Shown here: piece after piece, positions 1 through 64,000 of the stretch
Layout: each line of letters starts with the position of its first letter
Position numbering within the stretch: the first letter of the stretch is position 1
Assembly: GCA_018818785.1 (NCBI GenBank)
Contig: JAHIRF010000007.1
Span: forward strand, 23,711-87,710
Direction: 5' to 3'
DNA from: Thermoplasmatota archaeon
Lineage (GTDB): Archaea; Thermoplasmatota; Thermoplasmata; UBA10834
Length of the DNA: 64,000 nt
The notes under the pieces: generated by a model
What the model was told of the DNA's origin: nothing
Seen by the model: only the letters and a program-made list of their open reading frames with translations
Database searches by the model: none
Translations under genes and position numbers: made by a program

Positions 1-62
1 CAATGACCAACGTCTGCAGGATATGCTCGTATGGTCGGAACGAGAGGCGACTTGCCTGAGTC

Positions 63-560
63 TCAGAGGACCTTCTTGGCGTCCTCTTCGGTCATGCCAG
101 CCGCTTTCAGAAGGTACTTCAGACCCTTCTTCATGATCATAACCCTCGTGTTGTCGTCCATGAACTTCTCCATGACGATGGGTGCTTTGAGAGTATATTC
201 CACGCCGAACTCGGAGAAGTAATATCTCGCGTTGTCTGGGTCCAGCTCCGCGGCCTTGAGATAGGCCGCTTCCGCCTCGTTGAACCTGCCGATCTCGATC
301 AGGAATGCCGCGTACGACGACTGATAGATAGGGTTCTTCGGATCGAGTTCCACGGCCTTCTTGTAGGACTCCATAACATCCTCTGGTGTCAACTTCGGCA
401 CGCCTACCGAGGCCTCCGCCTTGCCGAAGTGCGCATCCGCGCACTTGGGGTCAGCCTTGATGACCTTGTTGAACTTGGATACTGCCTTCTCGAATTCTCC
501 AACCGCCAGCGCTTCCTGCGCGTCCATCAATTCTTTTTCTACGCCAGCCATGTGCGGCAC
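63..560 (-). CDS. TPR-repeat protein
   Basis: This 165-residue soluble protein is built mainly of tetratricopeptide repeats, helical pairs that usually mediate protein-protein contacts. Two clear repeats are visible: one around residues 12-45 with the FEKAVSKFNKVIKADPK pattern, and one around residues 98-130 with FNEAEAAYLKAAELDP. A further pair lies between them. The last 40 residues are helical and charged and do not fit the repeat. No signal peptide or membrane segment is seen. Translation may begin at the first ATG (560) or three codons later (551). A TATA-like stretch on the minus strand at about 602-612 lies 40-50 bases upstream. The partner is unknown; the next gene shares its strand but has its own promoter. 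Confidence 0.85.
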   Translation of the reverse strand: MPHMAGVEKELMDAQEALAVGEFEKAVSKFNKVIKADPKCADAHFGKAEASVGVPKLTPEDVMESYKKAVELDPKNPIYQSSYAAFLIEIGRFNEAEAAYLKAAELDPDNARYYFSEFGVEYTLKAPIVMEKFMDDNTRVMIMKKGLKYLLKAAGMTEEDAKKVL

Positions 561-654
561 CGACCATTCACGCTACTATTGTTCGCTTATGATTTCTTGG
601 GGGTATAAAACATTTGCATCCTGTGACCAGTTTTGAGAAAGAGCGGCGGGGGCA

Positions 655-1284
655 TCATTGGGCCGCCGCCAACAGGTCCGCCTGGTCGTTCAGGGCTTCG
701 AGATCCATGCGCGACACGGCCTGGTATGGCTCCTCCATCCAGTCTACGGAATCATCTATGCCGACGGATATGAGCGGGTACATGTCCGTGAGCGCCTCGA
801 CCGAGTCGGATAGGCTCACGCTCAGGTCGGATGAGATGTTCCTTGTCTGGCTGGTGAGGTCGGTGTAGCACACGTTCAATGTGTCCGCGAGATCATCGAA
901 GGACGTCTTGAGAGCGGCGAATGTGAGCGCGCGCTCGTCATCTGCAGCATATGCGACACCTATGACATGGCAGAGGGATGCTATGCTCTCCGCGGTCGCT
1001 TCAGCATACAGCGAAGCGGACCGTCTCCATCCGTTGTCCAGCGTGTAATCCTTGGTCTCATTGATCTTGTCGGAGAGCCTCGGCATGGAGGATACGATCT
1101 CCTCGACCGATGCGCATTGAGTCTTGAACTTGGAGTTCCTGTAGTCGAGCGCCTGCGTATAGAAGAACACCATCAATATGGAGAGCATGACGATGGCCAC
1201 GACCGCGATCCCGAGCACCACGTACCTTCTCTTGACCCTCTTTGTCCCTGCCTGCATTTCCGGTTGTCCCATTGACCCACGCAT
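655..1284 (-). CDS. Hypothetical membrane-anchored extracytoplasmic protein
   Basis: I do not recognise a family. The 209-residue product has a basic start (KRVKRR), one strong hydrophobic helix at about residues 21-43, and then a mostly helical, acidic domain of about 165 residues that should lie outside the membrane. The helical part is rich in Ser, Asp and Leu, with heptad-like spacing that suggests an antiparallel bundle like that of bacterial sensor ectodomains, but no signalling domain follows. A TATA-like element on the minus strand at about 1309-1317 would place transcription almost at the start codon, suggesting a leaderless message. No catalytic motif is visible. Confidence 0.75.
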   Translation of the reverse strand: MRGSMGQPEMQAGTKRVKRRYVVLGIAVVAIVMLSILMVFFYTQALDYRNSKFKTQCASVEEIVSSMPRLSDKINETKDYTLDNGWRRSASLYAEATAESIASLCHVIGVAYAADDERALTFAALKTSFDDLADTLNVCYTDLTSQTRNISSDLSVSLSDSVEALTDMYPLISVGIDDSVDWMEEPYQAVSRMDLEALNDQADLLAAAQ

Positions 1285-1391
1285 CCTATGGCGAGTATCT
1301 GATTCCCATCTATTTAGTCGGGACGGATGCGCAATCCTTTTATGGCCAGCCTATGTTCTCGAACTCAGTCAGGCTATGAAGGGGTAGTGAC

Positions 1392-1763
1392 ATGTTTCCA
1401 GGCGGCAGGGTGAACCCCAAGCAGATGAAGGCGATGATGAAGCGCATGGGGATCGCCCAAGAGGAGATCTCCGATGTTCAGGAGATAATCATCAGGACTA
1501 AGACCAAGGAGCTCGTGTTCACGGACGCCGCGGTCACCGCAATGACAGTCCAGGGACAGAAGACATACCAGATAGTGGGCGAGCCCAAGGAGCGGCCAAG
1601 GACGACGGACGCTTCAGCTGCTGAAGAGAAGGGTGTGCCCGAAGAGGATGTGCAGCTGGTGATGGGACAGACTGGATGCACGGCTGCCGAGGCGAGGAAG
1701 GCTCTCGAGGCATGCGATGGTGCACCTGCGGAAGCCATTCTTAAGGTAATGTCCGCGCGCTGA
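1392..1763 (+). CDS. nac: Nascent polypeptide-associated complex protein (archaeal alpha-NAC)
   Basis: Archaeal NAC is a homodimeric chaperone that binds ribosomes and meets nascent chains as they leave the exit tunnel. This 123-residue protein has the two expected parts. The first is a NAC beta-barrel domain (about residues 30-68), preceded by the PKQMKAMMKRMGI helix typical of archaeal members. The second is a C-terminal UBA three-helix domain (about residues 83-121) containing VMGQTGCTAAEARKALE. Length fits the family. The start is preceded by a GGTAG/GTGA-like Shine-Dalgarno sequence, and a T-rich TATA-like element lies near 1335-1345. It reads in the same direction as the ABC transporter genes that follow after 47 bases. 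Confidence 0.95.
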   Translation: MFPGGRVNPKQMKAMMKRMGIAQEEISDVQEIIIRTKTKELVFTDAAVTAMTVQGQKTYQIVGEPKERPRTTDASAAEEKGVPEEDVQLVMGQTGCTAAEARKALEACDGAPAEAILKVMSAR

Positions 1764-1810
1764 TCAGTCGGATCGAACGGAACCGGCCGGACGTCGGTGC
1801 TGGAGGACGG

Positions 1811-2737
1811 ATGATCGAGACCATAGGGCTTGGAAGGGATTTCGATGGTAAGGTCGCCGTTCAGGACCTGAACCTCAGGATAGATGAGGGAGAGGTCTTC
1901 GGTCTGCTGGGACCCAACGGTGCGGGCAAGACCACGACCGTGCGCATGCTATCATGTCTGATCGGCCAGACGAGCGGTACCGCGTTCGTCGGCGGATACG
2001 AGATAGGAAAAGGTAAGGATTCTGAGAAGATCAGGAGCATGGTAGGTGTGCTCCCCGAATCACCTGGCTTGTACGAGGTCTTGAGCGCCTATAAGAACCT
2101 CGATTTCTACGCCCAGCTGTACGGCGTGCCCAGGGACAAGAGGGAGCGGAGGATAGAGGAACTCCTGAGGATGCTGGACCTCTGGGATAGGAAGAACGAG
2201 CCCGTGGCGACCTACTCCAAGGGGATGAAGCAGAAGATCGCGATAGCTAGGGCGTTCGTGCACGATCCCGAGATAGTCTTCCTGGACGAGCCCACTGCAG
2301 GACTGGATCCTCAGGCATCGTTGACCGTGAGGGAGTTCATATTGACGCTCAAGCGAGAAGGCCGAACGGTCTTCATCAACAGCCATCATCTGGACGAGGT
2401 CGAGAGATTATGCGACAGGATCGCGGTGATGAGGGCGACCGCGCTCGCGATAGGCTCACCGAGGGATCTCGCGGCGGACTACTGGGGCAGGACCACCGTG
2501 ATAGAGCTGTCCGAACCGATCGATGCGATGGTCGATGTCATCAGAAGGCTCCCTTTCGCCAGCAACGTCAGGTTGGAGAACGGCAAGATACTGGTGGACT
2601 TGGACGACCCGGATCTGAGGAACCCTGAGATCGTGTCGGCGCTCGTGGCAGCCGGGGCGAGGGTGGAATATGTCTCCGAGTTCAGGCGTTCGCTCGAGGA
2701 TGTTTACCTCAAGCTGGTGGGGGGCGAGGAAAGGTGA
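1811..2737 (+). CDS. ABC transporter ATP-binding protein (ABC-2 exporter type)
   Basis: This is the nucleotide-binding subunit of an ABC-2 type exporter, which powers efflux or surface assembly by ATP hydrolysis at the inner membrane face. The 308 residues show Walker A GPNGAGKTT (34-42), an ABC signature of the variant form YSKGMKQ (about 135), Walker B VFLDEP followed by a D-loop (about 158-168), and an H-loop in NSHHLDE. The roughly 90-residue C-terminal extension is typical of the DrrA/NatA/CcmA-like group. A GGAGG sequence lies six bases before the ATG. It overlaps the permease gene by four bases (GTGA), indicating coupled translation. The substrate cannot be told. Confidence 0.93.
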   Translation: MIETIGLGRDFDGKVAVQDLNLRIDEGEVFGLLGPNGAGKTTTVRMLSCLIGQTSGTAFVGGYEIGKGKDSEKIRSMVGVLPESPGLYEVLSAYKNLDFYAQLYGVPRDKRERRIEELLRMLDLWDRKNEPVATYSKGMKQKIAIARAFVHDPEIVFLDEPTAGLDPQASLTVREFILTLKREGRTVFINSHHLDEVERLCDRIAVMRATALAIGSPRDLAADYWGRTTVIELSEPIDAMVDVIRRLPFASNVRLENGKILVDLDDPDLRNPEIVSALVAAGARVEYVSEFRRSLEDVYLKLVGGEER

Positions 2738-3762
2738 GACTGGACAGGGCCATCATAGTCGCCAAGAAGGACCTCGCAGAGTTCAGGAAGAACAGGTTCA
2801 TATTCGCATCCATCATGATAATGCCGATCATAATATCGCTCGTGCTTCCAGCTATCTACGTCGCACCCCTGAGGATGCTCGCCGAGGAGCGCATCGACCC
2901 GCTCGATCTGCAGTTCGATATACAGTTCACTTTCGAGAACGTCCGGATATCGAACGCGACCCTGTTCGACGCCCAGATGGATAATGTGACGATAGAGAAC
3001 TGCATCATCCAGGAATCGATCATAAGGAACTCGATCGTCCGCGACTCCATAATCAACGGGTCAGAGATCGATGGTTGCATGCTGCACGACAGCATAATCA
3101 CCGGCTCCAACATCGTGGACGTGCTGATCGATGATGGCAACTTCGTCACCGGTTCCAGCAGGGAAGGCGGGGACGACGAGCTGGAGAGTCTGAAGGACAT
3201 ATTGTTCAACATGATCCTGTTGCTCCTGATCATAATCCCCGTCATGATACCCACAGTGACCGCGTCCTACAGCTTCGTCGGCGAGAAGACCAACAGGAGC
3301 CTAGAACCTCTTCTGGCCACGCCTGCCAGTGACCTCGAGCTGCTTATGGGGAAGGCGGGAGCCATCTTCGTGTTGAGCATGGTCGCGACCTGGGTCTCGT
3401 TCGTACTATGCGTGGCATCGATCAACTTCTTGACCGAACCGTTTCTCGGATACTATCCGCTCCCGAACCTCTACTGGGTGCTCGTGGTGCTCCTGCTCGC
3501 GCCAGGCATGTGTCTGATGAGCATATTCACGAATGTGCTGATCTCGTCCAAGGTGAACGATGTGAGGGTGTCGCAGCAGATAGGTGGTGTGCTTGTCCTG
3601 CCGGTGCTTGGATTCTTCGTGCTCAGCATGGCGGGGGTGGTCAGCGCAGGTATACTGCCTCTGCTCCTGTTCAGCTGCGTGGTGTTCGCTGCAGATGCCG
3701 GGATCCTCTTGCTGAGCGTGAGGGTGTTCAGACGAGAAGAGATATTGGTGCGCTGGAAGTGA
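2734..3762 (+). CDS. ABC-2 type permease with extracellular pentapeptide-repeat block
   Basis: This membrane subunit (342 residues, GTG start) is the partner of the preceding ATPase. One membrane helix (about 25-45) is followed by a large outer loop (about 46-155), then five hydrophobic segments between about 160 and 330. The loop region at about residues 72-138 (DNA about 2947-3150) is a run of about a dozen five-residue units, for example NCIIQ, ESIIR, NSIVR, DSIIN, GSEID, GCMLH, DSIIT and GSNIV, each with a hydrophobic centre. That is the signature of a right-handed quadrilateral beta-helix. The transmembrane part resembles the NatB/ABC2_membrane_3 group. The inserted helix is unusual for an exporter and may contact the substrate or an envelope partner. 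Confidence 0.88.
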   Translation: MRLDRAIIVAKKDLAEFRKNRFIFASIMIMPIIISLVLPAIYVAPLRMLAEERIDPLDLQFDIQFTFENVRISNATLFDAQMDNVTIENCIIQESIIRNSIVRDSIINGSEIDGCMLHDSIITGSNIVDVLIDDGNFVTGSSREGGDDELESLKDILFNMILLLLIIIPVMIPTVTASYSFVGEKTNRSLEPLLATPASDLELLMGKAGAIFVLSMVATWVSFVLCVASINFLTEPFLGYYPLPNLYWVLVVLLLAPGMCLMSIFTNVLISSKVNDVRVSQQIGGVLVLPVLGFFVLSMAGVVSAGILPLLLFSCVVFAADAGILLLSVRVFRREEILVRWK

Positions 3763-3800
3763 GACTTGCGAAAGATTAAAGCGACCCTGAATGTTCACGG

Positions 3801-4013
3801 TTGGACGATGGATCGGATACTATGAAACTGTGCGATATGAAGGCCAACTGCAGGAAGTGCGGCAAGGAGCTGAAGGGAGACACCAAGGATGAGGACTTCA
3901 TCACATTCTATTGCATGAAATGCGGCATATACACGAGCAAGCCAGTCGAGGACTATCAGGACCAGCCCGAGTCTGCGACGATGGCTGCCCCTCCGCTCGA
4001 AAAGTGCGATTAG
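3801..4013 (+). CDS. Small zinc-ribbon protein
   Basis: This is a 70-residue protein with two knuckles, CRKCG and CMKCG, spaced about 20 residues apart, which should bind one zinc ion as a zinc ribbon. The rest is acidic and probably unstructured. No catalytic or membrane features are present. Translation may start at 3801 or at the in-frame ATG at 3822. It lies 38 bases after the ABC permease and could be cotranscribed with it. The function is unknown; such proteins may be nucleic-acid or protein adaptors. Confidence 0.7.
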   Translation: MDDGSDTMKLCDMKANCRKCGKELKGDTKDEDFITFYCMKCGIYTSKPVEDYQDQPESATMAAPPLEKCD

Positions 4014-4060
4014 AACAATGCCAGCGCATGTAACGCCAGGTCCAAGTGCACCCGCCAACG

Positions 4061-4070
4061 CTTAAATACG
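4061..4070 (+). promoter_or_regulatory. TATA-like promoter element upstream of tRNA-Asp
   Basis: The stretch CTTAAATACG matches an archaeal TATA box and is the only clear one between the zinc-ribbon gene and the tRNA. It lies about 63 bases before the mature tRNA 5' end, which would leave a 5' leader of about 35 bases for RNase P to remove. Confidence 0.5.
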
Positions 4071-4132
4071 CCATTCGCTTTTGCCTCAAGACGCCGCTTT
4101 GAAAAACGCTGTCCCAGAACAGTTATCCAAAT

Positions 4133-4208
4133 GCCCCGGTGGTGTAGCGGCCTATCATCCGAGCCTGTCGAGCTCGGGACTCGGGTCCGAATCCCGACCG
4201 GGGCGCCA
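4133..4208 (+). tRNA. tRNA-Asp (anticodon GTC), CCA encoded
   Basis: This is a 76-base tRNA. The acceptor stem pairs GCCCCGG (4133-4139) with CCGGGGC, followed by discriminator G and an encoded CCA (4206-4208). The anticodon stem CGAGC/GCTCG carries the loop CTGTCGA with anticodon GTC after T33. The T arm pairs TCGGG with CCCGA around the loop TCCGAAT. The D arm GTGTAG...ATCAT resembles that of other archaeal tRNA-Asp genes. No intron is present. Confidence 0.96.
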
Positions 4209-4224
4209 TACCCTTCTCCACCGT

Positions 4225-4791
4225 TCACATCTTCTTGAACTCGAGCTGATAGAACACCTGCTCGCCAAACTCGGCCAAGAGGCTGAACCATTTCCTCGCC
4301 CTCCGCTCGACCTCGGCCGGTGCCTTGCGCTCACTAACTGGAGGTCCGAAGGGTGTCTCCCATTTCTGGAAATCCACGACCGTCAGGCATCCGCCTGGCT
4401 TGAGCACGCGGGCGCACTCCTCGAGCATCAGGGTTGGCAGGTTGACTTCGTGGTAGATGAACGCGAGCAGGACGTGATCGAAGGACTCGGCCATCAAAGG
4501 TATCGCGAGAACGTCCCCTTGCAGGGCATGGATGTTCTTTCGCTTCCTCGACACCGCCCGCTCCTGAAGCACATCCAGCATCCTGGTCTCCACATCGAGG
4601 GCGACGACTTCACGCACTGACTCGGACAAGGGCACTGAGAAATACCCGACGCCAGCGCCTATGTCGAGCACAGACCAGCTGGGATCCAAGCCCATCCGCT
4701 CCATGATCTCGAGCGGCGGGATAGCCTTCCTGCGCTCTGTCCCCTCGAGCCTCTCGACGAAATCACCAGTGGCCTCGAATTTGCGCGCCAT
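4225..4791 (-). CDS. Class I SAM-dependent methyltransferase
   Basis: This is a 188-residue UbiE/Methyltransf_11-type enzyme that transfers a methyl group from S-adenosylmethionine to an unidentified acceptor. Motif I is VLDIGAGVGYFSVPL (about 41-55), with an acidic residue ending the next strand (VVALDVE, about 64-70) and motif post-I/II at GDVLAIPL. The post-motif RVLKPGGCLTVVDF (about 133-146) is typical. There are no extra domains. It ends 17 bases from the 3' end of the tRNA-Asp gene, reading toward it, and lies 42 bases downstream of the ornithine cyclodeaminase-like gene, so the two may be cotranscribed. The substrate cannot be inferred. Confidence 0.9.
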   Translation of the reverse strand: MARKFEATGDFVERLEGTERRKAIPPLEIMERMGLDPSWSVLDIGAGVGYFSVPLSESVREVVALDVETRMLDVLQERAVSRKRKNIHALQGDVLAIPLMAESFDHVLLAFIYHEVNLPTLMLEECARVLKPGGCLTVVDFQKWETPFGPPVSERKAPAEVERRARKWFSLLAEFGEQVFYQLEFKKM

Positions 4792-4833
4792 CGATCAAAC
4801 CTCCGATAAACCAGTTCGCGGAATCGTATAGAG

Positions 4834-5808
4834 TCATAGGGGCAGGTATGTGCCGATCCCTTTGCTCTTCGCCATCTCGAGAACCCTGATAGCCGTGGCC
4901 ATGTCCTCGATTGCCACGCCAAGGTTCATTGATATTATGCGTTCATCATCCGTTTCCCTCGCGCTCTTGGCGCCCGACACGATCTCTCCGAGGTCCGCGT
5001 GGACGGAGGGTATGCCCCCGAAGTAGCCCACGGTCTGGTAGTATGCCAGCTGTCCCCTATCGTCGGTGCAGAACTTGTCGCATGAGCGCATCGCCTCGCC
5101 CTTCCAGTAGGAATCGAAATCCAATGGACACGCGAACGCACCCTTCGAGAACCAGGACGATTCTATCACGGGCGTGGGATGCTTCAATATCGGACCAGCG
5201 GTGACGACTATGTCGGACCCTTGGACCGCATCTCGGGGCGTAGAGACGGCTATCACATCCAATCCGTAAGCGGCCTTCATATCGGCGACATATCTTGTCA
5301 AGACACCCTCATCGACGTCGTACGCCTTGACGGTCTCGAGGCCGTCGAATACCACCATCATCGCTTCCATGTTGGTCCTGCCCTGGACTCCACAGCCGAG
5401 CACCCCGAACGACCTGGAGTCGTCCCTTGCAAGGTACTTCGCCGCGACAGCGCTGGCCGCACCCGTCCGCTTAGCCGTTATCCATGAGGCGTCCATGACC
5501 GAGGTCGGTATGCCGGTCTCGGGGTCGTTGAGTATCAGAAGACCGGATATGTATGGCAGCCCGCGCTTGTGGTTCTCCGGGAAACCGCTGACCCATTTCA
5601 TGCCTGCAGAGCGCATCGCGGGGACATATGCGGGCATCGCGTGGATGAAGGCATCCTGCATCGGATGTATCCCTGGCTTAGGAGGCATCTCGACCCTGCC
5701 CGCACCCTTCTCATGGAAGACCTGTTCGACCGCGTCCACGATCGCATCCATCGGAAGGGACACACGCGCGACATCACCTGCTGAGAGATACAACACCTCT
5801 TGGGTCAT
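4834..5808 (-). CDS. Ornithine cyclodeaminase / mu-crystallin family enzyme (possible alanine dehydrogenase)
   Basis: This is an NAD(P)-dependent enzyme of the OCD/mu-crystallin family; known members are ornithine cyclodeaminase and archaeal L-alanine dehydrogenase. The 324 residues contain the family lysine region MKWVSGFPENH (about 71-81), the Rossmann dinucleotide loop FGVLGCGVQGRTNMEAM (about 133-149), and a C-terminal motif NLGVAIEDMATAIRV. The sequence does not by itself separate ornithine cyclodeaminase from alanine dehydrogenase or another imine reductase. A minus-strand TATA box at about 5833-5842 lies 25 bases before the ATG, suggesting a leaderless transcript. The methyltransferase follows downstream. 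Confidence 0.88.
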   Translation of the reverse strand: MTQEVLYLSAGDVARVSLPMDAIVDAVEQVFHEKGAGRVEMPPKPGIHPMQDAFIHAMPAYVPAMRSAGMKWVSGFPENHKRGLPYISGLLILNDPETGIPTSVMDASWITAKRTGAASAVAAKYLARDDSRSFGVLGCGVQGRTNMEAMMVVFDGLETVKAYDVDEGVLTRYVADMKAAYGLDVIAVSTPRDAVQGSDIVVTAGPILKHPTPVIESSWFSKGAFACPLDFDSYWKGEAMRSCDKFCTDDRGQLAYYQTVGYFGGIPSVHADLGEIVSGAKSARETDDERIISMNLGVAIEDMATAIRVLEMAKSKGIGTYLPL

Positions 5809-5930
5809 GGCATGACCAAGATGGCAGTGATTGTATTTTTAATCCTATGACGTTCGATGTGTTCTGGAAAAGCATATTATCGTGGCGAAGGCAATCTGGC
5901 AGTGAAGGGATAGCCCTTTGGAGTGGTTCG

Positions 5931-6182
5931 ATGACGGAGAGGATCAAGATCTATGCCCTGAGCACCTGCCCATACTGCAAGAGGACGAAGAGGTTCCTGG
6001 ACGAGCACGGAGTCGAATATGACTTAGTGGATGTGGACCTGGCCGACGACGAGAAGCAGGATGCGCTGCTGCAGGAGATCGATGAACTCACGGGTCGACG
6101 TTCTTTCCCCGTCGTCATCATCGGGTCCGATGTCATCGTTGGGCACGACGAGGAACGGCTCAGGAAGGCTTTGAAGCTATGA
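5931..6182 (+). CDS. Glutaredoxin-like protein
   Basis: This is a small thiol-disulfide protein (83 residues) of the glutaredoxin fold. The active site is CPYC near the end of the first strand (STCPYCKRTKRFLDEHG), followed by the cis-proline region RSFPVVII and the GHDEERL helix start that would bind glutathione or a partner. I chose the ATG at 5931 because the fold starts a few residues later. It overlaps the next gene by four bases (ATGA). The neighbour resembles the catalytic subunit of ferredoxin:thioredoxin reductase, so this protein is the obvious candidate for its electron acceptor. Confidence 0.92.
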   Translation: MTERIKIYALSTCPYCKRTKRFLDEHGVEYDLVDVDLADDEKQDALLQEIDELTGRRSFPVVIIGSDVIVGHDEERLRKALKL

Positions 6183-6592
6183 CCGCGGAGCAGCCTGCGA
6201 GGGTGTATTGTCCAGTATGCCAGGCGAGGTTCATACCAGGGAGCGATTCAGGCGAAGGCGACACGGCCACGTGTCCGATATGTGGCCAGCGACTTGTGCT
6301 CAGGGAGTCAACGGATGGATTGATCGGCGAGAGAGTCGATGCGCACTCTGAGAATGAGATCAGGAGCAGGGCCGAGAACTTCGCCAGATTCAGGGATTAC
6401 GAATTCTCCGACGTGAAAGAGGAGATCATAGAGGGGCTTGTGGGAAAACAGAGGTTGTTCGGGGATTTCTACTGTCCGTGCAGGATGCTCCACACACCAG
6501 AATACCAATGCCCCTGCAAGCCGACAAGGGGAGGGGATGTGGAGCGGGACGGACGGTGCTACTGCGGGTTCTTCTGGAAGAAGAAGCACTAG
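6179..6592 (+). CDS. Ferredoxin:thioredoxin reductase catalytic-subunit-like protein with N-terminal zinc ribbon
   Basis: FTR uses a 4Fe-4S cluster next to a redox disulfide to pass electrons from ferredoxin to thioredoxin-type proteins. The C-terminal half of this 137-residue protein has the family pattern CPC (about 100), CPC (about 112) and CxC (about 128), ending CGFFWKK. The spacings are 9 and 13 residues, against the 16 and 8 of the cyanobacterial enzyme, and the last motif is CYC where the classical enzyme has CHC. The N-terminal 35 residues add a CPVC...CPIC zinc ribbon or rubredoxin-like knuckle. It is translationally coupled to the glutaredoxin gene, and its 3' end overlaps the convergent ferredoxin gene by four bases. 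Confidence 0.85.
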   Translation: MTAEQPARVYCPVCQARFIPGSDSGEGDTATCPICGQRLVLRESTDGLIGERVDAHSENEIRSRAENFARFRDYEFSDVKEEIIEGLVGKQRLFGDFYCPCRMLHTPEYQCPCKPTRGGDVERDGRCYCGFFWKKKH

Positions 6593-6780
6593 CCCTCGGC
6601 GATAGCTCCGTGAGGGCATGAAGTCAGACAGGTCCCGCAGCCAGTGCACTTCTCAGCGTCGAAGGCTGGTCTGAATGTCTTCCGGTCAATGTACATCGCA
6701 CCGGTGGGGCATGTTCTCGTCACCGGGCAGAAGGGGTTGTTGTCGCATATCTTCGGATTGAAACTCACTGGCATTCTCAT
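6589..6780 (-). CDS. 4Fe-4S ferredoxin
   Basis: This is a 63-residue electron carrier. One classical cluster motif is complete near the C-terminus: CTGCGTCLTSCP. The N-terminal half contains CDNNPFCPVTRTCPTGA, an altered second motif with enough cysteines for another cluster. Similar short ferredoxins donate to FTR and other oxidoreductases. It converges with the FTR-like gene (four-base overlap), so it is not in that transcript, but proximity makes a functional link plausible. Translation may start at 6780 or at the ATG two codons later. Confidence 0.85.
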   Translation of the reverse strand: MRMPVSFNPKICDNNPFCPVTRTCPTGAMYIDRKTFRPAFDAEKCTGCGTCLTSCPHGAIAEG

Positions 6781-6824
6781 CGACCGATGCTATATCGCAG
6801 CTAGTAGATAAGGGTTGTGCACCA

Positions 6825-8753
6825 TTGATGCACAGACGCACACTCCCATCGTGGCGGATGAGGGATGTGTTGTTAGTCATTCTCAGCCAGGGCATCCGAG
6901 TCAAAAGTGAGAAATACATAGGCAGTCGATGGCACAGCACATTGAACGAGGATAGACTAGACAAAGCCCTGGAATTCACAACGTCGATGATGAGCACAAG
7001 GGACCTGGACCAGCTCATCGACAACATAATGGATATAATCACTGGTGATTTCGGATTCGAAGGATGCGACGCGCTCCTGCTCGACAAGGAGAAGAACGAA
7101 TTCGTGATGCGTGCCAGCAAGGGATTCGCCGAGGTCGGCTTCAAACTCGTGGGAAGACTGACGAAGTCCGTGGAATCCGTCATGCATGACCTCGATGATT
7201 GCGAGAGCCTAGGGAGATTCACCTGCATCTACAGAGCCAAGGAAGGCGATGATCCCAGCGGATACTTCAGCCTCCTACATCCGGAAAGGGCGAAGCTACC
7301 CAGAGAGAACCCGGATGATTGGCACGAGCTCGACGTTCTCTATGTCAAGTTCGAAGACGAGAAAGGCCGTATCGTGGGATTCCTCCAACCAGACGGACCC
7401 AAGGATGGAAGGATACCTTCGGGCCAGCTGATCACCAATCTGGAGATATTCGCTGCCTTGGCATCGATTGCGGTCGCCAATGCGGAGATAGTCAGCGAGC
7501 TCAACAGGAATGTGATGATCTACAAGACCATGGCAAAGACCACTGCCGCGATACAGGACCCTGTGGACCTCAAGGAGACGATCAGGAGGATAGCTGACAG
7601 CCTGAACACGCTCGTCCCTTTCGACGAGATCAGTGTATACCTCATCGACTGGGAGAAGAACCTGCTCATGCCGGTATATGCCACCGGCCCGTACGCGAAC
7701 GAGGCGATGGCGGATATCGGACCCATCAGTGGACTGGCCGGAGTGGTCGCCCGGTCAGGCAAGGTCGAGATCGTCAAGGACTCAATGGACGACGAGAGGG
7801 TCGAGGACATCCCTGGCATCGACGAGGAGGAGATACGCCAGACGATGATGTGCATACCGCTCAAGAGCAAGGCAGGTGAGGTCGAGGGCGTATTGGACCT
7901 CTACAGGGATAAGAGCAGGCAGTTCACGGTCGCTGAGTGGGAGATAGCCGAACCTTTCGCGACACATGCTGCAATCGCCCTCGAGAACGCTCGTCTGAGA
8001 GAGGAATTGAAGTCCAACTTCGAATCCGTCCAGAGGGCCTTCGAGGACATGAAGACCCTCGACAAGGCCAAGGACAGCCTGGTCAACACGATATCCCATG
8101 AACTCCGCACGCCTCTGACGACCATCCTCGGCTACCTGGAAATGGCAAGCCATGGGATGTACGGTGAGATCAGTCCCAAGCTCAAGGAGAAGATGAATAC
8201 GATGGTCTCCTCGGTCAACAGGATCAACAGCCTGGTGGGTAAGATGTTGGAGATGTCCAGGCTCCAGGACGGCACTTTGATCCTCGATAAGGAGCCTGTC
8301 AACCTCGCCCTATTGGTGAAGGAGGTGGTCAGGGACCTCGACGAGGAGACCAATACGAAGAAACATACTCTGACTGTGCTCTTCGGCGGGGAACTACCGG
8401 TGGTCAATGCAGACAGGCTGAGGCTACGGGATGTGCTCTTCAACCTGATCAACAACGCCATCAGGTACACCGCTGAAGGCGGCCAGATCACCATAGGCGC
8501 AGACATACTCAGCGGCAAGGTCCACATATGGATCAAGGACACGGGCAAGGGCATTGCCGATAGCGACAAGCAGAAGATATTCGACCGATTCTTCCTCGCG
8601 GACATGGGACTCACCAGGGATGACGGGCGCGTGGGCATAGGGCTCTACGTGAGCAGGGAGATCATCCGGAAGCACGGCGGGGACATGTGGTTCGAGAGCA
8701 GTGAAGCTGTGGGCAGCACGTTCCATTTCACCATCCCGCTCATGCGCAGATGA
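6825..8753 (+). CDS. Sensor histidine kinase with two GAF domains
   Basis: This is a cytoplasmic signal-transduction kinase of about 642 residues. After a short N-terminus come a GAF-type domain (about 45-220), a second GAF domain (about 235-385), a coiled linker, and a HisKA dimerisation domain with the H-box ISHELRTPL, whose phospho-acceptor His is near residue 425. A HATPase_c domain follows, with an N-box (LINNAIRY), G1 box (DTGKGIADSD) and G2 box (GIGLYVS). There are no transmembrane helices or receiver domain, so the stimulus is probably intracellular or redox-related, and the response regulator must be encoded elsewhere. The start is uncertain: TTG 6825, ATG 6828 or a later site. A TATA-like sequence near 6789-6796 favours the early ones. 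Confidence 0.92.
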   Translation: MMHRRTLPSWRMRDVLLVILSQGIRVKSEKYIGSRWHSTLNEDRLDKALEFTTSMMSTRDLDQLIDNIMDIITGDFGFEGCDALLLDKEKNEFVMRASKGFAEVGFKLVGRLTKSVESVMHDLDDCESLGRFTCIYRAKEGDDPSGYFSLLHPERAKLPRENPDDWHELDVLYVKFEDEKGRIVGFLQPDGPKDGRIPSGQLITNLEIFAALASIAVANAEIVSELNRNVMIYKTMAKTTAAIQDPVDLKETIRRIADSLNTLVPFDEISVYLIDWEKNLLMPVYATGPYANEAMADIGPISGLAGVVARSGKVEIVKDSMDDERVEDIPGIDEEEIRQTMMCIPLKSKAGEVEGVLDLYRDKSRQFTVAEWEIAEPFATHAAIALENARLREELKSNFESVQRAFEDMKTLDKAKDSLVNTISHELRTPLTTILGYLEMASHGMYGEISPKLKEKMNTMVSSVNRINSLVGKMLEMSRLQDGTLILDKEPVNLALLVKEVVRDLDEETNTKKHTLTVLFGGELPVVNADRLRLRDVLFNLINNAIRYTAEGGQITIGADILSGKVHIWIKDTGKGIADSDKQKIFDRFFLADMGLTRDDGRVGIGLYVSREIIRKHGGDMWFESSEAVGSTFHFTIPLMRR

Positions 8754-8866
8754 TGCGTTCTTTTCTCAGACAATTACGATTCGACCTGACAGCATTTGCT
8801 CTTTTAGAAGACAAATGAAAAGGATCAGAGATGAAGGGGTTTCAGCCGAGTGGTACCTGGTCACGA

Positions 8867-10312
8867 TCAGTGCCCGCAGGCCTTCTCGAAGACATCCGCG
8901 GACGGCCACGACGGGTCTTCCATCATGTACTTGTGCATCGCCCTTGCCGCACGCTTCCCGTCGCCCATAGCGAGGATGACGGTCGCGGCGCCTGATGCGA
9001 TGTCTCCGCCGGCGAAGACGCCTTTCTTGGATGTCCTGCCCTCGGGATCGACTGCGATCGTGCCGTGCTTGGTCGTCTTCAGGTCCGGGGTGGTCATCGG
9101 CACGAGCGGGTTGGGGCTCTGTCCGATGGCGACAAGGACAGTCTGGCAATCGAGCCGGAACTCTGAGCCTGGTATCTTCACCGGTCGGCGCCTTCCAGAG
9201 GCATCCGGCTCTCCGAGCTGCATGCGTATGGCCTCTATCTGCTTCAGGTTCCCACAGTCGTCACCTATGAACTTGACGGGTGCCGCCAGCAGTTCGAATC
9301 GCACACCCTCTTCCTTGGCGTGGTGCACCTCTTCCCGCCTCGCGGGTAGTTCGGCATCCGAACGCCTGTAGAGGATGATCGATTCCTTGGCCCCCAGTCT
9401 CAGCGAGGTCCTGGCGCAGTCCATGGCCACGTTCCCGCCACCCAATGTCACGACGGTCTCGCCGATACCCACGGGGGTATCGTATTCAGGGAACTTGAAC
9501 GCCTTCATGAGGTTCGTCCTCGTGAGGAACTCGTTCGCTGACATGATCCCGTTCAGGTTCTCGCCTTCGAGGTTGGTCCAGTTGGGCAGACCAGCACCGG
9601 TTGCGACGAACACGGAATCATATTCCTTGAGCAGGTCGTCGACAGTCTCGAGCTTGCCGATGACATAGTCCGTCTTGATATCGACACCGGACCTGCGTAT
9701 GTAATCGACCTCGGCCTCAACGATCTCCTTGGGCAATCTGAACTCAGGGATACCGTACACGAGCACGCCACCGCAGTACTGCAACGCCTCGAACGCCGAG
9801 ACCTTGTAGCCCAGCTTCGCGAGGTCACCCGCGACGGTGAGCCCAGCCGGTCCAGCACCTACGACTGCGACCTTCTTTCCGTTCGCCGGGGGCATCTCAA
9901 TCTTGCCGTGCTTCTGCTCCCTGCGCTCCCAATCAGCGAGGAACCGCTCGAGCCTGCCGATCCCGACCGGCTCGTTCTTCTTGCCGACCACGCAGTTGCC
10001 TTCGCACTGGACCTCGTACGGGCAGACCCTGCCGCACACGGCGGGCAGGTTCTGTTTCTGCCTGATGATCTTGATGGCCTCAGAGAAGTTGCCTTCCTGG
10101 ACCTGCTTGATGAACGCTGGTATGTCGATCTCGACAGGGCAGCCGTCCACGCACAGCTTCCTGTTGGGGCCCGGCTTGCACTGGAGACATCTCTGGGCCT
10201 CCATGATCGCGGTCTGACCGTCCTGACCCATCGGGACCTCGTCGAAGTTGTGTACACGCGTCTTCGGGTCCTGCTCTGGCATCGGGTACTTCTTCGGGAC
10301 TATCTTCGCCAT
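8867..10312 (-). CDS. NfnB / GltA-type flavoprotein (NADPH-dependent glutamate synthase small-subunit family)
   Basis: This 481-residue protein has the full architecture of the glutamate synthase beta subunit and NfnB. An N-terminal Fe-S module (about 35-105) includes CLQCKPGPNRKLCVDGCP and CGRVCPYEVQCEGNC. A first dinucleotide-binding fold has VAVVGAGPAGLTVAGDLA (about 148-165), a second has VVTLGGGNVAMDCARTS (about 286-302), and the C-terminal FAD signature GVFAGGDIASGAATV follows. Such proteins take NAD(P)H electrons and pass them through FAD and Fe-S clusters. One base separates it from the upstream NfnA-like gene. The pair could serve the glutamate synthase subunits upstream or act as a bifurcating transhydrogenase. 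Confidence 0.93.
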   Translation of the reverse strand: MAKIVPKKYPMPEQDPKTRVHNFDEVPMGQDGQTAIMEAQRCLQCKPGPNRKLCVDGCPVEIDIPAFIKQVQEGNFSEAIKIIRQKQNLPAVCGRVCPYEVQCEGNCVVGKKNEPVGIGRLERFLADWERREQKHGKIEMPPANGKKVAVVGAGPAGLTVAGDLAKLGYKVSAFEALQYCGGVLVYGIPEFRLPKEIVEAEVDYIRRSGVDIKTDYVIGKLETVDDLLKEYDSVFVATGAGLPNWTNLEGENLNGIMSANEFLTRTNLMKAFKFPEYDTPVGIGETVVTLGGGNVAMDCARTSLRLGAKESIILYRRSDAELPARREEVHHAKEEGVRFELLAAPVKFIGDDCGNLKQIEAIRMQLGEPDASGRRRPVKIPGSEFRLDCQTVLVAIGQSPNPLVPMTTPDLKTTKHGTIAVDPEGRTSKKGVFAGGDIASGAATVILAMGDGKRAARAMHKYMMEDPSWPSADVFEKACGH

Positions 10313-10313
10313 T

Positions 10314-11141
10314 CTACTTCCCCTCCTGCAATAGCTTCAGAGAGACCTGCTCCTCCGCATGATACCTCTTGTTCCTGGCGATCAGGTTGTTGAAATCGAC
10401 CTTGTGCCCATCGAACTCGGGACCGTCGACGCAGCCGAACTTCGTCTTGCCATCGATGATGACCCTGCACGAACCACACATGCCGGTGCCGTCGACCATG
10501 ATCGGGTTCAGGCTCACGACCGTGTGTATGTTGTGAGGCCTTGTGATATCGGACATGACCTTCATCATGATGATCGGGCCAACGGCGTAGACCATGTTGA
10601 CCTCACGCTTCTCCTCTATGAGCTTCTTCAGGATGTCGCTCACGAAGCCTTTGTGGCCCTTCGAGCCGTCATCCGTGCACACGTGGAACTCGTCGCTGAC
10701 CGACTTGATCTCATCCTCGTAGATGAGCAATTTCTCGTTCCTCGCACCGATGATGGACACCGTCTTGTTCCCGGCCTCCTTGAGGGCGCGCACGACCGGG
10801 TACATCAGGGCAAGACCTATGCCGCCGCCGATGCAGACCACGGTCCCGACCTTGTGGAGTTCGGTGGGCAATCCCAACGGTCCGACCAGGCTGAACATCT
10901 TGTCGCCCGCCTTCAGCAATCCCAGCTTCTTGGTCGTCCTGCCGATCTCGAGCGCGGCGATCGTGACCGTGCCCTTCTCAACAGAAAAATCCGCCATCGT
11001 GAGAGGTATCCTCTCCCCGCGCTCGTCGACCGTGAGCATCACGAACTGACCGGCCTTGGCCCTCTTGGCGATGTGGGGCGCTAAGATCTCCAACCTCGTG
11101 ACGTCCGGCGTGAGCTTTTCCGCCTTGACTATCTCATACAT
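10314..11141 (-). CDS. NfnA / SudB-like ferredoxin-NADP+ reductase alpha subunit
   Basis: This 275-residue protein belongs to the group containing NfnA, sulfide dehydrogenase SudB and the PyrK-type reductase. It has an FAD-binding barrel (LTMADFS, about 47-53), an NAD-binding lobe with the glycine-rich GTVVCIGGGIGLALMYPV (about 100-117), and a C-terminal 2Fe-2S region with the cysteines of GMCGSCRV and FGCVDGPEFDGH. I set the start at ATG 11141, where homology begins and an AGGAAGAG-like site sits upstream. It lies one base before the NfnB-like gene. In bifurcating Nfn complexes this subunit exchanges electrons with NADH. Its promoter is separate from the upstream gltB-like genes. Confidence 0.92.
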   Translation of the reverse strand: MYEIVKAEKLTPDVTRLEILAPHIAKRAKAGQFVMLTVDERGERIPLTMADFSVEKGTVTIAALEIGRTTKKLGLLKAGDKMFSLVGPLGLPTELHKVGTVVCIGGGIGLALMYPVVRALKEAGNKTVSIIGARNEKLLIYEDEIKSVSDEFHVCTDDGSKGHKGFVSDILKKLIEEKREVNMVYAVGPIIMMKVMSDITRPHNIHTVVSLNPIMVDGTGMCGSCRVIIDGKTKFGCVDGPEFDGHKVDFNNLIARNKRYHAEEQVSLKLLQEGK

Positions 11142-11230
11142 CGTAGCACTCTTCCTGCCCCCGGCCAGCATATCTGGACGGAGGACCATTCAGTAGGTAC
11201 GCGAAGCTAACTGGCGCGTGATTCTCACGT

Positions 11231-11243
11231 TCATATTTAAACA
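11231..11243 (-). promoter_or_regulatory. TATA box for the nfnA-nfnB-like pair
   Basis: The minus strand reads TTTAAATATGAAC in the 240-base gap between the amidotransferase subunit and the NfnA-like gene. It would give a start of transcription near 11210 and a leader of about 70 bases. This suggests the reductase pair can be expressed independently of the upstream synthase genes. Confidence 0.55.
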
Positions 11244-11382
11244 TGCTGACAGTACGATGAATGATGGTGCGTTTTCCGACGCTTTCGCTCCGATTAATGC
11301 ATTCCCCGGACCTTGTGTGAACAGACATCTGATTCGTTGAAAAATGATCGGGACCGGATGGTACCCAATCATCGCTCATGCT

Positions 11383-14019
11383 TCAGGAATCGCCCGTCTC
11401 CTGCACCTGTTTCTTGCCGGCAAGTGTGACCATCGGCACGGGCTCGATCTTCCTGTAGACCTCTTCAGGGTTCCTCCTAGAGCCGTCGACCCTGAGCAAG
11501 AAGTCATCCACGGGTATGTCGAAGAGGCGTTCGTTCTCCTTCAGGTACGGGAGTATGAGATTCCAATCCTCCGGTGTGAGCTTGGCCAATCTACCGCCGT
11601 TCAGCTGGTCCTCGCCCACTAGCTTCCTCGGGTCTCGGACGTAGATCGCCCCGCCTGAGGCGAGGGAGAACAGGTTGCCTCCAGGATATGGTTCCGGGAG
11701 CTCGACCAGCTTGCCGTCACCATCGAACGATATGCCGTTGAGCACGACGAACCCTCCTCCGTAGAGCGGGTTGCCCGCCATGAACGATTCTGCGAGGTAG
11801 TCGAGGCATGTGCCGTTTATGACGACCTTAGGCCTGCCGACTGCGTTGATCAGAGGTCGTCCAGCCGCGTTGCCGAGGACATAAGCCTCCCCACCCTTCG
11901 CGCCGTACATGAAGGTCTGGCCGACATCGCCTTGGACGACCAGTTTGCCGTCGTTCAATATCTGCCCCAGCTGGTCCTGGCCGTTCGCATGGACGCGTAT
12001 GTCCGCGCCGTCGAGACCGGACGCGAGGTAGTCTCCTGGGCTGCCGTACACATCCAACCTGAACCCTTTCGATTTCGGGCCGAGGCCGCATCCGAAGAAC
12101 CGCTGGCCATGGCACCCGAATATTATCACTCTGTTCCAGCCGAGGTCCTTCGCGGCCCTTATCACGAACGATGCGCCGTCCTCGCCCTCCATCGGGAAGT
12201 CCGCGCAATCGAGCACGAGTATGGAGTAGGGCGATTGCGGCGGCCTCATCTTGGAGATGTTCTTCCGGTCCACTAGCGCGTAGAGCGACCTATCATCCGC
12301 CTCTATCTTCGGGAGTGCACGCAGGATGGTCTCGATCGCCTCGTTGGCCTTATCGACTATCCTGCTGCGCCTGAACTTCCCAGTTGGATAACGCCTGTCT
12401 ATCATCAGCGTTAGTATCCTCAGGTACTCGCTCATCGAGGCGTCTCCTGCGGATGCTGATTTGACCATCTGGGCGAAGAGCGAGTTGAGTTCGCTCCCGG
12501 TCATCTCATGAAGCTTCTGTTTGAATAATTTGAACTCGGCGACCGGATCCTTCCTCGCGGCGAACTGCTCTCCGAGGTCGCCTGCCCTGGGAACTCTTGG
12601 AAGACGCTTCGTGAGCTTGAGGTCCTCCGCCTTGTCCCACGAGTTGTTCGGGACTGTGACCATCGTCCCGAACTTGTTGGTGCAGATGAGCCTAAGGGAA
12701 CCGGGGGTCTCCTTCTGCTGATGGAGAGAGAATATGAACGCGCCACCGTCGGTGTAGCTACCGCCTCTCGCGTTCCAGTACTTGTCCGCGTATCTGGGGA
12801 CGGATGGCACCTCCAGGGATATGCTCTCGAGGGCCGAGTCGATCGCCTGCTTCTCCGAGGCGATCAGCCCTATCTGCACATCACCGTCCACAAGCGCGAA
12901 CACCTGTGGCCTGAGCATCGATGTGTCGGTTATGCCCATGAGCTGGAGCCTGTTCTCGTAATACGAGTTGCGGCCGATGATGAAGAGCCAGGGACCATCC
13001 GGGGAACCGTGGATGTGGGTCCGCTGGACCGCTTTGTACACGCGCTTCTTCTCCTCTGGCAGGAGGGAGAAGTCCCTTTCGGTCGTAGGTGCGAGCGCTT
13101 CGATGATATACTCGAGCGGGTAGCTGTAGGTCCTGTTCAGCACGTCGAAGAGCAGCACGGCGACCTCCGTGTCCGTCAGGAAGAGAGGTGCGATGTTCCT
13201 CTGCGCGAGGTATTCGGAGACCGAATGGTAGTTGGCGAAATCGCCGTTGTGCACGAGCGCCTCGTCCAGCCCTATGAACGGATGGGCCCCTCCAGGGTGC
13301 CAGACACGCCCTTTGGTAGGATATCTCTGATGTCCGATCCAGACATGGGCCTTGAACTCGTCGAGCTTGTAGTACCTGATGACGTCCTCTGCGTACCCCA
13401 CTATCTTGAGCACGAGCATGTTCCTTCCGTGGGACATCACGAATGCAGCCATCCCGGACGATGCGTACCATCTGTGGTTCGTCCTGAAACTGTTCTGATA
13501 GACGAACTCGTCCTCCGCTTTTTGACGGTCCATGTCCTCGAGCTTGTTGTCCTTCATGAACTGGTCGAGCACGGGACCCTTCACGCGGCAGAAGTACCTC
13601 CATACGGCTGGAGGCTTGACCTCGAGGGTGCCGAGCACTTTCTTGTCCGTGCTCGTCTCGACCTCATACATCTTGGATACTTCGTAACATGGATCGATGA
13701 ATTCGGATTCCAGCGATCGACGAGCATCCGGTTTCAGGTACGCGACCTGCACCAGGTAGTGGGTCCTGAGCACTTCCTCGGAGACACCGAGCTGCTCTGC
13801 GGACAGTCCGACCGCCGCGATGCCGCCGCCCTTGCCGTTCCCTCTGTTGTGCATCTGCTCGAGGGGTTTGAGAATGTGCTTCCCAGCGAGGGGCACTGAG
13901 CTGGCGAGACCGACCACCCCGCATCCGCCCTCGGCCTCCGTCATACGTGCGCCCTTGGCCGCGGATGATTGCTTCATCCAGGACCGTGACGAGATGATCG
14001 TCTCGACCTGCGGATTCAC
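11383..14019 (-). CDS. gltB: Glutamate synthase amidotransferase-GXGXG subunit
   Basis: This 878-residue protein fuses two parts of glutamate synthase that many archaea encode as separate genes. The N-terminal class II glutamine amidotransferase has its nucleophilic Cys in GGCGVVGL (Cys33 of the predicted product, so a propeptide of 32 residues would have to be removed), with HNRGNGKGG downstream and VHNGDFANYHS for glutamine binding. The C-terminal part (about 600-800) has the GXGXG beta-helix repeats (GDVGQTFMYGAKGGEAYVLG). The GTG start at 14019 overlaps the upstream stop codon (GTGA) and follows a strong GGAGGTG. It should release ammonia from glutamine for the FMN subunit encoded upstream. 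The synthase FMN and Fe-S centres are in the neighbouring protein. Confidence 0.92.
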   Translation of the reverse strand: MNPQVETIISSRSWMKQSSAAKGARMTEAEGGCGVVGLASSVPLAGKHILKPLEQMHNRGNGKGGGIAAVGLSAEQLGVSEEVLRTHYLVQVAYLKPDARRSLESEFIDPCYEVSKMYEVETSTDKKVLGTLEVKPPAVWRYFCRVKGPVLDQFMKDNKLEDMDRQKAEDEFVYQNSFRTNHRWYASSGMAAFVMSHGRNMLVLKIVGYAEDVIRYYKLDEFKAHVWIGHQRYPTKGRVWHPGGAHPFIGLDEALVHNGDFANYHSVSEYLAQRNIAPLFLTDTEVAVLLFDVLNRTYSYPLEYIIEALAPTTERDFSLLPEEKKRVYKAVQRTHIHGSPDGPWLFIIGRNSYYENRLQLMGITDTSMLRPQVFALVDGDVQIGLIASEKQAIDSALESISLEVPSVPRYADKYWNARGGSYTDGGAFIFSLHQQKETPGSLRLICTNKFGTMVTVPNNSWDKAEDLKLTKRLPRVPRAGDLGEQFAARKDPVAEFKLFKQKLHEMTGSELNSLFAQMVKSASAGDASMSEYLRILTLMIDRRYPTGKFRRSRIVDKANEAIETILRALPKIEADDRSLYALVDRKNISKMRPPQSPYSILVLDCADFPMEGEDGASFVIRAAKDLGWNRVIIFGCHGQRFFGCGLGPKSKGFRLDVYGSPGDYLASGLDGADIRVHANGQDQLGQILNDGKLVVQGDVGQTFMYGAKGGEAYVLGNAAGRPLINAVGRPKVVINGTCLDYLAESFMAGNPLYGGGFVVLNGISFDGDGKLVELPEPYPGGNLFSLASGGAIYVRDPRKLVGEDQLNGGRLAKLTPEDWNLILPYLKENERLFDIPVDDFLLRVDGSRRNPEEVYRKIEPVPMVTLAGKKQVQETGDS

Positions 14020-15527
14020 TTGCCCACCTCCTTCGCCTGCTTGTCCGCATGTCTCAGCAGGTCCGTGCGTCCCCTCAGCTCAGATATGCCCTTCATACCT
14101 AACCTGTGGAGCAGCTCGCACCATTGCAGCTTCCATGAACTGTACATGTTGACGATCCTTTGCGCGCCCCAGTCCGAGTGCGTCATCTGCTGGAGTTCGG
14201 GATCGGTCGTCGCTATGCCTCTGGGGCAGCCCCTCCCGCTCTCGCAGTTGCCGCATCTCACGCATCCGAGTGCGACAAGGTCCGCCGTCCCGATGACCAC
14301 GCAGTCCGCGCCTAGCGCGATGGATTTTGCGGCGTCCATGGCGGTCCTGAGACCCCCGCTCGCTACGAGCGTCACCTCGTCCCTGATGCCCTCGTTCATC
14401 AGGAACCTGTGGACCTTGGGTATCGCGTATTCGATGGGCATCGCGATGTTCTTCTTCGCTATCTCAGGAGCAGCGCCCGTGCCGCCGTATCCTCCGTCCA
14501 GATGTACTATGTGAGCTCCTGCGTAATAGCTGCCTACGCTCACCATCTCGACATCGTTCGGCGTGGACACCTTCACCGATATGAGTGCCTTGGGGTTTAT
14601 CGCGAGCGCCCAGTCGAGGTGCTTCTTGTGGTCCTCGACGGAGTACACGCTGTGGAATGGGAACGGGGAGAACAGGCTCGTGTAAGGTACCGCCTCCCTC
14701 ATGCGCGCGACCTCAGGAGTGTTCTTGTCATGCAGCAGGTGCCCGCCCAGGCCCGGCTTCGCGCCTTGGGCGTACTTGAACTCCAGTATGCGGGAGCGCT
14801 GGATAGTGGCTTCGCGTACACCGAACAGGCCGGTCGCGATCTGAGTCACGATGTGGTCCTTGAACGGTATCAGCGCGTCCGGATAGCCGCCTTCGCCCGT
14901 CGATACGAATGTGCCTAGCATCTCCGCCGCCTTTGCACGGGCCAGCATCGTGTGCACGCTGATGGATCCGAACGACATGCCGCCGCCATAGAACGGTACG
15001 GGTATCTCGATCTGCTCGCCCTTTCCGCGCCTGTTAAGCCGCACGGAGGTGTCGAAATCAGCCGGATCGAACCTGCCCTGAGATTCGGGCAGTCTGAAAT
15101 ATAGCTTGTCGAAGCCGCCACCCGAGCGGCCGATATTCGCAGGGTCGTCGAGGGCGATCGGCCTTCCGCTTTCGGCCTGCCTCCATGTGGAGAGTATCAT
15201 CTCCGCGGGCCAGCGTGGATCACCCATGCTCTGATAATTGTCGCTCGGGCCGACGGACAGAGAGCCCGTTGGACAGTTGGCGACACAGAAGAAGTAGTTC
15301 ACATCGCAGGACGGACCCATGCATTTCCGGTCATCCGGCGGGAGTATCTTCGTATGGCCTTCGACACGTTTGTGGACACCATATGGACATAACGATTCGC
15401 ACATGCCGCATGAGATGCACTTATCGGACCGCTTGACGCTGAACCTGTTCATGAACTGAAGCCTCTCGGCGGGAGAGAGTGAGACCTCGGGGAAGGAGTC
15501 CATGTAATGACCGGATCGCTCAGCCAT
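14016..15527 (-). CDS. gltB: Glutamate synthase FMN/Fe-S subunit with N-terminal ferredoxin domain
   Basis: This is the catalytic core of an archaeal-type glutamate synthase (503 residues). The ferredoxin-like N-terminus has CISCGMCESLCPYG and later cysteines (KCMGPSCDVNYFFCVANCP). The TIM barrel contains MSFGSIS, STGEGGYPDA, AQGAKPGLGGH, YSVED and GGYGGTGAAPEIA, then the phosphate-binding ASGGLRTAMDAAK and the Fe-S loop CVRCGNCESGRGCP. It should convert 2-oxoglutarate plus ammonia to glutamate with reduced FMN. I set the start at ATG 15527 behind GGTGAG. It overlaps the upstream paralogue by 8 bases and the amidotransferase gene by 4, so the three are translated in close linkage. Confidence 0.93.
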   Translation of the reverse strand: MAERSGHYMDSFPEVSLSPAERLQFMNRFSVKRSDKCISCGMCESLCPYGVHKRVEGHTKILPPDDRKCMGPSCDVNYFFCVANCPTGSLSVGPSDNYQSMGDPRWPAEMILSTWRQAESGRPIALDDPANIGRSGGGFDKLYFRLPESQGRFDPADFDTSVRLNRRGKGEQIEIPVPFYGGGMSFGSISVHTMLARAKAAEMLGTFVSTGEGGYPDALIPFKDHIVTQIATGLFGVREATIQRSRILEFKYAQGAKPGLGGHLLHDKNTPEVARMREAVPYTSLFSPFPFHSVYSVEDHKKHLDWALAINPKALISVKVSTPNDVEMVSVGSYYAGAHIVHLDGGYGGTGAAPEIAKKNIAMPIEYAIPKVHRFLMNEGIRDEVTLVASGGLRTAMDAAKSIALGADCVVIGTADLVALGCVRCGNCESGRGCPRGIATTDPELQQMTHSDWGAQRIVNMYSSWKLQWCELLHRLGMKGISELRGRTDLLRHADKQAKEVGK

Positions 15528-16911
15528 GTTTCTCACCATCCGATAGTATCGCGTCCATGTCCCGTTCGATATCCTCGAAGAATATCGCACGGCCGATCTC
15601 GCCCCTCAGCCTACGGACCTCCCTGATGCCCATCGCCCCGAGCAGTTCGAGCATCTGGTCCCTCCATGCGCCAACCAGATTGGTCATGCGCCCCTCGACC
15701 CAGTCACGGTCCGAGCAGTCGATCGATGCGGGGCAGGTCGAGCCCGTGCAGTCTACACAGTTCCGGCAGCTGAGGGCCACCATGAGCGATTTGTCCAATG
15801 AGACCAAGTCTGCCCCACATATGATGCTCTTGGGCACGTGCTCGGCCGCAGCGATCCCGCCGCTCGTTATGATCGTGATCCTGTCCCTCGCGCCCCTGGA
15901 TACGAGCGCCCTGTGGATGGACAGCATCGAATCCTTGGCGTGCCGGGTCTCTCCCCTTCCCGACTCCCTGCCATCGTCGTCATAGTCGATGTGTATGACG
16001 GGCACATCGGCATCGAGCATCTCCAGCACCTTGTCCTCTATCCCCTTCGATGCCTGGATCCTCAATGCTATGACCACATCAGGGTAAGATTTCGATAGGT
16101 TCTTGAACGCCATCTTCCAGGAAGACCCTACACTGAGCTCTACCATGTGGACCCTGTCATCCAGCTTTAGAGTCTTGATGTCCGACCCTTCGGATATCAC
16201 AGGCACGATCCTGCGACCGGCGACGTCCAGTAGCTCTTGCGTGATGGAGGATTCGGACACGAGCACTATCGAATCCAGCAGCCTGCTCGCCTGCGCGCAT
16301 CCCAGGAGGATCGCGTTGTTGTGGTAGGTCAGCCTGGATGTGTCGAGCAGCATCGGGATCGAGAGCTCTATGCTCGGAGGCATTACCGTCTTCAGTTCGG
16401 ATGATCCCCCGAACTCCAGCCGTGATGGTTTCCCGCCGATGTCGGCGCAGGTGGAGATGGATTCGCGACCGTGTATGCCATCCCTGGTCGGACGGACTAT
16501 CTCGGACATGTCGGTCCACATGCCATCGTAATCGGGTCCTGCGAACATCCCACGGAAGCCCGCTCCGAGGACCGGTATCTTCCCGGTCTCGGCCTCGCCC
16601 CAGATTGTGGATATCCTGAGCGGGGTCCATATGCCCCGACCCAGCGCCTTGTAATCGGACCCAATCGACATGGAGAGAGCTCTCTGAGGACAGTCGGATA
16701 TGCATCTGAAGCAGTTCTTGCACAGGTGGCTCAGAGGGTCCGACATCTTCCTGAAGTCTGCCTCGCTCCGCTTGTGAACGCCGAATATGCACGCCTTCTC
16801 GCACTTGCCGCAGTTGACGCAGTTGTCCGCACGGGTTATGACGAACTTCGGGACGGGTGACGCACGCCCAGGTATGATCCTGATAGGTATGTGGTACCGC
16901 TCAAATGTCAT
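15520..16911 (-). CDS. Divergent ferredoxin-fused glutamate synthase paralogue, active-site motifs lost
   Basis: This 463-residue protein has the same plan as the downstream synthase subunit: an N-terminal pair of ferredoxin motifs (CVNCGKCEKACIFG and CKNCFRCISDCP), a barrel-like domain, and a C-terminal Fe-S loop CRNCVDCTGSTCP. The catalytic signatures are gone. Nothing matches TGEGG, AQGAKPG or GGTGA, while the phosphate-binding SGGIAAAEHVPKS survives. It may therefore keep a flavin or Fe-S clusters for electron transfer without making glutamate, or serve as a structural partner. Start ATG 16911 is chosen because GGAGGTG precedes it; a GTG three codons earlier lies within that site. It overlaps both neighbours. 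Confidence 0.82.
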   Translation of the reverse strand: MTFERYHIPIRIIPGRASPVPKFVITRADNCVNCGKCEKACIFGVHKRSEADFRKMSDPLSHLCKNCFRCISDCPQRALSMSIGSDYKALGRGIWTPLRISTIWGEAETGKIPVLGAGFRGMFAGPDYDGMWTDMSEIVRPTRDGIHGRESISTCADIGGKPSRLEFGGSSELKTVMPPSIELSIPMLLDTSRLTYHNNAILLGCAQASRLLDSIVLVSESSITQELLDVAGRRIVPVISEGSDIKTLKLDDRVHMVELSVGSSWKMAFKNLSKSYPDVVIALRIQASKGIEDKVLEMLDADVPVIHIDYDDDGRESGRGETRHAKDSMLSIHRALVSRGARDRITIITSGGIAAAEHVPKSIICGADLVSLDKSLMVALSCRNCVDCTGSTCPASIDCSDRDWVEGRMTNLVGAWRDQMLELLGAMGIREVRRLRGEIGRAIFFEDIERDMDAILSDGEKHG

Positions 16912-18895
16912 GGGGTGCACCTCCGTGGTTGTGCTTGGGCGCCCCTATGACTAGGCCACGCTCGACCAGCTCGTCGTACTGCGGGGACGATTCGACGAAC
17001 CTGATGAACCGTTCGATCTCCTCCGCATCCTTGCCGTGCACCCGTTCAAGCTGAGATTCGAGTTCGTCGTAGAACGGGATGAGCTCGAGCTTCGATTGGC
17101 ACACCTGCTCGCACGCCTTGCAGCGCATGCACAAGAAGGACCTGTGGGCGTGCTCCTTGGAGAGCGTGACGCCGTTGGCCATCGCCTTGTATGTGAGCAT
17201 CTTGCCCCTCGCGGTCACGCGCTCGTCTCCTAATATCATGTAAGCTGGACAGACTCCCACGCACGCACCGCACATGGCGCACTCGTCCGCGATCCTGATG
17301 GATTTGCTTGTCCGCTTCGGCTCCAGATATCTCTTCGAGAAACGCGAGGCGCGGCTGATGAGTCTCATCGTGATCGGGGAGAGCATCAGCATCGCCCGGA
17401 GCAACGACCCCATCAATGAAGGGTGCATGATCAAACCGCTCAGCCTACCCATGCGCCCTGACAGGTGGAAGTACTTGCCCTGGTTCATTATCCCTCTCGG
17501 GTCCAAGGAGGATTTGAGCTTCCTCAGCTCGTCCTTCCTGCCACGGTCCTCGGCGCCGGAGAACGCGTGGTTCCATATGCCGAGGGAATACGGTTTCGCG
17601 CCCAGATCGATCATCCTCTTGTTCAACAGGAACGACTTGAACGAATCGAGCGTGTATCGGATAGTATTGCCCTGGTCGGTCATGAAGAATCCGAGCACCA
17701 TCGCCTGACCATCCGGGAGATAATGGACCTCGAACAACGGTTCCAGCTCGAGGGACGACGAGAGTCTCTCGAACTCGAGCATCGCCGCGGGAAGTATCTT
17801 CCTGGACAGGATGACCTCGAGCCCCATCATGCCTGGACCGAACTTCCTGATCTTCATGGGGAAGAACCGTTCGTTCCAGAGGTATCGGGCGAGGTATTCT
17901 GGTTCTCCAGTGAGTCCAGCGCTCTTGAGCAGATCGTCGAACGCGGTCTCCGACTCTTCGCCTTCGATGTAGACTATCAGCGCTTCCCCGGGTTTCACCC
18001 TGGGTTTGTCGAGCAGCCGATTGGTCAACTCCACTCGGACGGAGCTCTCGAATATGATGTGGACGGGTGAGACCTCGGAGGATGCCAGCTCCTCGGCGAA
18101 CTTCAGCGCCGACGCCCTGTCGTCGAACACCAAGAGATGAGGATGCTGGTGAGTGGATATCTCCATCACCTTGAGCGTCACGATCGTCACCACGCCCAGC
18201 TGGCCCTCGCTACCGAACACTTGCATGAACCCAGGATCAGAGGGAGTGAAACGGACGAACTCGCCACGGGGCGCTGCCAACTCCAAAGAGACGACGTTCC
18301 CGCTCAAGTGCCCTCTCGAGAAGCTGTTGATACCGACACCACCTGTGGCGACCCATCCGCCGACGGTGGAGAACTTGCTCGATGGCGAAGTGGTGAGGCT
18401 GAGCCCATGTGCCTCGAGCGCATGATCTATCTCGAACCATCTCGCGCCTGCCTGGACAGTGACCGTTTTCGCATCCCCGTCGATCTTCACGATCTTGTCC
18501 ATGCGCGACAGGTCGAGTACGAGCCCGCCGTTCACAGGCACGGAACCGCCGAACGGGGAGGAACCCGAGCCACGCGGTATGACATTGAGGCCGGTCGAGG
18601 ACGCGAATCTGAGCACTTCGAGCACCACCTCGGGTGTCTCGGCCTGCACGACCGCTTCGGGGACCGACGAGAACATGAGCTCCCTGAGGAACCTTGGTAT
18701 CTCGGATTGGTCGCGGGCGTATAGCATGAGTTCGCCAGGGGACGACGCTATCCGTATGGACCCGACGGTCAACCTCTGCAGCCCTTGATATAATGTATTG
18801 TTAGAGACCTCGTCCTTGGCCGAAAAACTGGTCGGATGAGAGGGAGGGGTATCGGCATCAATAGCCCGGTCTACACCAGCACCAACCACGTGCAT
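16901..18895 (-). CDS. FAD-linked oxidase fused to Fe-S domain (GlcD-GlcF-like dehydrogenase)
   Basis: This 664-residue flavoprotein is the first gene of the cluster. The FAD-binding PCMH/FAD_binding_4 domain (about 70-255) includes VIPRGSGSSPFGG, DLSRMDKIV and STVGGWVATGGVGINS. The central FAD-oxidase C-terminal domain (about 290-490) resembles D-lactate and glycolate dehydrogenases. The C-terminal 130 residues carry two cluster motifs, CAMCGACVGVCPAY and CMRCKACEQVCQ. It should oxidise a 2-hydroxyacid or related compound and pass electrons to Fe-S partners; the substrate is not known. Its end overlaps the next gene by 11 bases. A minus-strand TATA-like element near 18993-19003 fits as the operon promoter. 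Confidence 0.88.
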   Translation of the reverse strand: MHVVGAGVDRAIDADTPPSHPTSFSAKDEVSNNTLYQGLQRLTVGSIRIASSPGELMLYARDQSEIPRFLRELMFSSVPEAVVQAETPEVVLEVLRFASSTGLNVIPRGSGSSPFGGSVPVNGGLVLDLSRMDKIVKIDGDAKTVTVQAGARWFEIDHALEAHGLSLTTSPSSKFSTVGGWVATGGVGINSFSRGHLSGNVVSLELAAPRGEFVRFTPSDPGFMQVFGSEGQLGVVTIVTLKVMEISTHQHPHLLVFDDRASALKFAEELASSEVSPVHIIFESSVRVELTNRLLDKPRVKPGEALIVYIEGEESETAFDDLLKSAGLTGEPEYLARYLWNERFFPMKIRKFGPGMMGLEVILSRKILPAAMLEFERLSSSLELEPLFEVHYLPDGQAMVLGFFMTDQGNTIRYTLDSFKSFLLNKRMIDLGAKPYSLGIWNHAFSGAEDRGRKDELRKLKSSLDPRGIMNQGKYFHLSGRMGRLSGLIMHPSLMGSLLRAMLMLSPITMRLISRASRFSKRYLEPKRTSKSIRIADECAMCGACVGVCPAYMILGDERVTARGKMLTYKAMANGVTLSKEHAHRSFLCMRCKACEQVCQSKLELIPFYDELESQLERVHGKDAEEIERFIRFVESSPQYDELVERGLVIGAPKHNHGGAPHDI

Positions 18896-19305
18896 CCCCC
18901 CTCAGGAACAACAGTTCCTTTCAGTCCCTTCGACGTTCATTGGGCAAGCGTCCTGAGAAGCCCGATCAGAGGCGTTTTGTGTCGTCCCTGGATGTATATT
19001 TTTGGCCCTCAATGGCACGCTGCCCCTTAAACGGAACCGCCGTACGCATAGTGTGTATTTATCCCTTTCCAATCTGCTCATCGCCAGTTACACGAATTCT
19101 AATGGTGGTTGAGCCTCGATATCGGCATAATGACGACGGTACCGTACCGGCGAAGGTTATTAATAGGGATGACTGGCAATGCTATCCCAGCACGAATTGT
19201 GTGCCGATCGACACGAGAAAAGCCGAACAGCCCAATGTTTTGAGCCGTTAGTTTGTTTTTCACGTAGCTGAAACGGATGCAATTCTGCACACAGGAAGAA
19301 TAGAC
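18896..19305. other. Intergenic region between divergent glt cluster and SSB gene
   Basis: These 410 bases hold no credible gene. I see a minus-strand TATA-like element (AAAAATATACAT, about 18992-19003) for the glt cluster and a plus-strand candidate (GGTTATTAATAG, about 19155-19166) for the SSB gene. The latter would leave a leader of about 115 bases. A short inverted repeat GGTAC-C-GTACC lies at about 19139-19149. An AGGAAG Shine-Dalgarno precedes the SSB start. Confidence 0.5.
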
Positions 19306-19851
19306 ATGGAAGAGAGCGTTAATGCAGCCCCCGAAGAGGGCCAGAGCGTAGAGACGAAAATAAAAGAACTCACACCTCAGTCGAAGAGGGTAGATGTTTT
19401 GGCCAAGTGCCTTGAGATCGGTGAGGCGAAGGAAATCCCCGGCAGGTTCGGGAACACAAGGAAGGTAGCAGAAGCGACACTCGCAGACGAGTCCGGAGCT
19501 ATCATAATGTCCCTCTGGGACGAGCAGATCGGAACCGTCGCGAAGGAAGACACCGTTCACGTCAAGAACGGATATGTATCCCTTGTGCGCGGACACATGA
19601 GGCTCAATGTCGGCAAGTACGGCAACCTCTTGAAGGCCGAGAAGGCAGTCGAGACAACCGTTACCGAGCCGAACCTCAGCGAGAAGGAGTACGAGATGGA
19701 GCGCAAGCGGTACAGCGGTGGCGGCGGCGACCGTGGCGGCGGTAGACCACGCAGCGGTGGCGACCGTGGCGGCTCCCGCGACTACGGCAGCGGCAGCAGG
19801 GACAATGACGACAGGCCCAAGTACATGAACAAGGGCCGCAGACGATTCTAG
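19306..19851 (+). CDS. OB-fold single-stranded DNA-binding protein with RGG-rich tail
   Basis: This is a 181-residue RPA/SSB-like protein. An OB fold spans about residues 20-115 (RVDVLAKCLEIGE, TLADESGAIIMSLWDEQ, VKNGYVSLVRGHMRLNVGKYG), as in archaeal SSB proteins that protect single-stranded DNA in replication and repair. The C-terminal 50 residues are almost only Gly, Arg, Asp and Ser (RGGG, GGDRGG, RDYGSGSRD), ending in the basic KGRRRF. Such tails usually add nucleic-acid binding or protein contacts. An RNA-binding role is also possible. It stands alone, with AGGAAG seven bases before the ATG. Confidence 0.9.
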   Translation: MEESVNAAPEEGQSVETKIKELTPQSKRVDVLAKCLEIGEAKEIPGRFGNTRKVAEATLADESGAIIMSLWDEQIGTVAKEDTVHVKNGYVSLVRGHMRLNVGKYGNLLKAEKAVETTVTEPNLSEKEYEMERKRYSGGGGDRGGGRPRSGGDRGGSRDYGSGSRDNDDRPKYMNKGRRRF

Positions 19852-19941
19852 TCCTGCACAAGCTCAAACCGAACGGGTTCGATGAGAACCCTTCAAAACC
19901 ACTTACCCTTATTCTATCATCGTATTCCGATCAGATGACGG

Positions 19942-21174
19942 TCACATAGTAAGCTCATGATCTCGCGATCCCAGCTTCTTGGGTCTGTCTATCTCGGGAC
20001 GCACCATCTTCGCGAAGACGACATAGCCGACGGTGGTGACGCCGCATATGAAACCGAACACGAGCCATATCTGCTCCTTGACAGCCATCGTATCCAGGAG
20101 CCACATGCCGAATAGAAAGCCGCCCCCCTGTCCGAGGGTCTGTATGAGCCCGGAGAAACCCATGTATATACCACGCTTCTCCTCGGGAGCCATATCGGCT
20201 ATGACCGCGGAGATCATGGACATGAAGAATATCTCGCCCACCGTGATGACCATGATGCACGCGAGCAGTGAATAGAAATCATTGGCATAGAATATGAGCG
20301 CGAAGCCTCCTGCAGCTACGAGCTGTCCGACCACGAGCACCGCAGATCTGCGGAAGCTGAGCATCTTGGACGTGACCCAGAGTTGGAACACGATCGTCAT
20401 AAATGCGCTTGCGGCGAACAGGAGACCGAACGCGCCTTCCGACATGCCGAGCTGATTGTATGCGTATATCGGAAGGACAGATATCCATTGAGAGAAGAAG
20501 AACCAGAAGATGCCGGTCAACACGCATAGTACGAGGAATGGATGGTCGTTTGCCACGGCCGCGACCGACCTGAATGTGATCTTGTCCGTCACCGCATCGG
20601 ACTTCGTCTCTCGAATGAAGAGCATGTTCATGATGAAGGCAGATGCCAATATCAGAGAGCCGAATATGAACAGGAGTTTCATCGAATGGGCTTCGACCAA
20701 GATAGCGCCTGCGACCGGACCGAAGACGATGCCTACGTTCCATGCGATCCTGAGGGTGCTGTACGCATGCGGCCTTTTCTCTGAGGGTATAACATCTGCG
20801 AGCATCGCATTGGCTGCGGGCATGTACATGAAACCGACAAACGAATCTGCCATGGCGACTGCCAATAGAGTGTAGAAGTTGGTTGCGAAGATGTACATGA
20901 GCATTGTGACGGACATCAGCCCAAGGCTCGCCAGCAGCACCGCTCTCCGACCGATCTTATCTGCGAGCATCCCACCTATCACTGTCGCGGGCATTCCGGC
21001 GATCGTGTACCCAGCGAGCACTATGCCTATGAGCGGGAGAGATATCTCGATCTCCTGCTCCATGTAGATTGCGAAGAAAGGTATCACGAGGCCGAACGCC
21101 ATGTTCTCGATGAGGGCGCTCGCTACGAGTATCTTGAACGCTCTCGGTGATCCTTTCAGATATTCTAGTACCAT
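19942..21174 (-). CDS. Major facilitator superfamily transporter
   Basis: This is a 410-residue membrane protein with about 12 hydrophobic helices in two halves. The MFS signature between helices 2 and 3 is clear (GGMLADKIGRRAVL), with a related loop in the second half. The substrate is unknown. I prefer ATG 21174, which has a GGAG upstream and starts at the conserved region, over an upstream TTG at 21225. It is divergent from the MttB-family methyltransferase gene; the shared 120-base region has TATA-like sequence on both strands around 21247-21259. Importing a quaternary or tertiary amine for that enzyme is an attractive but unproven guess. Confidence 0.88.
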   Translation of the reverse strand: MVLEYLKGSPRAFKILVASALIENMAFGLVIPFFAIYMEQEIEISLPLIGIVLAGYTIAGMPATVIGGMLADKIGRRAVLLASLGLMSVTMLMYIFATNFYTLLAVAMADSFVGFMYMPAANAMLADVIPSEKRPHAYSTLRIAWNVGIVFGPVAGAILVEAHSMKLLFIFGSLILASAFIMNMLFIRETKSDAVTDKITFRSVAAVANDHPFLVLCVLTGIFWFFFSQWISVLPIYAYNQLGMSEGAFGLLFAASAFMTIVFQLWVTSKMLSFRRSAVLVVGQLVAAGGFALIFYANDFYSLLACIMVITVGEIFFMSMISAVIADMAPEEKRGIYMGFSGLIQTLGQGGGFLFGMWLLDTMAVKEQIWLVFGFICGVTTVGYVVFAKMVRPEIDRPKKLGSRDHELTM

Positions 21175-21291
21175 CTCTGAAGCTCCGGAACGGATGCCGT
21201 CCGGTCCCAGGACGTGCTTTCTCAACAGACCATGCGCGGCTCCGGGATGGTATAATAAACCTCCCGGTCGTTCACATTACGGAGCGGGATA

Positions 21292-22725
21292 ATGGCCGGT
21301 GGCCAGATAAACATTCTGTCGGAGGAACAGATCGGGCTAGTGCACGAGAATACTCTGCACCTGCTGACCAAGCCGGGCGTGCGGGTCGCGAGTGAGATCG
21401 TTCTGAAGCTGCTTGCGGACGGAGGAGCTGATGTCGACCTAGGTGCGAGGATCGCGCGCATACCTGAGGAACTGGTGGAAGAGACCATCTCGAAGGTGCC
21501 GAAGAGCATCACTCTCGGTGCGAGGGACCCTAAGAGAGAGATGGTCGCGCCGAGGAAAGGCCCACCGTACATGGCGACCAACGGTACCGCCGTCTATATG
21601 ACGGACCTGGAGACCGGCGCGAAGAGACCGACCATGGGGAACGACCTCAAGGATTTCATGACGCTCTGCGACGCGATCGATTCGCTCGATTATGTCTGGC
21701 CGATCGTAACAGCCCATGACGGCCCTGAACGATTCCATGGATTGAACGAGCTAGCCATCGCGATGCACAGCACGACGAAGCACATCCAGGGAGAGGCGAT
21801 GTCGGCCGAAGAGGCGAAGGACATGATCAGAGCTGCATCGCTGGTCACTGGTGGAGAGGATCAGCTGGCGAAGAAGCCGATATTCTCCGTCATCCAGTGT
21901 CCGATCTGTCCGCTCGAGTTCGAGAAGGGTTCCGTCGAGGCAGTGATGGAATTCGCTAAGGCAGGGATACCAGTCGTATCGATGTCGATGGCGTTGTGCG
22001 GATTGACCGCACCGGTCGCCTTGGCGGCAGCGATATCGATCGTTAACGCGGAGAACCTTGCAAGCTTCACGATCTCACAGCTCGCCAGGAAGGGCGCGCC
22101 TGTGATATACAGCTCTGAATCGAGCACCATGAACATGAAGACGGGAGAGATACGATACGGCGCGAGAGAGGAAGTGCTCATCGCCGCAGCGGTCGCGCAG
22201 ATGGCAAAGCATTACGGGGTGCCCACGATGGTGGGCAGCTTCGGCATGGGACTTCATGGAGACACACCAGGCATAAATGTGGACCCTTCTGAGCTGGCAT
22301 TCACAACCATGACCAACCTATCGCTCACCGATTTCTCATCAGGCATAGGAGGGCTCGATCAGGCCAAGGGGGCGGCGCTTGAGCAGATAATCATAGACAC
22401 GGACATCTGGGAATCCGTCCGTGAGATCAGGAACGATGTGGAGTTCGATGACAAACATTTCGCGAACGAACTGATATCCTCCATCGGTCCAGGCGGCAAC
22501 TTCCTCAACTCACCCCACACGATCAAGAACATGAGGAAAGAGTTGTTCCTGCCGAATGCAGAGAAATCGAGCATCTTCGAATCTTACAGGTTGAACAAGG
22601 ATCAGAAGGACATCTTATCGAAGGCTAGAGAGAGGGTCGAGGAGATACTAGCGATCCATAAGCCCGAACCAATCGAACCAGATATATCGAAACGAGTGAA
22701 GGAGATAGTGGACAGGCGACGATAA
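21292..22725 (+). CDS. MttB-family methyltransferase without an amber/pyrrolysine codon
   Basis: This is a member of the trimethylamine methyltransferase (MttB) superfamily, corrinoid-dependent enzymes that move a methyl group from tertiary or quaternary amines to a cobalamin protein. The full 477-residue frame is open, with no in-frame TAG. It therefore belongs with the non-pyrrolysine members, some of which act on glycine betaine, proline betaine or carnitine. Family-like segments include the start (LSEEQIGLVHENTLHLLTKPG), the YMTDLETGAKRPTM region and GSFGMGLHGDTPG. A GGAG lies before the ATG. No corrinoid protein or reactivation gene is adjacent. The divergent MFS gene may supply substrate. 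Confidence 0.88.
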   Translation: MAGGQINILSEEQIGLVHENTLHLLTKPGVRVASEIVLKLLADGGADVDLGARIARIPEELVEETISKVPKSITLGARDPKREMVAPRKGPPYMATNGTAVYMTDLETGAKRPTMGNDLKDFMTLCDAIDSLDYVWPIVTAHDGPERFHGLNELAIAMHSTTKHIQGEAMSAEEAKDMIRAASLVTGGEDQLAKKPIFSVIQCPICPLEFEKGSVEAVMEFAKAGIPVVSMSMALCGLTAPVALAAAISIVNAENLASFTISQLARKGAPVIYSSESSTMNMKTGEIRYGAREEVLIAAAVAQMAKHYGVPTMVGSFGMGLHGDTPGINVDPSELAFTTMTNLSLTDFSSGIGGLDQAKGAALEQIIIDTDIWESVREIRNDVEFDDKHFANELISSIGPGGNFLNSPHTIKNMRKELFLPNAEKSSIFESYRLNKDQKDILSKARERVEEILAIHKPEPIEPDISKRVKEIVDRRR

Positions 22726-22730
22726 CATGA

Positions 22731-23255
22731 TCACGGATGCTTAGTGGGTTTGATCTGGTCTACGAAGTCCTTCCACCGCTGAGCGTCCTTGACCCTCGCC
22801 AACACTTCTTCCTTACCCACTTCGGCGTGGTCATCCGTCTCCGCGAATCTGAGATCATCCATCGCCCTCAGCAGGCCCCTTATCTCATCCATCAGAGCCT
22901 TTGCAGCTTCCATTGTCATCGGGTCATGGGCGAGTTTGTGTTCAAGCTCACGTTCGCGAGTCTTGATCATCCCGAACAGCTTCTCGATCTTCGCGATGTC
23001 CTCCGCAGTCAGATCCTTCTTCGTTGTAAGGTCATACACGATGTCGCGGAGCTCGATCGCCTCATCACCAATGATCTCGTATTCTGGAATGAGGACGCCA
23101 ACCCAGAAGACCATCGAATGGATGGTGGACATCATCTTGTGCCGTTCAGACTCTGTGAGCATCTGACGACCGTCACTCAGCAGACTCTCAGGCCTCTCGT
23201 CCGAATCGCCGACCACGGTGAACATATCGCTGAAGCAAGATTTAGCTGATTCCAC
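22731..23255 (-). CDS. Hypothetical helical protein
   Basis: I do not recognise this 174-residue protein. It is predicted to be mostly alpha-helical and acidic, with charged heptad-like segments (about 70-140: IEKLFGMIKTRERELEHK, AKALMDEIRGLLRAMDD) and a weakly hydrophobic stretch near residues 47-60 (MVFWVGVLIPEYE). There is no signal peptide and no cysteine pair or catalytic motif. It converges with the MttB-family gene, leaving only five bases between the stops. The start could be ATG 23255 or ATG 23225. An antisense frame over the same bases has no family features. Confidence 0.6.
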   Translation of the reverse strand: MESAKSCFSDMFTVVGDSDERPESLLSDGRQMLTESERHKMMSTIHSMVFWVGVLIPEYEIIGDEAIELRDIVYDLTTKKDLTAEDIAKIEKLFGMIKTRERELEHKLAHDPMTMEAAKALMDEIRGLLRAMDDLRFAETDDHAEVGKEEVLARVKDAQRWKDFVDQIKPTKHP

Positions 23256-23329
23256 TGGGCCGTGCGATATGATTCGGAGGATGCAGCTTCAATATTCTGC
23301 ATTGGCCGCTATCTAAGCATCATCCATCA

Positions 23330-24223
23330 TCAATGATGCATCTCTTTCAGATAGAGTCGCAAGGCTCGAATGCTCGTGTGCCAATCCCCGGATTGCTTGA
23401 CCGCTGGCAACTCTCCATGCCCTGCGCGGAGCCTGAGATATTGGGCAGAATAAGGGCCATCCTTCTCGAAATCCATCAAAGGCCTTAGTTCATCCAACTT
23501 AGTGCCGACCTGATCCAGCAGCCCCAGAATTGACCTCGCGGCCAATCTCTCAATAAGATCATTCAGGCTCGATATATCCCCTGCATTGCCGCGCTCCATC
23601 GCGGACATATAACGTTTCCTATCATCTGGGAGTATGTGGACGGGTGGCCAATTGTGTTTCAGTAGATGGAGGTTCAATAGCAATCTGCCCACCCGACCAT
23701 TGCCGTCGCTGAACGGATGGATTGATTCAAATCGGTTATGGAGCCAAACACCTAGCAGGATGGCATCCTCGCTGTCAGTATCCTTCCGCTCATATTCGTC
23801 CAGCATCTCCTCCATCTCGCTGGCCACCTTCTCAAAACGAGGGGGAGTGTGCTTAGACCCACTTATCCTAACGTTGATCCGTCTCCAACTGCCAGCATCT
23901 GATTTCACCCCTTTGAACACAGCTTCGTGCAGTTCGAGGATCGTGACTAGACGGACGGGATTGGATTTGCGTCTAATCAGATCACGGAAGACCATCTCAT
24001 GCTGGATGGTCTCAAGTATGTCTCTTACTGGCCTGCCTCCGACGCCCTTCTCTTCGAGCAGGAGTCGCTCGACATCGTGCCAAGTGAGTGTGTTCCCTTC
24101 AATCGCGTTTGTTCCCCACGTGTTCAATGCGCTTGTTTGTTTCCAGACGCGCTCGGGAAGATCGTCCAATGGAGCACGGGTCAGCAGCGATTCTCGGAGT
24201 GAAAGTAATATGCTTTTTCTCAT
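23330..24223 (-). CDS. Fic-family protein with N-terminal inhibitory motif and C-terminal DNA-binding-like domain
   Basis: Fic enzymes usually transfer AMP to Ser, Thr or Tyr of target proteins. The core motif HPFSDGNGRVGR (about 185-196) has the catalytic His and all ATP-handling residues. A class II inhibitory helix motif TNAIEGN lies before the core (about 38-44), which should hold the enzyme inactive until relieved. The last 45 residues resemble an excisionase/MerR-like helix-turn-helix (YSAQYLRLRAG...GDWHTSIRALRLYL), suggesting self-regulation or target recruitment. No antitoxin gene is adjacent. An AT-rich TATA region ends about 25 bases before the ATG, implying a leaderless message. 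Local sequence is more AT-rich than its neighbours. Confidence 0.9.
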   Translation of the reverse strand: MRKSILLSLRESLLTRAPLDDLPERVWKQTSALNTWGTNAIEGNTLTWHDVERLLLEEKGVGGRPVRDILETIQHEMVFRDLIRRKSNPVRLVTILELHEAVFKGVKSDAGSWRRINVRISGSKHTPPRFEKVASEMEEMLDEYERKDTDSEDAILLGVWLHNRFESIHPFSDGNGRVGRLLLNLHLLKHNWPPVHILPDDRKRYMSAMERGNAGDISSLNDLIERLAARSILGLLDQVGTKLDELRPLMDFEKDGPYSAQYLRLRAGHGELPAVKQSGDWHTSIRALRLYLKEMHH

Positions 24224-24236
24224 AATAACATATTAG

Positions 24237-24265
24237 CGCATACATAGTATATATATTAATATGCG
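24237..24265 (-). promoter_or_regulatory. Promoter and possible operator of the Fic gene
   Basis: The bases between the two arms CGCATA (24237-24242) and TATGCG (24260-24265) form an inverted repeat around a TATATATATTAA core. This core would be the TATA box of the Fic gene on the minus strand. A regulator sitting on the repeat would block transcription. The Fic protein's own C-terminal DNA-binding-like domain is a candidate. Confidence 0.45.
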
Positions 24266-24456
24266 ATACATGAGCTTATTCGAATATAGCATATCAATCG
24301 ATGAGGACCTCTGGCTAGAGAAACGCCGATAGAGATCACCCAATGCAATATCGAGCGACCGGGCATCGACGCTCATACCAAGCCACGTGTCGTCAAGGTT
24401 GGTCCATCATCTAGAACTTCGCAAATGACTACGATATAATCCGATTGCGATTCCAA

Positions 24457-24993
24457 TCAACCCTGCGACAACTTACACTTAAGCTCTGAAAGCGTCTCCT
24501 TCAACTGCGATCTCGTGGGGAAAGAAATCGCATTGTCGGGGCAGAAATCCCTGCAACTCGATTTGCCGACTATGCAGTTCTGCGGTCTCACGACCTGAGA
24601 CTTCCCTTCGAAGAACGCGAAGACGTTCTGAGAACAGAATTCCACGCACGAACTGCAGCCTTCGCATCTGGACACATCGATCTTTGGGAACCATGGTATC
24701 TCGTTCCTAGGTATCCCCTGGTGAGTCTCCTCGACACTCTCCCTGTGTACTTCTCGGACCTTCTCGAACTCCTTCCAGAGAGACTTGAGGTATGCCTTCT
24801 CCTCCGAACTCGGCACATAGTTCCTCTTCTTCAGCTCGGTCAGCAGCACTTGCTTGACATCTTCATCTGGAGCATCGAAATTCTCCAGCGCTACCCCTAC
24901 GATCTCGGAGATGCCCGCGATTCCAATAACCTCGCTTCCGACCTTCAAGGATCTCGGAGGAGGTTTGCTATAGCAGTCTGAGAGCCAAGTCAT
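24457..24993 (-). CDS. Ferredoxin-domain protein with N-terminal helical module
   Basis: This protein has 178 residues from ATG 24993, which follows GGTGGGG; a GTG four codons upstream is an alternative. The C-terminal 70 residues hold two cluster motifs. One is CEGCSSCVEFCSQNV; the second is altered but cysteine-rich (CIVGKSSCRDFCP). The N-terminal part begins with a possible strand pair (LKVGSEVIGIAGISEIVGVAL) and then a helical segment ending in KKRNYVPSSEEKAYLKSLWKEF. I recall similar modules in other anaerobe proteins but cannot name the family. It probably transfers electrons to an unidentified partner. No operon neighbour is evident. Confidence 0.72.
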   Translation of the reverse strand: MTWLSDCYSKPPPRSLKVGSEVIGIAGISEIVGVALENFDAPDEDVKQVLLTELKKRNYVPSSEEKAYLKSLWKEFEKVREVHRESVEETHQGIPRNEIPWFPKIDVSRCEGCSSCVEFCSQNVFAFFEGKSQVVRPQNCIVGKSSCRDFCPDNAISFPTRSQLKETLSELKCKLSQG

Positions 24994-25125
24994 CCAATCC
25001 CCCACCTATCACGCTCAAACGTGACTCAGGCTTCATCGACAGTGCGCTAGATTCTTCCGAATTCTCAGTGTTGGAACTGAAGGGTAATAGCATATGCTGG
25101 TTTTGTGCTTTTCCTATGACAGAAG

Positions 25126-26475
25126 TCATCCCTTCGCAATGGCCTTGAACGCCTCGTCGGAGACCTCCAGCGAATATGCGATATCCTTCTCCGAATGTGC
25201 CAGGGATGTGAAGAAGTGTTCATCGGCATGCGGGACGCCGAAGAAGACTCCTCTACCCAGGGAGTGCATGAACCAATGCCGCCATTTCTCCCTGTCGACA
25301 TCGATGGCGTCCCTCCACCGCGACACTTCCTTGTCGGTGAAGTACATCTGCCCCAGCGATCCGAGTGATTCTACCCAGACATTCACGCCACGGTCCTCGG
25401 CCACTTCTTTCAGACCGTGGAAGAGAGAATCGCCGATCTTATCGATCTTCTTGTAGATTCCAGGTTTCGAGAGTATCTGCAATGTTCTCAGACCGCCAGC
25501 GACCGAGACCGGATGCGCATTGTATGTTCCGCCGTGGTAAACGTTCCCGTCCACCTTCGGGACTATCTCCTCCATGATATCCCTCTTCCCGCCGAAGCCA
25601 GCGAGCTGGTAACCGCCACCCGCGACCTTCGCGATACATGTGATGTCGGGTTTGACATCGAACTTCTCCTGCACTCCACCGAACGCAACGCGGAAACCTG
25701 TGAGCACCTCGTCGAATATCAGCACGATGCCCAGCTCCGTCGTCAGCTTCCTCAATTTCTTCAGGTAGTTGTCCCTGGGTATGAAGCATCCTCCGCCTGC
25801 CTGGATAGGCTCTATGATGACCGCTGCGAGGTCGTCCGCGTTCTTCGTGATGACATCTTCCGTGGCGCCCCAATCATTGAACGGGTAGAGCACAACGAGG
25901 TCCGATATGCACTTGGGTATGCCGCTCCCGAAAGGGACCGTGGGCTGATTCCTGCTGTCCTTCATCATGGCCTCTGGGATGTCGACACCCTGGAGCGCGT
26001 AGTCGTGGCCTCCATGGTATGCACCCTCCGCCTTCGCGATCTTCTCCTTGCCAGTGTACGACCTCGCCACCCTCATCGGATGCATGGTAGCCTCGGTGCC
26101 CGAGTTGGCGAACCTGAACATCTCGACGGACGGCATCGCCTTCTGGACCATCTTCACATATTCGATCGCGAGGTCCGGGGACGCGCCGTACATCGTACCC
26201 TTGCCTACCTGCTCCTTGACAGCCCTCACGACCTCAGGATGGTTGTGTCCCAGGAGCATAGGGCCATAGCCCAGGGCGTAGTCGATTATCCTGTTATCAT
26301 CCAGGTCGTAGATGTACGCGCCCTTCGCCCGTTTCACATAGAACGGATAGGGTTCGAAGAAACGCACATTGCTCTCCACCCCTGCAGGGAGCAGCTTCTT
26401 GGCCTTCATGAAATGCTCCCTGGACTTCTTCGTCTTCCTCACATACTCCTTCTCATAAACTGCTTGCGTCGGCAT
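25126..26475 (-). CDS. Class III aminotransferase (glutamate-1-semialdehyde aminomutase-like)
   Basis: This is a PLP enzyme of 449 residues in the GSA-aminomutase branch. The visible family features are GSEATMHPMRVAR, the PLP-binding aspartate in ILIFDEVLTGFR, the Schiff-base lysine region CIAKVAGGGYQLAGFGG and YHGGTYNAHPVSVAGG. True heme-pathway HemL proteins read closer to KVIGGGLPVGAYGG. The altered sequence and the absence of heme genes suggest a related aminotransferase or aminomutase for another amino acid. It lies about 200 bases downstream of the alcohol dehydrogenase gene on the same strand. GAGGTAGTG precedes the ATG. Tetrapyrrole synthesis cannot be ruled out. Confidence 0.88.
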   Translation of the reverse strand: MPTQAVYEKEYVRKTKKSREHFMKAKKLLPAGVESNVRFFEPYPFYVKRAKGAYIYDLDDNRIIDYALGYGPMLLGHNHPEVVRAVKEQVGKGTMYGASPDLAIEYVKMVQKAMPSVEMFRFANSGTEATMHPMRVARSYTGKEKIAKAEGAYHGGHDYALQGVDIPEAMMKDSRNQPTVPFGSGIPKCISDLVVLYPFNDWGATEDVITKNADDLAAVIIEPIQAGGGCFIPRDNYLKKLRKLTTELGIVLIFDEVLTGFRVAFGGVQEKFDVKPDITCIAKVAGGGYQLAGFGGKRDIMEEIVPKVDGNVYHGGTYNAHPVSVAGGLRTLQILSKPGIYKKIDKIGDSLFHGLKEVAEDRGVNVWVESLGSLGQMYFTDKEVSRWRDAIDVDREKWRHWFMHSLGRGVFFGVPHADEHFFTSLAHSEKDIAYSLEVSDEAFKAIAKG

Positions 26476-26673
26476 GTTGCACTACCTCGCATGTTTTCAG
26501 AAGGACCACTTTTCGACTAAGCCCAGCACCAAGTTCGGCAGTATCAAGAAAATTGACCCACACGGATAATGCCATAGCTATGGGCAGTCCTACCTAAGCT
26601 GGACCCAGAATCGACAAGCAGCTAGAAAAGGCTTGTTAGATGCTGTTTATGTATATTTCGCACGGGATCAGAT

Positions 26674-27699
26674 TCACTTCTGCGGCTCGATTATCACCTT
26701 GATCGACTCGCCTGCTTGAGCAACCATCTCGAACCCTTGACCAGCCTCTTCGAGCGGGAACCTGTGAGTGATCATGTCGTTGATCTCCACGCGCTTGCTC
26801 CTGAGGAGTTCGATCGCATCTGTGATATCCCTCGGACTGCCGGCATAAGTGGTCGTGATGGTGACCTCGTCCTTCCACAGTTCGCTGAACGGCACCGGTA
26901 TCTCGACGCCTGGCATCGGGGGGGCGAACATGAGTATGGTGCCTCCGCGGTCGACGCACTTGAACGCCTGGGTCATCGCCTGGGTCGCTCCCGTGCTGAC
27001 TATGACCAGGTCCGCGGGTTTGCCGTTGTTGACCTCGCGCACCTTCGTCGGGACATCCTCGGTCGCGTTGATCACGGCATCTGCGCCGAACATGTTGGCC
27101 GCGCCGAGCCTGTAGTCGGAAATGTCCGTCGCTATTATCCGTCCTGCACCCAGGGCTTTCGCGAGCTTGATATTGAGAAGGCCCGCGATGCCGCTACCGA
27201 GCACGAGCACCGTCTTCCCGGGTTCGAACCTGGAGAGCCTGAAGCCGCGTACCACGCAGGCCAAGGGTTCGATGAAAACGCCATCATCGTAAGTCATCTC
27301 ATGAGGGAGGACGAACACCCCTCGGTCGACATTTATCCGGGGGATACGCACGAACTCCGCGAATCCTCCTGGTATGAAGTTGGTCTTCCGGAGGGTATCG
27401 CATGTAGAATGATGGCCGTTCAGACAGTACTTGCAGGTGTTGCAGGGCACATGGTGCGAAACAAACACTCTGTCACCCACCTTGTACTTCTCGACGCCTT
27501 TCCCGACCTCGACTATGTCCCCGGCTATCTCGTGTCCGAGGACGATAGGTGCGCGCTTGACCCTGTACCATTCCATGACATCGCTGCCACAGACGCCAGA
27601 GGCCTCGATCTTCACGAGCAGTTCCCCAGCCTCTATCTTTGGCTTGGGCTGCTCCTCCAAACGCACGTCTCTGTTGTTGTAGTACATCGACACTCGCAT
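26674..27699 (-). CDS. Zinc-dependent medium-chain alcohol dehydrogenase
   Basis: This is a 341-residue MDR enzyme related to threonine and sorbitol dehydrogenases. Catalytic zinc ligands are in GVCGSD and GHEIAG, with the conserved Glu in VFIEPLACVV. The structural zinc site has four cysteines in CNTCKYCLNGHHSTC, and the NAD(P)-binding motif is VLVLGSGIAGLLNIKLAKALGAG (glycines near 176-181). It oxidises or reduces a hydroxyl group on an unknown small substrate, probably a polyol or amino alcohol. Start ATG 27699 is chosen over GTG 27705. The gene lies about 46 bases after the LsrF-like aldolase gene and is likely cotranscribed with it, suggesting a shared sugar- or diketone-related pathway. 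Confidence 0.92.
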   Translation of the reverse strand: MRVSMYYNNRDVRLEEQPKPKIEAGELLVKIEASGVCGSDVMEWYRVKRAPIVLGHEIAGDIVEVGKGVEKYKVGDRVFVSHHVPCNTCKYCLNGHHSTCDTLRKTNFIPGGFAEFVRIPRINVDRGVFVLPHEMTYDDGVFIEPLACVVRGFRLSRFEPGKTVLVLGSGIAGLLNIKLAKALGAGRIIATDISDYRLGAANMFGADAVINATEDVPTKVREVNNGKPADLVIVSTGATQAMTQAFKCVDRGGTILMFAPPMPGVEIPVPFSELWKDEVTITTTYAGSPRDITDAIELLRSKRVEINDMITHRFPLEEAGQGFEMVAQAGESIKVIIEPQK

Positions 27700-27745
27700 C
27701 TGCACGCAACTCCTGGTATACTGGATCTATGAGGTTTCGGTCGGC

Positions 27746-28537
27746 TCACTTCTTCTTCGTCAGCTTGGTGAAGAAGTCGTAAGCCTCCTTCGCAGTGGCG
27801 TCCTCGTGGACTACCTTCCTCACTGCCTTGATCATCGCGACAGGATTGTCGGACTGCCATATGTTCCTGCCCATGTCCACTCCGATGGCGCCCGCGGATA
27901 TCGATTTGTGTGTGAGTTCGAGCGCATCCTTCTCAGACATCTTGGGTCCGCCAGCGACCACTATAGGTGCGGGGCATCCCTCGACGACCTTCTCGAAGTT
28001 GTCACAATAATATGTCTTCACTATGTGCGCGCCTATCTCCGCAGCTATCCTGCATGAGAGAGCGAGGAATCTCGCATCCCTCTTCCCGAGTTCCTTGCCT
28101 ACAGCGGTGACTGCGAGCACGGGCATGCCGTACCTCTCGCCCTCATCGACGAGCTTGGAGAGGCTCAGCAACGTCTGCTTCTCGTACTTGCTGCCCACGA
28201 AGACAGATAGAGCGATGCCGGACGCGTTCAATCTGAGAGCGTCCTCGACGCTCGTGATTATCTCCTCGTTCGCGAGGTCCTCGCCTATGATGCTGGACCC
28301 GCCAGAGACTCTGAGCACGACGGAGTTGGCAAGAGTCGCATCGACGCACGACCTCAGGACGCCCCTGGTGAGCATGACGCAGTCGGCATATGGGGCCAGC
28401 GGCGTGACCGTCTCCCTCGGGTTCTCCAAACGGGAGGTCGGCCCTAGGAAATATCCGTGGTCGATCGCCAACATAACCGTCTTTCCAGTCTCGGGCTTGA
28501 TTATCCTTGAAATTCTGTTCTTAAGACCCCAGTCCAT
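27746..28537 (-). CDS. LsrF-like class I aldolase/thiolase (DhnA family)
   Basis: This 263-residue TIM-barrel protein closely follows the pattern of LsrF, which cleaves a phosphorylated autoinducer-2 product using CoA. Matching segments are MLAIDHGYFLGPTSRLE (about 22-38), MLTRGVLRSCV, LRVSGGSSI, GAHIVKTYYCDNFEKVV with the Schiff-base lysine, and GVDMGRNIWQSDNPVAM. Other archaeal members of the family make ADTH for aromatic amino acids or act as fructose-bisphosphate aldolases, so the substrate needs testing. ATG 28537 is used: GGGGTG precedes it and the fold starts there, although an open frame extends upstream. A TATA box at 28599-28608 serves it; the alcohol dehydrogenase gene follows. Confidence 0.88.
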   Translation of the reverse strand: MDWGLKNRISRIIKPETGKTVMLAIDHGYFLGPTSRLENPRETVTPLAPYADCVMLTRGVLRSCVDATLANSVVLRVSGGSSIIGEDLANEEIITSVEDALRLNASGIALSVFVGSKYEKQTLLSLSKLVDEGERYGMPVLAVTAVGKELGKRDARFLALSCRIAAEIGAHIVKTYYCDNFEKVVEGCPAPIVVAGGPKMSEKDALELTHKSISAGAIGVDMGRNIWQSDNPVAMIKAVRKVVHEDATAKEAYDFFTKLTKKK

Positions 28538-28598
28538 GATACGACACCCCCCAGGACCGATACGGTCCTCGGAGAACTCTGGTTGAAAATGGTCCACC

Positions 28599-28608
28599 GT
28601 ATTTATAG
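28599..28608 (-). promoter_or_regulatory. TATA box for aldolase-alcohol dehydrogenase operon
   Basis: The minus strand reads CCTATAAATACGG in the 100-base gap between aspartate ammonia-lyase and the LsrF-like gene. It is a near-ideal archaeal TATA box about 62 bases before the start codon, indicating a transcription start near 28575. Confidence 0.65.
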
Positions 28609-28638
28609 GTTCTCGGTTCGCTCTCAGCTGGAGCGACT

Positions 28639-30045
28639 TCACTTCTTGTCGGACTTCCTGTTGCCTATGAGGAACTCCCAGTCGAATATGCGGGCGATCT
28701 CCTCCTTCGTCATGATGCCCTTCTCTATCACGACATCGTGCACGGTCATGTCCCGCACCAAAGCCTCCTTCGCGACCTCCGCGGCCTTCATGTAGCCAAT
28801 GTGGGGCGCGAGGAACGTTGCCAGGGACGGGTTCTTGTCCAGATAGCTCCTGCACTTCACCTCGTCCGCCTCTATCCCAGATATGCACTTCTCGATGAAC
28901 ACGGGTATGTAATTGTTGAGGAGTACCATCGATTCGAGCAGGTTGTGCATCATGACCGGGTTCATCACGTTGAGCTCGAACTGGCCCGCCTGCACGGCCA
29001 TGGCGACCGCCAGGTCGTTGCCCATTATCTGGAAGCATATCATGTCCATGCATTCGGCCATGACAGGGTTGACCTTCCCCGGCATGATGGAGGAGCCGGG
29101 CTGGGTCGCGGGCAGACGTATCTCGGCCAGGCCCGTTATCGGGCCGGAGTTCATCAGCCTGAGGTCGTTGGATATGCGTATCAGTTCGAGCGCGAGGTCC
29201 CTCATGCCCCCAGATATGCTCGCGATCCCGAGTCTGCTCTGGAGCGCCTCCCTCGGGTCCTCGGACTCTATCAGGTTGAGGGCCGTGATGTCCTGCAGGT
29301 GCTTCACTACCTGCCTGTGATAGTCTGGGTGAGTGTTCGCGCCCGTGCCGACCGCGGTGGCTCCCAATGGGACCTCCTCGAGCAGTTTAAGCCTGCCCTT
29401 CAATTGATCCCTGGCCTTGTTGATGGCGATGGAATACGCCATGAATTCCTGACCAAGTGTCACCGGCAGCGCGTCCATGAGATGCGTCCTGCCGGACTTC
29501 AGTACCCGCTCGAACTCCATCCCCTTCTTCACGAACGATCTGCGGAGCTTCTCGAGGTTGTCCAGCAGGTCCTGGGCGATTATGAGTATGCACAGCCGCA
29601 TGGCCGTGGGATAGGTGTCGTTGGTCGACTGGGACATGTTCACATGGTCGTTCGGGTGGACCAGGTTGTACTCGCCCTTCTTGTGCCCCATGAGCTCGAG
29701 CGCCCTGTTCGCGACGACCTCGTTCATGTTCATGTTGAAGGATGTGCCGGCGCCCGCCTGGAAGACGTCCACGACGAACTGGTCGTGCATCTTGCCTGCG
29801 AGTATCTCGTCGCACGCAGCGACGATCGCCTCGGAGATGTACGGTTCCATCCATCCCACATCCATGTTAGCCAGAGCAGCGGCCTTCTTCACCATCGCGT
29901 ATGCGTTGATGAACTCTGGCCGGGGCAGTATGCCACTGACAGGGAAGTTCTCGACGGCTCTCAGGGTCTGTATGCCGTAGTAGGCATCTTCAGGCACTTC
30001 CCTCTCTCCGAGGGAATCACATTCTCTTCTTGTGTTCATGGTCAT
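28639..30045 (-). CDS. aspA: Aspartate ammonia-lyase
   Basis: This enzyme deaminates L-aspartate reversibly to fumarate and ammonia. The 468-residue protein has the full fumarase/aspartase signature GSSIMPGKVNPVMAE (about 316-330), with the catalytic serine in this loop. It also has the N-terminal EDAYYGIQTLRAVENFPVSG segment (about 19-38), which favours aspartase over fumarase C, and THLMDALPVTLGQE and GTGANTHPDY. Translation starts at ATG 30045 or two codons later. It is monocistronic, with a separate promoter for the downstream aldolase. With glutamate dehydrogenase nearby it supports amino-acid catabolism as an energy and ammonia source. Confidence 0.93.
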   Translation of the reverse strand: MTMNTRRECDSLGEREVPEDAYYGIQTLRAVENFPVSGILPRPEFINAYAMVKKAAALANMDVGWMEPYISEAIVAACDEILAGKMHDQFVVDVFQAGAGTSFNMNMNEVVANRALELMGHKKGEYNLVHPNDHVNMSQSTNDTYPTAMRLCILIIAQDLLDNLEKLRRSFVKKGMEFERVLKSGRTHLMDALPVTLGQEFMAYSIAINKARDQLKGRLKLLEEVPLGATAVGTGANTHPDYHRQVVKHLQDITALNLIESEDPREALQSRLGIASISGGMRDLALELIRISNDLRLMNSGPITGLAEIRLPATQPGSSIMPGKVNPVMAECMDMICFQIMGNDLAVAMAVQAGQFELNVMNPVMMHNLLESMVLLNNYIPVFIEKCISGIEADEVKCRSYLDKNPSLATFLAPHIGYMKAAEVAKEALVRDMTVHDVVIEKGIMTKEEIARIFDWEFLIGNRKSDKK

Positions 30046-30197
30046 CTCGACCTGAATGGTCAGATAAGGCGCCGTGAAGAATCAGGATGCACCGTATTTC
30101 TAGCTTGCTCACGAACAGGCGCATCGTCGCGTACGCGCGCACAAGCACGGGGGAAAAGTCTTTTTCAAGAACGACGATTATCCAAGGAGGGCATCCA

Positions 30198-30623
30198 TTG
30201 AACGAGAGATTGCATGTCCATCTGAGGAACAAGGGTGGATACAAGTTCGAGATAAGCTTCGACGAATGGGACAAGGGCACCATCCGGATGGACGAGCCCG
30301 CTCCGTTGGGTGAGGGGTCCGCCCCGAATGCGAACATGATGCTCGCCTCCGCGATCGGGCATTGCCTGAGCGCTAGCCTGCTGTTCTGCCTGAGCAAGTC
30401 CCGGGTCGATGCGAAGGATGTCGAGACGGATGTGGAGACGACACTAACGAGGGACGAGAGAGGCCGTTGGAGGATTGACGGGATTAAGGTCATGATGAAG
30501 CCGACCGTTGAGGAACATGACCGAGAAAAATTACAGCGCTGTCTGACCATGTTCGAGGATTTCTGCATAGTCACCGCCAGTGTCAGACGGGGCATCAAGG
30601 TCGATGTTGAGATAAGGGAGTAA
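30198..30623 (+). CDS. OsmC-family protein
   Basis: OsmC/Ohr proteins use two cysteines to reduce organic hydroperoxides, although some members have other roles. This 141-residue protein carries the two expected cysteines: GHCLSASLLFCLSK (about residues 54-67) and a second region (EDFCIVTASVRRG) near the end. I start it at TTG 30198: AAGGAGG lies seven bases before it and homology begins there. A longer frame from 30087 lacks both. The two-domain disulfide oxidoreductase gene starts 23 bases later, then an unknown gene, forming a likely thiol-stress operon. Confidence 0.85.
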   Translation: MNERLHVHLRNKGGYKFEISFDEWDKGTIRMDEPAPLGEGSAPNANMMLASAIGHCLSASLLFCLSKSRVDAKDVETDVETTLTRDERGRWRIDGIKVMMKPTVEEHDREKLQRCLTMFEDFCIVTASVRRGIKVDVEIRE

Positions 30624-30646
30624 GTACCATAGGAGGAATGAGTTCG

Positions 30647-31315
30647 ATGCCGATGATGAAGGACAAGGAAAGGGAGTTCCTCACGAAAGAATTCTCGCAG
30701 AAACTCGTAGACGATGTCAGATTGGTCGTGTTCACGCAGGACACGCCCTGCGTGTACTGCAGGGAGACAGTGGACCTCGCCAACGAACTAGCGGATGTAT
30801 CTCCGAAGCTGAAGGTCGAAGTCTACGACTTCATAAGGGACCAGATGAAGGCCAAGGAGCTGAGAATAGACAAGATACCGGCCATGGCGGTCATAGGTCG
30901 GAAGGATTATGGGATCAGATTCTACGGCATACCGTCAGGATATGAGTTCAATTCGCTCGTGGGTGCCATCATGGATGTATCGCGCGGGGAGAGCGGCCTC
31001 TCGCAGAAGTCCAAGGATTCGCTCAAGGACCTGGACCAGGCGATATCCATCCAGGTGTTCGTCACCCCTACGTGCCCGTACTGCCCGTCATCTGTCAGGC
31101 TGGCGCACAAGATGGCGATTGAGAGCGACATGGTGTGGGCAGACATGATCGAGGCTAACGAGTTCATACCTCTGGCGCAGAAGCATGCGGTCTCGGGCGT
31201 GCCGAAGACCATAATAAATGATAAATTCGAAATCGCTGGTGCGGTTCCCGAGGACATCTTCGTCGCGCACGTGGTGCATGCAGCCACGCACAGTGAGCGC
31301 CTTCAACCAAGGTAG
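30647..31315 (+). CDS. Protein disulfide oxidoreductase with two thioredoxin-like domains
   Basis: This archaeal PDO-type protein has two thioredoxin folds in 222 residues. The first active site is DTPCVYCRET (about 34-43); the second, more typical of glutaredoxin/PDO, is PTCPYCPSSVR (about 143-153). A cis-proline is visible after each (KIPAMAVIG and VSGVPKTII). Such proteins form or isomerise disulfides in the cytoplasm of many archaea and can take electrons from thioredoxin reductase. An AGGAGG ends ten bases before ATG 30647; the earlier ATG at 30638 is too close to it. It is placed between OsmC and an unknown gene on the same strand. Confidence 0.9.
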   Translation: MPMMKDKEREFLTKEFSQKLVDDVRLVVFTQDTPCVYCRETVDLANELADVSPKLKVEVYDFIRDQMKAKELRIDKIPAMAVIGRKDYGIRFYGIPSGYEFNSLVGAIMDVSRGESGLSQKSKDSLKDLDQAISIQVFVTPTCPYCPSSVRLAHKMAIESDMVWADMIEANEFIPLAQKHAVSGVPKTIINDKFEIAGAVPEDIFVAHVVHAATHSERLQPR

Positions 31316-31343
31316 GCGCTGCACGGAAGGTACGGTCATCCCC

Positions 31344-31904
31344 ATGAACGGTTCTGACACATCCAATGACAGATTGAACGAGGTGCTGGCGCTGCTGTCG
31401 TCCATGAAGGGCGTCAGGAACGCATTCTACCTTGACGGCGAGCTCAGGGCAGGCCTCGACAGGGTAGAGAGGGACATGGCAGCGAACGGACCCCTAGCAG
31501 TATTGAACCAAGGGGTGTTGGACTGCATCGGCAGGGGGCATGTGGCATGCATCGTCAAGGACAAGACATTCAGGCCGCCCCCGCACGCGACCGTCCTGCT
31601 GATGGATTCGGATGGCACAGTCATGGGCAGGGAGCTGCTCCCGGGAGAGGAGGCGGAGGAGCAGCCTGGAAAGAAGATCCTGTACCTCGGCAAGGATTTC
31701 GTCATGTACTATAACGGAAGGTCGGGCAGAGACGCCAAGTTCGTGCTCCCGCCAGTGCCGTTCAGGGAGATCGACGATCTGCCATTCACATCGGATGTCG
31801 TCTCCTCCAGCCCGTCCACCATGAGTGATCTGCTCATACGCAGGACCATCGGCCTCGACGACGACCCCAAGCTGGCGACGGTCCTGATCGGATTCGACCT
31901 GTAG
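31344..31904 (+). CDS. Hypothetical protein in OsmC-PDO operon
   Basis: I do not recognise this 186-residue protein. It has no signal peptide or membrane helix. The sequence is mixed alpha/beta, with a proline-rich centre (DKTFRPPPHATVLLMDSDG) and an acidic tail with ISIGLDDDP-like turns. It has only three cysteines, not arranged as a redox motif. The ATG at 31344 follows the PDO stop by 28 bases, so it is probably cotranscribed with the OsmC and PDO genes. The longer frame from 31218 overlaps the PDO gene and is less likely. Confidence 0.6.
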   Translation: MNGSDTSNDRLNEVLALLSSMKGVRNAFYLDGELRAGLDRVERDMAANGPLAVLNQGVLDCIGRGHVACIVKDKTFRPPPHATVLLMDSDGTVMGRELLPGEEAEEQPGKKILYLGKDFVMYYNGRSGRDAKFVLPPVPFREIDDLPFTSDVVSSSPSTMSDLLIRRTIGLDDDPKLATVLIGFDL

Positions 31905-32035
31905 ACAGGGATGGAGCATTCCTCGGTCAGCGATTATCGTAGCGGCATGTCGAGCACGGATGGTCCGATGACACTTTTCGTAAGAAAGAGGGCGTTTTGC
32001 CGAAACTCATACGAACTGTCCACTGTTTTTTAGAA

Positions 32036-32053
32036 GGATTCCAGGAGGAATCC
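32036..32053. repeat. Inverted repeat in the gap upstream of gdhA
   Basis: GGATTCC (32036-32042) and GGAATCC (32047-32053) are exact inverted repeats around AGGA. A T-run (CTGTTTTTTAG) precedes the hairpin. The repeat lies about 50 bases upstream of the gdhA TATA box, in the spacer after the OsmC-PDO genes. It could be a terminator on the minus strand or an operator. Confidence 0.35.
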
Positions 32054-32100
32054 CTTCGAAAATAGGAACGCACTCGCCGAGAATCGTGAGTATATGCAGA

Positions 32101-32110
32101 ACCTTTAAAT
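32101..32110 (+). promoter_or_regulatory. TATA box of glutamate dehydrogenase gene
   Basis: ACCTTTAAAT is a strong archaeal TATA sequence in the 284-base gap before gdhA. It predicts a transcription start near 32133 and a leader of about 55 bases. Confidence 0.6.
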
Positions 32111-32188
32111 CGCTTCTGAACATGCACTTTTATGCTCAGCCGCAACTGGTGAGCGCAGTATGCGGCAAGAGAGGCCAATGGTGTTAGA

Positions 32189-33442
32189 ATGGCAGCTAAA
32201 GTGAATCCGTTTGAAGAAATGAGAAAGATGGTCGGCAAGGCCGGTAAGACACTCGGTCTCGACCAAGGCATGATCGACGTTCTGAAGAGTCCGAAGAGGG
32301 AACTCAGCGTGAACTTTCCAGTCAAGATGGACGATGGAACGGTCAGGGTTTTCACCGGATACAGGGTCCAGCACAACGAAGCGAGAGGACCCTACAAGGG
32401 CGGTATAAGATACCACCAGCAGGTGGACATCGATGAGGTCAGGGCTCTGGCATCATGGATGACCTGGAAGACTGCGACTGTCAACATCCCCTACGGTGGA
32501 GCGAAGGGCGGAATCATCGCCAACCCGAAGGAAATGTCCGTTGGCGAGATCGAGAGGATGACAAGGAGATACGCATCCGAGATATCGATCATCATCGGCC
32601 CTGAGAAGGACATACCTGCACCCGATGTCAACACTGGCGGGCGCGAGATGGCCTGGATCATGGACACATACAGCATGATGAAGGGATACGCAGTACCCGG
32701 CGTCATCACAGGAAAGCCAAGGGAGCTCGGCGGATCGCTCGGCAGACCCGAGGCGACATCGAGGGGTCTCGTGTTCACAGTCAGAGAGGCCGCGAAGAAG
32801 ATCGGCATGAACCTGAAGGGCGCGACAGTGGCCATCCAGGGATACGGCAATGTCGGTGCGTTCGCACACATGCTCATCGAGAGGGACTTCGGTTCCAAGG
32901 TCATCGCTGTGACCGACTCGAAGGGCGGTATCATCAACGAGAACGGTCTGAAGTACAGTGAGGTCATGGCACACAAGAAGAAGACCGGCAGCGTGATAGG
33001 GTTCCCCGGCTCGAAGCCGATCTCGAACGAAGCGATACTCGAGCTCAAGGTCGATGTGCTGTTGCCCTGCGCTCTCGAGAACGTCATCACCAAGGAGAAC
33101 GCTGGCAAGATCAAGGCCAAGATATCCGGTGAGGGCGCGAACGGTCCGACGACCTTCGAGGCAGACGCCACCCTGTTCAAGAACGGCGTCCTCGTGCTTC
33201 CAGACATCCTGGCGAACGCCGGTGGTGTGACTGTATCCTACTTCGAGTGGGTCCAGAACAACTACAACTACTACTGGACCGAGGAAGAGGTCAACACGCG
33301 CCTTGACCAGATCATAACCAAGGCCTTCCACGAAGTCTGGGACATGAAGGAGAAGCATAAGTGCAACATGAGGGACGCAGCATACCTCGTCGCAGTGAAG
33401 AGGGTCGCTGACGCAACGAAGCTCAGAGGCTTCTACCCGTAA
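32189..33442 (+). CDS. gdhA: Glutamate dehydrogenase
   Basis: This hexameric-type enzyme (417 residues) interconverts glutamate and 2-oxoglutarate plus ammonia. The substrate-binding lysine region is PYGGAKGGI (about 102-110), and VNTGGREMAWIMDTY follows in the first domain. The Rossmann fold has VAIQGYGNVGAFAHMLI (about 214-230), and LPDILANAGGVTVSYFEWVQN closes the active site. Length is standard for archaeal GDH. Whether it uses NAD, NADP or both cannot be read reliably. The terminator-like hairpin at 33469-33506 follows. Together with the glutamate synthase cluster at 9-19 kb, it gives the cell two ammonia-assimilation or release routes. Confidence 0.96.
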   Translation: MAAKVNPFEEMRKMVGKAGKTLGLDQGMIDVLKSPKRELSVNFPVKMDDGTVRVFTGYRVQHNEARGPYKGGIRYHQQVDIDEVRALASWMTWKTATVNIPYGGAKGGIIANPKEMSVGEIERMTRRYASEISIIIGPEKDIPAPDVNTGGREMAWIMDTYSMMKGYAVPGVITGKPRELGGSLGRPEATSRGLVFTVREAAKKIGMNLKGATVAIQGYGNVGAFAHMLIERDFGSKVIAVTDSKGGIINENGLKYSEVMAHKKKTGSVIGFPGSKPISNEAILELKVDVLLPCALENVITKENAGKIKAKISGEGANGPTTFEADATLFKNGVLVLPDILANAGGVTVSYFEWVQNNYNYYWTEEEVNTRLDQIITKAFHEVWDMKEKHKCNMRDAAYLVAVKRVADATKLRGFYP

Positions 33443-33468
33443 TAGCACAAACCAGAATGAAACTCAAA

Positions 33469-33506
33469 CCATCCGGGAATATCCCGGGTGGCCAACTTGT
33501 TTTTCT
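33469..33506 (+). terminator. Hairpin terminator after gdhA
   Basis: CCATCCGGGA (33469-33478) pairs with TCCCGGGTGG (33482-33491), giving ten pairs including one G-T, around a three-base loop. A T-rich tract (TTGTTTTTCT, 33497-33506) follows. It sits between the convergent gdhA and GNAT genes and matches an intrinsic terminator for gdhA. Confidence 0.6.
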
Positions 33507-34290
33507 ATCGCAACTTCCTGACTCTTCTATCAACAAGGTTCTTGATCTTCTCGAACGATGGTGGCGGACCGGTCCGCACCTGCTTGCCATCGATGAACAG
33601 CGCGTCACTGATCCCCCATTCCAACATGGTCTCTCGGTTCATGGTGTCGATATGGTCGAAATGTACATTGTCGCCGTGCATCGCCGCGGCCCTCTTGGCA
33701 CGCTCGTGTGCCAGGTTCTGTACAGAGCACCAACCACTGTTGAACGATGTGACAGTGACCTTGTCTTCGAGACATACTGGTTTCTTCCTCGGCAGGATCC
33801 ACTTCGGTGGATGGACAGTTTTCGAGAATGGCTTCCATAATAACACGCTCATGCCGTCCTTGTCGGTCTTCGCATAGCCATGCTTCTTGAACCATGACGC
33901 GCGCATCCAGAACGGCATCGATAGGCCCCAGGCAACCATGCCTCCCGAGCCCAGGGACCGAGCGTCTTCCTCTGCGGCCTTCAGTAGCTCGGACCCCATG
34001 CCACGCCCTTGGAAGTTGCCGCGGCCTTTCTTGTGTCCATGCACCCAGATGCAGTTGATGAAGTGGAGTCCGGCACCTTCGGCATGGGAGTATTCGATCG
34101 GAAGGTACTGGATCATACCCGCGAGCACCCCGTTATCGTCGAACGCCAACTTGGCCCGCAGACCGTTCGCGGACATCCTTGTGAACCAGTCCTTCCTCCG
34201 ATCGCCGGATTCGGCCATATCGTCGGACCAGTCCTCGAGACATTTGAAGAATAATTGTTCGTGCTGATTGTCGAGATCGCGTATCTCCAT
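33505..34290 (-). CDS. GNAT acetyltransferase with YoaP-like C-terminal domain
   Basis: This is a 261-residue two-domain protein. The N-terminal 150 residues form a GNAT fold; the acetyl-CoA-binding motif A is NFQGRGMGSELLKAAEEDAR (about 93-112). The last 90 residues (from about 165) resemble the YoaP domain, a thioredoxin-like fold with a single Cys (SGWCSVQNLA) and a late VRTGPPPSFEK. The acceptor substrate is unknown. The gene follows HisRS on the same strand after 25 bases, so they may be cotranscribed. Confidence 0.85.
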   Translation of the reverse strand: MEIRDLDNQHEQLFFKCLEDWSDDMAESGDRRKDWFTRMSANGLRAKLAFDDNGVLAGMIQYLPIEYSHAEGAGLHFINCIWVHGHKKGRGNFQGRGMGSELLKAAEEDARSLGSGGMVAWGLSMPFWMRASWFKKHGYAKTDKDGMSVLLWKPFSKTVHPPKWILPRKKPVCLEDKVTVTSFNSGWCSVQNLAHERAKRAAAMHGDNVHFDHIDTMNRETMLEWGISDALFIDGKQVRTGPPPSFEKIKNLVDRRVRKLR

Positions 34291-34315
34291 CGTGATACAC
34301 CGCAGGCATAATGCA

Positions 34316-35572
34316 TTACAGGAGTTTCGTTATTTCCTCTGAGATCTGCTCTATGGCGATGATCCTCTGGTCGCCGCTCAGCATATCCCTGAGAGTCACA
34401 GACTGCTCGGCCATCTCCTTGCTGCCGACGATTATCGCATACCTCGCCCCGATGGCAGACGCGTACTTCAGGTTCTTGCTCATCGACCTTCTCATGAGGT
34501 CGACATCTGCACGTATGCCGGCCGACCTGAGGCCAGCGACCATGGATATGGCATGCTCCCTCATGTCGTCTTTCGCTGGAATCACATAGGCATCGACCAG
34601 AGAGTACTCATCCTCGGGCTGCTCCTTGAACAGTGCGAGCATGACCCTGTCGATACCTATTGCGAATCCTGTGCTGAACACAGGCTCCCCGCCGAATAGT
34701 TCGGACAGCGTGTAAGACCCGCCGCCCATGATCTGCTTCTCTGCGCCTAGACATGGCGCGTCGATCTCGAACACCATGCCCGTGTAGTAGTCGAGGCCAC
34801 GGACTATGCCCAGGTCCACTTGGCAGTCATCTATACCATGGAGCTTGAGGTTGACGAAAATCTCCCTCAGGTAGTCGGATGCCTCGGACTTGTCCAGCCT
34901 CTCGAGCACCTCCGAACCGCCCCGTGTCTCAGCGATGGCTAGGATCCTGTCGAATAGTTTCCGTGGGATCGCCCTAGCGTCGAACATATCCCCAATCGCG
35001 TCGAAGTCCTCCTTGTCTATCATCCTGAGCACTTCTGCGGCAGCCTTCTTATCATCTATCTCTGCCTGGACCAGGGATTTGAGTATGCCTATGTGGCCTA
35101 CCCTCACGACATAATCCTTGAGTCCGGAGGCCTTCACGCAGTTGACTGCGAGTGCGATGATCTCGGCGTCCGATTCAGGGTTCTTGGAGCCAATCAGTTC
35201 GGCACCGAGCTGGAAGAACTCCCTGAACCTGCCGCTCTGAGGATTCTCATATCTGAAGCAGTTGCCAAGGTAGTAGAGCTTGAGCGGCTTGGGGAGGTTG
35301 GACATCTCGTTCACGTAGAACCGGATCACCGACGCTGTTATCTCGGGCCTGAGGGCCATCTCCCTGTCGCCTTTGTCCCTGAATGCATACATCTCATCAA
35401 TCACGGCTTGACCAGAACGAAGGGTGAACAGGTCCGCGTGCTCGAATGTGGGGGTCATGACCTCTCCGAAACCCGCCCTGGCACATGCAGCCCTCATGGC
35501 CTGCTCGACCGTGCGCCGTCTGTGCATCTCCTTGGGTCCGAAATCCCTTGTTCCACGCGGACGTTGAATCAT
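34316..35572 (-). CDS. hisS: Histidyl-tRNA synthetase
   Basis: This class II synthetase (418 residues) charges tRNA-His. The start PRGTRDFGPKEM is typical. Motif 2 is clear in YLGNCFRYENPQSGRFREFFQLG (about 110-132), the histidine A motif appears as GLDYYTG (about 261-267), and motif 3 is in FSTGFAIGIDRV (about 297-308). The C-terminal anticodon-binding domain follows to the end. Nothing is missing relative to normal archaeal length. The GNAT gene follows 25 bases later. Confidence 0.97.
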   Translation of the reverse strand: MIQRPRGTRDFGPKEMHRRRTVEQAMRAACARAGFGEVMTPTFEHADLFTLRSGQAVIDEMYAFRDKGDREMALRPEITASVIRFYVNEMSNLPKPLKLYYLGNCFRYENPQSGRFREFFQLGAELIGSKNPESDAEIIALAVNCVKASGLKDYVVRVGHIGILKSLVQAEIDDKKAAAEVLRMIDKEDFDAIGDMFDARAIPRKLFDRILAIAETRGGSEVLERLDKSEASDYLREIFVNLKLHGIDDCQVDLGIVRGLDYYTGMVFEIDAPCLGAEKQIMGGGSYTLSELFGGEPVFSTGFAIGIDRVMLALFKEQPEDEYSLVDAYVIPAKDDMREHAISMVAGLRSAGIRADVDLMRRSMSKNLKYASAIGARYAIIVGSKEMAEQSVTLRDMLSGDQRIIAIEQISEEITKLL

Positions 35573-35606
35573 CGGTCGGTGTTAACGATTCCTGTTTCTT
35601 AATGCT

Positions 35607-36090
35607 TTGGGGGGTGAGGCAATTTACTTCGAACTAGTAACAGCAAGGATTGGGATTATAGGCGCAGTGATTATGGTCTCTCTGTATTTCTTCTTCCACA
35701 CCAAGGACTTTGAGGAAGAATATTCAAAGCATAATGAACAAATCATCTCCATCCTGCATCAGGAATTCAAATTGCGCTTGATGCAATGGATCAAGAGCGA
35801 AGAAATGCCTCGTCCGAAAATGACCTAAATATTCCGTATCCGCATATTACAGAGCTCTCTGAAGAAGCAAGCAAGGTTCGGGAGTGGAAAATGCATATTG
35901 TTGATGGCAAGAGACATTTGAAGACTTTGCACGTGATATATTCGTCGGATTCTTCTTTGTCGGCATGCTATTCATAATGATTGCATTTGTCGATGAATTG
36001 GATTATGCCATCGAATTGACGCTCGGCTTCTTCTTAGCATATGTTGCTGGGATATCTCTCATGCGTGCATACGCTCATCTTAAGGAATAG
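35607..36090 (+). pseudogene. Frameshifted small membrane protein gene
   Basis: Three reading frames in tandem look like parts of one protein. Frame one (35607-35828) encodes a hydrophobic helix (IGIIGAVIMVSLYFFF) and a charged segment. Frame two, used up to about 35910, continues as ITELSEEASKVREWK. Frame three (to TAG 36088-36090) gives FEDFARDIFVGFFFVGML and LTLGFFLAYVAGISL, two further membrane helices. Two frameshifts would be needed to join them, so the gene is decayed or the assembly has errors. The AT-rich composition differs from the flanking genes. I do not recognise the family. Confidence 0.5.
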
Positions 36091-36350
36091 TGTGGTATAA
36101 CAAAGGAAATCGATGAGAAGCACGCTGAAATCTCAAAGCCGTAAGCACAATGAGTTGCTGATATTCCGTCGCTGAGAGGATTCAAGTGGTTGGAATTGAT
36201 CAAGCTCGCTGTGAGCAAGAATCCGGAAGATAGTAAATTGAGCTCAGTTTAGGTGTAAGCTATATCTCAATTTGCTTCAGCCAGTCATACATAATCATTC
36301 CGAGTACTGGAGGCGAAACGTTAATTAAGCTGCGTTAATGTTGTGGCATT
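36091..36350. other. AT-rich non-coding region with possible gene remnant
   Basis: About 260 bases without a gene. A short open stretch near 36165-36255 translates as DIPSLRGFKWLELIKLAV and ends in TAG, but it has an in-frame stop just upstream and no start. It looks like decayed coding sequence from the same accessory patch as the frameshifted gene. Confidence 0.35.
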
Positions 36351-36418
36351 GCAGGTAAGTCCCGAGCGGTATATGTGTACCGGACGGTGCACACGGAAAG
36401 AATCCGTTCGGGGTCTGC
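36351..36418 (+). ncRNA. Candidate structured RNA element
   Basis: The segment can fold as two hairpins enclosed by outer stems. GCAG (36351) pairs with CTGC (36415-36418) and CCCGA (36361-36365) with TCGGG (36408-36412). Inside, CGGTA/TACCG (36367-36382) and ACGGA/TCCGT (36393-36407) form the hairpins, with loops of six and five bases. It ends eight bases before the convergent DUF3800 stop. No known RNA family was recognised. It could be a transcript, a terminator or a mobile-element end. Confidence 0.35.
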
Positions 36419-36425
36419 GATTTTA

Positions 36426-37064
36426 TCACCAATAGACTTGACCACTTTGAATCTTCCCTTTTATCACATCAAGGAATGAATCGTTTCCCCTTTCAAGCTT
36501 CTGGAATATTGCGCCCACAACGAAATCATGAACCTGTAACCCCTCGTTGCCCCGTGAATCGAAATGGCTTATCCTGCATTCTGGAGGAAAAATACCTGCA
36601 TGATTTGAAAGTAGAATATTCTCAACATGATGATCGAAAGTCTCTCGATTCGTACGCTTGCTGCTTCTGCGGTCCACGATTAGGTGGATGTCATCTGCGA
36701 GCGTGCATTGAAACATCTTTACCATCACTTTTCCACACAGCATATTGTACAATTTGTCTGTCTTGCTCTTGAGAGAATTTCGAGTATTCTTCTTCTCGAC
36801 AGCACCCCACACAATCCAACATTCTACGTTGGCAACCCCTTCGAGGAAGAACCGTCTAGTTGAATCTGTGCTATTGTTGAATTTGAATTCGATTGCACCC
36901 TTTCCACTGACCTTAAACTTCCTATGAGCTTTCTTGGTCAATCTGCCTAATCTCTGCGCTTCAGATGTAGCAAGAGCACCCACAATGAGATACTTAGAAC
37001 TTCTCGGGCTTTCAAACCCCAAGTCACCCGCCTCATCAATGAATATGTCCACATGCTTTCGCAT
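36426..37064 (-). CDS. DUF3800-domain protein
   Basis: This is a 212-residue protein of the DUF3800 family, RNase H-fold-like proteins often found near mobile elements and defence genes. The start IFIDEAGDLGF holds the first acidic cluster, LIVDRRSSK (about 131-139) the second, and HFDSRGNEGLQVHDFVVGAIFQ (about 170-191) the third, all typical of the family. The function is unproven; nuclease activity is a reasonable guess from the acidic residues. No Shine-Dalgarno precedes the ATG, and an AATTAAGA element lies about 25 bases upstream, suggesting a leaderless transcript. The gene lies in an AT-rich patch and may be horizontally acquired. Confidence 0.82.
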   Translation of the reverse strand: MRKHVDIFIDEAGDLGFESPRSSKYLIVGALATSEAQRLGRLTKKAHRKFKVSGKGAIEFKFNNSTDSTRRFFLEGVANVECWIVWGAVEKKNTRNSLKSKTDKLYNMLCGKVMVKMFQCTLADDIHLIVDRRSSKRTNRETFDHHVENILLSNHAGIFPPECRISHFDSRGNEGLQVHDFVVGAIFQKLERGNDSFLDVIKGKIQSGQVYW

Positions 37065-37214
37065 TACGCATGTAAATCCTTGCTGACGTCTTAATTCTAT
37101 TTGCCACCGCCCGAAGATTTACATCGAAAAACGTCGGACAGAAAACACCCGTTAATTAGACAGAACCGGTGGATGCTCAGCTTGATATCTAGGGATGCGA
37201 CTCCACCCTACTCG

Positions 37215-38540
37215 ATGGATAGCTTCTGGATAGCGACTATCATATTCATCGTCACCTACGCGTTGATATCCATTCGTAGGTTCCCGAAGGTGAAAGTGGA
37301 CCGGCCGGCGGCCGCCCTTCTGGGAGCGGGGCTCATGATCGTGTTCGGCGTCGTCGGGCCCTCGGAGGCGATCGCCTCGATCAACCTCGACATAATCCTG
37401 CTCCTGGTCGGCATGATGATACTTGTGGCCGGCCTGGAGCTGTGCGGATTCTTCGAATGGGTCTCACTGAGGATGATCAAGTATTCCAAGGACCAGTTCA
37501 CGTTCCTCGTATTGACCATGGTGGTCACTGGCACGTTGTCCGCCCTGGTGCTCAATGACACCGTGGTGCTGCTGTTCACCCCGATAATAATCCGGACCTG
37601 CAGGCTGTTGAAATCCAATCCTGTGCCGTTCCTGATCGCGGAGGCGATAGCCGCGAACATAGGCAGCGTCGCGACCGCGGTGGGCAACCCGCAGAACGCG
37701 TATATCGCGACGAAGGCAGGCATATCGTTCCTTGATTTCTCTGCGAAGCTCGCCCCGGTCGCGGCCGTGTGCATGCTGGTCGCGATAGCCATGATGTACA
37801 TCATATGCCGCAAGGATATCAGAAAGGGCAACGCGCACGAGTTCAGGCAGAAGATATTGAAGGATGGATGGAACGCCTTCGAGGAGGAGATCGTGAACGG
37901 CGACGCATTCGCAAGGTCCGGGATGAAGAAGTTGAAGGAACACCGGACGGGGCTGTTCGCCCTCCTCGGTATCACCGGGGTGACATTCATCGCGTTCATG
38001 TCCAGCCATGTAATCGGCGTGCCTCTGGCTGTGATCGCGTTCCTAGCGGGAGTCGCTGCGCTCTTCGTCCTGCCGCTGGTCTCGGACCTCAGGTCCAAGG
38101 ACATGTTGGCCGGGGTCGATTGGTCGATCATACTATTCTTCGTGGGCCTGTTCGTCGTCCTCCAAGGTGTCAAGGATTCCGAACTCCTGTTCGAGATACG
38201 CAGGTTCTTCCCAGGGTTCGAGGAGGGCGCATTGCCCAAGACCGAATGGTTGGCGGCCCTGTCGGCATTGTTGTCAAACCTCGTGAGCAATGTGCCATCG
38301 GTGATGCTGCTCAGCGAACTCATACCGCTAAGCGAGACCGACCTGTGGTTCGCACTGGCATCGAGCTCCACGCTCGCGGGCAACGCGACCATACTCGGCG
38401 CCGCGGCCAATGTCATCGTCGCCGAGAAGGCGGAGGGCATGGGGGTCGAGTTGAACTTCTGGAAGTTCACCCTGGTGGGCTTCCCGATTGCGATGGCCAC
38501 CCTCTTCGTGTCCACTGTCATGTTGATGATCATATTCTGA
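37215..38540 (+). CDS. ArsB/NhaD-superfamily ion transporter
   Basis: This is a 441-residue polytopic membrane protein with about 11-12 helices in two repeats. Conserved features include DRPAAALLGAGLMIVFGV, the VLNDTVVLLFTPI segment, GNPQNAYIATKAG, the second-repeat SNVPSVMLL and STLAGNATILGAAANVIVAE. The ArsB/NhaD/CitM group includes arsenite, Na+/H+ and dicarboxylate transporters; the sequence does not choose among them. I start at ATG 37215, just before the first helix; ATG 37173 is an alternative. It stands alone, following the AT-rich accessory patch. A strong antisense frame over it is a coding shadow. Confidence 0.88.
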   Translation: MDSFWIATIIFIVTYALISIRRFPKVKVDRPAAALLGAGLMIVFGVVGPSEAIASINLDIILLLVGMMILVAGLELCGFFEWVSLRMIKYSKDQFTFLVLTMVVTGTLSALVLNDTVVLLFTPIIIRTCRLLKSNPVPFLIAEAIAANIGSVATAVGNPQNAYIATKAGISFLDFSAKLAPVAAVCMLVAIAMMYIICRKDIRKGNAHEFRQKILKDGWNAFEEEIVNGDAFARSGMKKLKEHRTGLFALLGITGVTFIAFMSSHVIGVPLAVIAFLAGVAALFVLPLVSDLRSKDMLAGVDWSIILFFVGLFVVLQGVKDSELLFEIRRFFPGFEEGALPKTEWLAALSALLSNLVSNVPSVMLLSELIPLSETDLWFALASSSTLAGNATILGAAANVIVAEKAEGMGVELNFWKFTLVGFPIAMATLFVSTVMLMIIF

Positions 38541-38604
38541 CCAGAGGCATCGGCATTTGTCGGACATGTAGCCAGTATAATAGAATAGGGCAGGCCAGCG
38601 AAAG

Positions 38605-38614
38605 TGCTTTATAT
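38605..38614 (+). promoter_or_regulatory. TATA box of small conserved-looking gene
   Basis: GCTTTATATG fits an archaeal TATA box 62-71 bases before ATG 38676. It predicts a start near 38640 and a leader of about 36 bases that includes GAAGGGATG, which can act as a Shine-Dalgarno. Confidence 0.5.
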
Positions 38615-38675
38615 GTCGGACGGATATTCAGTTTTGGTCGGACACGATCCGACTGACATAAAGAAGGGATGCACA

Positions 38676-38897
38676 ATGCCGATGAAGCCAATATCTCTGG
38701 ATAGGGCAATGGAAATCGCCGACGAAAAGAGCCTCCGACCAGGTAAGGTCCGTGGAACGACTGAGATCGAATTCACGAGGGGCGGTAGCCCAAGAGTAGA
38801 GGTCATTGACTGGCCAGAATTCGAAGCCATCCTCAACCAGAAGAACCTGGAGATCCACGAGGGCGGCGGGTTCATGAAGCTCATGAAGAAGCAGTGA
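38676..38897 (+). CDS. Small hypothetical protein
   Basis: A 73-residue soluble protein of unknown function, starting at ATG 38676 behind GAAGGG. It begins with a helix (SLDRAMEIADEK), then a strand-rich centre (TTEIEFTRGGSPRVEVIDW) and a C-terminal helix ending in a basic KLMKKQ. There are no cysteines or catalytic motifs. Its own TATA box and a good start support a real gene. Convergent with the downstream membrane-protein gene. Confidence 0.6.
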   Translation: MPMKPISLDRAMEIADEKSLRPGKVRGTTEIEFTRGGSPRVEVIDWPEFEAILNQKNLEIHEGGGFMKLMKKQ

Positions 38898-38945
38898 ACT
38901 CCACTCTTCTCCATACGGCCCTACAAACCTCTTCAACCAAACAAC

Positions 38946-39620
38946 TTAGTCAGTTTTTGTTGATTTCTTCTTGGGCGGAGGCGATCCCGCTTCGCGGCCT
39001 GTTATCCTTCGAAGCACTATGACCGACATTATCGCGCAGAGGATTATGTAGATCACGAGGCCACCCATAGGGTTGGAGCCACCGTCCCCTCCATATACTC
39101 CGCTGATGAAGGCCCAGGTCACTGCGCTCACGAGGGTCATGCCGGCAGAGATCATGATGGATCCTCTCAGGTCGATCTTCAGGAGCAGTGAAGTGAATGC
39201 GAGGACTGACAGGAATATCAATGCGAGGGAGACCGACGAACCCGCGTTCAAACCCTCGGTCCTCGCGTTGGTGATCCCTTCACCGAATAGGTCGATGACC
39301 GCGTAGCAGACCGTGATGAGCACGACGGTCATAGCGATCCTGCGTCTGAGGGGTCTCCCTGAAAGCGCGGGTGGCCTAGGGAAGCGCCAGGCATTCGACT
39401 TCATCAGCGCGGCGCAGCCAAGGGAATACCAGAACATGTTTATCGGAAGCATCAGGAAGAACACGATCGCGACCGCGGCGAAGAAGTATTCGGAATCGAA
39501 CGATATATCCGAGGCGGCGACATCACCTGAGAACAGGAGAAGCACGGAAAGCATCAACAGAGGAGCGGCCTTCAGGACTCGGTGTGGAACGCGCTCGAGC
39601 ACGGCCATCGCAACTCCCAT
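38946..39620 (-). CDS. Hypothetical integral membrane protein
   Basis: I do not recognise this 224-residue protein. It has six likely membrane helices (about 17-32, 43-70, 95-115, 128-145, 155-175, 187-205) and a basic C-terminal tail ending KKKSTKTD. No enzyme motifs are visible. Two ATGs (39620 and 39608) follow a GGGGAGG sequence; a longer frame runs into the GTPase gene and is unlikely. It is the last gene of a possible operon with carbamate kinase and the DRG GTPase. Confidence 0.7.
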   Translation of the reverse strand: MGVAMAVLERVPHRVLKAAPLLMLSVLLLFSGDVAASDISFDSEYFFAAVAIVFFLMLPINMFWYSLGCAALMKSNAWRFPRPPALSGRPLRRRIAMTVVLITVCYAVIDLFGEGITNARTEGLNAGSSVSLALIFLSVLAFTSLLLKIDLRGSIMISAGMTLVSAVTWAFISGVYGGDGGSNPMGGLVIYIILCAIMSVIVLRRITGREAGSPPPKKKSTKTD

Positions 39621-39664
39621 GGACGCTGGATGACCCTCCCCGCTGAAAAAGCTTCTCTCGTCGT

Positions 39665-40765
39665 TCACCGCTTCACGACGATCGTCACGATATCCTGGTC
39701 GTCGACGACGTGGTCCAAGCCTACCACCTGTCCAGGGAATCTCGCACTCGTCCCCCAGACCAGTGCGTACCTGAAATTCCTCTTGAAGTCCCTGTGGATC
39801 GTGTCGCAGACCGTCCCTATGTCGGACCCCAGCTTTATCACGAGAGGCTCGACCATGTCCGCCTCCTCCCACTGAGGCTTGAGGTATATGCGTATGAACT
39901 TGAGCGCGCTGAATATCTCTTCCTTGAGGTCGTCGATCCCCAACCCAGTCGCAGCAGATATGGCAATGACATTCCATCCCTTCAGGCGCTTCTTCAGCTG
40001 GGCTATGAACTCCTTGTTCACCAGGTCGACCTTGTTGATCGAGACTATCGCCGGAACGTAGAGTCTGTTGCCGGATATGTAATCGATCAGCTGGTCCTCG
40101 TCGATGTTCTCTCTGATGACCACATCGGCGTTGATGTGCCCGTACTCGTTCATCATCTCCTTGACCAGGTCCTCGTCGAGCGACGATTGCTTCGTGGTGA
40201 AGTTGACCGATACCCCGCCCCGGTTCTTCTTCGCGATGACTATGTCAGGTGCGCGCTGGTTGAGCCTCAGGTTGGCCGTACGTATCTCGTCCACCAGGAC
40301 CTGTAAGTTCGTCTCGAAGACGTCGATCATGAACAGTATCAGGTCCGCGGACCGGACGACCGAGAGCACCTCTCGTCCCCTGCCCTTGCCCTTGGAGGCG
40401 TCCTTTATCAGACCTGGGAGGTCGAGCACCTGTATCTTCGCGCCTCTGTACTCCATGAGGCCGGGGACACATGTGAGCGTGGTGAACTGATAGGCGCCCA
40501 CCTCGCTCTCGGCGTTCGTGATCTTGTTCAGAAGAGTTGATTTGCCGACGCTGGGGAAGCCTACTAGAGCTACGGTGCCATGGCCAGATTTCCGCACGGC
40601 GTACCCAGCGGTCTTGGGACCCTTCGACCGACGGACCTCGAGAGTGTCCTTGAGCCGGGCCATCTTGGCCTTGAGCTTGCCGATATGATGCTGGGTGTTC
40701 TTGTTGTACAGAGTCTTAGCAAGCTCGTCCTCGATATCCTTGATCTGCTCCTCGATGTTGGCCAT
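39665..40765 (-). CDS. DRG-family GTPase
   Basis: This is a 366-residue GTP-binding protein of the Obg/DRG group; eukaryotic and archaeal DRGs bind ribosomes or polysomes. An N-terminal helical region (1-60) precedes the G domain, with G1 GFPSVGKST (about 69-77), G3 DLPG and G4 NKVD; an S5D2L-like insertion is present. The C-terminal TGS domain (about 290-366) closes the protein. Length and order match archaeal DRG. The gene begins four bases after the carbamate kinase stop, so they are likely cotranscribed, although no functional link is known. Confidence 0.93.
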   Translation of the reverse strand: MANIEEQIKDIEDELAKTLYNKNTQHHIGKLKAKMARLKDTLEVRRSKGPKTAGYAVRKSGHGTVALVGFPSVGKSTLLNKITNAESEVGAYQFTTLTCVPGLMEYRGAKIQVLDLPGLIKDASKGKGRGREVLSVVRSADLILFMIDVFETNLQVLVDEIRTANLRLNQRAPDIVIAKKNRGGVSVNFTTKQSSLDEDLVKEMMNEYGHINADVVIRENIDEDQLIDYISGNRLYVPAIVSINKVDLVNKEFIAQLKKRLKGWNVIAISAATGLGIDDLKEEIFSALKFIRIYLKPQWEEADMVEPLVIKLGSDIGTVCDTIHRDFKRNFRYALVWGTSARFPGQVVGLDHVVDDQDIVTIVVKR

Positions 40766-40769
40766 GGAC

Positions 40770-41735
40770 TCATTGGCTAATATCGTCCCGGTAGATATGT
40801 GTTCCAGCGCCGTGTTCTATCGCTTCGAGCATGTTCTCCGTGGACGTTATGATCACCAGTTCACCCCCGCCCTTGAGGAACTTCATCGCAGCCAGGATCT
40901 TGGGGCCCATGCTTCCCGGGGGGAACTGCCCCGCATTGTAGAATCCTGTTATCTGGGAGAGCGATATCTTCTTCAGCGGTCTCTGGGTCGGCTTGTTGAA
41001 ATCCGCGAACACATACTCGACATCCGTGGCGATGATGAAAGTGGTCTCCTTGATGCTGTTGGCGAGCAGGGCGGCCGCGAGGTCCTTGTCCACGACGGCT
41101 TCGACGCCCACGTATCGACCATCCTTGAGAATCACTGGCACGCCTCCGCCTCCGCATGCGATCACGACCTCGGACTGGTCCCTTCCGCCGAATATGAGCC
41201 GCCTGACGGGCTTGCTCTCCACGATCGCGATCGGCTCGGGCGATGCGACGACCTTCCTGTAGCCGCCCCTCTTCTTGTCCAGGACCATCGGCCAGCCCTT
41301 CTCGGCCTCGAGCTGCTTGGCCTCCTCCTCGGAGTAGTACTTGCCGATCGGTTTGGTCGGGTTCTGGAATGCAGGGTCGTCCTCGGACACCAACACTTCG
41401 GTTATCAACGAGACCGCGACCTTGTTCGTGCTCCTGGAAACGAACTCAGAGTTGAGGGCCATCTGCATCATGTAGCCTATCTGGCCCTGGCTCTGCGCGA
41501 CACAGACGTCCATCGACATGGGATTGATCTTGTCCTTCGTGAGCTCGTTCCGAAGTATGATGTCTCCCACCTGCGGACCGTTCCCGTGGGTGATGACGAC
41601 ATCCCATCCCCTCTGTATCACATCTGCTATGGCTCGGGCTGTTGTGGCCACGTTGCGCAACTGGTTCTCGAGCGTCGGTGCCTCGCCGGCGCGCAAGATG
41701 GCATTGCCTCCTATGGCTATGACCGCGGTTTTCAT
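40770..41735 (-). CDS. arcC: Carbamate kinase
   Basis: This 321-residue enzyme reversibly forms ATP from carbamoyl phosphate, or makes carbamoyl phosphate from ATP, ammonia and CO2. The start AVIAIGGNAIL, the ITHGNGPQVG nucleotide/carbamate region, CGGGGVPVI and GSMGPKILAAMKFL are family hallmarks. No ornithine transcarbamoylase or arginine deiminase is adjacent, so its role may be in ammonia or pyrimidine/purine nitrogen handling. A minus-strand TATA sequence near 41778-41787 gives a leader of about 20 bases with AAGGAGG. Divergent from the membrane protein gene; a GC palindrome lies between. Confidence 0.94.
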   Translation of the reverse strand: MKTAVIAIGGNAILRAGEAPTLENQLRNVATTARAIADVIQRGWDVVITHGNGPQVGDIILRNELTKDKINPMSMDVCVAQSQGQIGYMMQMALNSEFVSRSTNKVAVSLITEVLVSEDDPAFQNPTKPIGKYYSEEEAKQLEAEKGWPMVLDKKRGGYRKVVASPEPIAIVESKPVRRLIFGGRDQSEVVIACGGGGVPVILKDGRYVGVEAVVDKDLAAALLANSIKETTFIIATDVEYVFADFNKPTQRPLKKISLSQITGFYNAGQFPPGSMGPKILAAMKFLKGGGELVIITSTENMLEAIEHGAGTHIYRDDISQ

Positions 41736-41777
41736 CGTTGGGGCCTCCTTGATGAAGGTTTCGCATTATGGACTTCA

Positions 41778-41834
41778 ATATATAACAGTTCTGAGCAGGA
41801 GGGGGTGTCACCCCCTGCAAGACCAAAATATTTA
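41778..41834. promoter_or_regulatory. Divergent promoters flanking a GC-rich palindrome
   Basis: A minus-strand TATA-like sequence (CTGTTATATATTG, about 41777-41789) serves carbamate kinase, and a plus-strand AATATTTAAG (about 41826-41835) serves the membrane protein. Between them GGGGGTG-T-CACCCCC (41801-41815) is a 7-1-7 palindrome. Its place between opposing TATA boxes suggests an operator for both genes. Confidence 0.45.
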
Positions 41835-41859
41835 AGTGAAAAGGAGGTTGCACCACGAT

Positions 41860-42849
41860 ATGGAGCCTAATCCGGACTATTTGCCTCCTACTCAGAAGTT
41901 CATCGCGTTCCTGAAGGAGCAATTCGAGAAGTTCAAGAAGACTCCTCTCACGCTCCCGGTCGGCGCGGCCATAACCGGCCTTGCATTCTATGCGATGCTG
42001 TTGTACATGCTCAACAGCTGCCTCCTGCCGATCCTGCCTCCGTTCATCATGCTGTTGGTCTTCTGGAACTTTGGCATCAAGCGTGTCAAGAAGCTCCTGT
42101 TGGGAGGCATCATCGCATGTACTATACTCATGATCATCGAGACCGGGTTCTTCGTCGACGTCTATTCGAACTACGAGCCCGTCGTGGGGCACAGCGAGGA
42201 TTACACCCTCTATAACGGCATGGTCGACCCACTCAGTGGCGACGCACAGACCGCATTCAACTTCACGCTCGACATCAACGTCACGAAGGACCCGACGGTC
42301 CCCATAACCAATGTCACGGTCATGATAATCGGCCTCAACGACCTGAGGAACGAGACCATGACGCTGGCGCTGAGGGATAACGAAACCGCCAGCTACTACT
42401 ACATGACCACGATCAGCGAGCCGATCAACCAGCACGCGTTCTGGGCCAATGTCAACGGCACCTGGTATATCGCGGGCGACTTCATTGACGGCGAAGAGGC
42501 GGGGGCCATGGGACCGGTCTACTCCAGTACATGGGAGATCGCGAAACCACTGCTATACTTCTCGGCGCTCCAGGCGTATGTCCAGTTCATGGGCATATAC
42601 ACCATGGTCGTCGGTATGATCTGGTGGACCAGAAGGACCCGCAGGATGAGGGAGAAGCAGCTCAACGACTGGGAGACGAAGCGCAAGGATGCGGTCGCCA
42701 AAGCACCCAAGGAGGATACGAGGGTCCCGAGTCTCGCGAAGGCGATGGGGCTTGAGGAAGAGGAGGATTCGTTCGTGTGCTCTGAGTGCGGCGCGGATGT
42801 ACCTGGGGACGCGAAGGCGTGTCCGCAGTGCGGTGAGAAGTTCGATTAG
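41860..42849 (+). CDS. Membrane protein with C-terminal zinc ribbon
   Basis: A 329-residue protein of unknown function. Two or three N-terminal helices (about 33-55, 60-75, 85-103) precede an Asn/Thr-rich outer domain (about 105-205) with several N-glycosylation-type sequons (NVTK, NETM, NGTW). A fourth helix (about 225-250) leads to a basic cytoplasmic segment ending in a zinc ribbon CSECGADVPGDAKACPQCG. It may sense an external signal and report it inside; this is inference. ATG 41860 lies near the predicted transcription start from the TATA box at about 41826, so the mRNA may be leaderless. Confidence 0.7.
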   Translation: MEPNPDYLPPTQKFIAFLKEQFEKFKKTPLTLPVGAAITGLAFYAMLLYMLNSCLLPILPPFIMLLVFWNFGIKRVKKLLLGGIIACTILMIIETGFFVDVYSNYEPVVGHSEDYTLYNGMVDPLSGDAQTAFNFTLDINVTKDPTVPITNVTVMIIGLNDLRNETMTLALRDNETASYYYMTTISEPINQHAFWANVNGTWYIAGDFIDGEEAGAMGPVYSSTWEIAKPLLYFSALQAYVQFMGIYTMVVGMIWWTRRTRRMREKQLNDWETKRKDAVAKAPKEDTRVPSLAKAMGLEEEEDSFVCSECGADVPGDAKACPQCGEKFD

Positions 42850-42980
42850 GGTCGCCGCCCCAGCGCGCATCAGCCAGTAGAGAACTGTCACGCAACAGAT
42901 TTATCTAGGAAAGCCATTTGGTCACAGGGGATGCACCAAACGGCTTGCCGCTTTTGGATCACTTCCGGAGGCAGAATCAC

Positions 42981-44966
42981 TTGGCATCGATTGCACATGA
43001 GCTAGCGAAGAATCAGAAGGAGATCTCCGTCTCCGAGTTCTTCGAGAAGAACAAGCAGATACTAGGGTTCGATTCGCTCACGAGGGCGTTGATCACCTCT
43101 GTCAAGGAAACAGTAGACAACAGTCTCGATGCGTGCGAGGACGCGGGCATGCTGCCCGAACTATTGGTCAAGGTCGAGAAATCGAACAACACCGAATACA
43201 TCATCACCGTCGAGGACAACGGACCTGGGATCGTCAAGAAGGAAGTCGCCAATGTCTTTGGCAGGTTGCTCTACGGATCCAGGTTCCATACGCGTGCCCA
43301 GAGGAGAGGGCAGCAGGGGATAGGTGTCTCTGCAGTCGTCATGTATGGACAGATAACCACGGGAAGGGCTGCGAAGGTCCGCTCTAAGATATCGGATGAG
43401 GACACCGCATACGAGTGCGAACTAATCCTAGACACCAAGAAGAACAGACCAGACATCATACGCGAGGACCGCATAATCTGGGACCGCGAGCACGGCACCA
43501 GCATAGAGGTGAGCATTAAGGGCAAGTACATCGGAGGGAAGCAGTCGATATTCGAGTACCTCAAAGGTGTCGCGATCGTCAACCCTCATGTGAAGATCAC
43601 ATTCATCCCGCCAGAGGGGACGCCCATCGTGTTCGAGCGGGCTACCGACCAGGTGCCGCCACCCACGAGAGCCATCAAACCGCATCCTGAAGGCGTGGAG
43701 CTTGGCGAGCTGCTGAGCATGGCCAAGTACGCGGATACGAACAGGATAACCAGCTTCCTCAATTCTGAATTCTCCAGGATATCCAACCGCGTAGCGAAGG
43801 ATATCTGCGACGCAGCCGGAGTGCCACTCACCCAGAACCCCAAGAGGTTGACGCTCGAGCAGGCAGGCGCGATCCTCGACGCGATCCAGAAAGTCAAGAT
43901 AATGTCTCCGGAGACGGATTGTCTGTCACCGATAGGGGAGACGCTCATACGGAAGGGGCTGAAGAACGTCCTCGGAGAACTCAAGGCGGATTTCTACGCG
44001 CCACCGGTCACGAGGGAGCCGAAGGTGTTCGCGGGCAACCCGTTCATCGTGGAAGTGGGCATCGTCTACGGCGGCGGGATAACCAAGGACGACCCCGTCC
44101 AGATACTCAGGTTCGCGAACAGGGTACCGTTGATGTACCAACAGGGCGCGTGCGCCATAACACAAGCTATAGAGAACGTGGACTGGAGGAGGTACGGGCT
44201 CGAGCAGAGGGGAGGACACGGGATACCTTTCGGACCAGCCATCATCCTCGTGCATCTGGCATCCACCAAGGTGCCATTCACATCCGAATCGAAGGAAGCC
44301 GTGGCCAACATCCCGGAGATTAAGGAAGAGATCGAGCTCGCACTGAAGGCGTGTGCGAGGAAGCTGAAGACCCATCTGAACAAGACGGAGAGGAAGAGCA
44401 AGACCCGCGTCAAGTTCGAGATAGTCCAGGGCATCATCCCCATGATAGCCGCGAAGAGCGCGAAGATCGTGGGAAAGCCCATGCCGAAACTCGCGGGGAC
44501 GATCACGAAGATAATGAATGTCGTATGGATAGACGACGAGGCCGCATACGAGAAGAAGAAGCACAAGGTGCAAGTGAAGATATACAACTACACGCCCAAG
44601 TCACAGAACTTCCATCTGCACATGGTCGTCCCATTCGACAAGATAGACCCGAAGACATTGGGGCTTCAGCCGCTCGAGGTGCGCGAAGGCAACAAAGTCA
44701 CGTGGGACATCAGGCGCATCGCATCCACGGACACTTTCGAGCTCAAGTTCGACATCGTAGGATTGTCCCAGGAGGAGTACGACAACGAGCTGTATGTGAG
44801 CGGCATAGACGCGGCCTCCGTGATAGGTGTGGATGTGCTCCCAGGCGACTGGGACCTTGAGCATCTTAAGATCACAGGTGAGATAGCTCCAGAGGAGGTC
44901 GAAGATGGCGAGGAAGGCGACATCGACTACGACGAGGGGGCGGAGGTGATCAAGGATGAAGAATAA
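42981..44966 (+). CDS. top6B: DNA topoisomerase VI subunit B
   Basis: This is the ATPase subunit of the archaeal type IIB topoisomerase, which passes one duplex through another to relax and decatenate DNA. The 661-residue protein carries the GHKL motifs [20 protein letters not shown] and [10 protein letters not shown], then the transducer domain. The TTG start at 42981 is preceded by GGAGG at nine bases and matches the usual beginning ([21 protein letters not shown]); frames further upstream do not. It ends with a very acidic tail (about 25 residues, mostly Glu and Asp) and overlaps the subunit A gene by 11 bases. Confidence 0.96.
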
Positions 44967-46056
44967 CGAGAGACACCATATGGCCGTCGACAAGCTCACC
45001 GATATAGCGCAGAGCGTATACGACCAGCTCGACTCTGGCAAGATACCGAAGATGATGATACCGCTCAGGACCAAGAGCAACATCAGGTTCGATTCCAAAT
45101 CCGCAGTCTGGAAGTACGGCAAGGCGATGGGGGCACGGTCCGCTAAGAAGCTCACGGGCGCGCAGATGCTCCTGCGCACGATGTACATGCTCGAGTTCAT
45201 AGAGGAGATGATCAGGACGAGCAAGAGCTCGACCCTGAGAGAGATGTATTACATATCCGAAGGCTGGGAGAAGGCCAAGTTCTCCGCGCAGGATGAATCG
45301 AACATGCTCGCAGAGGATCTGGAGATCATCACCCAGTGCATGAGAGAGGATTTCAAGCTGAGGCCCGAGGAGGACGGTGCTCGCGTGATGGGGAACATAA
45401 CCCTCATGGAGACCGACCGGAAGGGCAAGAAGAAGAAGATCAACTGCAGGGACGATGTCGGCGATTCCGGGTACGGCGTACCGTACAACGTGGAGAAGGA
45501 CAAGATAGAGTTCGTCGACTGCGACGCGGACTTCATCATAGCGATAGAGACGGGTGGTATGTTCGACAGGTTGGTCGAGAACAAGTTCGACGAGAACGCA
45601 AATGCTGTCATCGTGCATCTCAAGGGCCAGCCCGCGAGGAGCACCAGGCGGTTCATCAAGCGCGTGAACGAGGAGATGAAGCTACCAGTCGTGACGTTCG
45701 TGGATGGCGATCCATGGAGCTTCAGGATACACGCGTCCCTGGCATACGGCGCGATCAAGACGGCTCACTTGTCCGAGTATCTGGCCACGCCCACTGCAGA
45801 ATATGTCGGGATAACCGCATCCGATATCCTGAACTACGACCTCCCGACGGACAAGTTGAACGACAGGGACATCCAGGCGCTCAACGCCGAGAAGACCGAC
45901 CCGAGGTTCAAGGACGAGTTCTGGAAGCACGAGATAGACCTGATGCTTGAGATAGGCAAGAAGGCGGAGCAGCAGGCGCTCGCGAAGTACGGTCTCGACT
46001 TCGTGACCGACAAGTACCTTCCGGAGAAGCTGACCCAGCTAGGCATAATCAAATGA
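44956..46056 (+). CDS. top6A: DNA topoisomerase VI subunit A (Spo11-like)
   Basis: This is the DNA-cleaving subunit (366 residues). The catalytic tyrosine is in [10 protein letters not shown] (about 96-105), within the winged-helix CAP-like domain. The Toprim domain has [10 protein letters not shown] with its acidic residue (about 197-206) and DGDPWSF (about 249-255), which bind Mg2+. GGAGGTG precedes the ATG at a good spacing, inside the end of the subunit B gene, so the two subunits are translated together. The tail of the gene converges on a GNAT gene with one base between stops. Confidence 0.97.
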
Positions 46057-46057
46057 T

Positions 46058-47017
46058 TCATCCGGACCAGGAGCAGAGGTTGTTGCCTCCCGAGGCGAGG
46101 CCGGAACTCCCCTGCCACATCATCCGTTCGAACGTCTGGACGACGGTGTATTCCCTGGACAGAAGGACATCCATCGCCTTTCGATTCCGTCCTGGGACCG
46201 GGATCGATAGTTCTATCGACCGATCCTCTGCCGTGACCAACTCTGCCGCATGGATCAACGCCTCCACGATGATATTGTCCGCGCCAGGGGTCACTGCTAG
46301 CACTCTGACCAGCGACCCTGGCATGTCCTCCCTCTTCGATACCGTGTGGACTACGCACAATCCGACCGCGATACCGTTCGACAAGGCTACTAGGGTCTCC
46401 CCGAACGAGTACTCCTCGGTGACATTCACTTCGGGCGTGTAATCCAGTCCTGGATGGATGGTCGATGAGAGCCGTTTGATCTGGGACATCAGATGGTTCC
46501 TCACGTTGCTCTCAGAAAAACGCTCGATCAGGAGACCATCGCATGCGACCTCCTTGAGTCCGTCCTTGAGTATCTGTTTCCCGAAGAGCACAACGAGGCC
46601 TTCCGGGCGCAAGCCCATGCCCAGATATAGCCCGATGTTGATCTGACTCTCGGGCATCGTCTCGAGGCCGATATCTGTGCAACCGCGGTCCTCGAGGTGT
46701 CGCAAAGAAGACCTCAGCAGCTCCTTGCCCACGCCCATGCCCTGTCTGGTGGGAAGGACGGCCAACGGACCCACCCAACCTGTCCTGCCCCATATGTGCG
46801 AGAAAGAATAGCCGATTATTCCGGCGAAATCGTCGATCGCGACGAACGCGCCTTCCGGATCCGAGTGAAGGTAGGAGATTATGTTCTGATCCGTTCGCGG
46901 TGAGAACTTCTTGATCTCCGGGTATTTGGATTCTATCAGCGCGGACCACGCGAGAAGGTCCGCTCGTTTGACATCTCCTATGTCCTCGACCTTCATCTTC
47001 CTTATAGTAACGGGCAT
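46058..47017 (-). CDS. Tandem GNAT acetyltransferase
   Basis: This 319-residue protein consists of two GNAT-like domains. The first (about 1-150) has the acetyl-CoA motif LPTRQGMGVGKELLRSSL (about 88-105), with Q/RxxGxG/A well conserved. The second (about 170-310) is degenerate at this loop (VLAVTPGADNIIVEALIHAA), so it may be structural. The substrate is not known; in archaea such proteins modify metabolites or proteins. GGGGAGG lies just before ATG 47017. Convergent with the topoisomerase VI operon. Confidence 0.88.
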   Translation of the reverse strand: MPVTIRKMKVEDIGDVKRADLLAWSALIESKYPEIKKFSPRTDQNIISYLHSDPEGAFVAIDDFAGIIGYSFSHIWGRTGWVGPLAVLPTRQGMGVGKELLRSSLRHLEDRGCTDIGLETMPESQINIGLYLGMGLRPEGLVVLFGKQILKDGLKEVACDGLLIERFSESNVRNHLMSQIKRLSSTIHPGLDYTPEVNVTEEYSFGETLVALSNGIAVGLCVVHTVSKREDMPGSLVRVLAVTPGADNIIVEALIHAAELVTAEDRSIELSIPVPGRNRKAMDVLLSREYTVVQTFERMMWQGSSGLASGGNNLCSWSG

Positions 47018-47140
47018 TGTGCGCCTCCCCTTTCAGATTGAATCCGTATCCATATGAATGTCCTCTGAAGATATCAAACTGAGGGAGCGTACTGTAGATA
47101 CCCACTAATTAAATCCGATGACCGAGATTCTCCGGATGCC

Positions 47141-48022
47141 ATGAGGATGAGTCCAGAGTGCGTCCCATGCCTTATAAGGCGGGTACTTTTCGAGACGGAG
47201 GAGGTCGACGCTTCCAAGTCGATCGAGACGGTGAAGGATGCCACGGCTGTGCTTGGCAGGCTGTTCGACGATCATGTCTGCTCCGCATCGGTCGCGACCG
47301 AGGTGCATCGCAGGATCTACAAGCTCCTGGGGAACGACGACCCGTACGAGGACCTCAAGATGAAGAGCAACGAGGTCGCGCTGGAGCTGTATCCTCATGC
47401 GGAGAGATTCGTCGCATCCTCGAAGAACCGATTGAAGGCAGCGTTCATATGTTCAGTGGCAGGTAACGTCCTCGACTTCGGGATAGGGACCGGGTTCGAT
47501 CATCCTGACACGCTCAAGAAGGAGTTCAGGTCGCTCCTGGGAGAAGGACTTGGATACGATGACACGCCGAAGATCAGAAGACTTCTCGGCCGCGGCAAGA
47601 CCGTCGCGTATCTGACGGACAACTGCGGGGAGGTGGTGTTCGACAGGCTCGTGCTCAAGGAGCTGAAGAGGCTAGGGGTCGAGACCACGCTCATCGTGAA
47701 AGAGAAGCCGATACTGACGGATGCCACCCTCAAGGACATAGAAGGTCTCGGGATGGAATCATTGGTCGCAGAGATCAAAGAAACCCCTGGGTTCGCGGTG
47801 GGAGTGGGCATCCGAGCACTGAATGGTTCCTTCGGGAAGATGTTGAGAGAGCACGACCTGGTGATCGCGAAGGGTATGGCGAATTACGAGGCGATCTCCG
47901 AGACGGACATCGAACCGATCGCATATCTGCTGAGGACCAAGTGCAAACCTGTGGCCGAGAGTATGGGTCTGGCCAAGGACATCAACGCGGTGAAACTGTT
48001 CGATGGGAGGTGCAAGAGATGA
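47141..48022 (+). CDS. DUF89 (ARMT1-like) metal-dependent damage-control phosphatase
   Basis: This 293-residue protein belongs to DUF89, a family of metal-dependent phosphatases that are thought to remove harmful or stray phosphorylated metabolites. Key motifs are AYLTDNCGEVVFDRLVLKEL (about 162-181), with the Asp/Asn metal ligands, and IAKGMANYEAISE (about 244-256). The early CVPCLIRR is also typical of the archaeal branch. A TATA-like TAATTAAATCC at about 47105-47115 places transcription close to ATG 47141. It is followed, with an ATGA overlap, by the enolase-superfamily gene. Confidence 0.9.
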   Translation: MRMSPECVPCLIRRVLFETEEVDASKSIETVKDATAVLGRLFDDHVCSASVATEVHRRIYKLLGNDDPYEDLKMKSNEVALELYPHAERFVASSKNRLKAAFICSVAGNVLDFGIGTGFDHPDTLKKEFRSLLGEGLGYDDTPKIRRLLGRGKTVAYLTDNCGEVVFDRLVLKELKRLGVETTLIVKEKPILTDATLKDIEGLGMESLVAEIKETPGFAVGVGIRALNGSFGKMLREHDLVIAKGMANYEAISETDIEPIAYLLRTKCKPVAESMGLAKDINAVKLFDGRCKR

Positions 48023-49077
48023 TCGATTCTGTTGAGTTCAAGAGCTTCGTCAACAAGCGTATCTGCAGTTTCAGGATAGCCACCGGATGCTCGGACGTCG
48101 AAGAGAACACCATGGTCAAGATCAAATCAGGCGAGGATTTCGGTGTAGGCAGTGCGTGCCCGAGCGATGTCACGCACGAGACGATGAAGACCGTCGAGGA
48201 TTTCCTGGGGAAGGTTCCGAGGAAGATAGTCGGGACGGACGAGAACGATGTATCCAGCATACACAGGAGGTTGGATGCGATCGCGCCTGGTAACACTGCC
48301 GCCAAGGCAGCGGTGGATATCGCGGTCTACGATCTGCTGAGCAAGAGAGAAGGGAAGACCCTGCGGGGATTCATCGGAGGCGCCGCAGGACACAATGTCC
48401 TGACGGACATGACTATTGGGATCGAGACGAAGGAAGTCACTGTGAAGAAGGCCATGAGGCATTATCGAGAAGGCTTCCGGGCGCTGAAGGTCAAGGTCGG
48501 TCTGGAGCTTGAGGACGACATCAGCAGGATCGCAGCGGTCAGGGACGCTGTCGGACCGGGCGTCGAGCTGAGGGTGGACGCGAACCAGGGATATACGGTC
48601 GAGCAGGCGATCCAGTTCTGCGATGAAATGAAGACCCTCGGCGTCGTGTTCGTCGAGCAGCCCGTGAAAGCAGATGATTATGCTGGACTCAAGAAGGTCA
48701 AGGAGAAGAGCACGGTGCCGATCATGGCCGACGAGTGCGTTAGGTCGCTGGCCGATGCGAGAAGGGTCGTGAAGGATGAGGCTGTGGACCTGATCAACAT
48801 CAAGCTCATGAAAAGCGCAGGGATATACGAAGCGATGGCAATCAACAAGGTGGCTGAGAGCGCGGGCATCGGCACGATGGTCGGATGCATGGGAGAGATA
48901 CAGGTGTCGATCGCGGCTGGGCTGAACTTCGTCCTCAGCTCGGACAATGTGAAGTACTGCGACCTCGACTCCCACTTCAACATAATCGACGACCCATCCT
49001 CAGGACTTTCCTTCGAAGACGGACTTCTGATCGCGTCCGACAAGCCTGGCCTCGGTGTCTCCACGCCGATGGATTGA
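48019..49077 (+). CDS. Enolase-superfamily dipeptide epimerase-like enzyme
   Basis: This 352-residue member of the mandelate racemase/muconate lactonizing group has the catalytic lysine motif LKVKVG (about 155-160), metal ligands in RVDANQGYT (about 188-196), VEQPV and MADEC, and the second lysine in NIKLMKSAG (about 260-268). The late CDLDSHF (about 314-320) has the DxD of L-Ala-D/L-Glu-type dipeptide epimerases that hold the substrate ammonium. The likely role is epimerising dipeptides; the exact one is not set. Its ATG overlaps the DUF89 stop by four bases. An upstream in-frame extension is not used. Confidence 0.88.
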   Translation: MIDSVEFKSFVNKRICSFRIATGCSDVEENTMVKIKSGEDFGVGSACPSDVTHETMKTVEDFLGKVPRKIVGTDENDVSSIHRRLDAIAPGNTAAKAAVDIAVYDLLSKREGKTLRGFIGGAAGHNVLTDMTIGIETKEVTVKKAMRHYREGFRALKVKVGLELEDDISRIAAVRDAVGPGVELRVDANQGYTVEQAIQFCDEMKTLGVVFVEQPVKADDYAGLKKVKEKSTVPIMADECVRSLADARRVVKDEAVDLINIKLMKSAGIYEAMAINKVAESAGIGTMVGCMGEIQVSIAAGLNFVLSSDNVKYCDLDSHFNIIDDPSSGLSFEDGLLIASDKPGLGVSTPMD

Positions 49078-49195
49078 ACCACGGGTCATGGCTTCTGAAG
49101 CAGCCAGCTTCGCGTGACCCTATTAAAAACCACCAATAATCCTTATAGCCTAGGTCAATCATTGGGTGCCAGTACGGCAGGTCTGGCGGGACTAG

Positions 49196-50059
49196 ATGAC
49201 GAAGAAGATCAGCGAGCTTCGGAGCGCAGAGCTGAAGTACAGAGCTCTTCTGAACAAGCGCGATGAGATAAACGAGCAGGCAGCGGTTCTAAGGTCTGAA
49301 AGGGACACCCTTCACGATCGCAAGAAAGATATCCAGGATCAGCTCAGGGAAGCGAGAGGAAAGCGCGACGCGCTCGTCACGAAGATGAGGGTTCACAAGG
49401 TCAAGAGGGACGATCTGCAGAGCAAGGGCAAGGAACTCATCGAATTCAAGAAGAAGCTCAAGGGGAGGCCCATGGGCGACCTCAAGAGCGAGATACGCGC
49501 GATGGAGGCGGAGGCGAGGTCCATGGAGGTCCGTCAGCAGACCGTGCCCATGAAACTGACCGAGGAGCGCGAACTCATCGAGAAGATCAAGGCGAAGCTC
49601 ACGGAAGCGGATCGACTCAAGAAGATACTCGTGGAGCAGGAGAAGATACAGAAGGAGATCCACGACATCGACCAGAGCATCAACGCGATGTTCTACGAAG
49701 CGGACAAGGAGCATGCGGAGGTCGTACGTCTATCGGACGAGGCGCATGTGTTCCACGAACAGGCAGTCGCTTTCAGCAAGGAGATCGCAGTCCTCGCCAG
49801 TACTGCGAACAAGAAACACGATGATTTCATCAAGCTGAAGGAGGATGCCGACGCCGTCCATCAGAAAGCGATGGATCTGCGTGGAAAGGTCATAGACATC
49901 AAGCAGCAGAAGCGCGCGGAGATAATCGAGGAGAAGCGCGCGGTCCATGAGGTCAACAGGGCCACGAGGAAGGCCTTGGATGACAAGGACAAGAATGACG
50001 AGCTTGCGGATGAGGCTCTCAAGATCCTTATGAAGCAGGGTAAGATAGAGATAAGATGA
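49196..50059 (+). CDS. Archaeal coiled-coil protein (COG1340 type)
   Basis: This 287-residue protein is almost entirely heptad-repeat coiled coil (about 1-285), rich in Lys, Glu, Arg and Asp, with breaks near residues 90-100 (KGRPMGDLKSEI). It resembles the widespread archaeal COG1340 family, long coiled-coil proteins of unknown function that are sometimes wrongly labelled phosphoserine phosphatases. No ATPase head or catalytic motif is present, so it is not an SMC protein. A TATA-like sequence (CCTTATAGCC) lies near 49141. It stands alone on its strand. Confidence 0.85.
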   Translation: MTKKISELRSAELKYRALLNKRDEINEQAAVLRSERDTLHDRKKDIQDQLREARGKRDALVTKMRVHKVKRDDLQSKGKELIEFKKKLKGRPMGDLKSEIRAMEAEARSMEVRQQTVPMKLTEERELIEKIKAKLTEADRLKKILVEQEKIQKEIHDIDQSINAMFYEADKEHAEVVRLSDEAHVFHEQAVAFSKEIAVLASTANKKHDDFIKLKEDADAVHQKAMDLRGKVIDIKQQKRAEIIEEKRAVHEVNRATRKALDDKDKNDELADEALKILMKQGKIEIR

Positions 50060-50127
50060 CCCAGAGTATCATCTGTCTCCGAGTCATCTGCGATATCCGA
50101 CCCCATATTCTCAGGCATCATACCATA

Positions 50128-52104
50128 TTACTTGGATTTCCTTTTCTTTTTGGTGGAGCGTCCGAAGTGGAGCACTGACGCGGTCGGTTCGATCGACTCC
50201 TCGACCGTCCTTGCCCTGCGCTCCTTCCTCTTAGCGATTGGGTTGGCATCCGCACCAGGCTCCGATGGGAGCGCCGGCTTCTCCGGGATCTTGCCCGTCC
50301 CGACGTATACGTTGTGTGTCCCTGAACGCTTGAAGTGCAAATGATTGGTCTTCATGAGCAACGCGATGGGCAGCACCAACTGCTCGCTCGTGAGGTTGGT
50401 GTCCTTCATGATCCTCTCGAGGGTCGCGCCCTTCTCGGATGAGGATGCGACGTTCAATATCCCCTTTATCGCAGCGTTGATGTCCAGCTTGTCCTGGCCT
50501 CCGCCTATCACCAGCTGCGTCCTCTGCTCGACTATCGATGACAGGAACTCCTTGGACCTCTTCTCGAAGCTCGCAGGGTCCTGGCTCAGTATGGACCTCA
50601 GGTACGAGGTGTCTAGACCCATCTGTTCCCAGCCACGTATCTGGTCCAGACACATGCCCGTGTAGAACTCCCTCTGCAGGCCCTCCTTCGCGACCTTGCT
50701 GTGCGGTTTGATGGCCAACGCCTTCTGATAGTTCAGCACCGCATCGTCGCTGCGCCCGAGCTTGACGCCAGTCTTCGCAAGGTTGACGAATGCGTCGAAG
50801 TTCTTCGGGTCGAGTGCGACGGCCCTGTTGAAGCACACGAGGGCCTCCTCAGGCCAGTCGAGACTGGTGAATACGACGCCTTTGTTGTTCCATGCATATG
50901 AGTTCCTCGGGTCTGCCTGGATCGACCTGTCGAACGCGCTGAGTGCGAGCGCGCGCTTGCCCTCGAACGCGTACATGTTGCCCAGATGGCACCAGGTAGT
51001 GCTGTCCTCTGGGTCGATCTCCAACGCGATGTCGTAGTTCGATTTCGCTTTCGAGTACTCTTTCATGTGATAGAGCACGTCGCCCTTCATGTTCCATGGA
51101 AGTGAGAACTTGTGGCTCACTCCGGCCGCAGACGCCTCCCTGACGCTTGCATCGGCCTGGACGAGCGCTCCGGGATAGTCACCCGTGTGTACCATATGGT
51201 TCGCCCTGCGCAGCTTGGACCAGATGGACAGATATTCCTTCTCACGCCACAGGTACATGACCAGCGGCAGGAAGGAGAACACGATCCCGATCAGCGCGAG
51301 TGCGCGGTCGTACGGCTCGTACCCTCCTGACGAGAGTATGCCTGCCTGTTCGTGGAACGCAAGCAGGAAGATCGTCATGGCGCCCATGACCCATGCGCCA
51401 AGGTAACCGTCTCTCGTCTTGATGAATTGGAGAGATATCAATGCGAACGACATGCCGAAAGCGAGCAACACCAGGTTGAGCCCGGTGAAAGGATAATCGC
51501 CTGGAGCGCTCCTTGCGACGTCGAATGCTTCGTGCACAGGCATAAGGACCAACAATACGAGGGCGAAGCCGTACACTGCGAGCCAGACGCTGTCCCTGTT
51601 GGATATCGACTTCATGCCCATGATCATCATCACGAAGCCGCCGAGGGCGAGCACGCTCAACATGACCGCCCACCCACCTATGTCTGAGCCCATGCCAGCG
51701 AGTCCGATGAGATTGATGACGACCAGTATGAGGCCGAGGTACCAAAGGATCGGCTTCGGGATGGGGAGCTTGATGGTTCCTTCCTCTGTGGGCGCTTTAC
51801 CAGTGGTGAGGAAGAGCATCGCTACGCCCATGAGGACGAAGAAACCTGCGACGGTGAACACATATGTGTTGTACACCTCCCAGTTGCCGTACCAAATCTC
51901 CTGGCTCATGAAGAACTCGATCGATGAACCTATGACGACGGCTGCGTACAGCATCAGGAGGTACAGTCTCGGGCCGCCCAGGACAGGCATGAACGGTCGG
52001 ACCGATTCGGAGTGCGAGCCCAGTGGCCTGAGCAGCGTTGCGAGTGATATCGCATCGTTCGGTCGCTTATCATCATCTGCGGGTATTGCGGATGCTTCAG
52101 CCAT
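50128..52104 (-). CDS. Polytopic membrane protein with TPR domain
   Basis: A 658-residue protein of unknown function with a clear layout. The first 285 residues contain about eight or nine hydrophobic helices. A cytoplasmic TPR array spans about 300-480; repeats with DPEDSTTWCHLGNMYAFEG, DPRNSYAWNNKGVVF and DPKNFDAFVNLAKTGVKLG are recognisable. The last 130 residues include a winged-helix-like segment (LERIMKDTNLTSEQLVLPIALLMKTNHLHF) and a basic Lys/Arg tail. It overlaps the upstream surface-protein gene by eight bases and is probably cotranscribed with it. A scaffold for envelope assembly is a guess. Confidence 0.85.
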   Translation of the reverse strand: MAEASAIPADDDKRPNDAISLATLLRPLGSHSESVRPFMPVLGGPRLYLLMLYAAVVIGSSIEFFMSQEIWYGNWEVYNTYVFTVAGFFVLMGVAMLFLTTGKAPTEEGTIKLPIPKPILWYLGLILVVINLIGLAGMGSDIGGWAVMLSVLALGGFVMMIMGMKSISNRDSVWLAVYGFALVLLVLMPVHEAFDVARSAPGDYPFTGLNLVLLAFGMSFALISLQFIKTRDGYLGAWVMGAMTIFLLAFHEQAGILSSGGYEPYDRALALIGIVFSFLPLVMYLWREKEYLSIWSKLRRANHMVHTGDYPGALVQADASVREASAAGVSHKFSLPWNMKGDVLYHMKEYSKAKSNYDIALEIDPEDSTTWCHLGNMYAFEGKRALALSAFDRSIQADPRNSYAWNNKGVVFTSLDWPEEALVCFNRAVALDPKNFDAFVNLAKTGVKLGRSDDAVLNYQKALAIKPHSKVAKEGLQREFYTGMCLDQIRGWEQMGLDTSYLRSILSQDPASFEKRSKEFLSSIVEQRTQLVIGGGQDKLDINAAIKGILNVASSSEKGATLERIMKDTNLTSEQLVLPIALLMKTNHLHFKRSGTHNVYVGTGKIPEKPALPSEPGADANPIAKRKERRARTVEESIEPTASVLHFGRSTKKKRKSK

Positions 52105-54538
52105 GTTTGCTCCCTTCTGCTTCCCTTCTGCCCTTTCGGCGCGCGCCTCTAGTGCGCCTAATGAACAAGAACATAATTGGTACTATCGCTAACGGTGCTA
52201 ATATCTCCCCGAACTCTGGGATAGGTATCTGGCCCTGGTTTATCTCTCCGGGCGTGGGCACCGTCCAGGCCCATGTATCGTACTCGTTGTCGGGGGTGCC
52301 AGTACGGCTATAGGAACGAGCGTTCCAGATAGGTATGGCCACCGAATCGATGATAACACCATCGTCATCGTAAAGCGTGAACACCTGCAACTTGTATAGC
52401 GAGATCAATGGAGTCACATAGAACCCGCCGGATGGAATCCATACATTTGGAAATGTGAAAATGAGCGTGGTCCCGCTGTATAGCGTCCAGCCGCCTATGT
52501 TGATAGGCACCGGTCCCGTGTTGTACAGTTCGACCCAATCGTTGGTGATGGAAGGTTGAGTCGAATATAGTTCATTTATCAGAATCCCGCCGAACGCTCT
52601 CGTGCCGAGCGAGGCGCGTGTGGATACCATCGAGGAAACAACGTCCTGAGCGCCTTGCCAATCACTAGACATGAATGTGATGGAATACATCGCATCCGAC
52701 TCGAGGCCTAGCATAGAGAAGGATGCACTGACCTCGATGCAATAATGATCCAAAGCCGCGTCCACAGGTCCCAGCCAGACCCATCCGCTTTCGGAATAGG
52801 AGTATGCTGATGCGTTCAGTATGCGGCTGCTCTTTCCGATCATAGTGACAGCTATCTCCGAGCCTCCGATGTAGAACCCGGTCGATGCGTTCTTGTCAAT
52901 ATCTATGAATATGAATGCAGAATCTGAACCAAACTTTGGTTGATGTGCAGTGGTGTTGGGCAGTTCTCCGCTTGGAACTTCAGCGGTCTCCCAGCGTTCG
53001 ATCGCACCAGGCATGCCCGCGCCGCCCAGCATCCTGCCATCGACGGACATGAAGAACGATGCGAGCTCGGAATTCGTGGAGACCTTGACAGATGAGATAT
53101 CGACATCCTGTTTGTTCGTCTGGTTCATCCCATCCAGCGTGACATCATCCGAAGGGTCGATGCAAGGCAACCTCATCTCCCAGTCACCGAAGGCTCCGTC
53201 GATCGATACATCAAACGGTGCCGCACCGACATATGATACGAGGGAATCCGTCTGATACGATTCGATGTTGATGGTCGAGTTCCTATCCAGTATCAGCGAG
53301 TTCGCAGATGAAAGGCCGATCCCGATCGAATCGCCCCATGCCTCCTGAGGCATCGTCACGGCGATCTCCAAAGAGACCGTCCTTCCCCTGCCGATGTCCA
53401 TCCCACGGTCGAAGGTGACGTTAGGGCCTTCGCCCGTCGCGAAGACATCCTTGCCCGAGAGCACGGATATCTCCGAGACTTCCGCGTCGCCCATGAGCTC
53501 GAAATTCATGCCCATCAGCCTCACGGAAGAACCCTTGTTCGTTATCGAGATCGTGAGCATGCGTTCGTCGGTCAGACCGGATGTCACTTGAGGAGCCTTA
53601 TGGAACTGCATTATCTGGAGAGCTGGTCCGCTGGATGCGAAATTGGCGTCGGACCAATCATCCGGCATATCCGTGTGCCTGGTGCATAATGCGAACACGG
53701 AACTTGGGTCGGTCATCACGTCGGTGCTAAGTTCCAGCTCACCACCCTTGAAAGCGATGAGCGGTCTGGACATCAGCTCGAAGCCTGCGTAATCGTCCCG
53801 GTCTGCGCGCTCGTCAAATATGTATGTCGATTGGAGCTCTGCTACACCGTCCCATCCGACGATCGCCACCATCGCATCTGCGCCGATGCCGTGCACAGAA
53901 TAGCCTGTCGACGAAAGGCCATCCACATCCATGAGGAAGAAGTATCCGTCCGCACCCTGGTCCGCACCGTTGAGTATCGTACCAGATGTTGACAGGTAGA
54001 AGTATGTCCTCTGAGAGTCGGCCTTCACGGCGTACTCAGCTATCGCGACGTCGGGGTTCTCTGAGCTAGGGACATCGTCGTACACGGATGCCTTTAGCCA
54101 ATCCATGAAGTAACCGTCGATCTCTATCTCAGATGGTGGGAACGTGTATACCAGCGCGTAAGGTATGGATAGCATCACCAGGACCAGGAACGAGACTATA
54201 AGCAGCTTCTTCTTCGGAGAGCCCGATGGATGCCTGAGCTCCCTGGACCCCATCGACAGGCGGAAACCGTTCACCGCACCTGCGCCGTTCACGAAACCGT
54301 CGGTCAACCCGTCCGCCTTTCCGTTCGTGAGGCCTGTGTAACGTCCGTTTCTGTTGCCGTTCGTCAGGCCGTTGGTGAGACCGTTCGTGAGTCCGTTTGT
54401 GCGACCTTGACCGTTGGTCTTGCCGACTTGATGAGTGTGATCATGGCTCCCGCTGGAGCCGTTGGTGAATCCCCTTGCGACGAGACGCGTTGGGGAAATC
54501 GCGCGCCCACCTCTACCATCGCTCTTGCGCACCGTCAA
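52097..54538 (-). CDS. Surface protein with TNG repeats, lamin-tail domain and PEF-CTERM-like anchor
   Basis: This 813-residue protein starts with a low-complexity cytoplasmic segment (about 40-85) of repeated G-[LRYV]-TNG units. A membrane helix follows at about 113-132. The long outer part (about 135-650) contains beta-sandwich domains resembling DOMON-like or exported metabolic domains. A lamin-tail domain spans about 650-765 (INELYSTQPS, DWVELYNTG). The end, IPIPEFGEILAPLAIV plus a hydrophobic helix and RRTRGARRKGRR, matches a PEF-CTERM archaeosortase signal. The start is TTG 54538, seven bases after AAGGAG. It overlaps the TPR membrane gene. Probably surface-anchored and modified. Confidence 0.82.
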   Translation of the reverse strand: MTVRKSDGRGGRAISPTRLVARGFTNGSSGSHDHTHQVGKTNGQGRTNGLTNGLTNGLTNGNRNGRYTGLTNGKADGLTDGFVNGAGAVNGFRLSMGSRELRHPSGSPKKKLLIVSFLVLVMLSIPYALVYTFPPSEIEIDGYFMDWLKASVYDDVPSSENPDVAIAEYAVKADSQRTYFYLSTSGTILNGADQGADGYFFLMDVDGLSSTGYSVHGIGADAMVAIVGWDGVAELQSTYIFDERADRDDYAGFELMSRPLIAFKGGELELSTDVMTDPSSVFALCTRHTDMPDDWSDANFASSGPALQIMQFHKAPQVTSGLTDERMLTISITNKGSSVRLMGMNFELMGDAEVSEISVLSGKDVFATGEGPNVTFDRGMDIGRGRTVSLEIAVTMPQEAWGDSIGIGLSSANSLILDRNSTINIESYQTDSLVSYVGAAPFDVSIDGAFGDWEMRLPCIDPSDDVTLDGMNQTNKQDVDISSVKVSTNSELASFFMSVDGRMLGGAGMPGAIERWETAEVPSGELPNTTAHQPKFGSDSAFIFIDIDKNASTGFYIGGSEIAVTMIGKSSRILNASAYSYSESGWVWLGPVDAALDHYCIEVSASFSMLGLESDAMYSITFMSSDWQGAQDVVSSMVSTRASLGTRAFGGILINELYSTQPSITNDWVELYNTGPVPINIGGWTLYSGTTLIFTFPNVWIPSGGFYVTPLISLYKLQVFTLYDDDGVIIDSVAIPIWNARSYSRTGTPDNEYDTWAWTVPTPGEINQGQIPIPEFGEILAPLAIVPIMFLFIRRTRGARRKGRREAEGSKHG
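54261..54420 (-). repeat. Short tandem repeats encoding TNG-rich segment
   Basis: The DNA in this part of the surface-protein gene consists of short units related to GGCCTGACGAACGGC on the minus strand, repeated about ten times with drift. Each encodes a G-x-T-N-G pentamer. The regularity suggests growth by slippage and may vary between strains. Confidence 0.7.
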
Positions 54539-54863
54539 TCATCTCTCCTTGCGCAAGGGCGTTTCCGCCATCCATACGGTGCGAACAACCTCTGTTCCCC
54601 CCAAAAGGTACAAATGCAACCGTCGAACGACTTTATGCCCTATACTTAGCGCCGTGATGCTATTGTCAATCATTGGAACTAGATTATAATATGCTTTCGC
54701 CTCCGAGCGGCATCTGGGTGGGTTGATTGGCAGCGGTCCTACGGGTTCGGGCAAATCAGTCCATCGGAAAGGGTCATCCTGTCGATGCGGAAGGCTGGAA
54801 CAAGAATCAATGAAACAGAAGCAGGTAAGAGGTTTTTCGTGGTCACGGATCGTCATTCCTCGA
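54539..54863. other. Intergenic region between two minus-strand envelope genes
   Basis: About 325 bases without a gene. The minus strand has a TATA-like GCATATTATAATC at about 54682-54694, which would give a leader of about 120 bases for the surface-protein gene. AAGGAG precedes its TTG start. Nothing else is recognised. Confidence 0.4.
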
Positions 54864-55391
54864 TCAGTCCGAGATGGACCATTCATCGAAGGACAACACG
54901 TCGTTGTTGATGACCAGTTTCGTTTCGAGCCCGATTATGTCGCCTATGTCATACTCCGCGGAAAGGTTCGTCGCAGAGGACACGGTCAGACTGAACAGTC
55001 CGTGGCTCACGTGGATGTAACCGTTATGCGCACCAACACAGGGCACATAGAACGAAGTCCCTTGGTCTGTGTCCGTCCATTTATCGCTCATGTACATGAA
55101 ATACAGAACCGTGTCATAGATCGTGATCGACGATGAAATGACATCTGTGTCAATCAGGTACATGTCCACGATCCTGTCGTTCACGGACATGGTATCGCCC
55201 AATTCCCATCCATCAGGCATTTCTAGGTACTGATTGTATGTCACGCTGCTGGTCGGGTTCTCAAGGTCGTCGAACAGTTTCGTGAAGCCGCCTGCACTCC
55301 TCATCCCGCCGGCCGCTATCAATACGACCGCGACCATCAAGGTGGCTGCCACAACTAGCACCACCATTATCGTGAGGATCTTCTTCTCCAT
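54864..55391 (-). CDS. Hypothetical exported or membrane-anchored protein
   Basis: I do not recognise this 175-residue protein. A basic start (MEKKI) and a hydrophobic helix (about 6-28) form a signal anchor or signal peptide. The remaining 145 residues are strand-rich and acidic, with many Asp, Ser, Thr and Tyr (IDTDVISSSITIYD, YMSDKWTDTDQGTSFYV), typical of secreted archaeal beta-sandwich proteins. One Cys is present and no lipobox. It lies between the surface protein and a zinc-ribbon membrane protein on the same strand. Several AT-rich TATA candidates lie upstream near 55495-55525. Confidence 0.65.
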   Translation of the reverse strand: MEKKILTIMVVLVVAATLMVAVVLIAAGGMRSAGGFTKLFDDLENPTSSVTYNQYLEMPDGWELGDTMSVNDRIVDMYLIDTDVISSSITIYDTVLYFMYMSDKWTDTDQGTSFYVPCVGAHNGYIHVSHGLFSLTVSSATNLSAEYDIGDIIGLETKLVINNDVLSFDEWSISD

Positions 55392-55889
55392 TTATTGCAC
55401 ACTCCTCGTTCATTTCTCAGCTTCCGCGGAAGGGAGAGACTTGGTGCCGACATCATTGTCCAGCGCACGCTGGTCCATCCCTTCTGCTCGGCGTCTTATT
55501 AATCGAGTTATTGGTATATAATTATTTGGTCAGTTTTATAGATAATACTGGCTCCCCGACCACCGCGTGTTATGCGCGTATGCGCGCGCATACGAAGAGA
55601 ACTTCATGAAAATAATAAAGGTCCAAGCGGCGCCCATCACGCCGCCGTTTGGCACATGGGCAACGCTTCCCCACCACACCATCCGAAAGAGCTGCTCCCA
55701 ATCACGTGCTAAAACCCGAACCGATGCTATCGTATTTCAAGCATTGTGCATTTGGTTTAAAAGAGGGGCGTTCACATGGTACGAATATCGGCAAGGACCA
55801 CGAACATTGTACGATAATCGTATCGAAATGAGGCATGGGATTGGAGAAGGGTTAAAAGGTTTCGATGAAAGGATTTTCTGGTGATCCGT
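55392..55889. other. Intergenic region with palindromes, no gene found
   Basis: About 500 bases. AT-rich TATA-like sequence at 55495-55550 probably serves the exported protein on the minus strand. A perfect 16-base palindrome GTATGCGCGCGCATAC lies at 55578-55593, and TACGAT-A-ATCGTA at 55810-55822. An open frame on the plus strand between about 55567 and 55884 has no start signal or family features and is not accepted as a gene. Confidence 0.5.
55578..55593. repeat. Perfect 16-base palindrome
   Basis: GTATGCGC is followed directly by its reverse complement GCGCATAC. An extra TATGCGC directly precedes it, so one half-site appears three times. It is intergenic and could be an operator or a cruciform site. 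Confidence 0.55.
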
Positions 55890-56741
55890 TCAATCACAGG
55901 ATGCCTCAGCCGATTGCTTCATGCCCATGAACAAGAGCAGGACGCCCACGATCAACGTGATCAAGAACCCGCCCGCGACCGCGCCTTTCGAATCCTGCAG
56001 GGCAGAGTTGATCGGGTCCCACATGACCATGACGATCAGCGCGAATATTGCGAACAGGAATATCGAGAGCATCATGCTGGGCATGATGCTTGGCAACTCC
56101 TTCCCGCCCGAGATCGCCTTCTTGATCAGCATGAACGCGAGTATCCCTACGAACAACAATACGACAGGTATTGCGATGAACAGTCCGAGGTTGTCCTCGA
56201 TCGGTGGCATCCATCCCCAGTACCAGTCGATCATGAGAGCGACCTGAGCGCCTATGATACCCAGGATGATCAGTGCGATGCCGATCACACGGAAGTCCAT
56301 GATGCTCGCCGGAAGGTCCGCCATGAGAGGCACATGATCCTTCGGCTTCGCCTTGGGCTTGGTCTTCGGCTTCGCCGCGGGCGTCGGTTTTGGCTTCGCC
56401 TTGACCGCAGCCTTCATCGGGACGGGTTCATCTTCAGAGATATCCTCCTTGAAGACCTGCTTCTCCTCGACCTCGATGACCTCTTCGATCTCCTCTTCTT
56501 CGAACTCCGCACCGCATTTTGGACAGCTAGTGACCGAGAGACCTACAGCCGCGCCGCAAACGGGGCATGCGACTTCCTCATCAACCTCATCGACAGCTTC
56601 GGAATGTGCCGCAGCTGCACTGACCGGTTCTTCCTCAGAGTCATCGAATTCGGCACCACAGTGCGGACACGATGGTACTTCGAGACCCACATTCTTCCCG
56701 CAAACGGGGCATGCTACCTCTTCCTCATTCTTCTTAGCCAA
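55890..56741 (-). CDS. Membrane protein with tandem N-terminal zinc ribbons
   Basis: A 283-residue protein. Two almost identical zinc ribbons sit at the N-terminus: CPVCGKNVGLEVPSCPHCG (about 10-28) and CPVCGAAVGLSVTSCPKCG (about 58-76). An acidic stretch and a Lys-Pro-rich linker (about 105-135) follow, and then four hydrophobic helices (about 150-170, 182-205, 222-245, 255-275). The ribbons may bind nucleic acid or partner proteins. I favour a TTG start at 56741 seven bases after GAGGTG; a GTG three codons upstream is possible. A minus-strand TATA-like CTATTTAAACG is at about 56797-56807. Confidence 0.72.
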   Translation of the reverse strand: MAKKNEEEVACPVCGKNVGLEVPSCPHCGAEFDDSEEEPVSAAAAHSEAVDEVDEEVACPVCGAAVGLSVTSCPKCGAEFEEEEIEEVIEVEEKQVFKEDISEDEPVPMKAAVKAKPKPTPAAKPKTKPKAKPKDHVPLMADLPASIMDFRVIGIALIILGIIGAQVALMIDWYWGWMPPIEDNLGLFIAIPVVLLFVGILAFMLIKKAISGGKELPSIMPSMMLSIFLFAIFALIVMVMWDPINSALQDSKGAVAGGFLITLIVGVLLLFMGMKQSAEASCD

Positions 56742-56934
56742 TAAAGTCACCTCACGAGGGGTTCGATTGGGACAGGTTGGAACTATCGGTTTCTTCGTTT
56801 AAATAGGTTCCGTTAAAATGTACTGGCTCGCGACAAGCCAGATATCCGAATGATCCATCGCAGACATACTGGCGGCAATTCATGACAAACAGATATATGC
56901 AGGTAGTCATTTCCCAAAAAGAGGCTGACGGACT

Positions 56935-57795
56935 TTGCAGGATAACGGTGACATGCTCAACCGCCTCGTCGCATTCATCGAGACGGATAACGGCCAGAGG
57001 ATCTCGGTCGTGACCTTCTCAGTGCTTGCTACTCTGATACTTCTGACGATGCCAGGGACCATGGCCGCGATAATATTCGGTATGCCGCTGATATTCTTCG
57101 TCCCTGGATTCGCGGTCACCCGCATATTCTTCTGGAAAGGCACATCGATCGAGGAGAAGTTCGCTCTCAGCCTGGGACTGAGCATAATAGTAGTGATCAT
57201 CCTCGCACTGATCCTGGTGCTCACACCCATATCATTGTATTCGAGCAGCACGCAGGGGTCCTTGGTAGTATTCACGATCGGTGCGGTCGCAGTTGAGATG
57301 CTCAAGAACCGCAAGGGCGTGAAGAGCGAGAAGCCCGGGGTCCTTACGAGAGTTGAGAAGACCGAGCCGTTCAAGCTTGACAAGGTCGTCGCGGTGATGA
57401 TCGCGACCGCACTGGTGGTTTCCGGCATATGCCTCGCGCTGATCATCACGGCGGAGTATCCTTCACGCACATACTTCGCGATGACCGAGGATGGCAGCGC
57501 GAACATCAACAGCACGAGGGAGCTAGGATCGACGATAACATTGACGATCGAGATGCACAATGGAGAGGATGGCACGATGGGTTTCTACCTCGAGACCTAC
57601 GGCCATAACATAAGCGATGAGAAACACACCTGGTACAATTGGACCATGCCTGAAGGGGACACTCGGGAAGTGGATGTGTCATTCTTGCTCGATCAACCAG
57701 GGGTCGTCCGACTCGATTTCAGCCTCTATATCCAGCCGATAGGGAAGGACGCTTACCTCTACGGGAACCTTCATATCTGGCTCTTGGTGGAATGA
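56935..57795 (+). CDS. DUF1616-type membrane protein
   Basis: A 286-residue membrane protein of the DUF1616 group, common in archaeal envelopes. Four hydrophobic helices (about 25-45, 48-60, 75-100, 105-125) and a fifth (about 150-172) are followed by an outer beta-rich domain of about 110 residues with several sequons (NST, NIS, NWT). The function is unknown; related proteins are found near surface-layer and glycosylation genes. A TATA-like AGATATATGC at about 56891-56900 precedes a TTG start at 56935; ATG 56953 is the alternative. It converges with the FtsX-like permease gene, with four bases between stops. Confidence 0.8.
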   Translation: MQDNGDMLNRLVAFIETDNGQRISVVTFSVLATLILLTMPGTMAAIIFGMPLIFFVPGFAVTRIFFWKGTSIEEKFALSLGLSIIVVIILALILVLTPISLYSSSTQGSLVVFTIGAVAVEMLKNRKGVKSEKPGVLTRVEKTEPFKLDKVVAVMIATALVVSGICLALIITAEYPSRTYFAMTEDGSANINSTRELGSTITLTIEMHNGEDGTMGFYLETYGHNISDEKHTWYNWTMPEGDTREVDVSFLLDQPGVVRLDFSLYIQPIGKDAYLYGNLHIWLLVE

Positions 57796-57799
57796 AGTG

Positions 57800-59842
57800 T
57801 CATTCACGCAACAGAGTATCGATATCGATCGATGAGATATTTTCCTGTGAAAGGTCCCTTATCGATGAGATCGCTGTCTCACGGACGGCCATCTCTGCGG
57901 ATACAAGCGCGCTGACGAGGCTGATGGATATGGCTCCGGCGAGTATCATCATGATCGGTCCGAGGCTGATGTCGAAATCCAGCGAATGACCGAAGACGAC
58001 GAACACCCCCGAACGGACGAGTGCGATCGCACATGCGATCCCGGCGACGAGGCCGATCGCAGCACCCATCAGACCTCGCATGAACGCCTGGGAGAAGACC
58101 AGCTTCCTGGTCGCTGACGCTGACGCGCCGATCGCTTTTATGATGCCGAGCCTCCGACGTCCTTCGTGCACCTCCTTGCTGAACACGGAGACTATCGCCA
58201 ATGTCGCGAGCAAACCGGATATCGCACCCAGCGCGAAGAGGGCGACTGCGACATTGCCCTGGGATATCTTTGCTGCCTGATAGATCGGTATGGAACCCGC
58301 GGACGACAGTGAGTTAGAGCCGCCGTACCGGATCACCAACCGCACGATGTCAGAATCGTCCACGAACCATGGCTGCACCTCGAGGGACATCGAGAAGTCA
58401 CCGACCTGTACGACATGTGTTCCTGGCGAGAGCGAATCCAATATGAACGATACGCTCCTGCTCTGCGCGGAATCGAGAGGGATCGAGATGACACGTTCCA
58501 AGCTCCCGTCAACGAACACCTCCAGTTCGTAGACTCCGGTCAGGATACCGAGATTGTCCACCATCGCGCTCCCGTATGATTCCTCGGATTCCTTGATGCT
58601 CAGAGGAGATAAGGAGAACGCGCTCACGACGGGCAGGAATTCATCAGGGTACACGGAAGGATCCAGCACTTGGATCGTGCTCGGTCTCCGCACGACATCG
58701 TATGATCCGTAGTCCGTCCCAGTCATATCGACGACGAGCGTGAATTCACCGACAGCATCTGCGAGCAACTCCGAGACGCCCTCATCATCAGTCGCGTTGG
58801 TCGAAGGAGTAGGTGTTGGTATCGTGATGATGGCGTCTTGTACAGGTGCACCATCGTAGGTGTATACCTTGACGGAGAATGTCGAGCCATCCATAACGGA
58901 ACCCGGGCTTTCCATCACGATGTAAGGTTCGACGACATCCACACTTGAGTTCAACGAGACCGGGAAGTCGCCTCCGATGGACATCTCGATCTCATGAGCC
59001 CCTATGGAAGAGAATGATAGTGCATGAGAGACGGCCTCGGTCGAATATGGGTCAATGGATACCGAGATCTGCCATGCTGAGACACCATCGACAGATAAGT
59101 CGATCGAGATCGATCCTTCCGAGCCGCCCCAGTTCCTCACGCTCGCGGATACCGTTATCGACTCGCCGATGACGACCTCGCTCTTGGAGATGTGCATGTC
59201 AAAGAGTGCGAACCTCGCGCTCTCCGGCGATAGTAGTCCCGAGAGCCATGCGGGCTCGTTCGTCGACAAGCGAATGATCGACGCCATGTCCTCCGGAGTG
59301 TCGGAGAGATATCTAGCGACACTGAGCGGCACCAGGAGCTCATCGTCCAGGGGAGAGCCGGATGAGAAGGAGTCCGATATCCTCACGAGGTCCATCTTCG
59401 AGTTGTAACTGCCGACGAGAACGATCGTCGCTGGAAGGTCGAAGCCCATCCTCGACAGGAGTCGATCACCTATGAGCGCATCAGGCACGGAGCCATCGCT
59501 CAGCCCTGAGAGCACCTGATCGTCTATCGCGGGACCCACCGACGATATCCTCTCGAAGTCGACGCCGCGGACCACGAACGTATCGCTGTCCCATTCCGAG
59601 AACGCGAACACCTCGGGGCTCACACCCGTGATGTTATCCAATGAATCGAGGATAGTCACCAGATCCATCTCGACTCTGCTCGAGAAGATCGTAGGCGCGT
59701 CCGAAGATGTCACCACGAATCCTTCGTTCGCGGCGAAGGCGGAGGGTGCTGAGCTGAGGCCTATCAGCACGGAGATGGTCGCAGTGAAGACCATCACCGA
59801 GAGGGCGATCACGACCACGACCCTCTGACGGATGAGCAACAT
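57800..59842 (-). CDS. FtsX-like permease with large extracytoplasmic domain
   Basis: This 680-residue protein has one N-terminal helix (about 8-30), then about 460 residues outside the membrane, and a C-terminal FtsX domain (about 550-670) with three helices (GNVAVALFALGAISGLLATL; AFMRGLMGAAIGLVAGIACAI; IMMILAGAISISLVSAL). The outer part has repeated beta-sandwich segments, including a CARDB-like unit (VIGESITVSASVRNWG). The GIIKAIGAS motif before the second helix is typical. It starts at ATG 59842, sharing one base with the stop of the other permease (TGATG). It should pair with it, but no ATPase is encoded nearby. Confidence 0.87.
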   Translation of the reverse strand: MLLIRQRVVVVIALSVMVFTATISVLIGLSSAPSAFAANEGFVVTSSDAPTIFSSRVEMDLVTILDSLDNITGVSPEVFAFSEWDSDTFVVRGVDFERISSVGPAIDDQVLSGLSDGSVPDALIGDRLLSRMGFDLPATIVLVGSYNSKMDLVRISDSFSSGSPLDDELLVPLSVARYLSDTPEDMASIIRLSTNEPAWLSGLLSPESARFALFDMHISKSEVVIGESITVSASVRNWGGSEGSISIDLSVDGVSAWQISVSIDPYSTEAVSHALSFSSIGAHEIEMSIGGDFPVSLNSSVDVVEPYIVMESPGSVMDGSTFSVKVYTYDGAPVQDAIITIPTPTPSTNATDDEGVSELLADAVGEFTLVVDMTGTDYGSYDVVRRPSTIQVLDPSVYPDEFLPVVSAFSLSPLSIKESEESYGSAMVDNLGILTGVYELEVFVDGSLERVISIPLDSAQSRSVSFILDSLSPGTHVVQVGDFSMSLEVQPWFVDDSDIVRLVIRYGGSNSLSSAGSIPIYQAAKISQGNVAVALFALGAISGLLATLAIVSVFSKEVHEGRRRLGIIKAIGASASATRKLVFSQAFMRGLMGAAIGLVAGIACAIALVRSGVFVVFGHSLDFDISLGPIMMILAGAISISLVSALVSAEMAVRETAISSIRDLSQENISSIDIDTLLRE

Positions 59843-60885
59843 CACGCCACCTCCCGTATGTCTTCGGCAGGCGAGGACATCAGCATCCTGATCGCAGGTA
59901 TCAGGGAGCCGCAGACGCCTGCAAGGACCGTGACGACATAGGCGAGTAGCAGCAATGATTCCTGCACATCGATGACGAACACCGATGTGAACACGTGGGA
60001 ACCCACGGTCGAGACCGCATACGAGAGGACGATGCCCAGGGCCAGACCGAGCGCCCCGCCCCAAGCACATATGATGGTCGATTCGCCGATGAGATAGAGG
60101 AGTATCCTCCTGCGCCCTGCTCCGAGCGTCTTGATGATCCCGATATCGTGCCTTCTGTCCGAGATCTCGGAACCCATGAAACTGTGCGCGAGCACGGCGA
60201 TGACGAAGGCGGAAGGTGCGAGAACCCAATACGCATCGTTCTCGAGCTCCGTCACGCTATCGTCCAGGAAATCGATTATCGCTATGAACGGCTGGACGGA
60301 TAGGCCATCCGAACGAAGCTCAGCCGCTTGATCATTCGAGATGTCCTTCACGATAGCGAAGCTGTACGACCCAGCGCCTTCATCCATGACCTCTCTGACG
60401 AACTCCTCGCTGGCCAGCATCCATTTTGGAGAGAAGATTGCTGATGAGAATCCGCCCGACACGGTCGCATCCGAAGTGCGAAGTGCCGTGACGGTTATGT
60501 TACCGTTGAACGATAGTTCGCCACCGATCTTGACGGAAGATCCCGATGCAGTTATGGATTCTGGAAGTATCCCCTCGGCATCCGTAACAGAGAAGATTGT
60601 CACCTCGGTATCTCCAGGCTGTACTGTCGCAGTGGTCAGCAGCCCCAGCGCAGATTGGCCTATGATTGCAGATATATCCTCGACGACGAACGAGCTCCAG
60701 CCGTCATCGACCGGATGCATCACAAGAGAGAATTCCGACTCGAAATTGTCCGCTAGCGTGTCCATGGATGAGCGTAGGCCTGCAGCTACCGAGAAGCTCG
60801 CAACTATGAACATCGTGCAAAGGGCGATAGCCCAGCTAGTTGACCTCGCCCTCTTATTGTACCTGAACAACGGGAGGAACCGCAT
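59842..60885 (-). CDS. FtsX-like ABC transporter permease
   Basis: This 347-residue protein has the MacB/LolC plan: an N-terminal helix (about 17-37), an outer domain (about 40-220), and three C-terminal helices (about 222-240, 265-295, 308-335) with the coupling motif DIGIIKTLGAGRRRIL between. The protein and its downstream partner form a heteromeric permease. Similar systems move lipoproteins, peptides or act mechanically in the envelope. Neither flanking side encodes the expected MacB-type ATPase, so it must come from elsewhere. The start is not certain; no strong Shine-Dalgarno is near ATG 60885. Confidence 0.86.
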   Translation of the reverse strand: MRFLPLFRYNKRARSTSWAIALCTMFIVASFSVAAGLRSSMDTLADNFESEFSLVMHPVDDGWSSFVVEDISAIIGQSALGLLTTATVQPGDTEVTIFSVTDAEGILPESITASGSSVKIGGELSFNGNITVTALRTSDATVSGGFSSAIFSPKWMLASEEFVREVMDEGAGSYSFAIVKDISNDQAAELRSDGLSVQPFIAIIDFLDDSVTELENDAYWVLAPSAFVIAVLAHSFMGSEISDRRHDIGIIKTLGAGRRRILLYLIGESTIICAWGGALGLALGIVLSYAVSTVGSHVFTSVFVIDVQESLLLLAYVVTVLAGVCGSLIPAIRMLMSSPAEDIREVA

Positions 60886-60943
60886 CTGCGCTCTGCCGAT
60901 GATTGCTCCCTCACGATAAAATAGCTTCCAGTGAGCATCGAGT

Positions 60944-62125
60944 TCAGACAGATTCTGCCACGAGCGAGACCAGCTCGGCCACGGGCATGTCTATCCCGGC
61001 CTTCTTCGCGCCGCCAGTCAGGTTGGTCACGCAGAACGGGCATGCGGACACGAGCATCTCAGCTCCAATGTCCCTGGCCTCCTGGACCCTGAGCGACGCG
61101 ATGTACTCCGCACGGTCGTTGAACTGGATCTTGTACCCGCCGCCAGCTCCACAGCATTGTGAGTTCTCCCTGTTCCTGGGAAGCTCCAGATAATGCGAGT
61201 CCGGAAATGCGTTCAGTATGCGCCTCGGCTCCTCGTATATGCCGAAATGACGGCCGATATGGCACGGGTCGTGGTACGCGACCTTCTTTGGCAGCGGTTT
61301 CTTCAAGACCAATCGTTTCTCGAGTATGAGCCGGTCGATGAACTGCGTCATGTGGAATATCTCGAAGCTCTGTCTGCCCGCATACTTAGGATAGTTGTGG
61401 CTGAGAGTCATGAAGCATCCTGCGCAAGCAGTTAGGAGAGTCTTCGCACCTCGCTTCTCCACCTCGTTGATGTTGTGATGTACGAGCCCATCCTTCTCGT
61501 CGGTGACGATATCCGTCTGTCCGGTCCTGATCAACGGGGAACCGCAGCACCATTCATCGCCTCCGAGTATGCCATACTCCACGCCCGCTGCGTCCAGCAC
61601 CTTCGTGGCATCCTGAGCGATTTTTTGCTGGCGGTAGCTCGCGGTGCATCCAGCGAAATACAATATCTCTGGGTTCTTGGATATCTTCGCGGTCTTCGGT
61701 ATCCAGTCGGCCCGCGTCTCATGAGGCTCGTCGTACGGATTGTGCTTCGCTATGACCCTCGTCCTCAGCGCACTGTGCCTGTCGAGAGGACCGATGCCGT
61801 TCTTCACGAACCATTCCTTGACCTGCTCCCATCTATCGTTGAACTTTATCTCCACATGACACGCGACCTGGCAGTAACCACACGCTGTGCAGTTGTACAC
61901 CCGCTCGACAAATTCTGGGGATATCCGTGCCCTGTTTCCGGAGAGACGAGCGAACAGGCCCGGGTGCGCGTACTGTTTCAGATGATACATCTTACCGCGC
62001 ACGCGATAGGATTCGAAACCATGGTCGGGATCAAGCTGGATAGGGCACACGAAGTTGCAGTAGCCGCATTGGAGACATGCGTGCGCGTCCCGCTCCACAT
62101 CCTCCGGAAGGTCTGGAAAACGCAT
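60944..62125 (-). CDS. Fe-S protein with two CCG domains (HdrD/GlcF-like)
   Basis: A 393-residue electron-transfer protein. N-terminal ferredoxin motifs CLQCGYCNFVCP and CTACGYCQVACH are followed by two cysteine-rich CCG domains. These are seen as GDEWCCGSPL with ACAGCF (about 190-245), and HDPCHIGRH with SQCCGAGGG and CPFC (about 285-380). That set is found in heterodisulfide reductase D, glycolate oxidase GlcF and lactate utilisation LutA. The absence of HdrE-like cytochrome or methanogenesis genes favours a GlcF-like or ferredoxin-linked role. ATG 62125 follows GAGG; ATG 62131 and TTG 62146 are alternatives. It is 43 bases after the superoxide reductase gene, likely cotranscribed. Confidence 0.88.
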   Translation of the reverse strand: MRFPDLPEDVERDAHACLQCGYCNFVCPIQLDPDHGFESYRVRGKMYHLKQYAHPGLFARLSGNRARISPEFVERVYNCTACGYCQVACHVEIKFNDRWEQVKEWFVKNGIGPLDRHSALRTRVIAKHNPYDEPHETRADWIPKTAKISKNPEILYFAGCTASYRQQKIAQDATKVLDAAGVEYGILGGDEWCCGSPLIRTGQTDIVTDEKDGLVHHNINEVEKRGAKTLLTACAGCFMTLSHNYPKYAGRQSFEIFHMTQFIDRLILEKRLVLKKPLPKKVAYHDPCHIGRHFGIYEEPRRILNAFPDSHYLELPRNRENSQCCGAGGGYKIQFNDRAEYIASLRVQEARDIGAEMLVSACPFCVTNLTGGAKKAGIDMPVAELVSLVAESV

Positions 62126-62168
62126 GGCCATTTCCTCGAATCGCAAAAAGGTTTGACGCGAAGAAGAA

Positions 62169-62561
62169 TCAGCCGACTGTGAGCTTCTTCTCGCCTTCCC
62201 AAAGGCCGTGTATGTTGCATAAAGAGACCGCGTGCAATGTGCCCGCCTTCTTCGTCTTCATCGACAATGTAGCTGTCGAATTGGTGTAGATGCTGCCGGT
62301 GTCGACACCCTGCGCGCCTTCACCATGCGCTCCGAATTCGACACGCCCCACATGGCACAGGAACTTCTCGCCCTCGGGCTGGAAGTACAGGTTTATCCAT
62401 CTTATGTGATGGGCAGTCGTGTTCGGGTGAGGTATCTCCTTTCCAACAGACAGCTTCACATCGAACGGCTGGTCTGCCTGAACCTTGTCTGGACACTCGA
62501 TGACGGGCACGTGCTTCTCCGTCTTCCAATCGGCTTTTCCGATATGCTCCGCAATAGGCAT
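62169..62561 (-). CDS. Superoxide reductase (neelaredoxin type)
   Basis: This 130-residue enzyme reduces superoxide to hydrogen peroxide without making oxygen, a typical protection of anaerobes. The iron site ligands are recognisable: the Glu-Lys of TEKHVPVIE (about 14-22), histidines in EIPHPNTTAHHI (about 42-53), and the Cys and last His in SLCNIHGLWE (about 113-122). The N-terminal rubredoxin-like Dx domain is lacking, so this is the one-iron form. GGAGGATTG precedes the ATG. The HdrD/GlcF-like gene follows and may act as, or recruit, electron donor. Confidence 0.94.
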   Translation of the reverse strand: MPIAEHIGKADWKTEKHVPVIECPDKVQADQPFDVKLSVGKEIPHPNTTAHHIRWINLYFQPEGEKFLCHVGRVEFGAHGEGAQGVDTGSIYTNSTATLSMKTKKAGTLHAVSLCNIHGLWEGEKKLTVG

Positions 62562-62747
62562 TTTTCAATCCTCCAATGACAGATACACGGCGAAGGGCAT
62601 TGATAACAGTTTCACCGGATGCGGGTCGTTTGTCACGGGCGCTTGCGCATATCCCGACCAGACGGCCTTGCTGTTCACCTCTTCCTCGAGACCGGCAAGC
62701 TTAATCAATATCCTCAGGTCCTACAGTCACAGGGCACAGGTGGACCA

Positions 62748-64000
62748 ATGGAACTCTCGATGCTCGTGTACGTCCTATTGATCATCGCACTGGCCAGGAT
62801 GCTTGGCGAGGCGGTCTCACGCATAAACGAGCCTCCGATCGTCGGGGAGCTCCTCACGGGGATACTCCTCGGTCCGTTCGTGCTCGGCGCAGTCGTCCCC
62901 TGGTTGGACGGCATGTACGAATCCGCCTTCATATCGGACCTCGCGGACCTCGGCATCATGTTCTTCATGCTCTATGTCGGCATGGAGTTCTCCTCCCGCA
63001 GCATCCTTCACCACTTGCGTCAAGGTGTCGCTCTCGCGGCCATAGGAGTCGTCGTGCCCCTCTCCCTCGGCCTAGTTGCGGGATACGCGCTCGGGTTAAG
63101 CGGGACCACTTTGCTGTTCGCGTCGCTGGCGGTATCGGTGACCGCCCTTCCAGTCACCATCCGCGTCCTCAAGGACCTCGGGGTCCTCCAGACGAGGACG
63201 GGCAGCGTGATCGTAAGCGCGTCCCTCATCACGGACCTCGGCCTGCTGTTCGCCATGGCAGTGATACTCTCGGGGGACGATAACCGCGCGGGTTATGAGG
63301 AGGCCGTCATCGTAGGAACTGGGTTCTTGCTGTTCTTCGTTCTCGCGTTCCTGGTCGGGCGGTACATCGTGCCGAGGATGTATTCGGTCCTCGCAAAGAT
63401 GCAGACTGGCGAAGCCGCCTTCGCCGTCGCCGTGACGATTGCCATATCCTTCGCGATCCTTGCGGAGCAGATGGGGCTCCCGCCGTTCATCGGCGCCTTC
63501 GTCGCTGGTATGCTTCTGAGGGAGGCAGGAAAGGGGCTGAGGACATGGGATAGAGTGGAGGGCATCCTGTCTGGGGTCACGCTCGGATTTCTGGCACCGA
63601 TCTTCTTCGTCATGATAGGCTTCTCCGTGGACTTCGGAGACATCTGGGGTTCCGTTCTCGTCCTGGTCGTATTGGCAGCGGTCGCTCTGGCCGGGAAGGT
63701 ACTTGGTTCGTATGTCCCCGCGCGCCTCTCAGGAATGGGGAGCAACGAATCGATGGCCATAGGCACGATGATGATGGGGAAAGGGGCGATGGAACTGGTA
63801 TTCGCGAAGCTAGCATATGACAATGGGATCATCGAGAAGGAGCTCTTCTCGGTCCTCGTACTGATAGCTTTCGTGTCGACACTGCTCGCACCGATAGAAC
63901 TGTGGAATAATCTCTTCGCAGTCTCGTCTGACCTCCCTCAATTCATCACAGGTGGGAGCCCGATGGTTTCTCATCTTGCCCGAAGGGATGAGGGGCATAA
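62748..64000 (+). CDS. CPA2-family cation:proton antiporter (3' end outside window)
   Basis: This open frame starts at ATG 62748, preceded by AGGTGG, and reaches the end of the window without a stop, giving 417 codons. The product has the regular CPA2/KefB-type pattern of about 12 helices. NEPPIVGELLTGILLGP is the conserved helix-2 entry, followed by LGIMFFMLYVGMEF, LITDLGLLFAMAV with its membrane aspartate, and MGLPPFIGAFVAGMLL. It probably exchanges Na+ or K+ for protons. Whether a TrkA-N/RCK regulatory domain follows cannot be seen. A weak TATA-like GCTTAATCAA lies near 62698. Confidence 0.9.
   Translation, partial: MELSMLVYVLLIIALARMLGEAVSRINEPPIVGELLTGILLGPFVLGAVVPWLDGMYESAFISDLADLGIMFFMLYVGMEFSSRSILHHLRQGVALAAIGVVVPLSLGLVAGYALGLSGTTLLFASLAVSVTALPVTIRVLKDLGVLQTRTGSVIVSASLITDLGLLFAMAVILSGDDNRAGYEEAVIVGTGFLLFFVLAFLVGRYIVPRMYSVLAKMQTGEAAFAVAVTIAISFAILAEQMGLPPFIGAFVAGMLLREAGKGLRTWDRVEGILSGVTLGFLAPIFFVMIGFSVDFGDIWGSVLVLVVLAAVALAGKVLGSYVPARLSGMGSNESMAIGTMMMGKGAMELVFAKLAYDNGIIEKELFSVLVLIAFVSTLLAPIELWNNLFAVSSDLPQFITGGSPMVSHLARRDEGH

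Follow-up and report, generated by a model that had tools for sequence, protein, structure and literature searches.

Four overlapping genes of a Thermoplasmatota archaeon, here called A, B, C and D, probably encode a glutamate synthase in which B, a degenerate copy of the catalytic core, links that core, as an adaptor, to exchangeable electron-input modules. We put the probability of this reading, which is drawn from sequence comparisons, at about 70%. The design recurs in many anaerobic archaea and bacteria, sometimes as one giant protein, and we found no earlier description of the A-B-C-D arrangement in the open-licence literature. The computational evidence for it consists of gene content, conservation, natural fusions, the loss of a segment from B, the motifs of C and D, and the mutual exclusion of A and a second module, MvhD/FlpD.

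Ammonia is assimilated mainly through glutamate synthase, which is taught as having two kinds of input, a NAD(P)H subunit or ferredoxin; an F420 type has been proposed as well. If our reading is correct there is another conserved synthase design, where exchangeable input modules dock on an inactive duplicate of the catalytic subunit. This would account for many genes of uncultured anaerobes that have no assigned role, of the 'glutamate synthase-like', 'FAD-linked oxidase' and MetF/MvhD types.

The locus and its catalytic core

The window, i.e. the whole stretch of DNA that was analysed, is 64,000 nucleotides long. An ORF check of the window confirmed the cluster of six minus-strand genes, A to F, that a preliminary description had reported, with 6/6 ORFs at the same coordinates. 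That description also had the first four genes overlapping, and the sequence bears this out, with overlaps of 4 to 11 bases: A (16901..18895) and B (15520..16911) share 11 nt (ATGACATTTGA), B and C (14016..15527) share 8 nt (ATGGCTGA, the start of C being at 15527), and C and D (11383..14019) share the 4 nt GTGA. E (10314..11141) follows after a gap of ~240 bp, and then F (8867..10312). This gap and a TATA-like box of archaeal type upstream of E (TTTAAATA, minus strand, 11234..11241, read from 11241 to 11234) fit the earlier suggestion that E and F lie behind their own promoter. A second TATA-like box, upstream of A (ATAAATAC, minus strand, 19055..19062), may be the promoter of A-B-C-D; both boxes are putative, read from the sequence. 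The more likely start sites are the ATG at 16911 for B, 15527 for C and 11141 for E; the B ORF stays open up to a GTG at 16920. We rejected chance as an explanation of the gene order, since A-B-C-D is found in every contig of family f1 that is long enough to show it.

C is a ferredoxin-GltB2 protein, with a two-cluster ferredoxin domain and an FMN synthase core whose catalytic region is intact (Glu_synthase, 300 bits, 4.3e-89). The lysine of its AQGAKPGLGG motif (K278 in the 524-aa ORF) and its Fe-S cysteines are invariant, and the protein aligns to the GltS structures 1ea0 and 2vdc. D (GATase_6 and GXGXG matches) is a class II glutaminase with a short propeptide ahead of Cys33; the motifs E-x-EGGC33G, QRYPTKG, NGDFANY and TDTE are invariant, and the GXGXG domain covers residues 650-800. 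The parts of a glutamate synthase (GOGAT) are therefore all present in the pair: the class II glutaminase with its N-terminal catalytic Cys and binding motifs and the GXGXG domain in D, the FMN core with catalytic Lys and Fe-S cysteines in C.

The same domain set as in a C-D type synthase complex also makes up N-methylglutamate synthase, MgsABC. This, together with a gene for an MTTB-family methyltransferase at 21292-22725, could suggest that the complex makes some other amidotransfer product, e.g. in a reaction like that of MgsABC. However, the catalytic residues of the D glutaminase are intact, glnA and amtB are neighbours, and the best solved matches are glutamate synthases, which makes such a product highly improbable.

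The glutaminase, the FMN core with Fe-S cysteines and the GXGXG domain are common to this locus, to the bacterial NADPH-dependent GltBD and to the ferredoxin-dependent synthases of plants and cyanobacteria (1ea0, 2vdc, 6s6s, 1llw), whose catalytic motifs C and D retain. The differences are that these parts are here split into C and D, that there is an extra degenerate core with a ferredoxin domain (B), and that an FAD/Fe-S protein (A) is found in place of GltD; the genome of this archaeon has no separate GltD. F420-dependent synthases, FGltS(I) and FGltS(II), have been proposed for methanogens and ANME (PMC3448663, PMC9012536). In the parts of these two papers used here, an archaeal synthase subunit is likewise paired, on the evidence of gene neighbourhood, with an input flavoprotein of another kind. 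The input there is an F420H2 dehydrogenase of the FrhB/FdhB type, whereas this family has no match among A to F, nor among the recurrent neighbours, and the same parts describe no pseudo-synthase adaptor.

A degenerate core that stays with the synthase

B was analysed with hhalign and AF2. It is a degenerate GltB2 paralogue with an N-terminal 2x[4Fe-4S] ferredoxin domain (8 cysteines), and its C-terminal part matches Glu_synthase weakly (52 bits). B and C are homologous over 427 columns (hhalign, E 4e-73), but a 44-residue gap in the alignment spans the AQGAKPGLGG-to-SVED segment of C, including the catalytic Lys. The second phosphate-binding G-T, which is IGT in C, has become L-D in B, so that B lacks both of these marks of an active GltB2. 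The synthase fold is nevertheless kept in the predicted structure (AF2 pLDDT 86.7), which matches residues 782-1183 of the GltS alpha subunit with a VIA Z of 25.1. B had been called an inactive-looking synthase paralogue, and the loss of the catalytic-lysine segment from a preserved fold agrees with this. It is not a pseudogene decaying in one genome, an explanation that we rejected as invariant motifs (e.g. MSEIVRPTRDGIHGRE, invariant across homologues) are retained across phyla.

The A-B-C-D order is found in Thermoplasmatota, ANME-1/Methanocellales, Chloroflexota, Aminicenantes and Desulfobacterota, and is kept in families f1, f2 and f20. In our sample of genome contigs C lies beside B in 65/65 loci with room for it, D is present beside them in 47/50, and glnA and amtB are recurrent neighbours of the B-C-D loci. 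Natural fusions occur as well. A-B-C-D is a single chain of 2,531-2,540 aa in loci L155, L156 and L158 and A-B-C is fused in L157 (1,924 aa), as seen with Pfam; B-C is fused in L136, L159-L162, L190, L191 and L193, and in L131 an A-type region and B apparently lie within one 1,230-aa ORF. Because single A-B-C-D chains of ~2,530 residues exist in some genomes of a Desulfobacterota sample, it is well supported at the sequence level that A, B, C and D would form one complex. The preliminary description had placed A and B with the synthase and had proposed a search of relatives for the gene order. This view gains support from the adjacency of the genes in distant phyla and from the A-B-C-D, A-B-C and B-C fusions: in relatives, the dehydrogenase and the degenerate paralogue do stay beside the synthase.

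Two other synthase operons can be compared by description. Geobacter sulfurreducens GSU1235-GSU1239, a GOGAT operon (PMC2725144), and Desulfovibrio vulgaris DVU1823-DVU1821 (PMC4641369) are both predicted to be under sigma54/nitrogen control. The former encodes a protein related to glutamate synthase along with a distinct Fe-S protein (PMC2725144); neither is described as A-B-C-D or with FlpD/MetVF (PMC2725144, PMC4641369).

Protein A and the Nfn pair

A, the proposed electron-input module, was characterized from Pfam matches, homologues and an AF2 model. It is an FAD-binding flavoprotein with a D-lactate-dehydrogenase fold and a C-terminal two-[4Fe-4S] domain (FAD_binding_4 1.5e-36, Fer4_8 7.8e-9), and all eight of its Fe-S cysteines are present in 34/34 homologues. 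The predicted structure (pLDDT 83.9) resembles D-lactate dehydrogenase (VIA Z 31.5, rmsd 2.6, 431 aligned) and human D-2-hydroxyglutarate dehydrogenase (6lpn, Z 29.3), and has the FAD-binding fold of the FAD-dependent D-2-hydroxyacid dehydrogenases (GlcD/LctD). Among solved structures, the one closest to A in sequence is LctD, from the confurcating lactate dehydrogenase Ldh-EtfAB (7qh2, PMC9232219), where the pocket holds the metal ligands His377, His384 and Glu422 and the catalytic base His423 (PMC9232219). The two proteins share the fold, the FAD domain and the position of Arg328 (R343 in A); E360 aligns with Asp346, and H391, the equivalent of His377, is H in 23/34 homologues. However, Ala398 occupies the place of His384 (Ala in 26/34 homologues, His in none) and Pro-Tyr 435-436 that of Glu422-His423 in 34/34. 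A retains one metal ligand out of three and lacks the base, and it further differs from LctD in having two [4Fe-4S] clusters and no EtfAB, as domain searches found no EtfA or EtfB genes among the six. With these residues missing, the earlier suggestion that A oxidises a hydroxyacid is not supported, and we do not take A for an ordinary glycolate/lactate dehydrogenase.

A more specific possibility is that A oxidises D-2-hydroxyglutarate, in which case 2-hydroxyglutarate and glutamine would give two glutamates with no external reductant. The match to 6lpn is in keeping with this and the conserved Arg343 could hold the carboxylate, but the loss of the metal site and base, and the replacement of A in other genomes by FlpD, which lacks such chemistry, make it extremely unlikely.

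E is an NfnA-type FAD/[2Fe-2S]/NAD(H) subunit (PRK06222 above cut-off; 1.2e-96 to the small subunit of P. furiosus NfnI, 5jca_S) and F an NfnB-type 2x[4Fe-4S]/FAD/NADP(H) subunit (TIGR01316, of gltA/NfnB type, above cut-off; 7e-166 to T. maritima NfnB, 4ylf_B). F is the sole Fer4_20 protein in the genome, with one match. Both subunits have their cofactor domains, and match those of the electron-bifurcating NfnAB/NfnI transhydrogenase (4ylf, 5jca) over their full length, with no distinguishing feature seen; judged by sequence, the pair is a genuine Nfn. What is particular to the family of this archaeon is the setting next to a synthase: E and F adjoin D throughout the family, and the adjacency is confined to it. 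Nfn genes are present but unlinked to the cluster in the related families f20 and f2, and none were found in f46, a lineage that keeps B-C-D. Nfn had been counted as part of the complex, but with such limited conservation we rejected it as a core component and regard E and F as a lineage-specific neighbour.

The preliminary model had A oxidising a 2-hydroxyacid and combined it with ferredoxin and Nfn into a supercomplex of six proteins that would make glutamate by bifurcation or confurcation. The fold of A with LctD as its nearest solved match, the pocket residues that still correspond, and the adjacency of Nfn across a whole family are consistent with it, but given the replaced LctD residues, the lack of EtfAB and the unlinked or missing Nfn genes of other families we think it very unlikely. 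What stands of the model is the assignment of A and B to the synthase; the hydroxyacid donor, Nfn membership and bifurcation or confurcation are not supported. It is also distinctly unlikely that A-B-C-D (or FlpD-MetVF-B-C-D) is itself a flavin-based bifurcating glutamate synthase, in which the energy gained in reducing 2-oxoglutarate to glutamate would drive some donor electrons uphill. If true, this would link the assimilation of nitrogen with ferredoxin or C1 metabolism.

Proposed exchange of input modules

Upstream of B we found A in 67 loci, MvhD/FlpD (often with MetV-MetF) in 64 and both in 0, while 11 loci had neither. The ferredoxin region of B has at least 7 cysteines in all 131 module loci, at least 7 of which are the same contig taken twice, and at most 5 in the 11 no-module loci. 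In one no-module lineage B keeps exactly four cysteines (one cluster) and the ferredoxin domain of C is lost. The barrel of B persists without a ferredoxin domain in L136 and L193, so B may have a regulatory or a purely structural role. On a tree of C, no more than 4 changes are needed to place the module labels, well-supported branches force only about one per group, and the loci with no module fall into a single clade. As the loci are related, few independent events lie behind these correlations. FlpD, MetV and MetF are not accidental neighbours, a possibility that we rejected because they occur in most sampled Desulfobacterota loci and exclude A.

One could argue that C-D is an ordinary ferredoxin-dependent archaeal synthase, with B left over as a structural or regulatory remnant and A acting on its own as an oxidoreductase that just shares the operon. 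After all, C carries its own two-cluster ferredoxin domain, and one lineage has B-C-D without A or FlpD, with the barrel of B kept and its ferredoxin domain reduced or gone. We consider this unlikely, however, given that several genomes encode A and B-C-D as a fusion, that A is conserved beside B from archaea to Chloroflexota, and that the cluster cysteines of B are kept whenever A or FlpD is present.

With B as an adaptor, the synthase may work as follows. D would free ammonia from glutamine, and C, on its FMN, would convert 2-oxoglutarate and ammonia to glutamate. B, a copy of C that has lost catalysis but not the synthase fold, would be placed beside C; electrons would enter the ferredoxin domain of B from an input module dedicated to this role and move on to the Fe-S/FMN chain of C. 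The module in this archaeon would be A, with its altered substrate pocket, and in many Desulfobacterota MvhD/FlpD, usually with MetV and MetF, would serve the same port on B. E-F would be a separate enzyme beside the cluster, probably balancing NADPH and ferredoxin. We infer the physical complex in this archaeon, the direction of electron flow and the identity of the donor.

Should this be correct, the reductant of glutamate synthase in ANME-1, Methanomassiliicoccales and sulfate reducers becomes a directly testable question, and some MetV, MetF and FlpD genes of sulfate reducers may serve nitrogen assimilation, not the Wood-Ljungdahl pathway. The modules that replace A in Desulfobacterota, FlpD/MvhD, MetV and MetF, are those of the acetogen HdrABC-MetVF-MvhD clusters (PMC5736913, PMC9430772). 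In contrast to these clusters, they are here found ahead of a glutamate synthase, often near glnA/amtB and usually without HdrA.

Gene layout and spread

The preliminary description placed six minus-strand genes together in the window, and sequence inspection and family searches bear out their positions and families: A (an FAD/Fe-S flavoprotein), B (a degenerate glutamate-synthase core with a ferredoxin domain), C (an intact ferredoxin-GltB2 core), D (a class II glutaminase with GXGXG), E (NfnA type) and F (NfnB type). Their likely start codons lie at 18895 (A), 16911 (B), 15527 (C), 14019 (D, GTG), 11141 (E) and 10312 (F). The overlaps are 11 nt (A/B), 8 nt (B/C) and 4 nt (C/D), and the gap of about 240 bp between D and E contains a TATA-like TTTAAATA. 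Catalytic motifs are intact in the D glutaminase and the C synthase. The genome (1.97 Mb, 94.5% complete, with the window on contig C3) has one intact synthase core (C), one degenerate core (B) and a single Fer4_20 protein (F). Glutamate dehydrogenase (ELFV_dehydrog, 3.6e-85) is also encoded in the window, apart from the cluster at 32729-33430 on the plus strand (C3:56439-57140), giving the organism a second route to glutamate.

Among 60 relatives searched, B-like proteins occur in 17 of 19 genomes of the source organism's own family, in both genomes of family f2 and in a single f20 genome, and every sufficiently long locus has the order A-B-C-D. In the source family E-F follow D on all contigs extending past it, with a 2.4-kb gap in one (L029). 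In families f20 and f2 they do not follow D and an F homologue lies elsewhere in the genome; searches of two genomes from f46, another class of the phylum, and of one from f27 found no homologue of F. We therefore treat A-B-C-D as the unit and the Nfn pair as a local neighbour. Of the six-gene order, the A-B-C-D part stands and the E-F part holds only within the source family; membership of the Nfn pair in the complex is not supported. One relative (G007) has an NfnA gene (L040:14281-15153) split by one in-frame stop into ORFs of 172 and 118 aa, either a sequencing error or a decaying gene.

When genomes of 84,980 named species were scanned with the B alignment, at least 587 stretches matched, and 557 of the 587 listed encode relatives. 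The best 80, which were retained, come from Thermoplasmatota, ANME-1 (Methanophagales), Methanocellales, Chloroflexota, Aminicenantes, Acidobacteria, Brocadiaceae and many Desulfobacterota. C adjoins B in 65/65 loci with room and D does so in 47/50; genes for glutamine synthetase and for AmtB, an ammonium transporter, recur nearby, by cluster analysis and sequence labels. Even samples from four phyla gave 24/292, 50/148, 9/151 and 12/148 genomes with a match, counts that include a few matches to C alone. The predicted complex is much more widespread than the preliminary description could show.

The degenerate core and natural fusions

In profile comparison the alignment of B and C spans 427 columns (E 4e-73). 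A 44-residue gap in B corresponds exactly to the AQGAKPGLGGHLL...SVED segment of C, which bears the catalytic lysine. B keeps the SGG phosphate loop, and the IGT of C becomes L-D/E. In its confident AlphaFold2 model (pLDDT 86.7, pTM 0.86), residues 91-452 overlay the synthase domain in the alpha subunit from A. brasilense, with Z 25.1 and rmsd 3.3 A over 311 aligned positions. Eight ferredoxin cysteines are present in 43/43 aligned B proteins, across which the motif WTDMSEIVRPTRDGIHGRE is nearly unbroken. Among solved structures this ferredoxin domain best matches the one at the C-terminus of HdrA, the docking partner of MvhD in methanogens.

The genes are also fused in nature. B and C are joined in L136, L159-L162, L190, L191 and L193, and one 1,230-aa ORF (L131) apparently joins an A-type region to B. 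L157 has A-B-C in one chain of 1,924 residues. Single A-B-C-D chains of 2,531-2,540 residues lie beside glnA in three loci (L155:1969-9567, L156:315-7907, L158:2094-9713). The four regions of the L155 chain match window proteins A to D at 6e-92, 1e-42, 3e-67 and 4e-65; the chain carries the Pfam domains FAD_binding_4, Fer4_8, Glu_synthase, GATase_6 and GXGXG, and retains the CGVAA glutaminase cysteine and SQGAKQG in the core. These chains are divergent, their B having no MSEIVRPTRDGIHGRE motif, and their glutaminase cysteine lies deep inside (PPPSDCG). Because a class II glutaminase requires its catalytic cysteine at the N-terminus, cleavage between C and D, before this cysteine, would be implied. 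Conserved order and natural fusions thus strongly support the earlier suggestion that A and B join the synthase, and A-B-C-D likely form one complex.

Proposed alternative input modules

Upstream of B lies either A or MvhD/FlpD, often with MetV and MetF (Pfam FlpD, DUF5981, MTHFR). A occurs in 67 of the collected loci, FlpD/MetV/MetF in 64 and both in none, slightly inflated counts since at least seven contigs were entered twice. The B ferredoxin region has at least seven cysteines in 131/131 loci with either module, and five or fewer in 11 loci that have ample upstream sequence and neither module. In the f46 lineage the cysteines left in B are exactly Cys44, 67, 70 and 73, which together ligate one of the two clusters, and C no longer has a ferredoxin domain; in L136 and L193 it is B whose ferredoxin domain is completely gone. 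A tree of 113 C barrels accounts for the three module labels with 4 changes, compared with 44.9 after shuffling. Its well-supported (starred) branches require just one change for each group, and all no-module loci fall into a single clade, so the mutual exclusion, clear as a pattern, rests on few independent events.

Lost catalysis, retained fold and clusters, and this module pattern suggest that B would be an adaptor linking the input module to C. A presumably acts as a dehydrogenase, and electrons would flow into C. Electron bifurcation, which had also been raised, seems improbable. Two reports propose F420-dependent glutamate synthases with FrhB-type input for methanogens and ANME (PMC3448663; PMC9012536). 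Geobacter sulfurreducens has a GOGAT operon that encodes an Fe-S protein and a protein related to glutamate synthase, and a predicted RpoN promoter lies ahead of it (PMC2725144); in Desulfovibrio vulgaris, DVU1823-DVU1821 have been assigned to a nitrogen regulon by prediction (PMC4641369). We found no description of the A/FlpD-B-C-D arrangement in the open-licence literature searched, and we regard it as a new form of glutamate synthase.

Loci L137-L147, mostly f46, have B-C-D with no input module and ferredoxin clusters down to one; these lineages are possibly aerobic and marine. In six Desulfobacterota loci (L125, L104, L094, L075, L113, L110) FlpD, MetV and MetF lie between ammonium-assimilation genes and glutamate synthase, and such MetVF copies may serve something other than the Wood-Ljungdahl pathway.

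The flavoprotein and flanking genes

The AlphaFold2 model of A (pLDDT 83.9) overlays D-lactate dehydrogenase with Z 31.5 and rmsd 2.6 A across 431 aligned positions. The substrate site of LctD holds a metal on His377, His384 and Glu422, with His423 as base (PMC9232219). When LctD was aligned with A, only the His377 equivalent was retained among these residues (His in 23/34 A homologues); the His384 position is His in 0/34, and Glu422-His423 is Pro-Tyr in 34/34. Arg328 corresponds to R343 in A, kept in 34/34, and Asp346 becomes Glu in 33/34. On these residues A retains a flavin, and perhaps also a pocket that can bind a carboxylate, but lacks the known hydroxyacid chemistry. The hydroxyacid oxidation first proposed for A is not supported, as His384, Glu422 and His423 are all replaced.

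Just beyond F are plus-strand genes for a ferredoxin-thioredoxin-reductase-beta-like protein (FeThRed_B, 6179-6592) and a GAF histidine kinase (6825-8753). Both have counterparts at matching places in L056, L059 and L063, and the kinase alone in L060 and L062. An MTTB-family methyltransferase gene lies at 21292-22725 on the plus strand; its frame has no in-frame stop, so it is probably of the non-pyrrolysine type. MTTB-like genes are found near the cluster in several relatives too.
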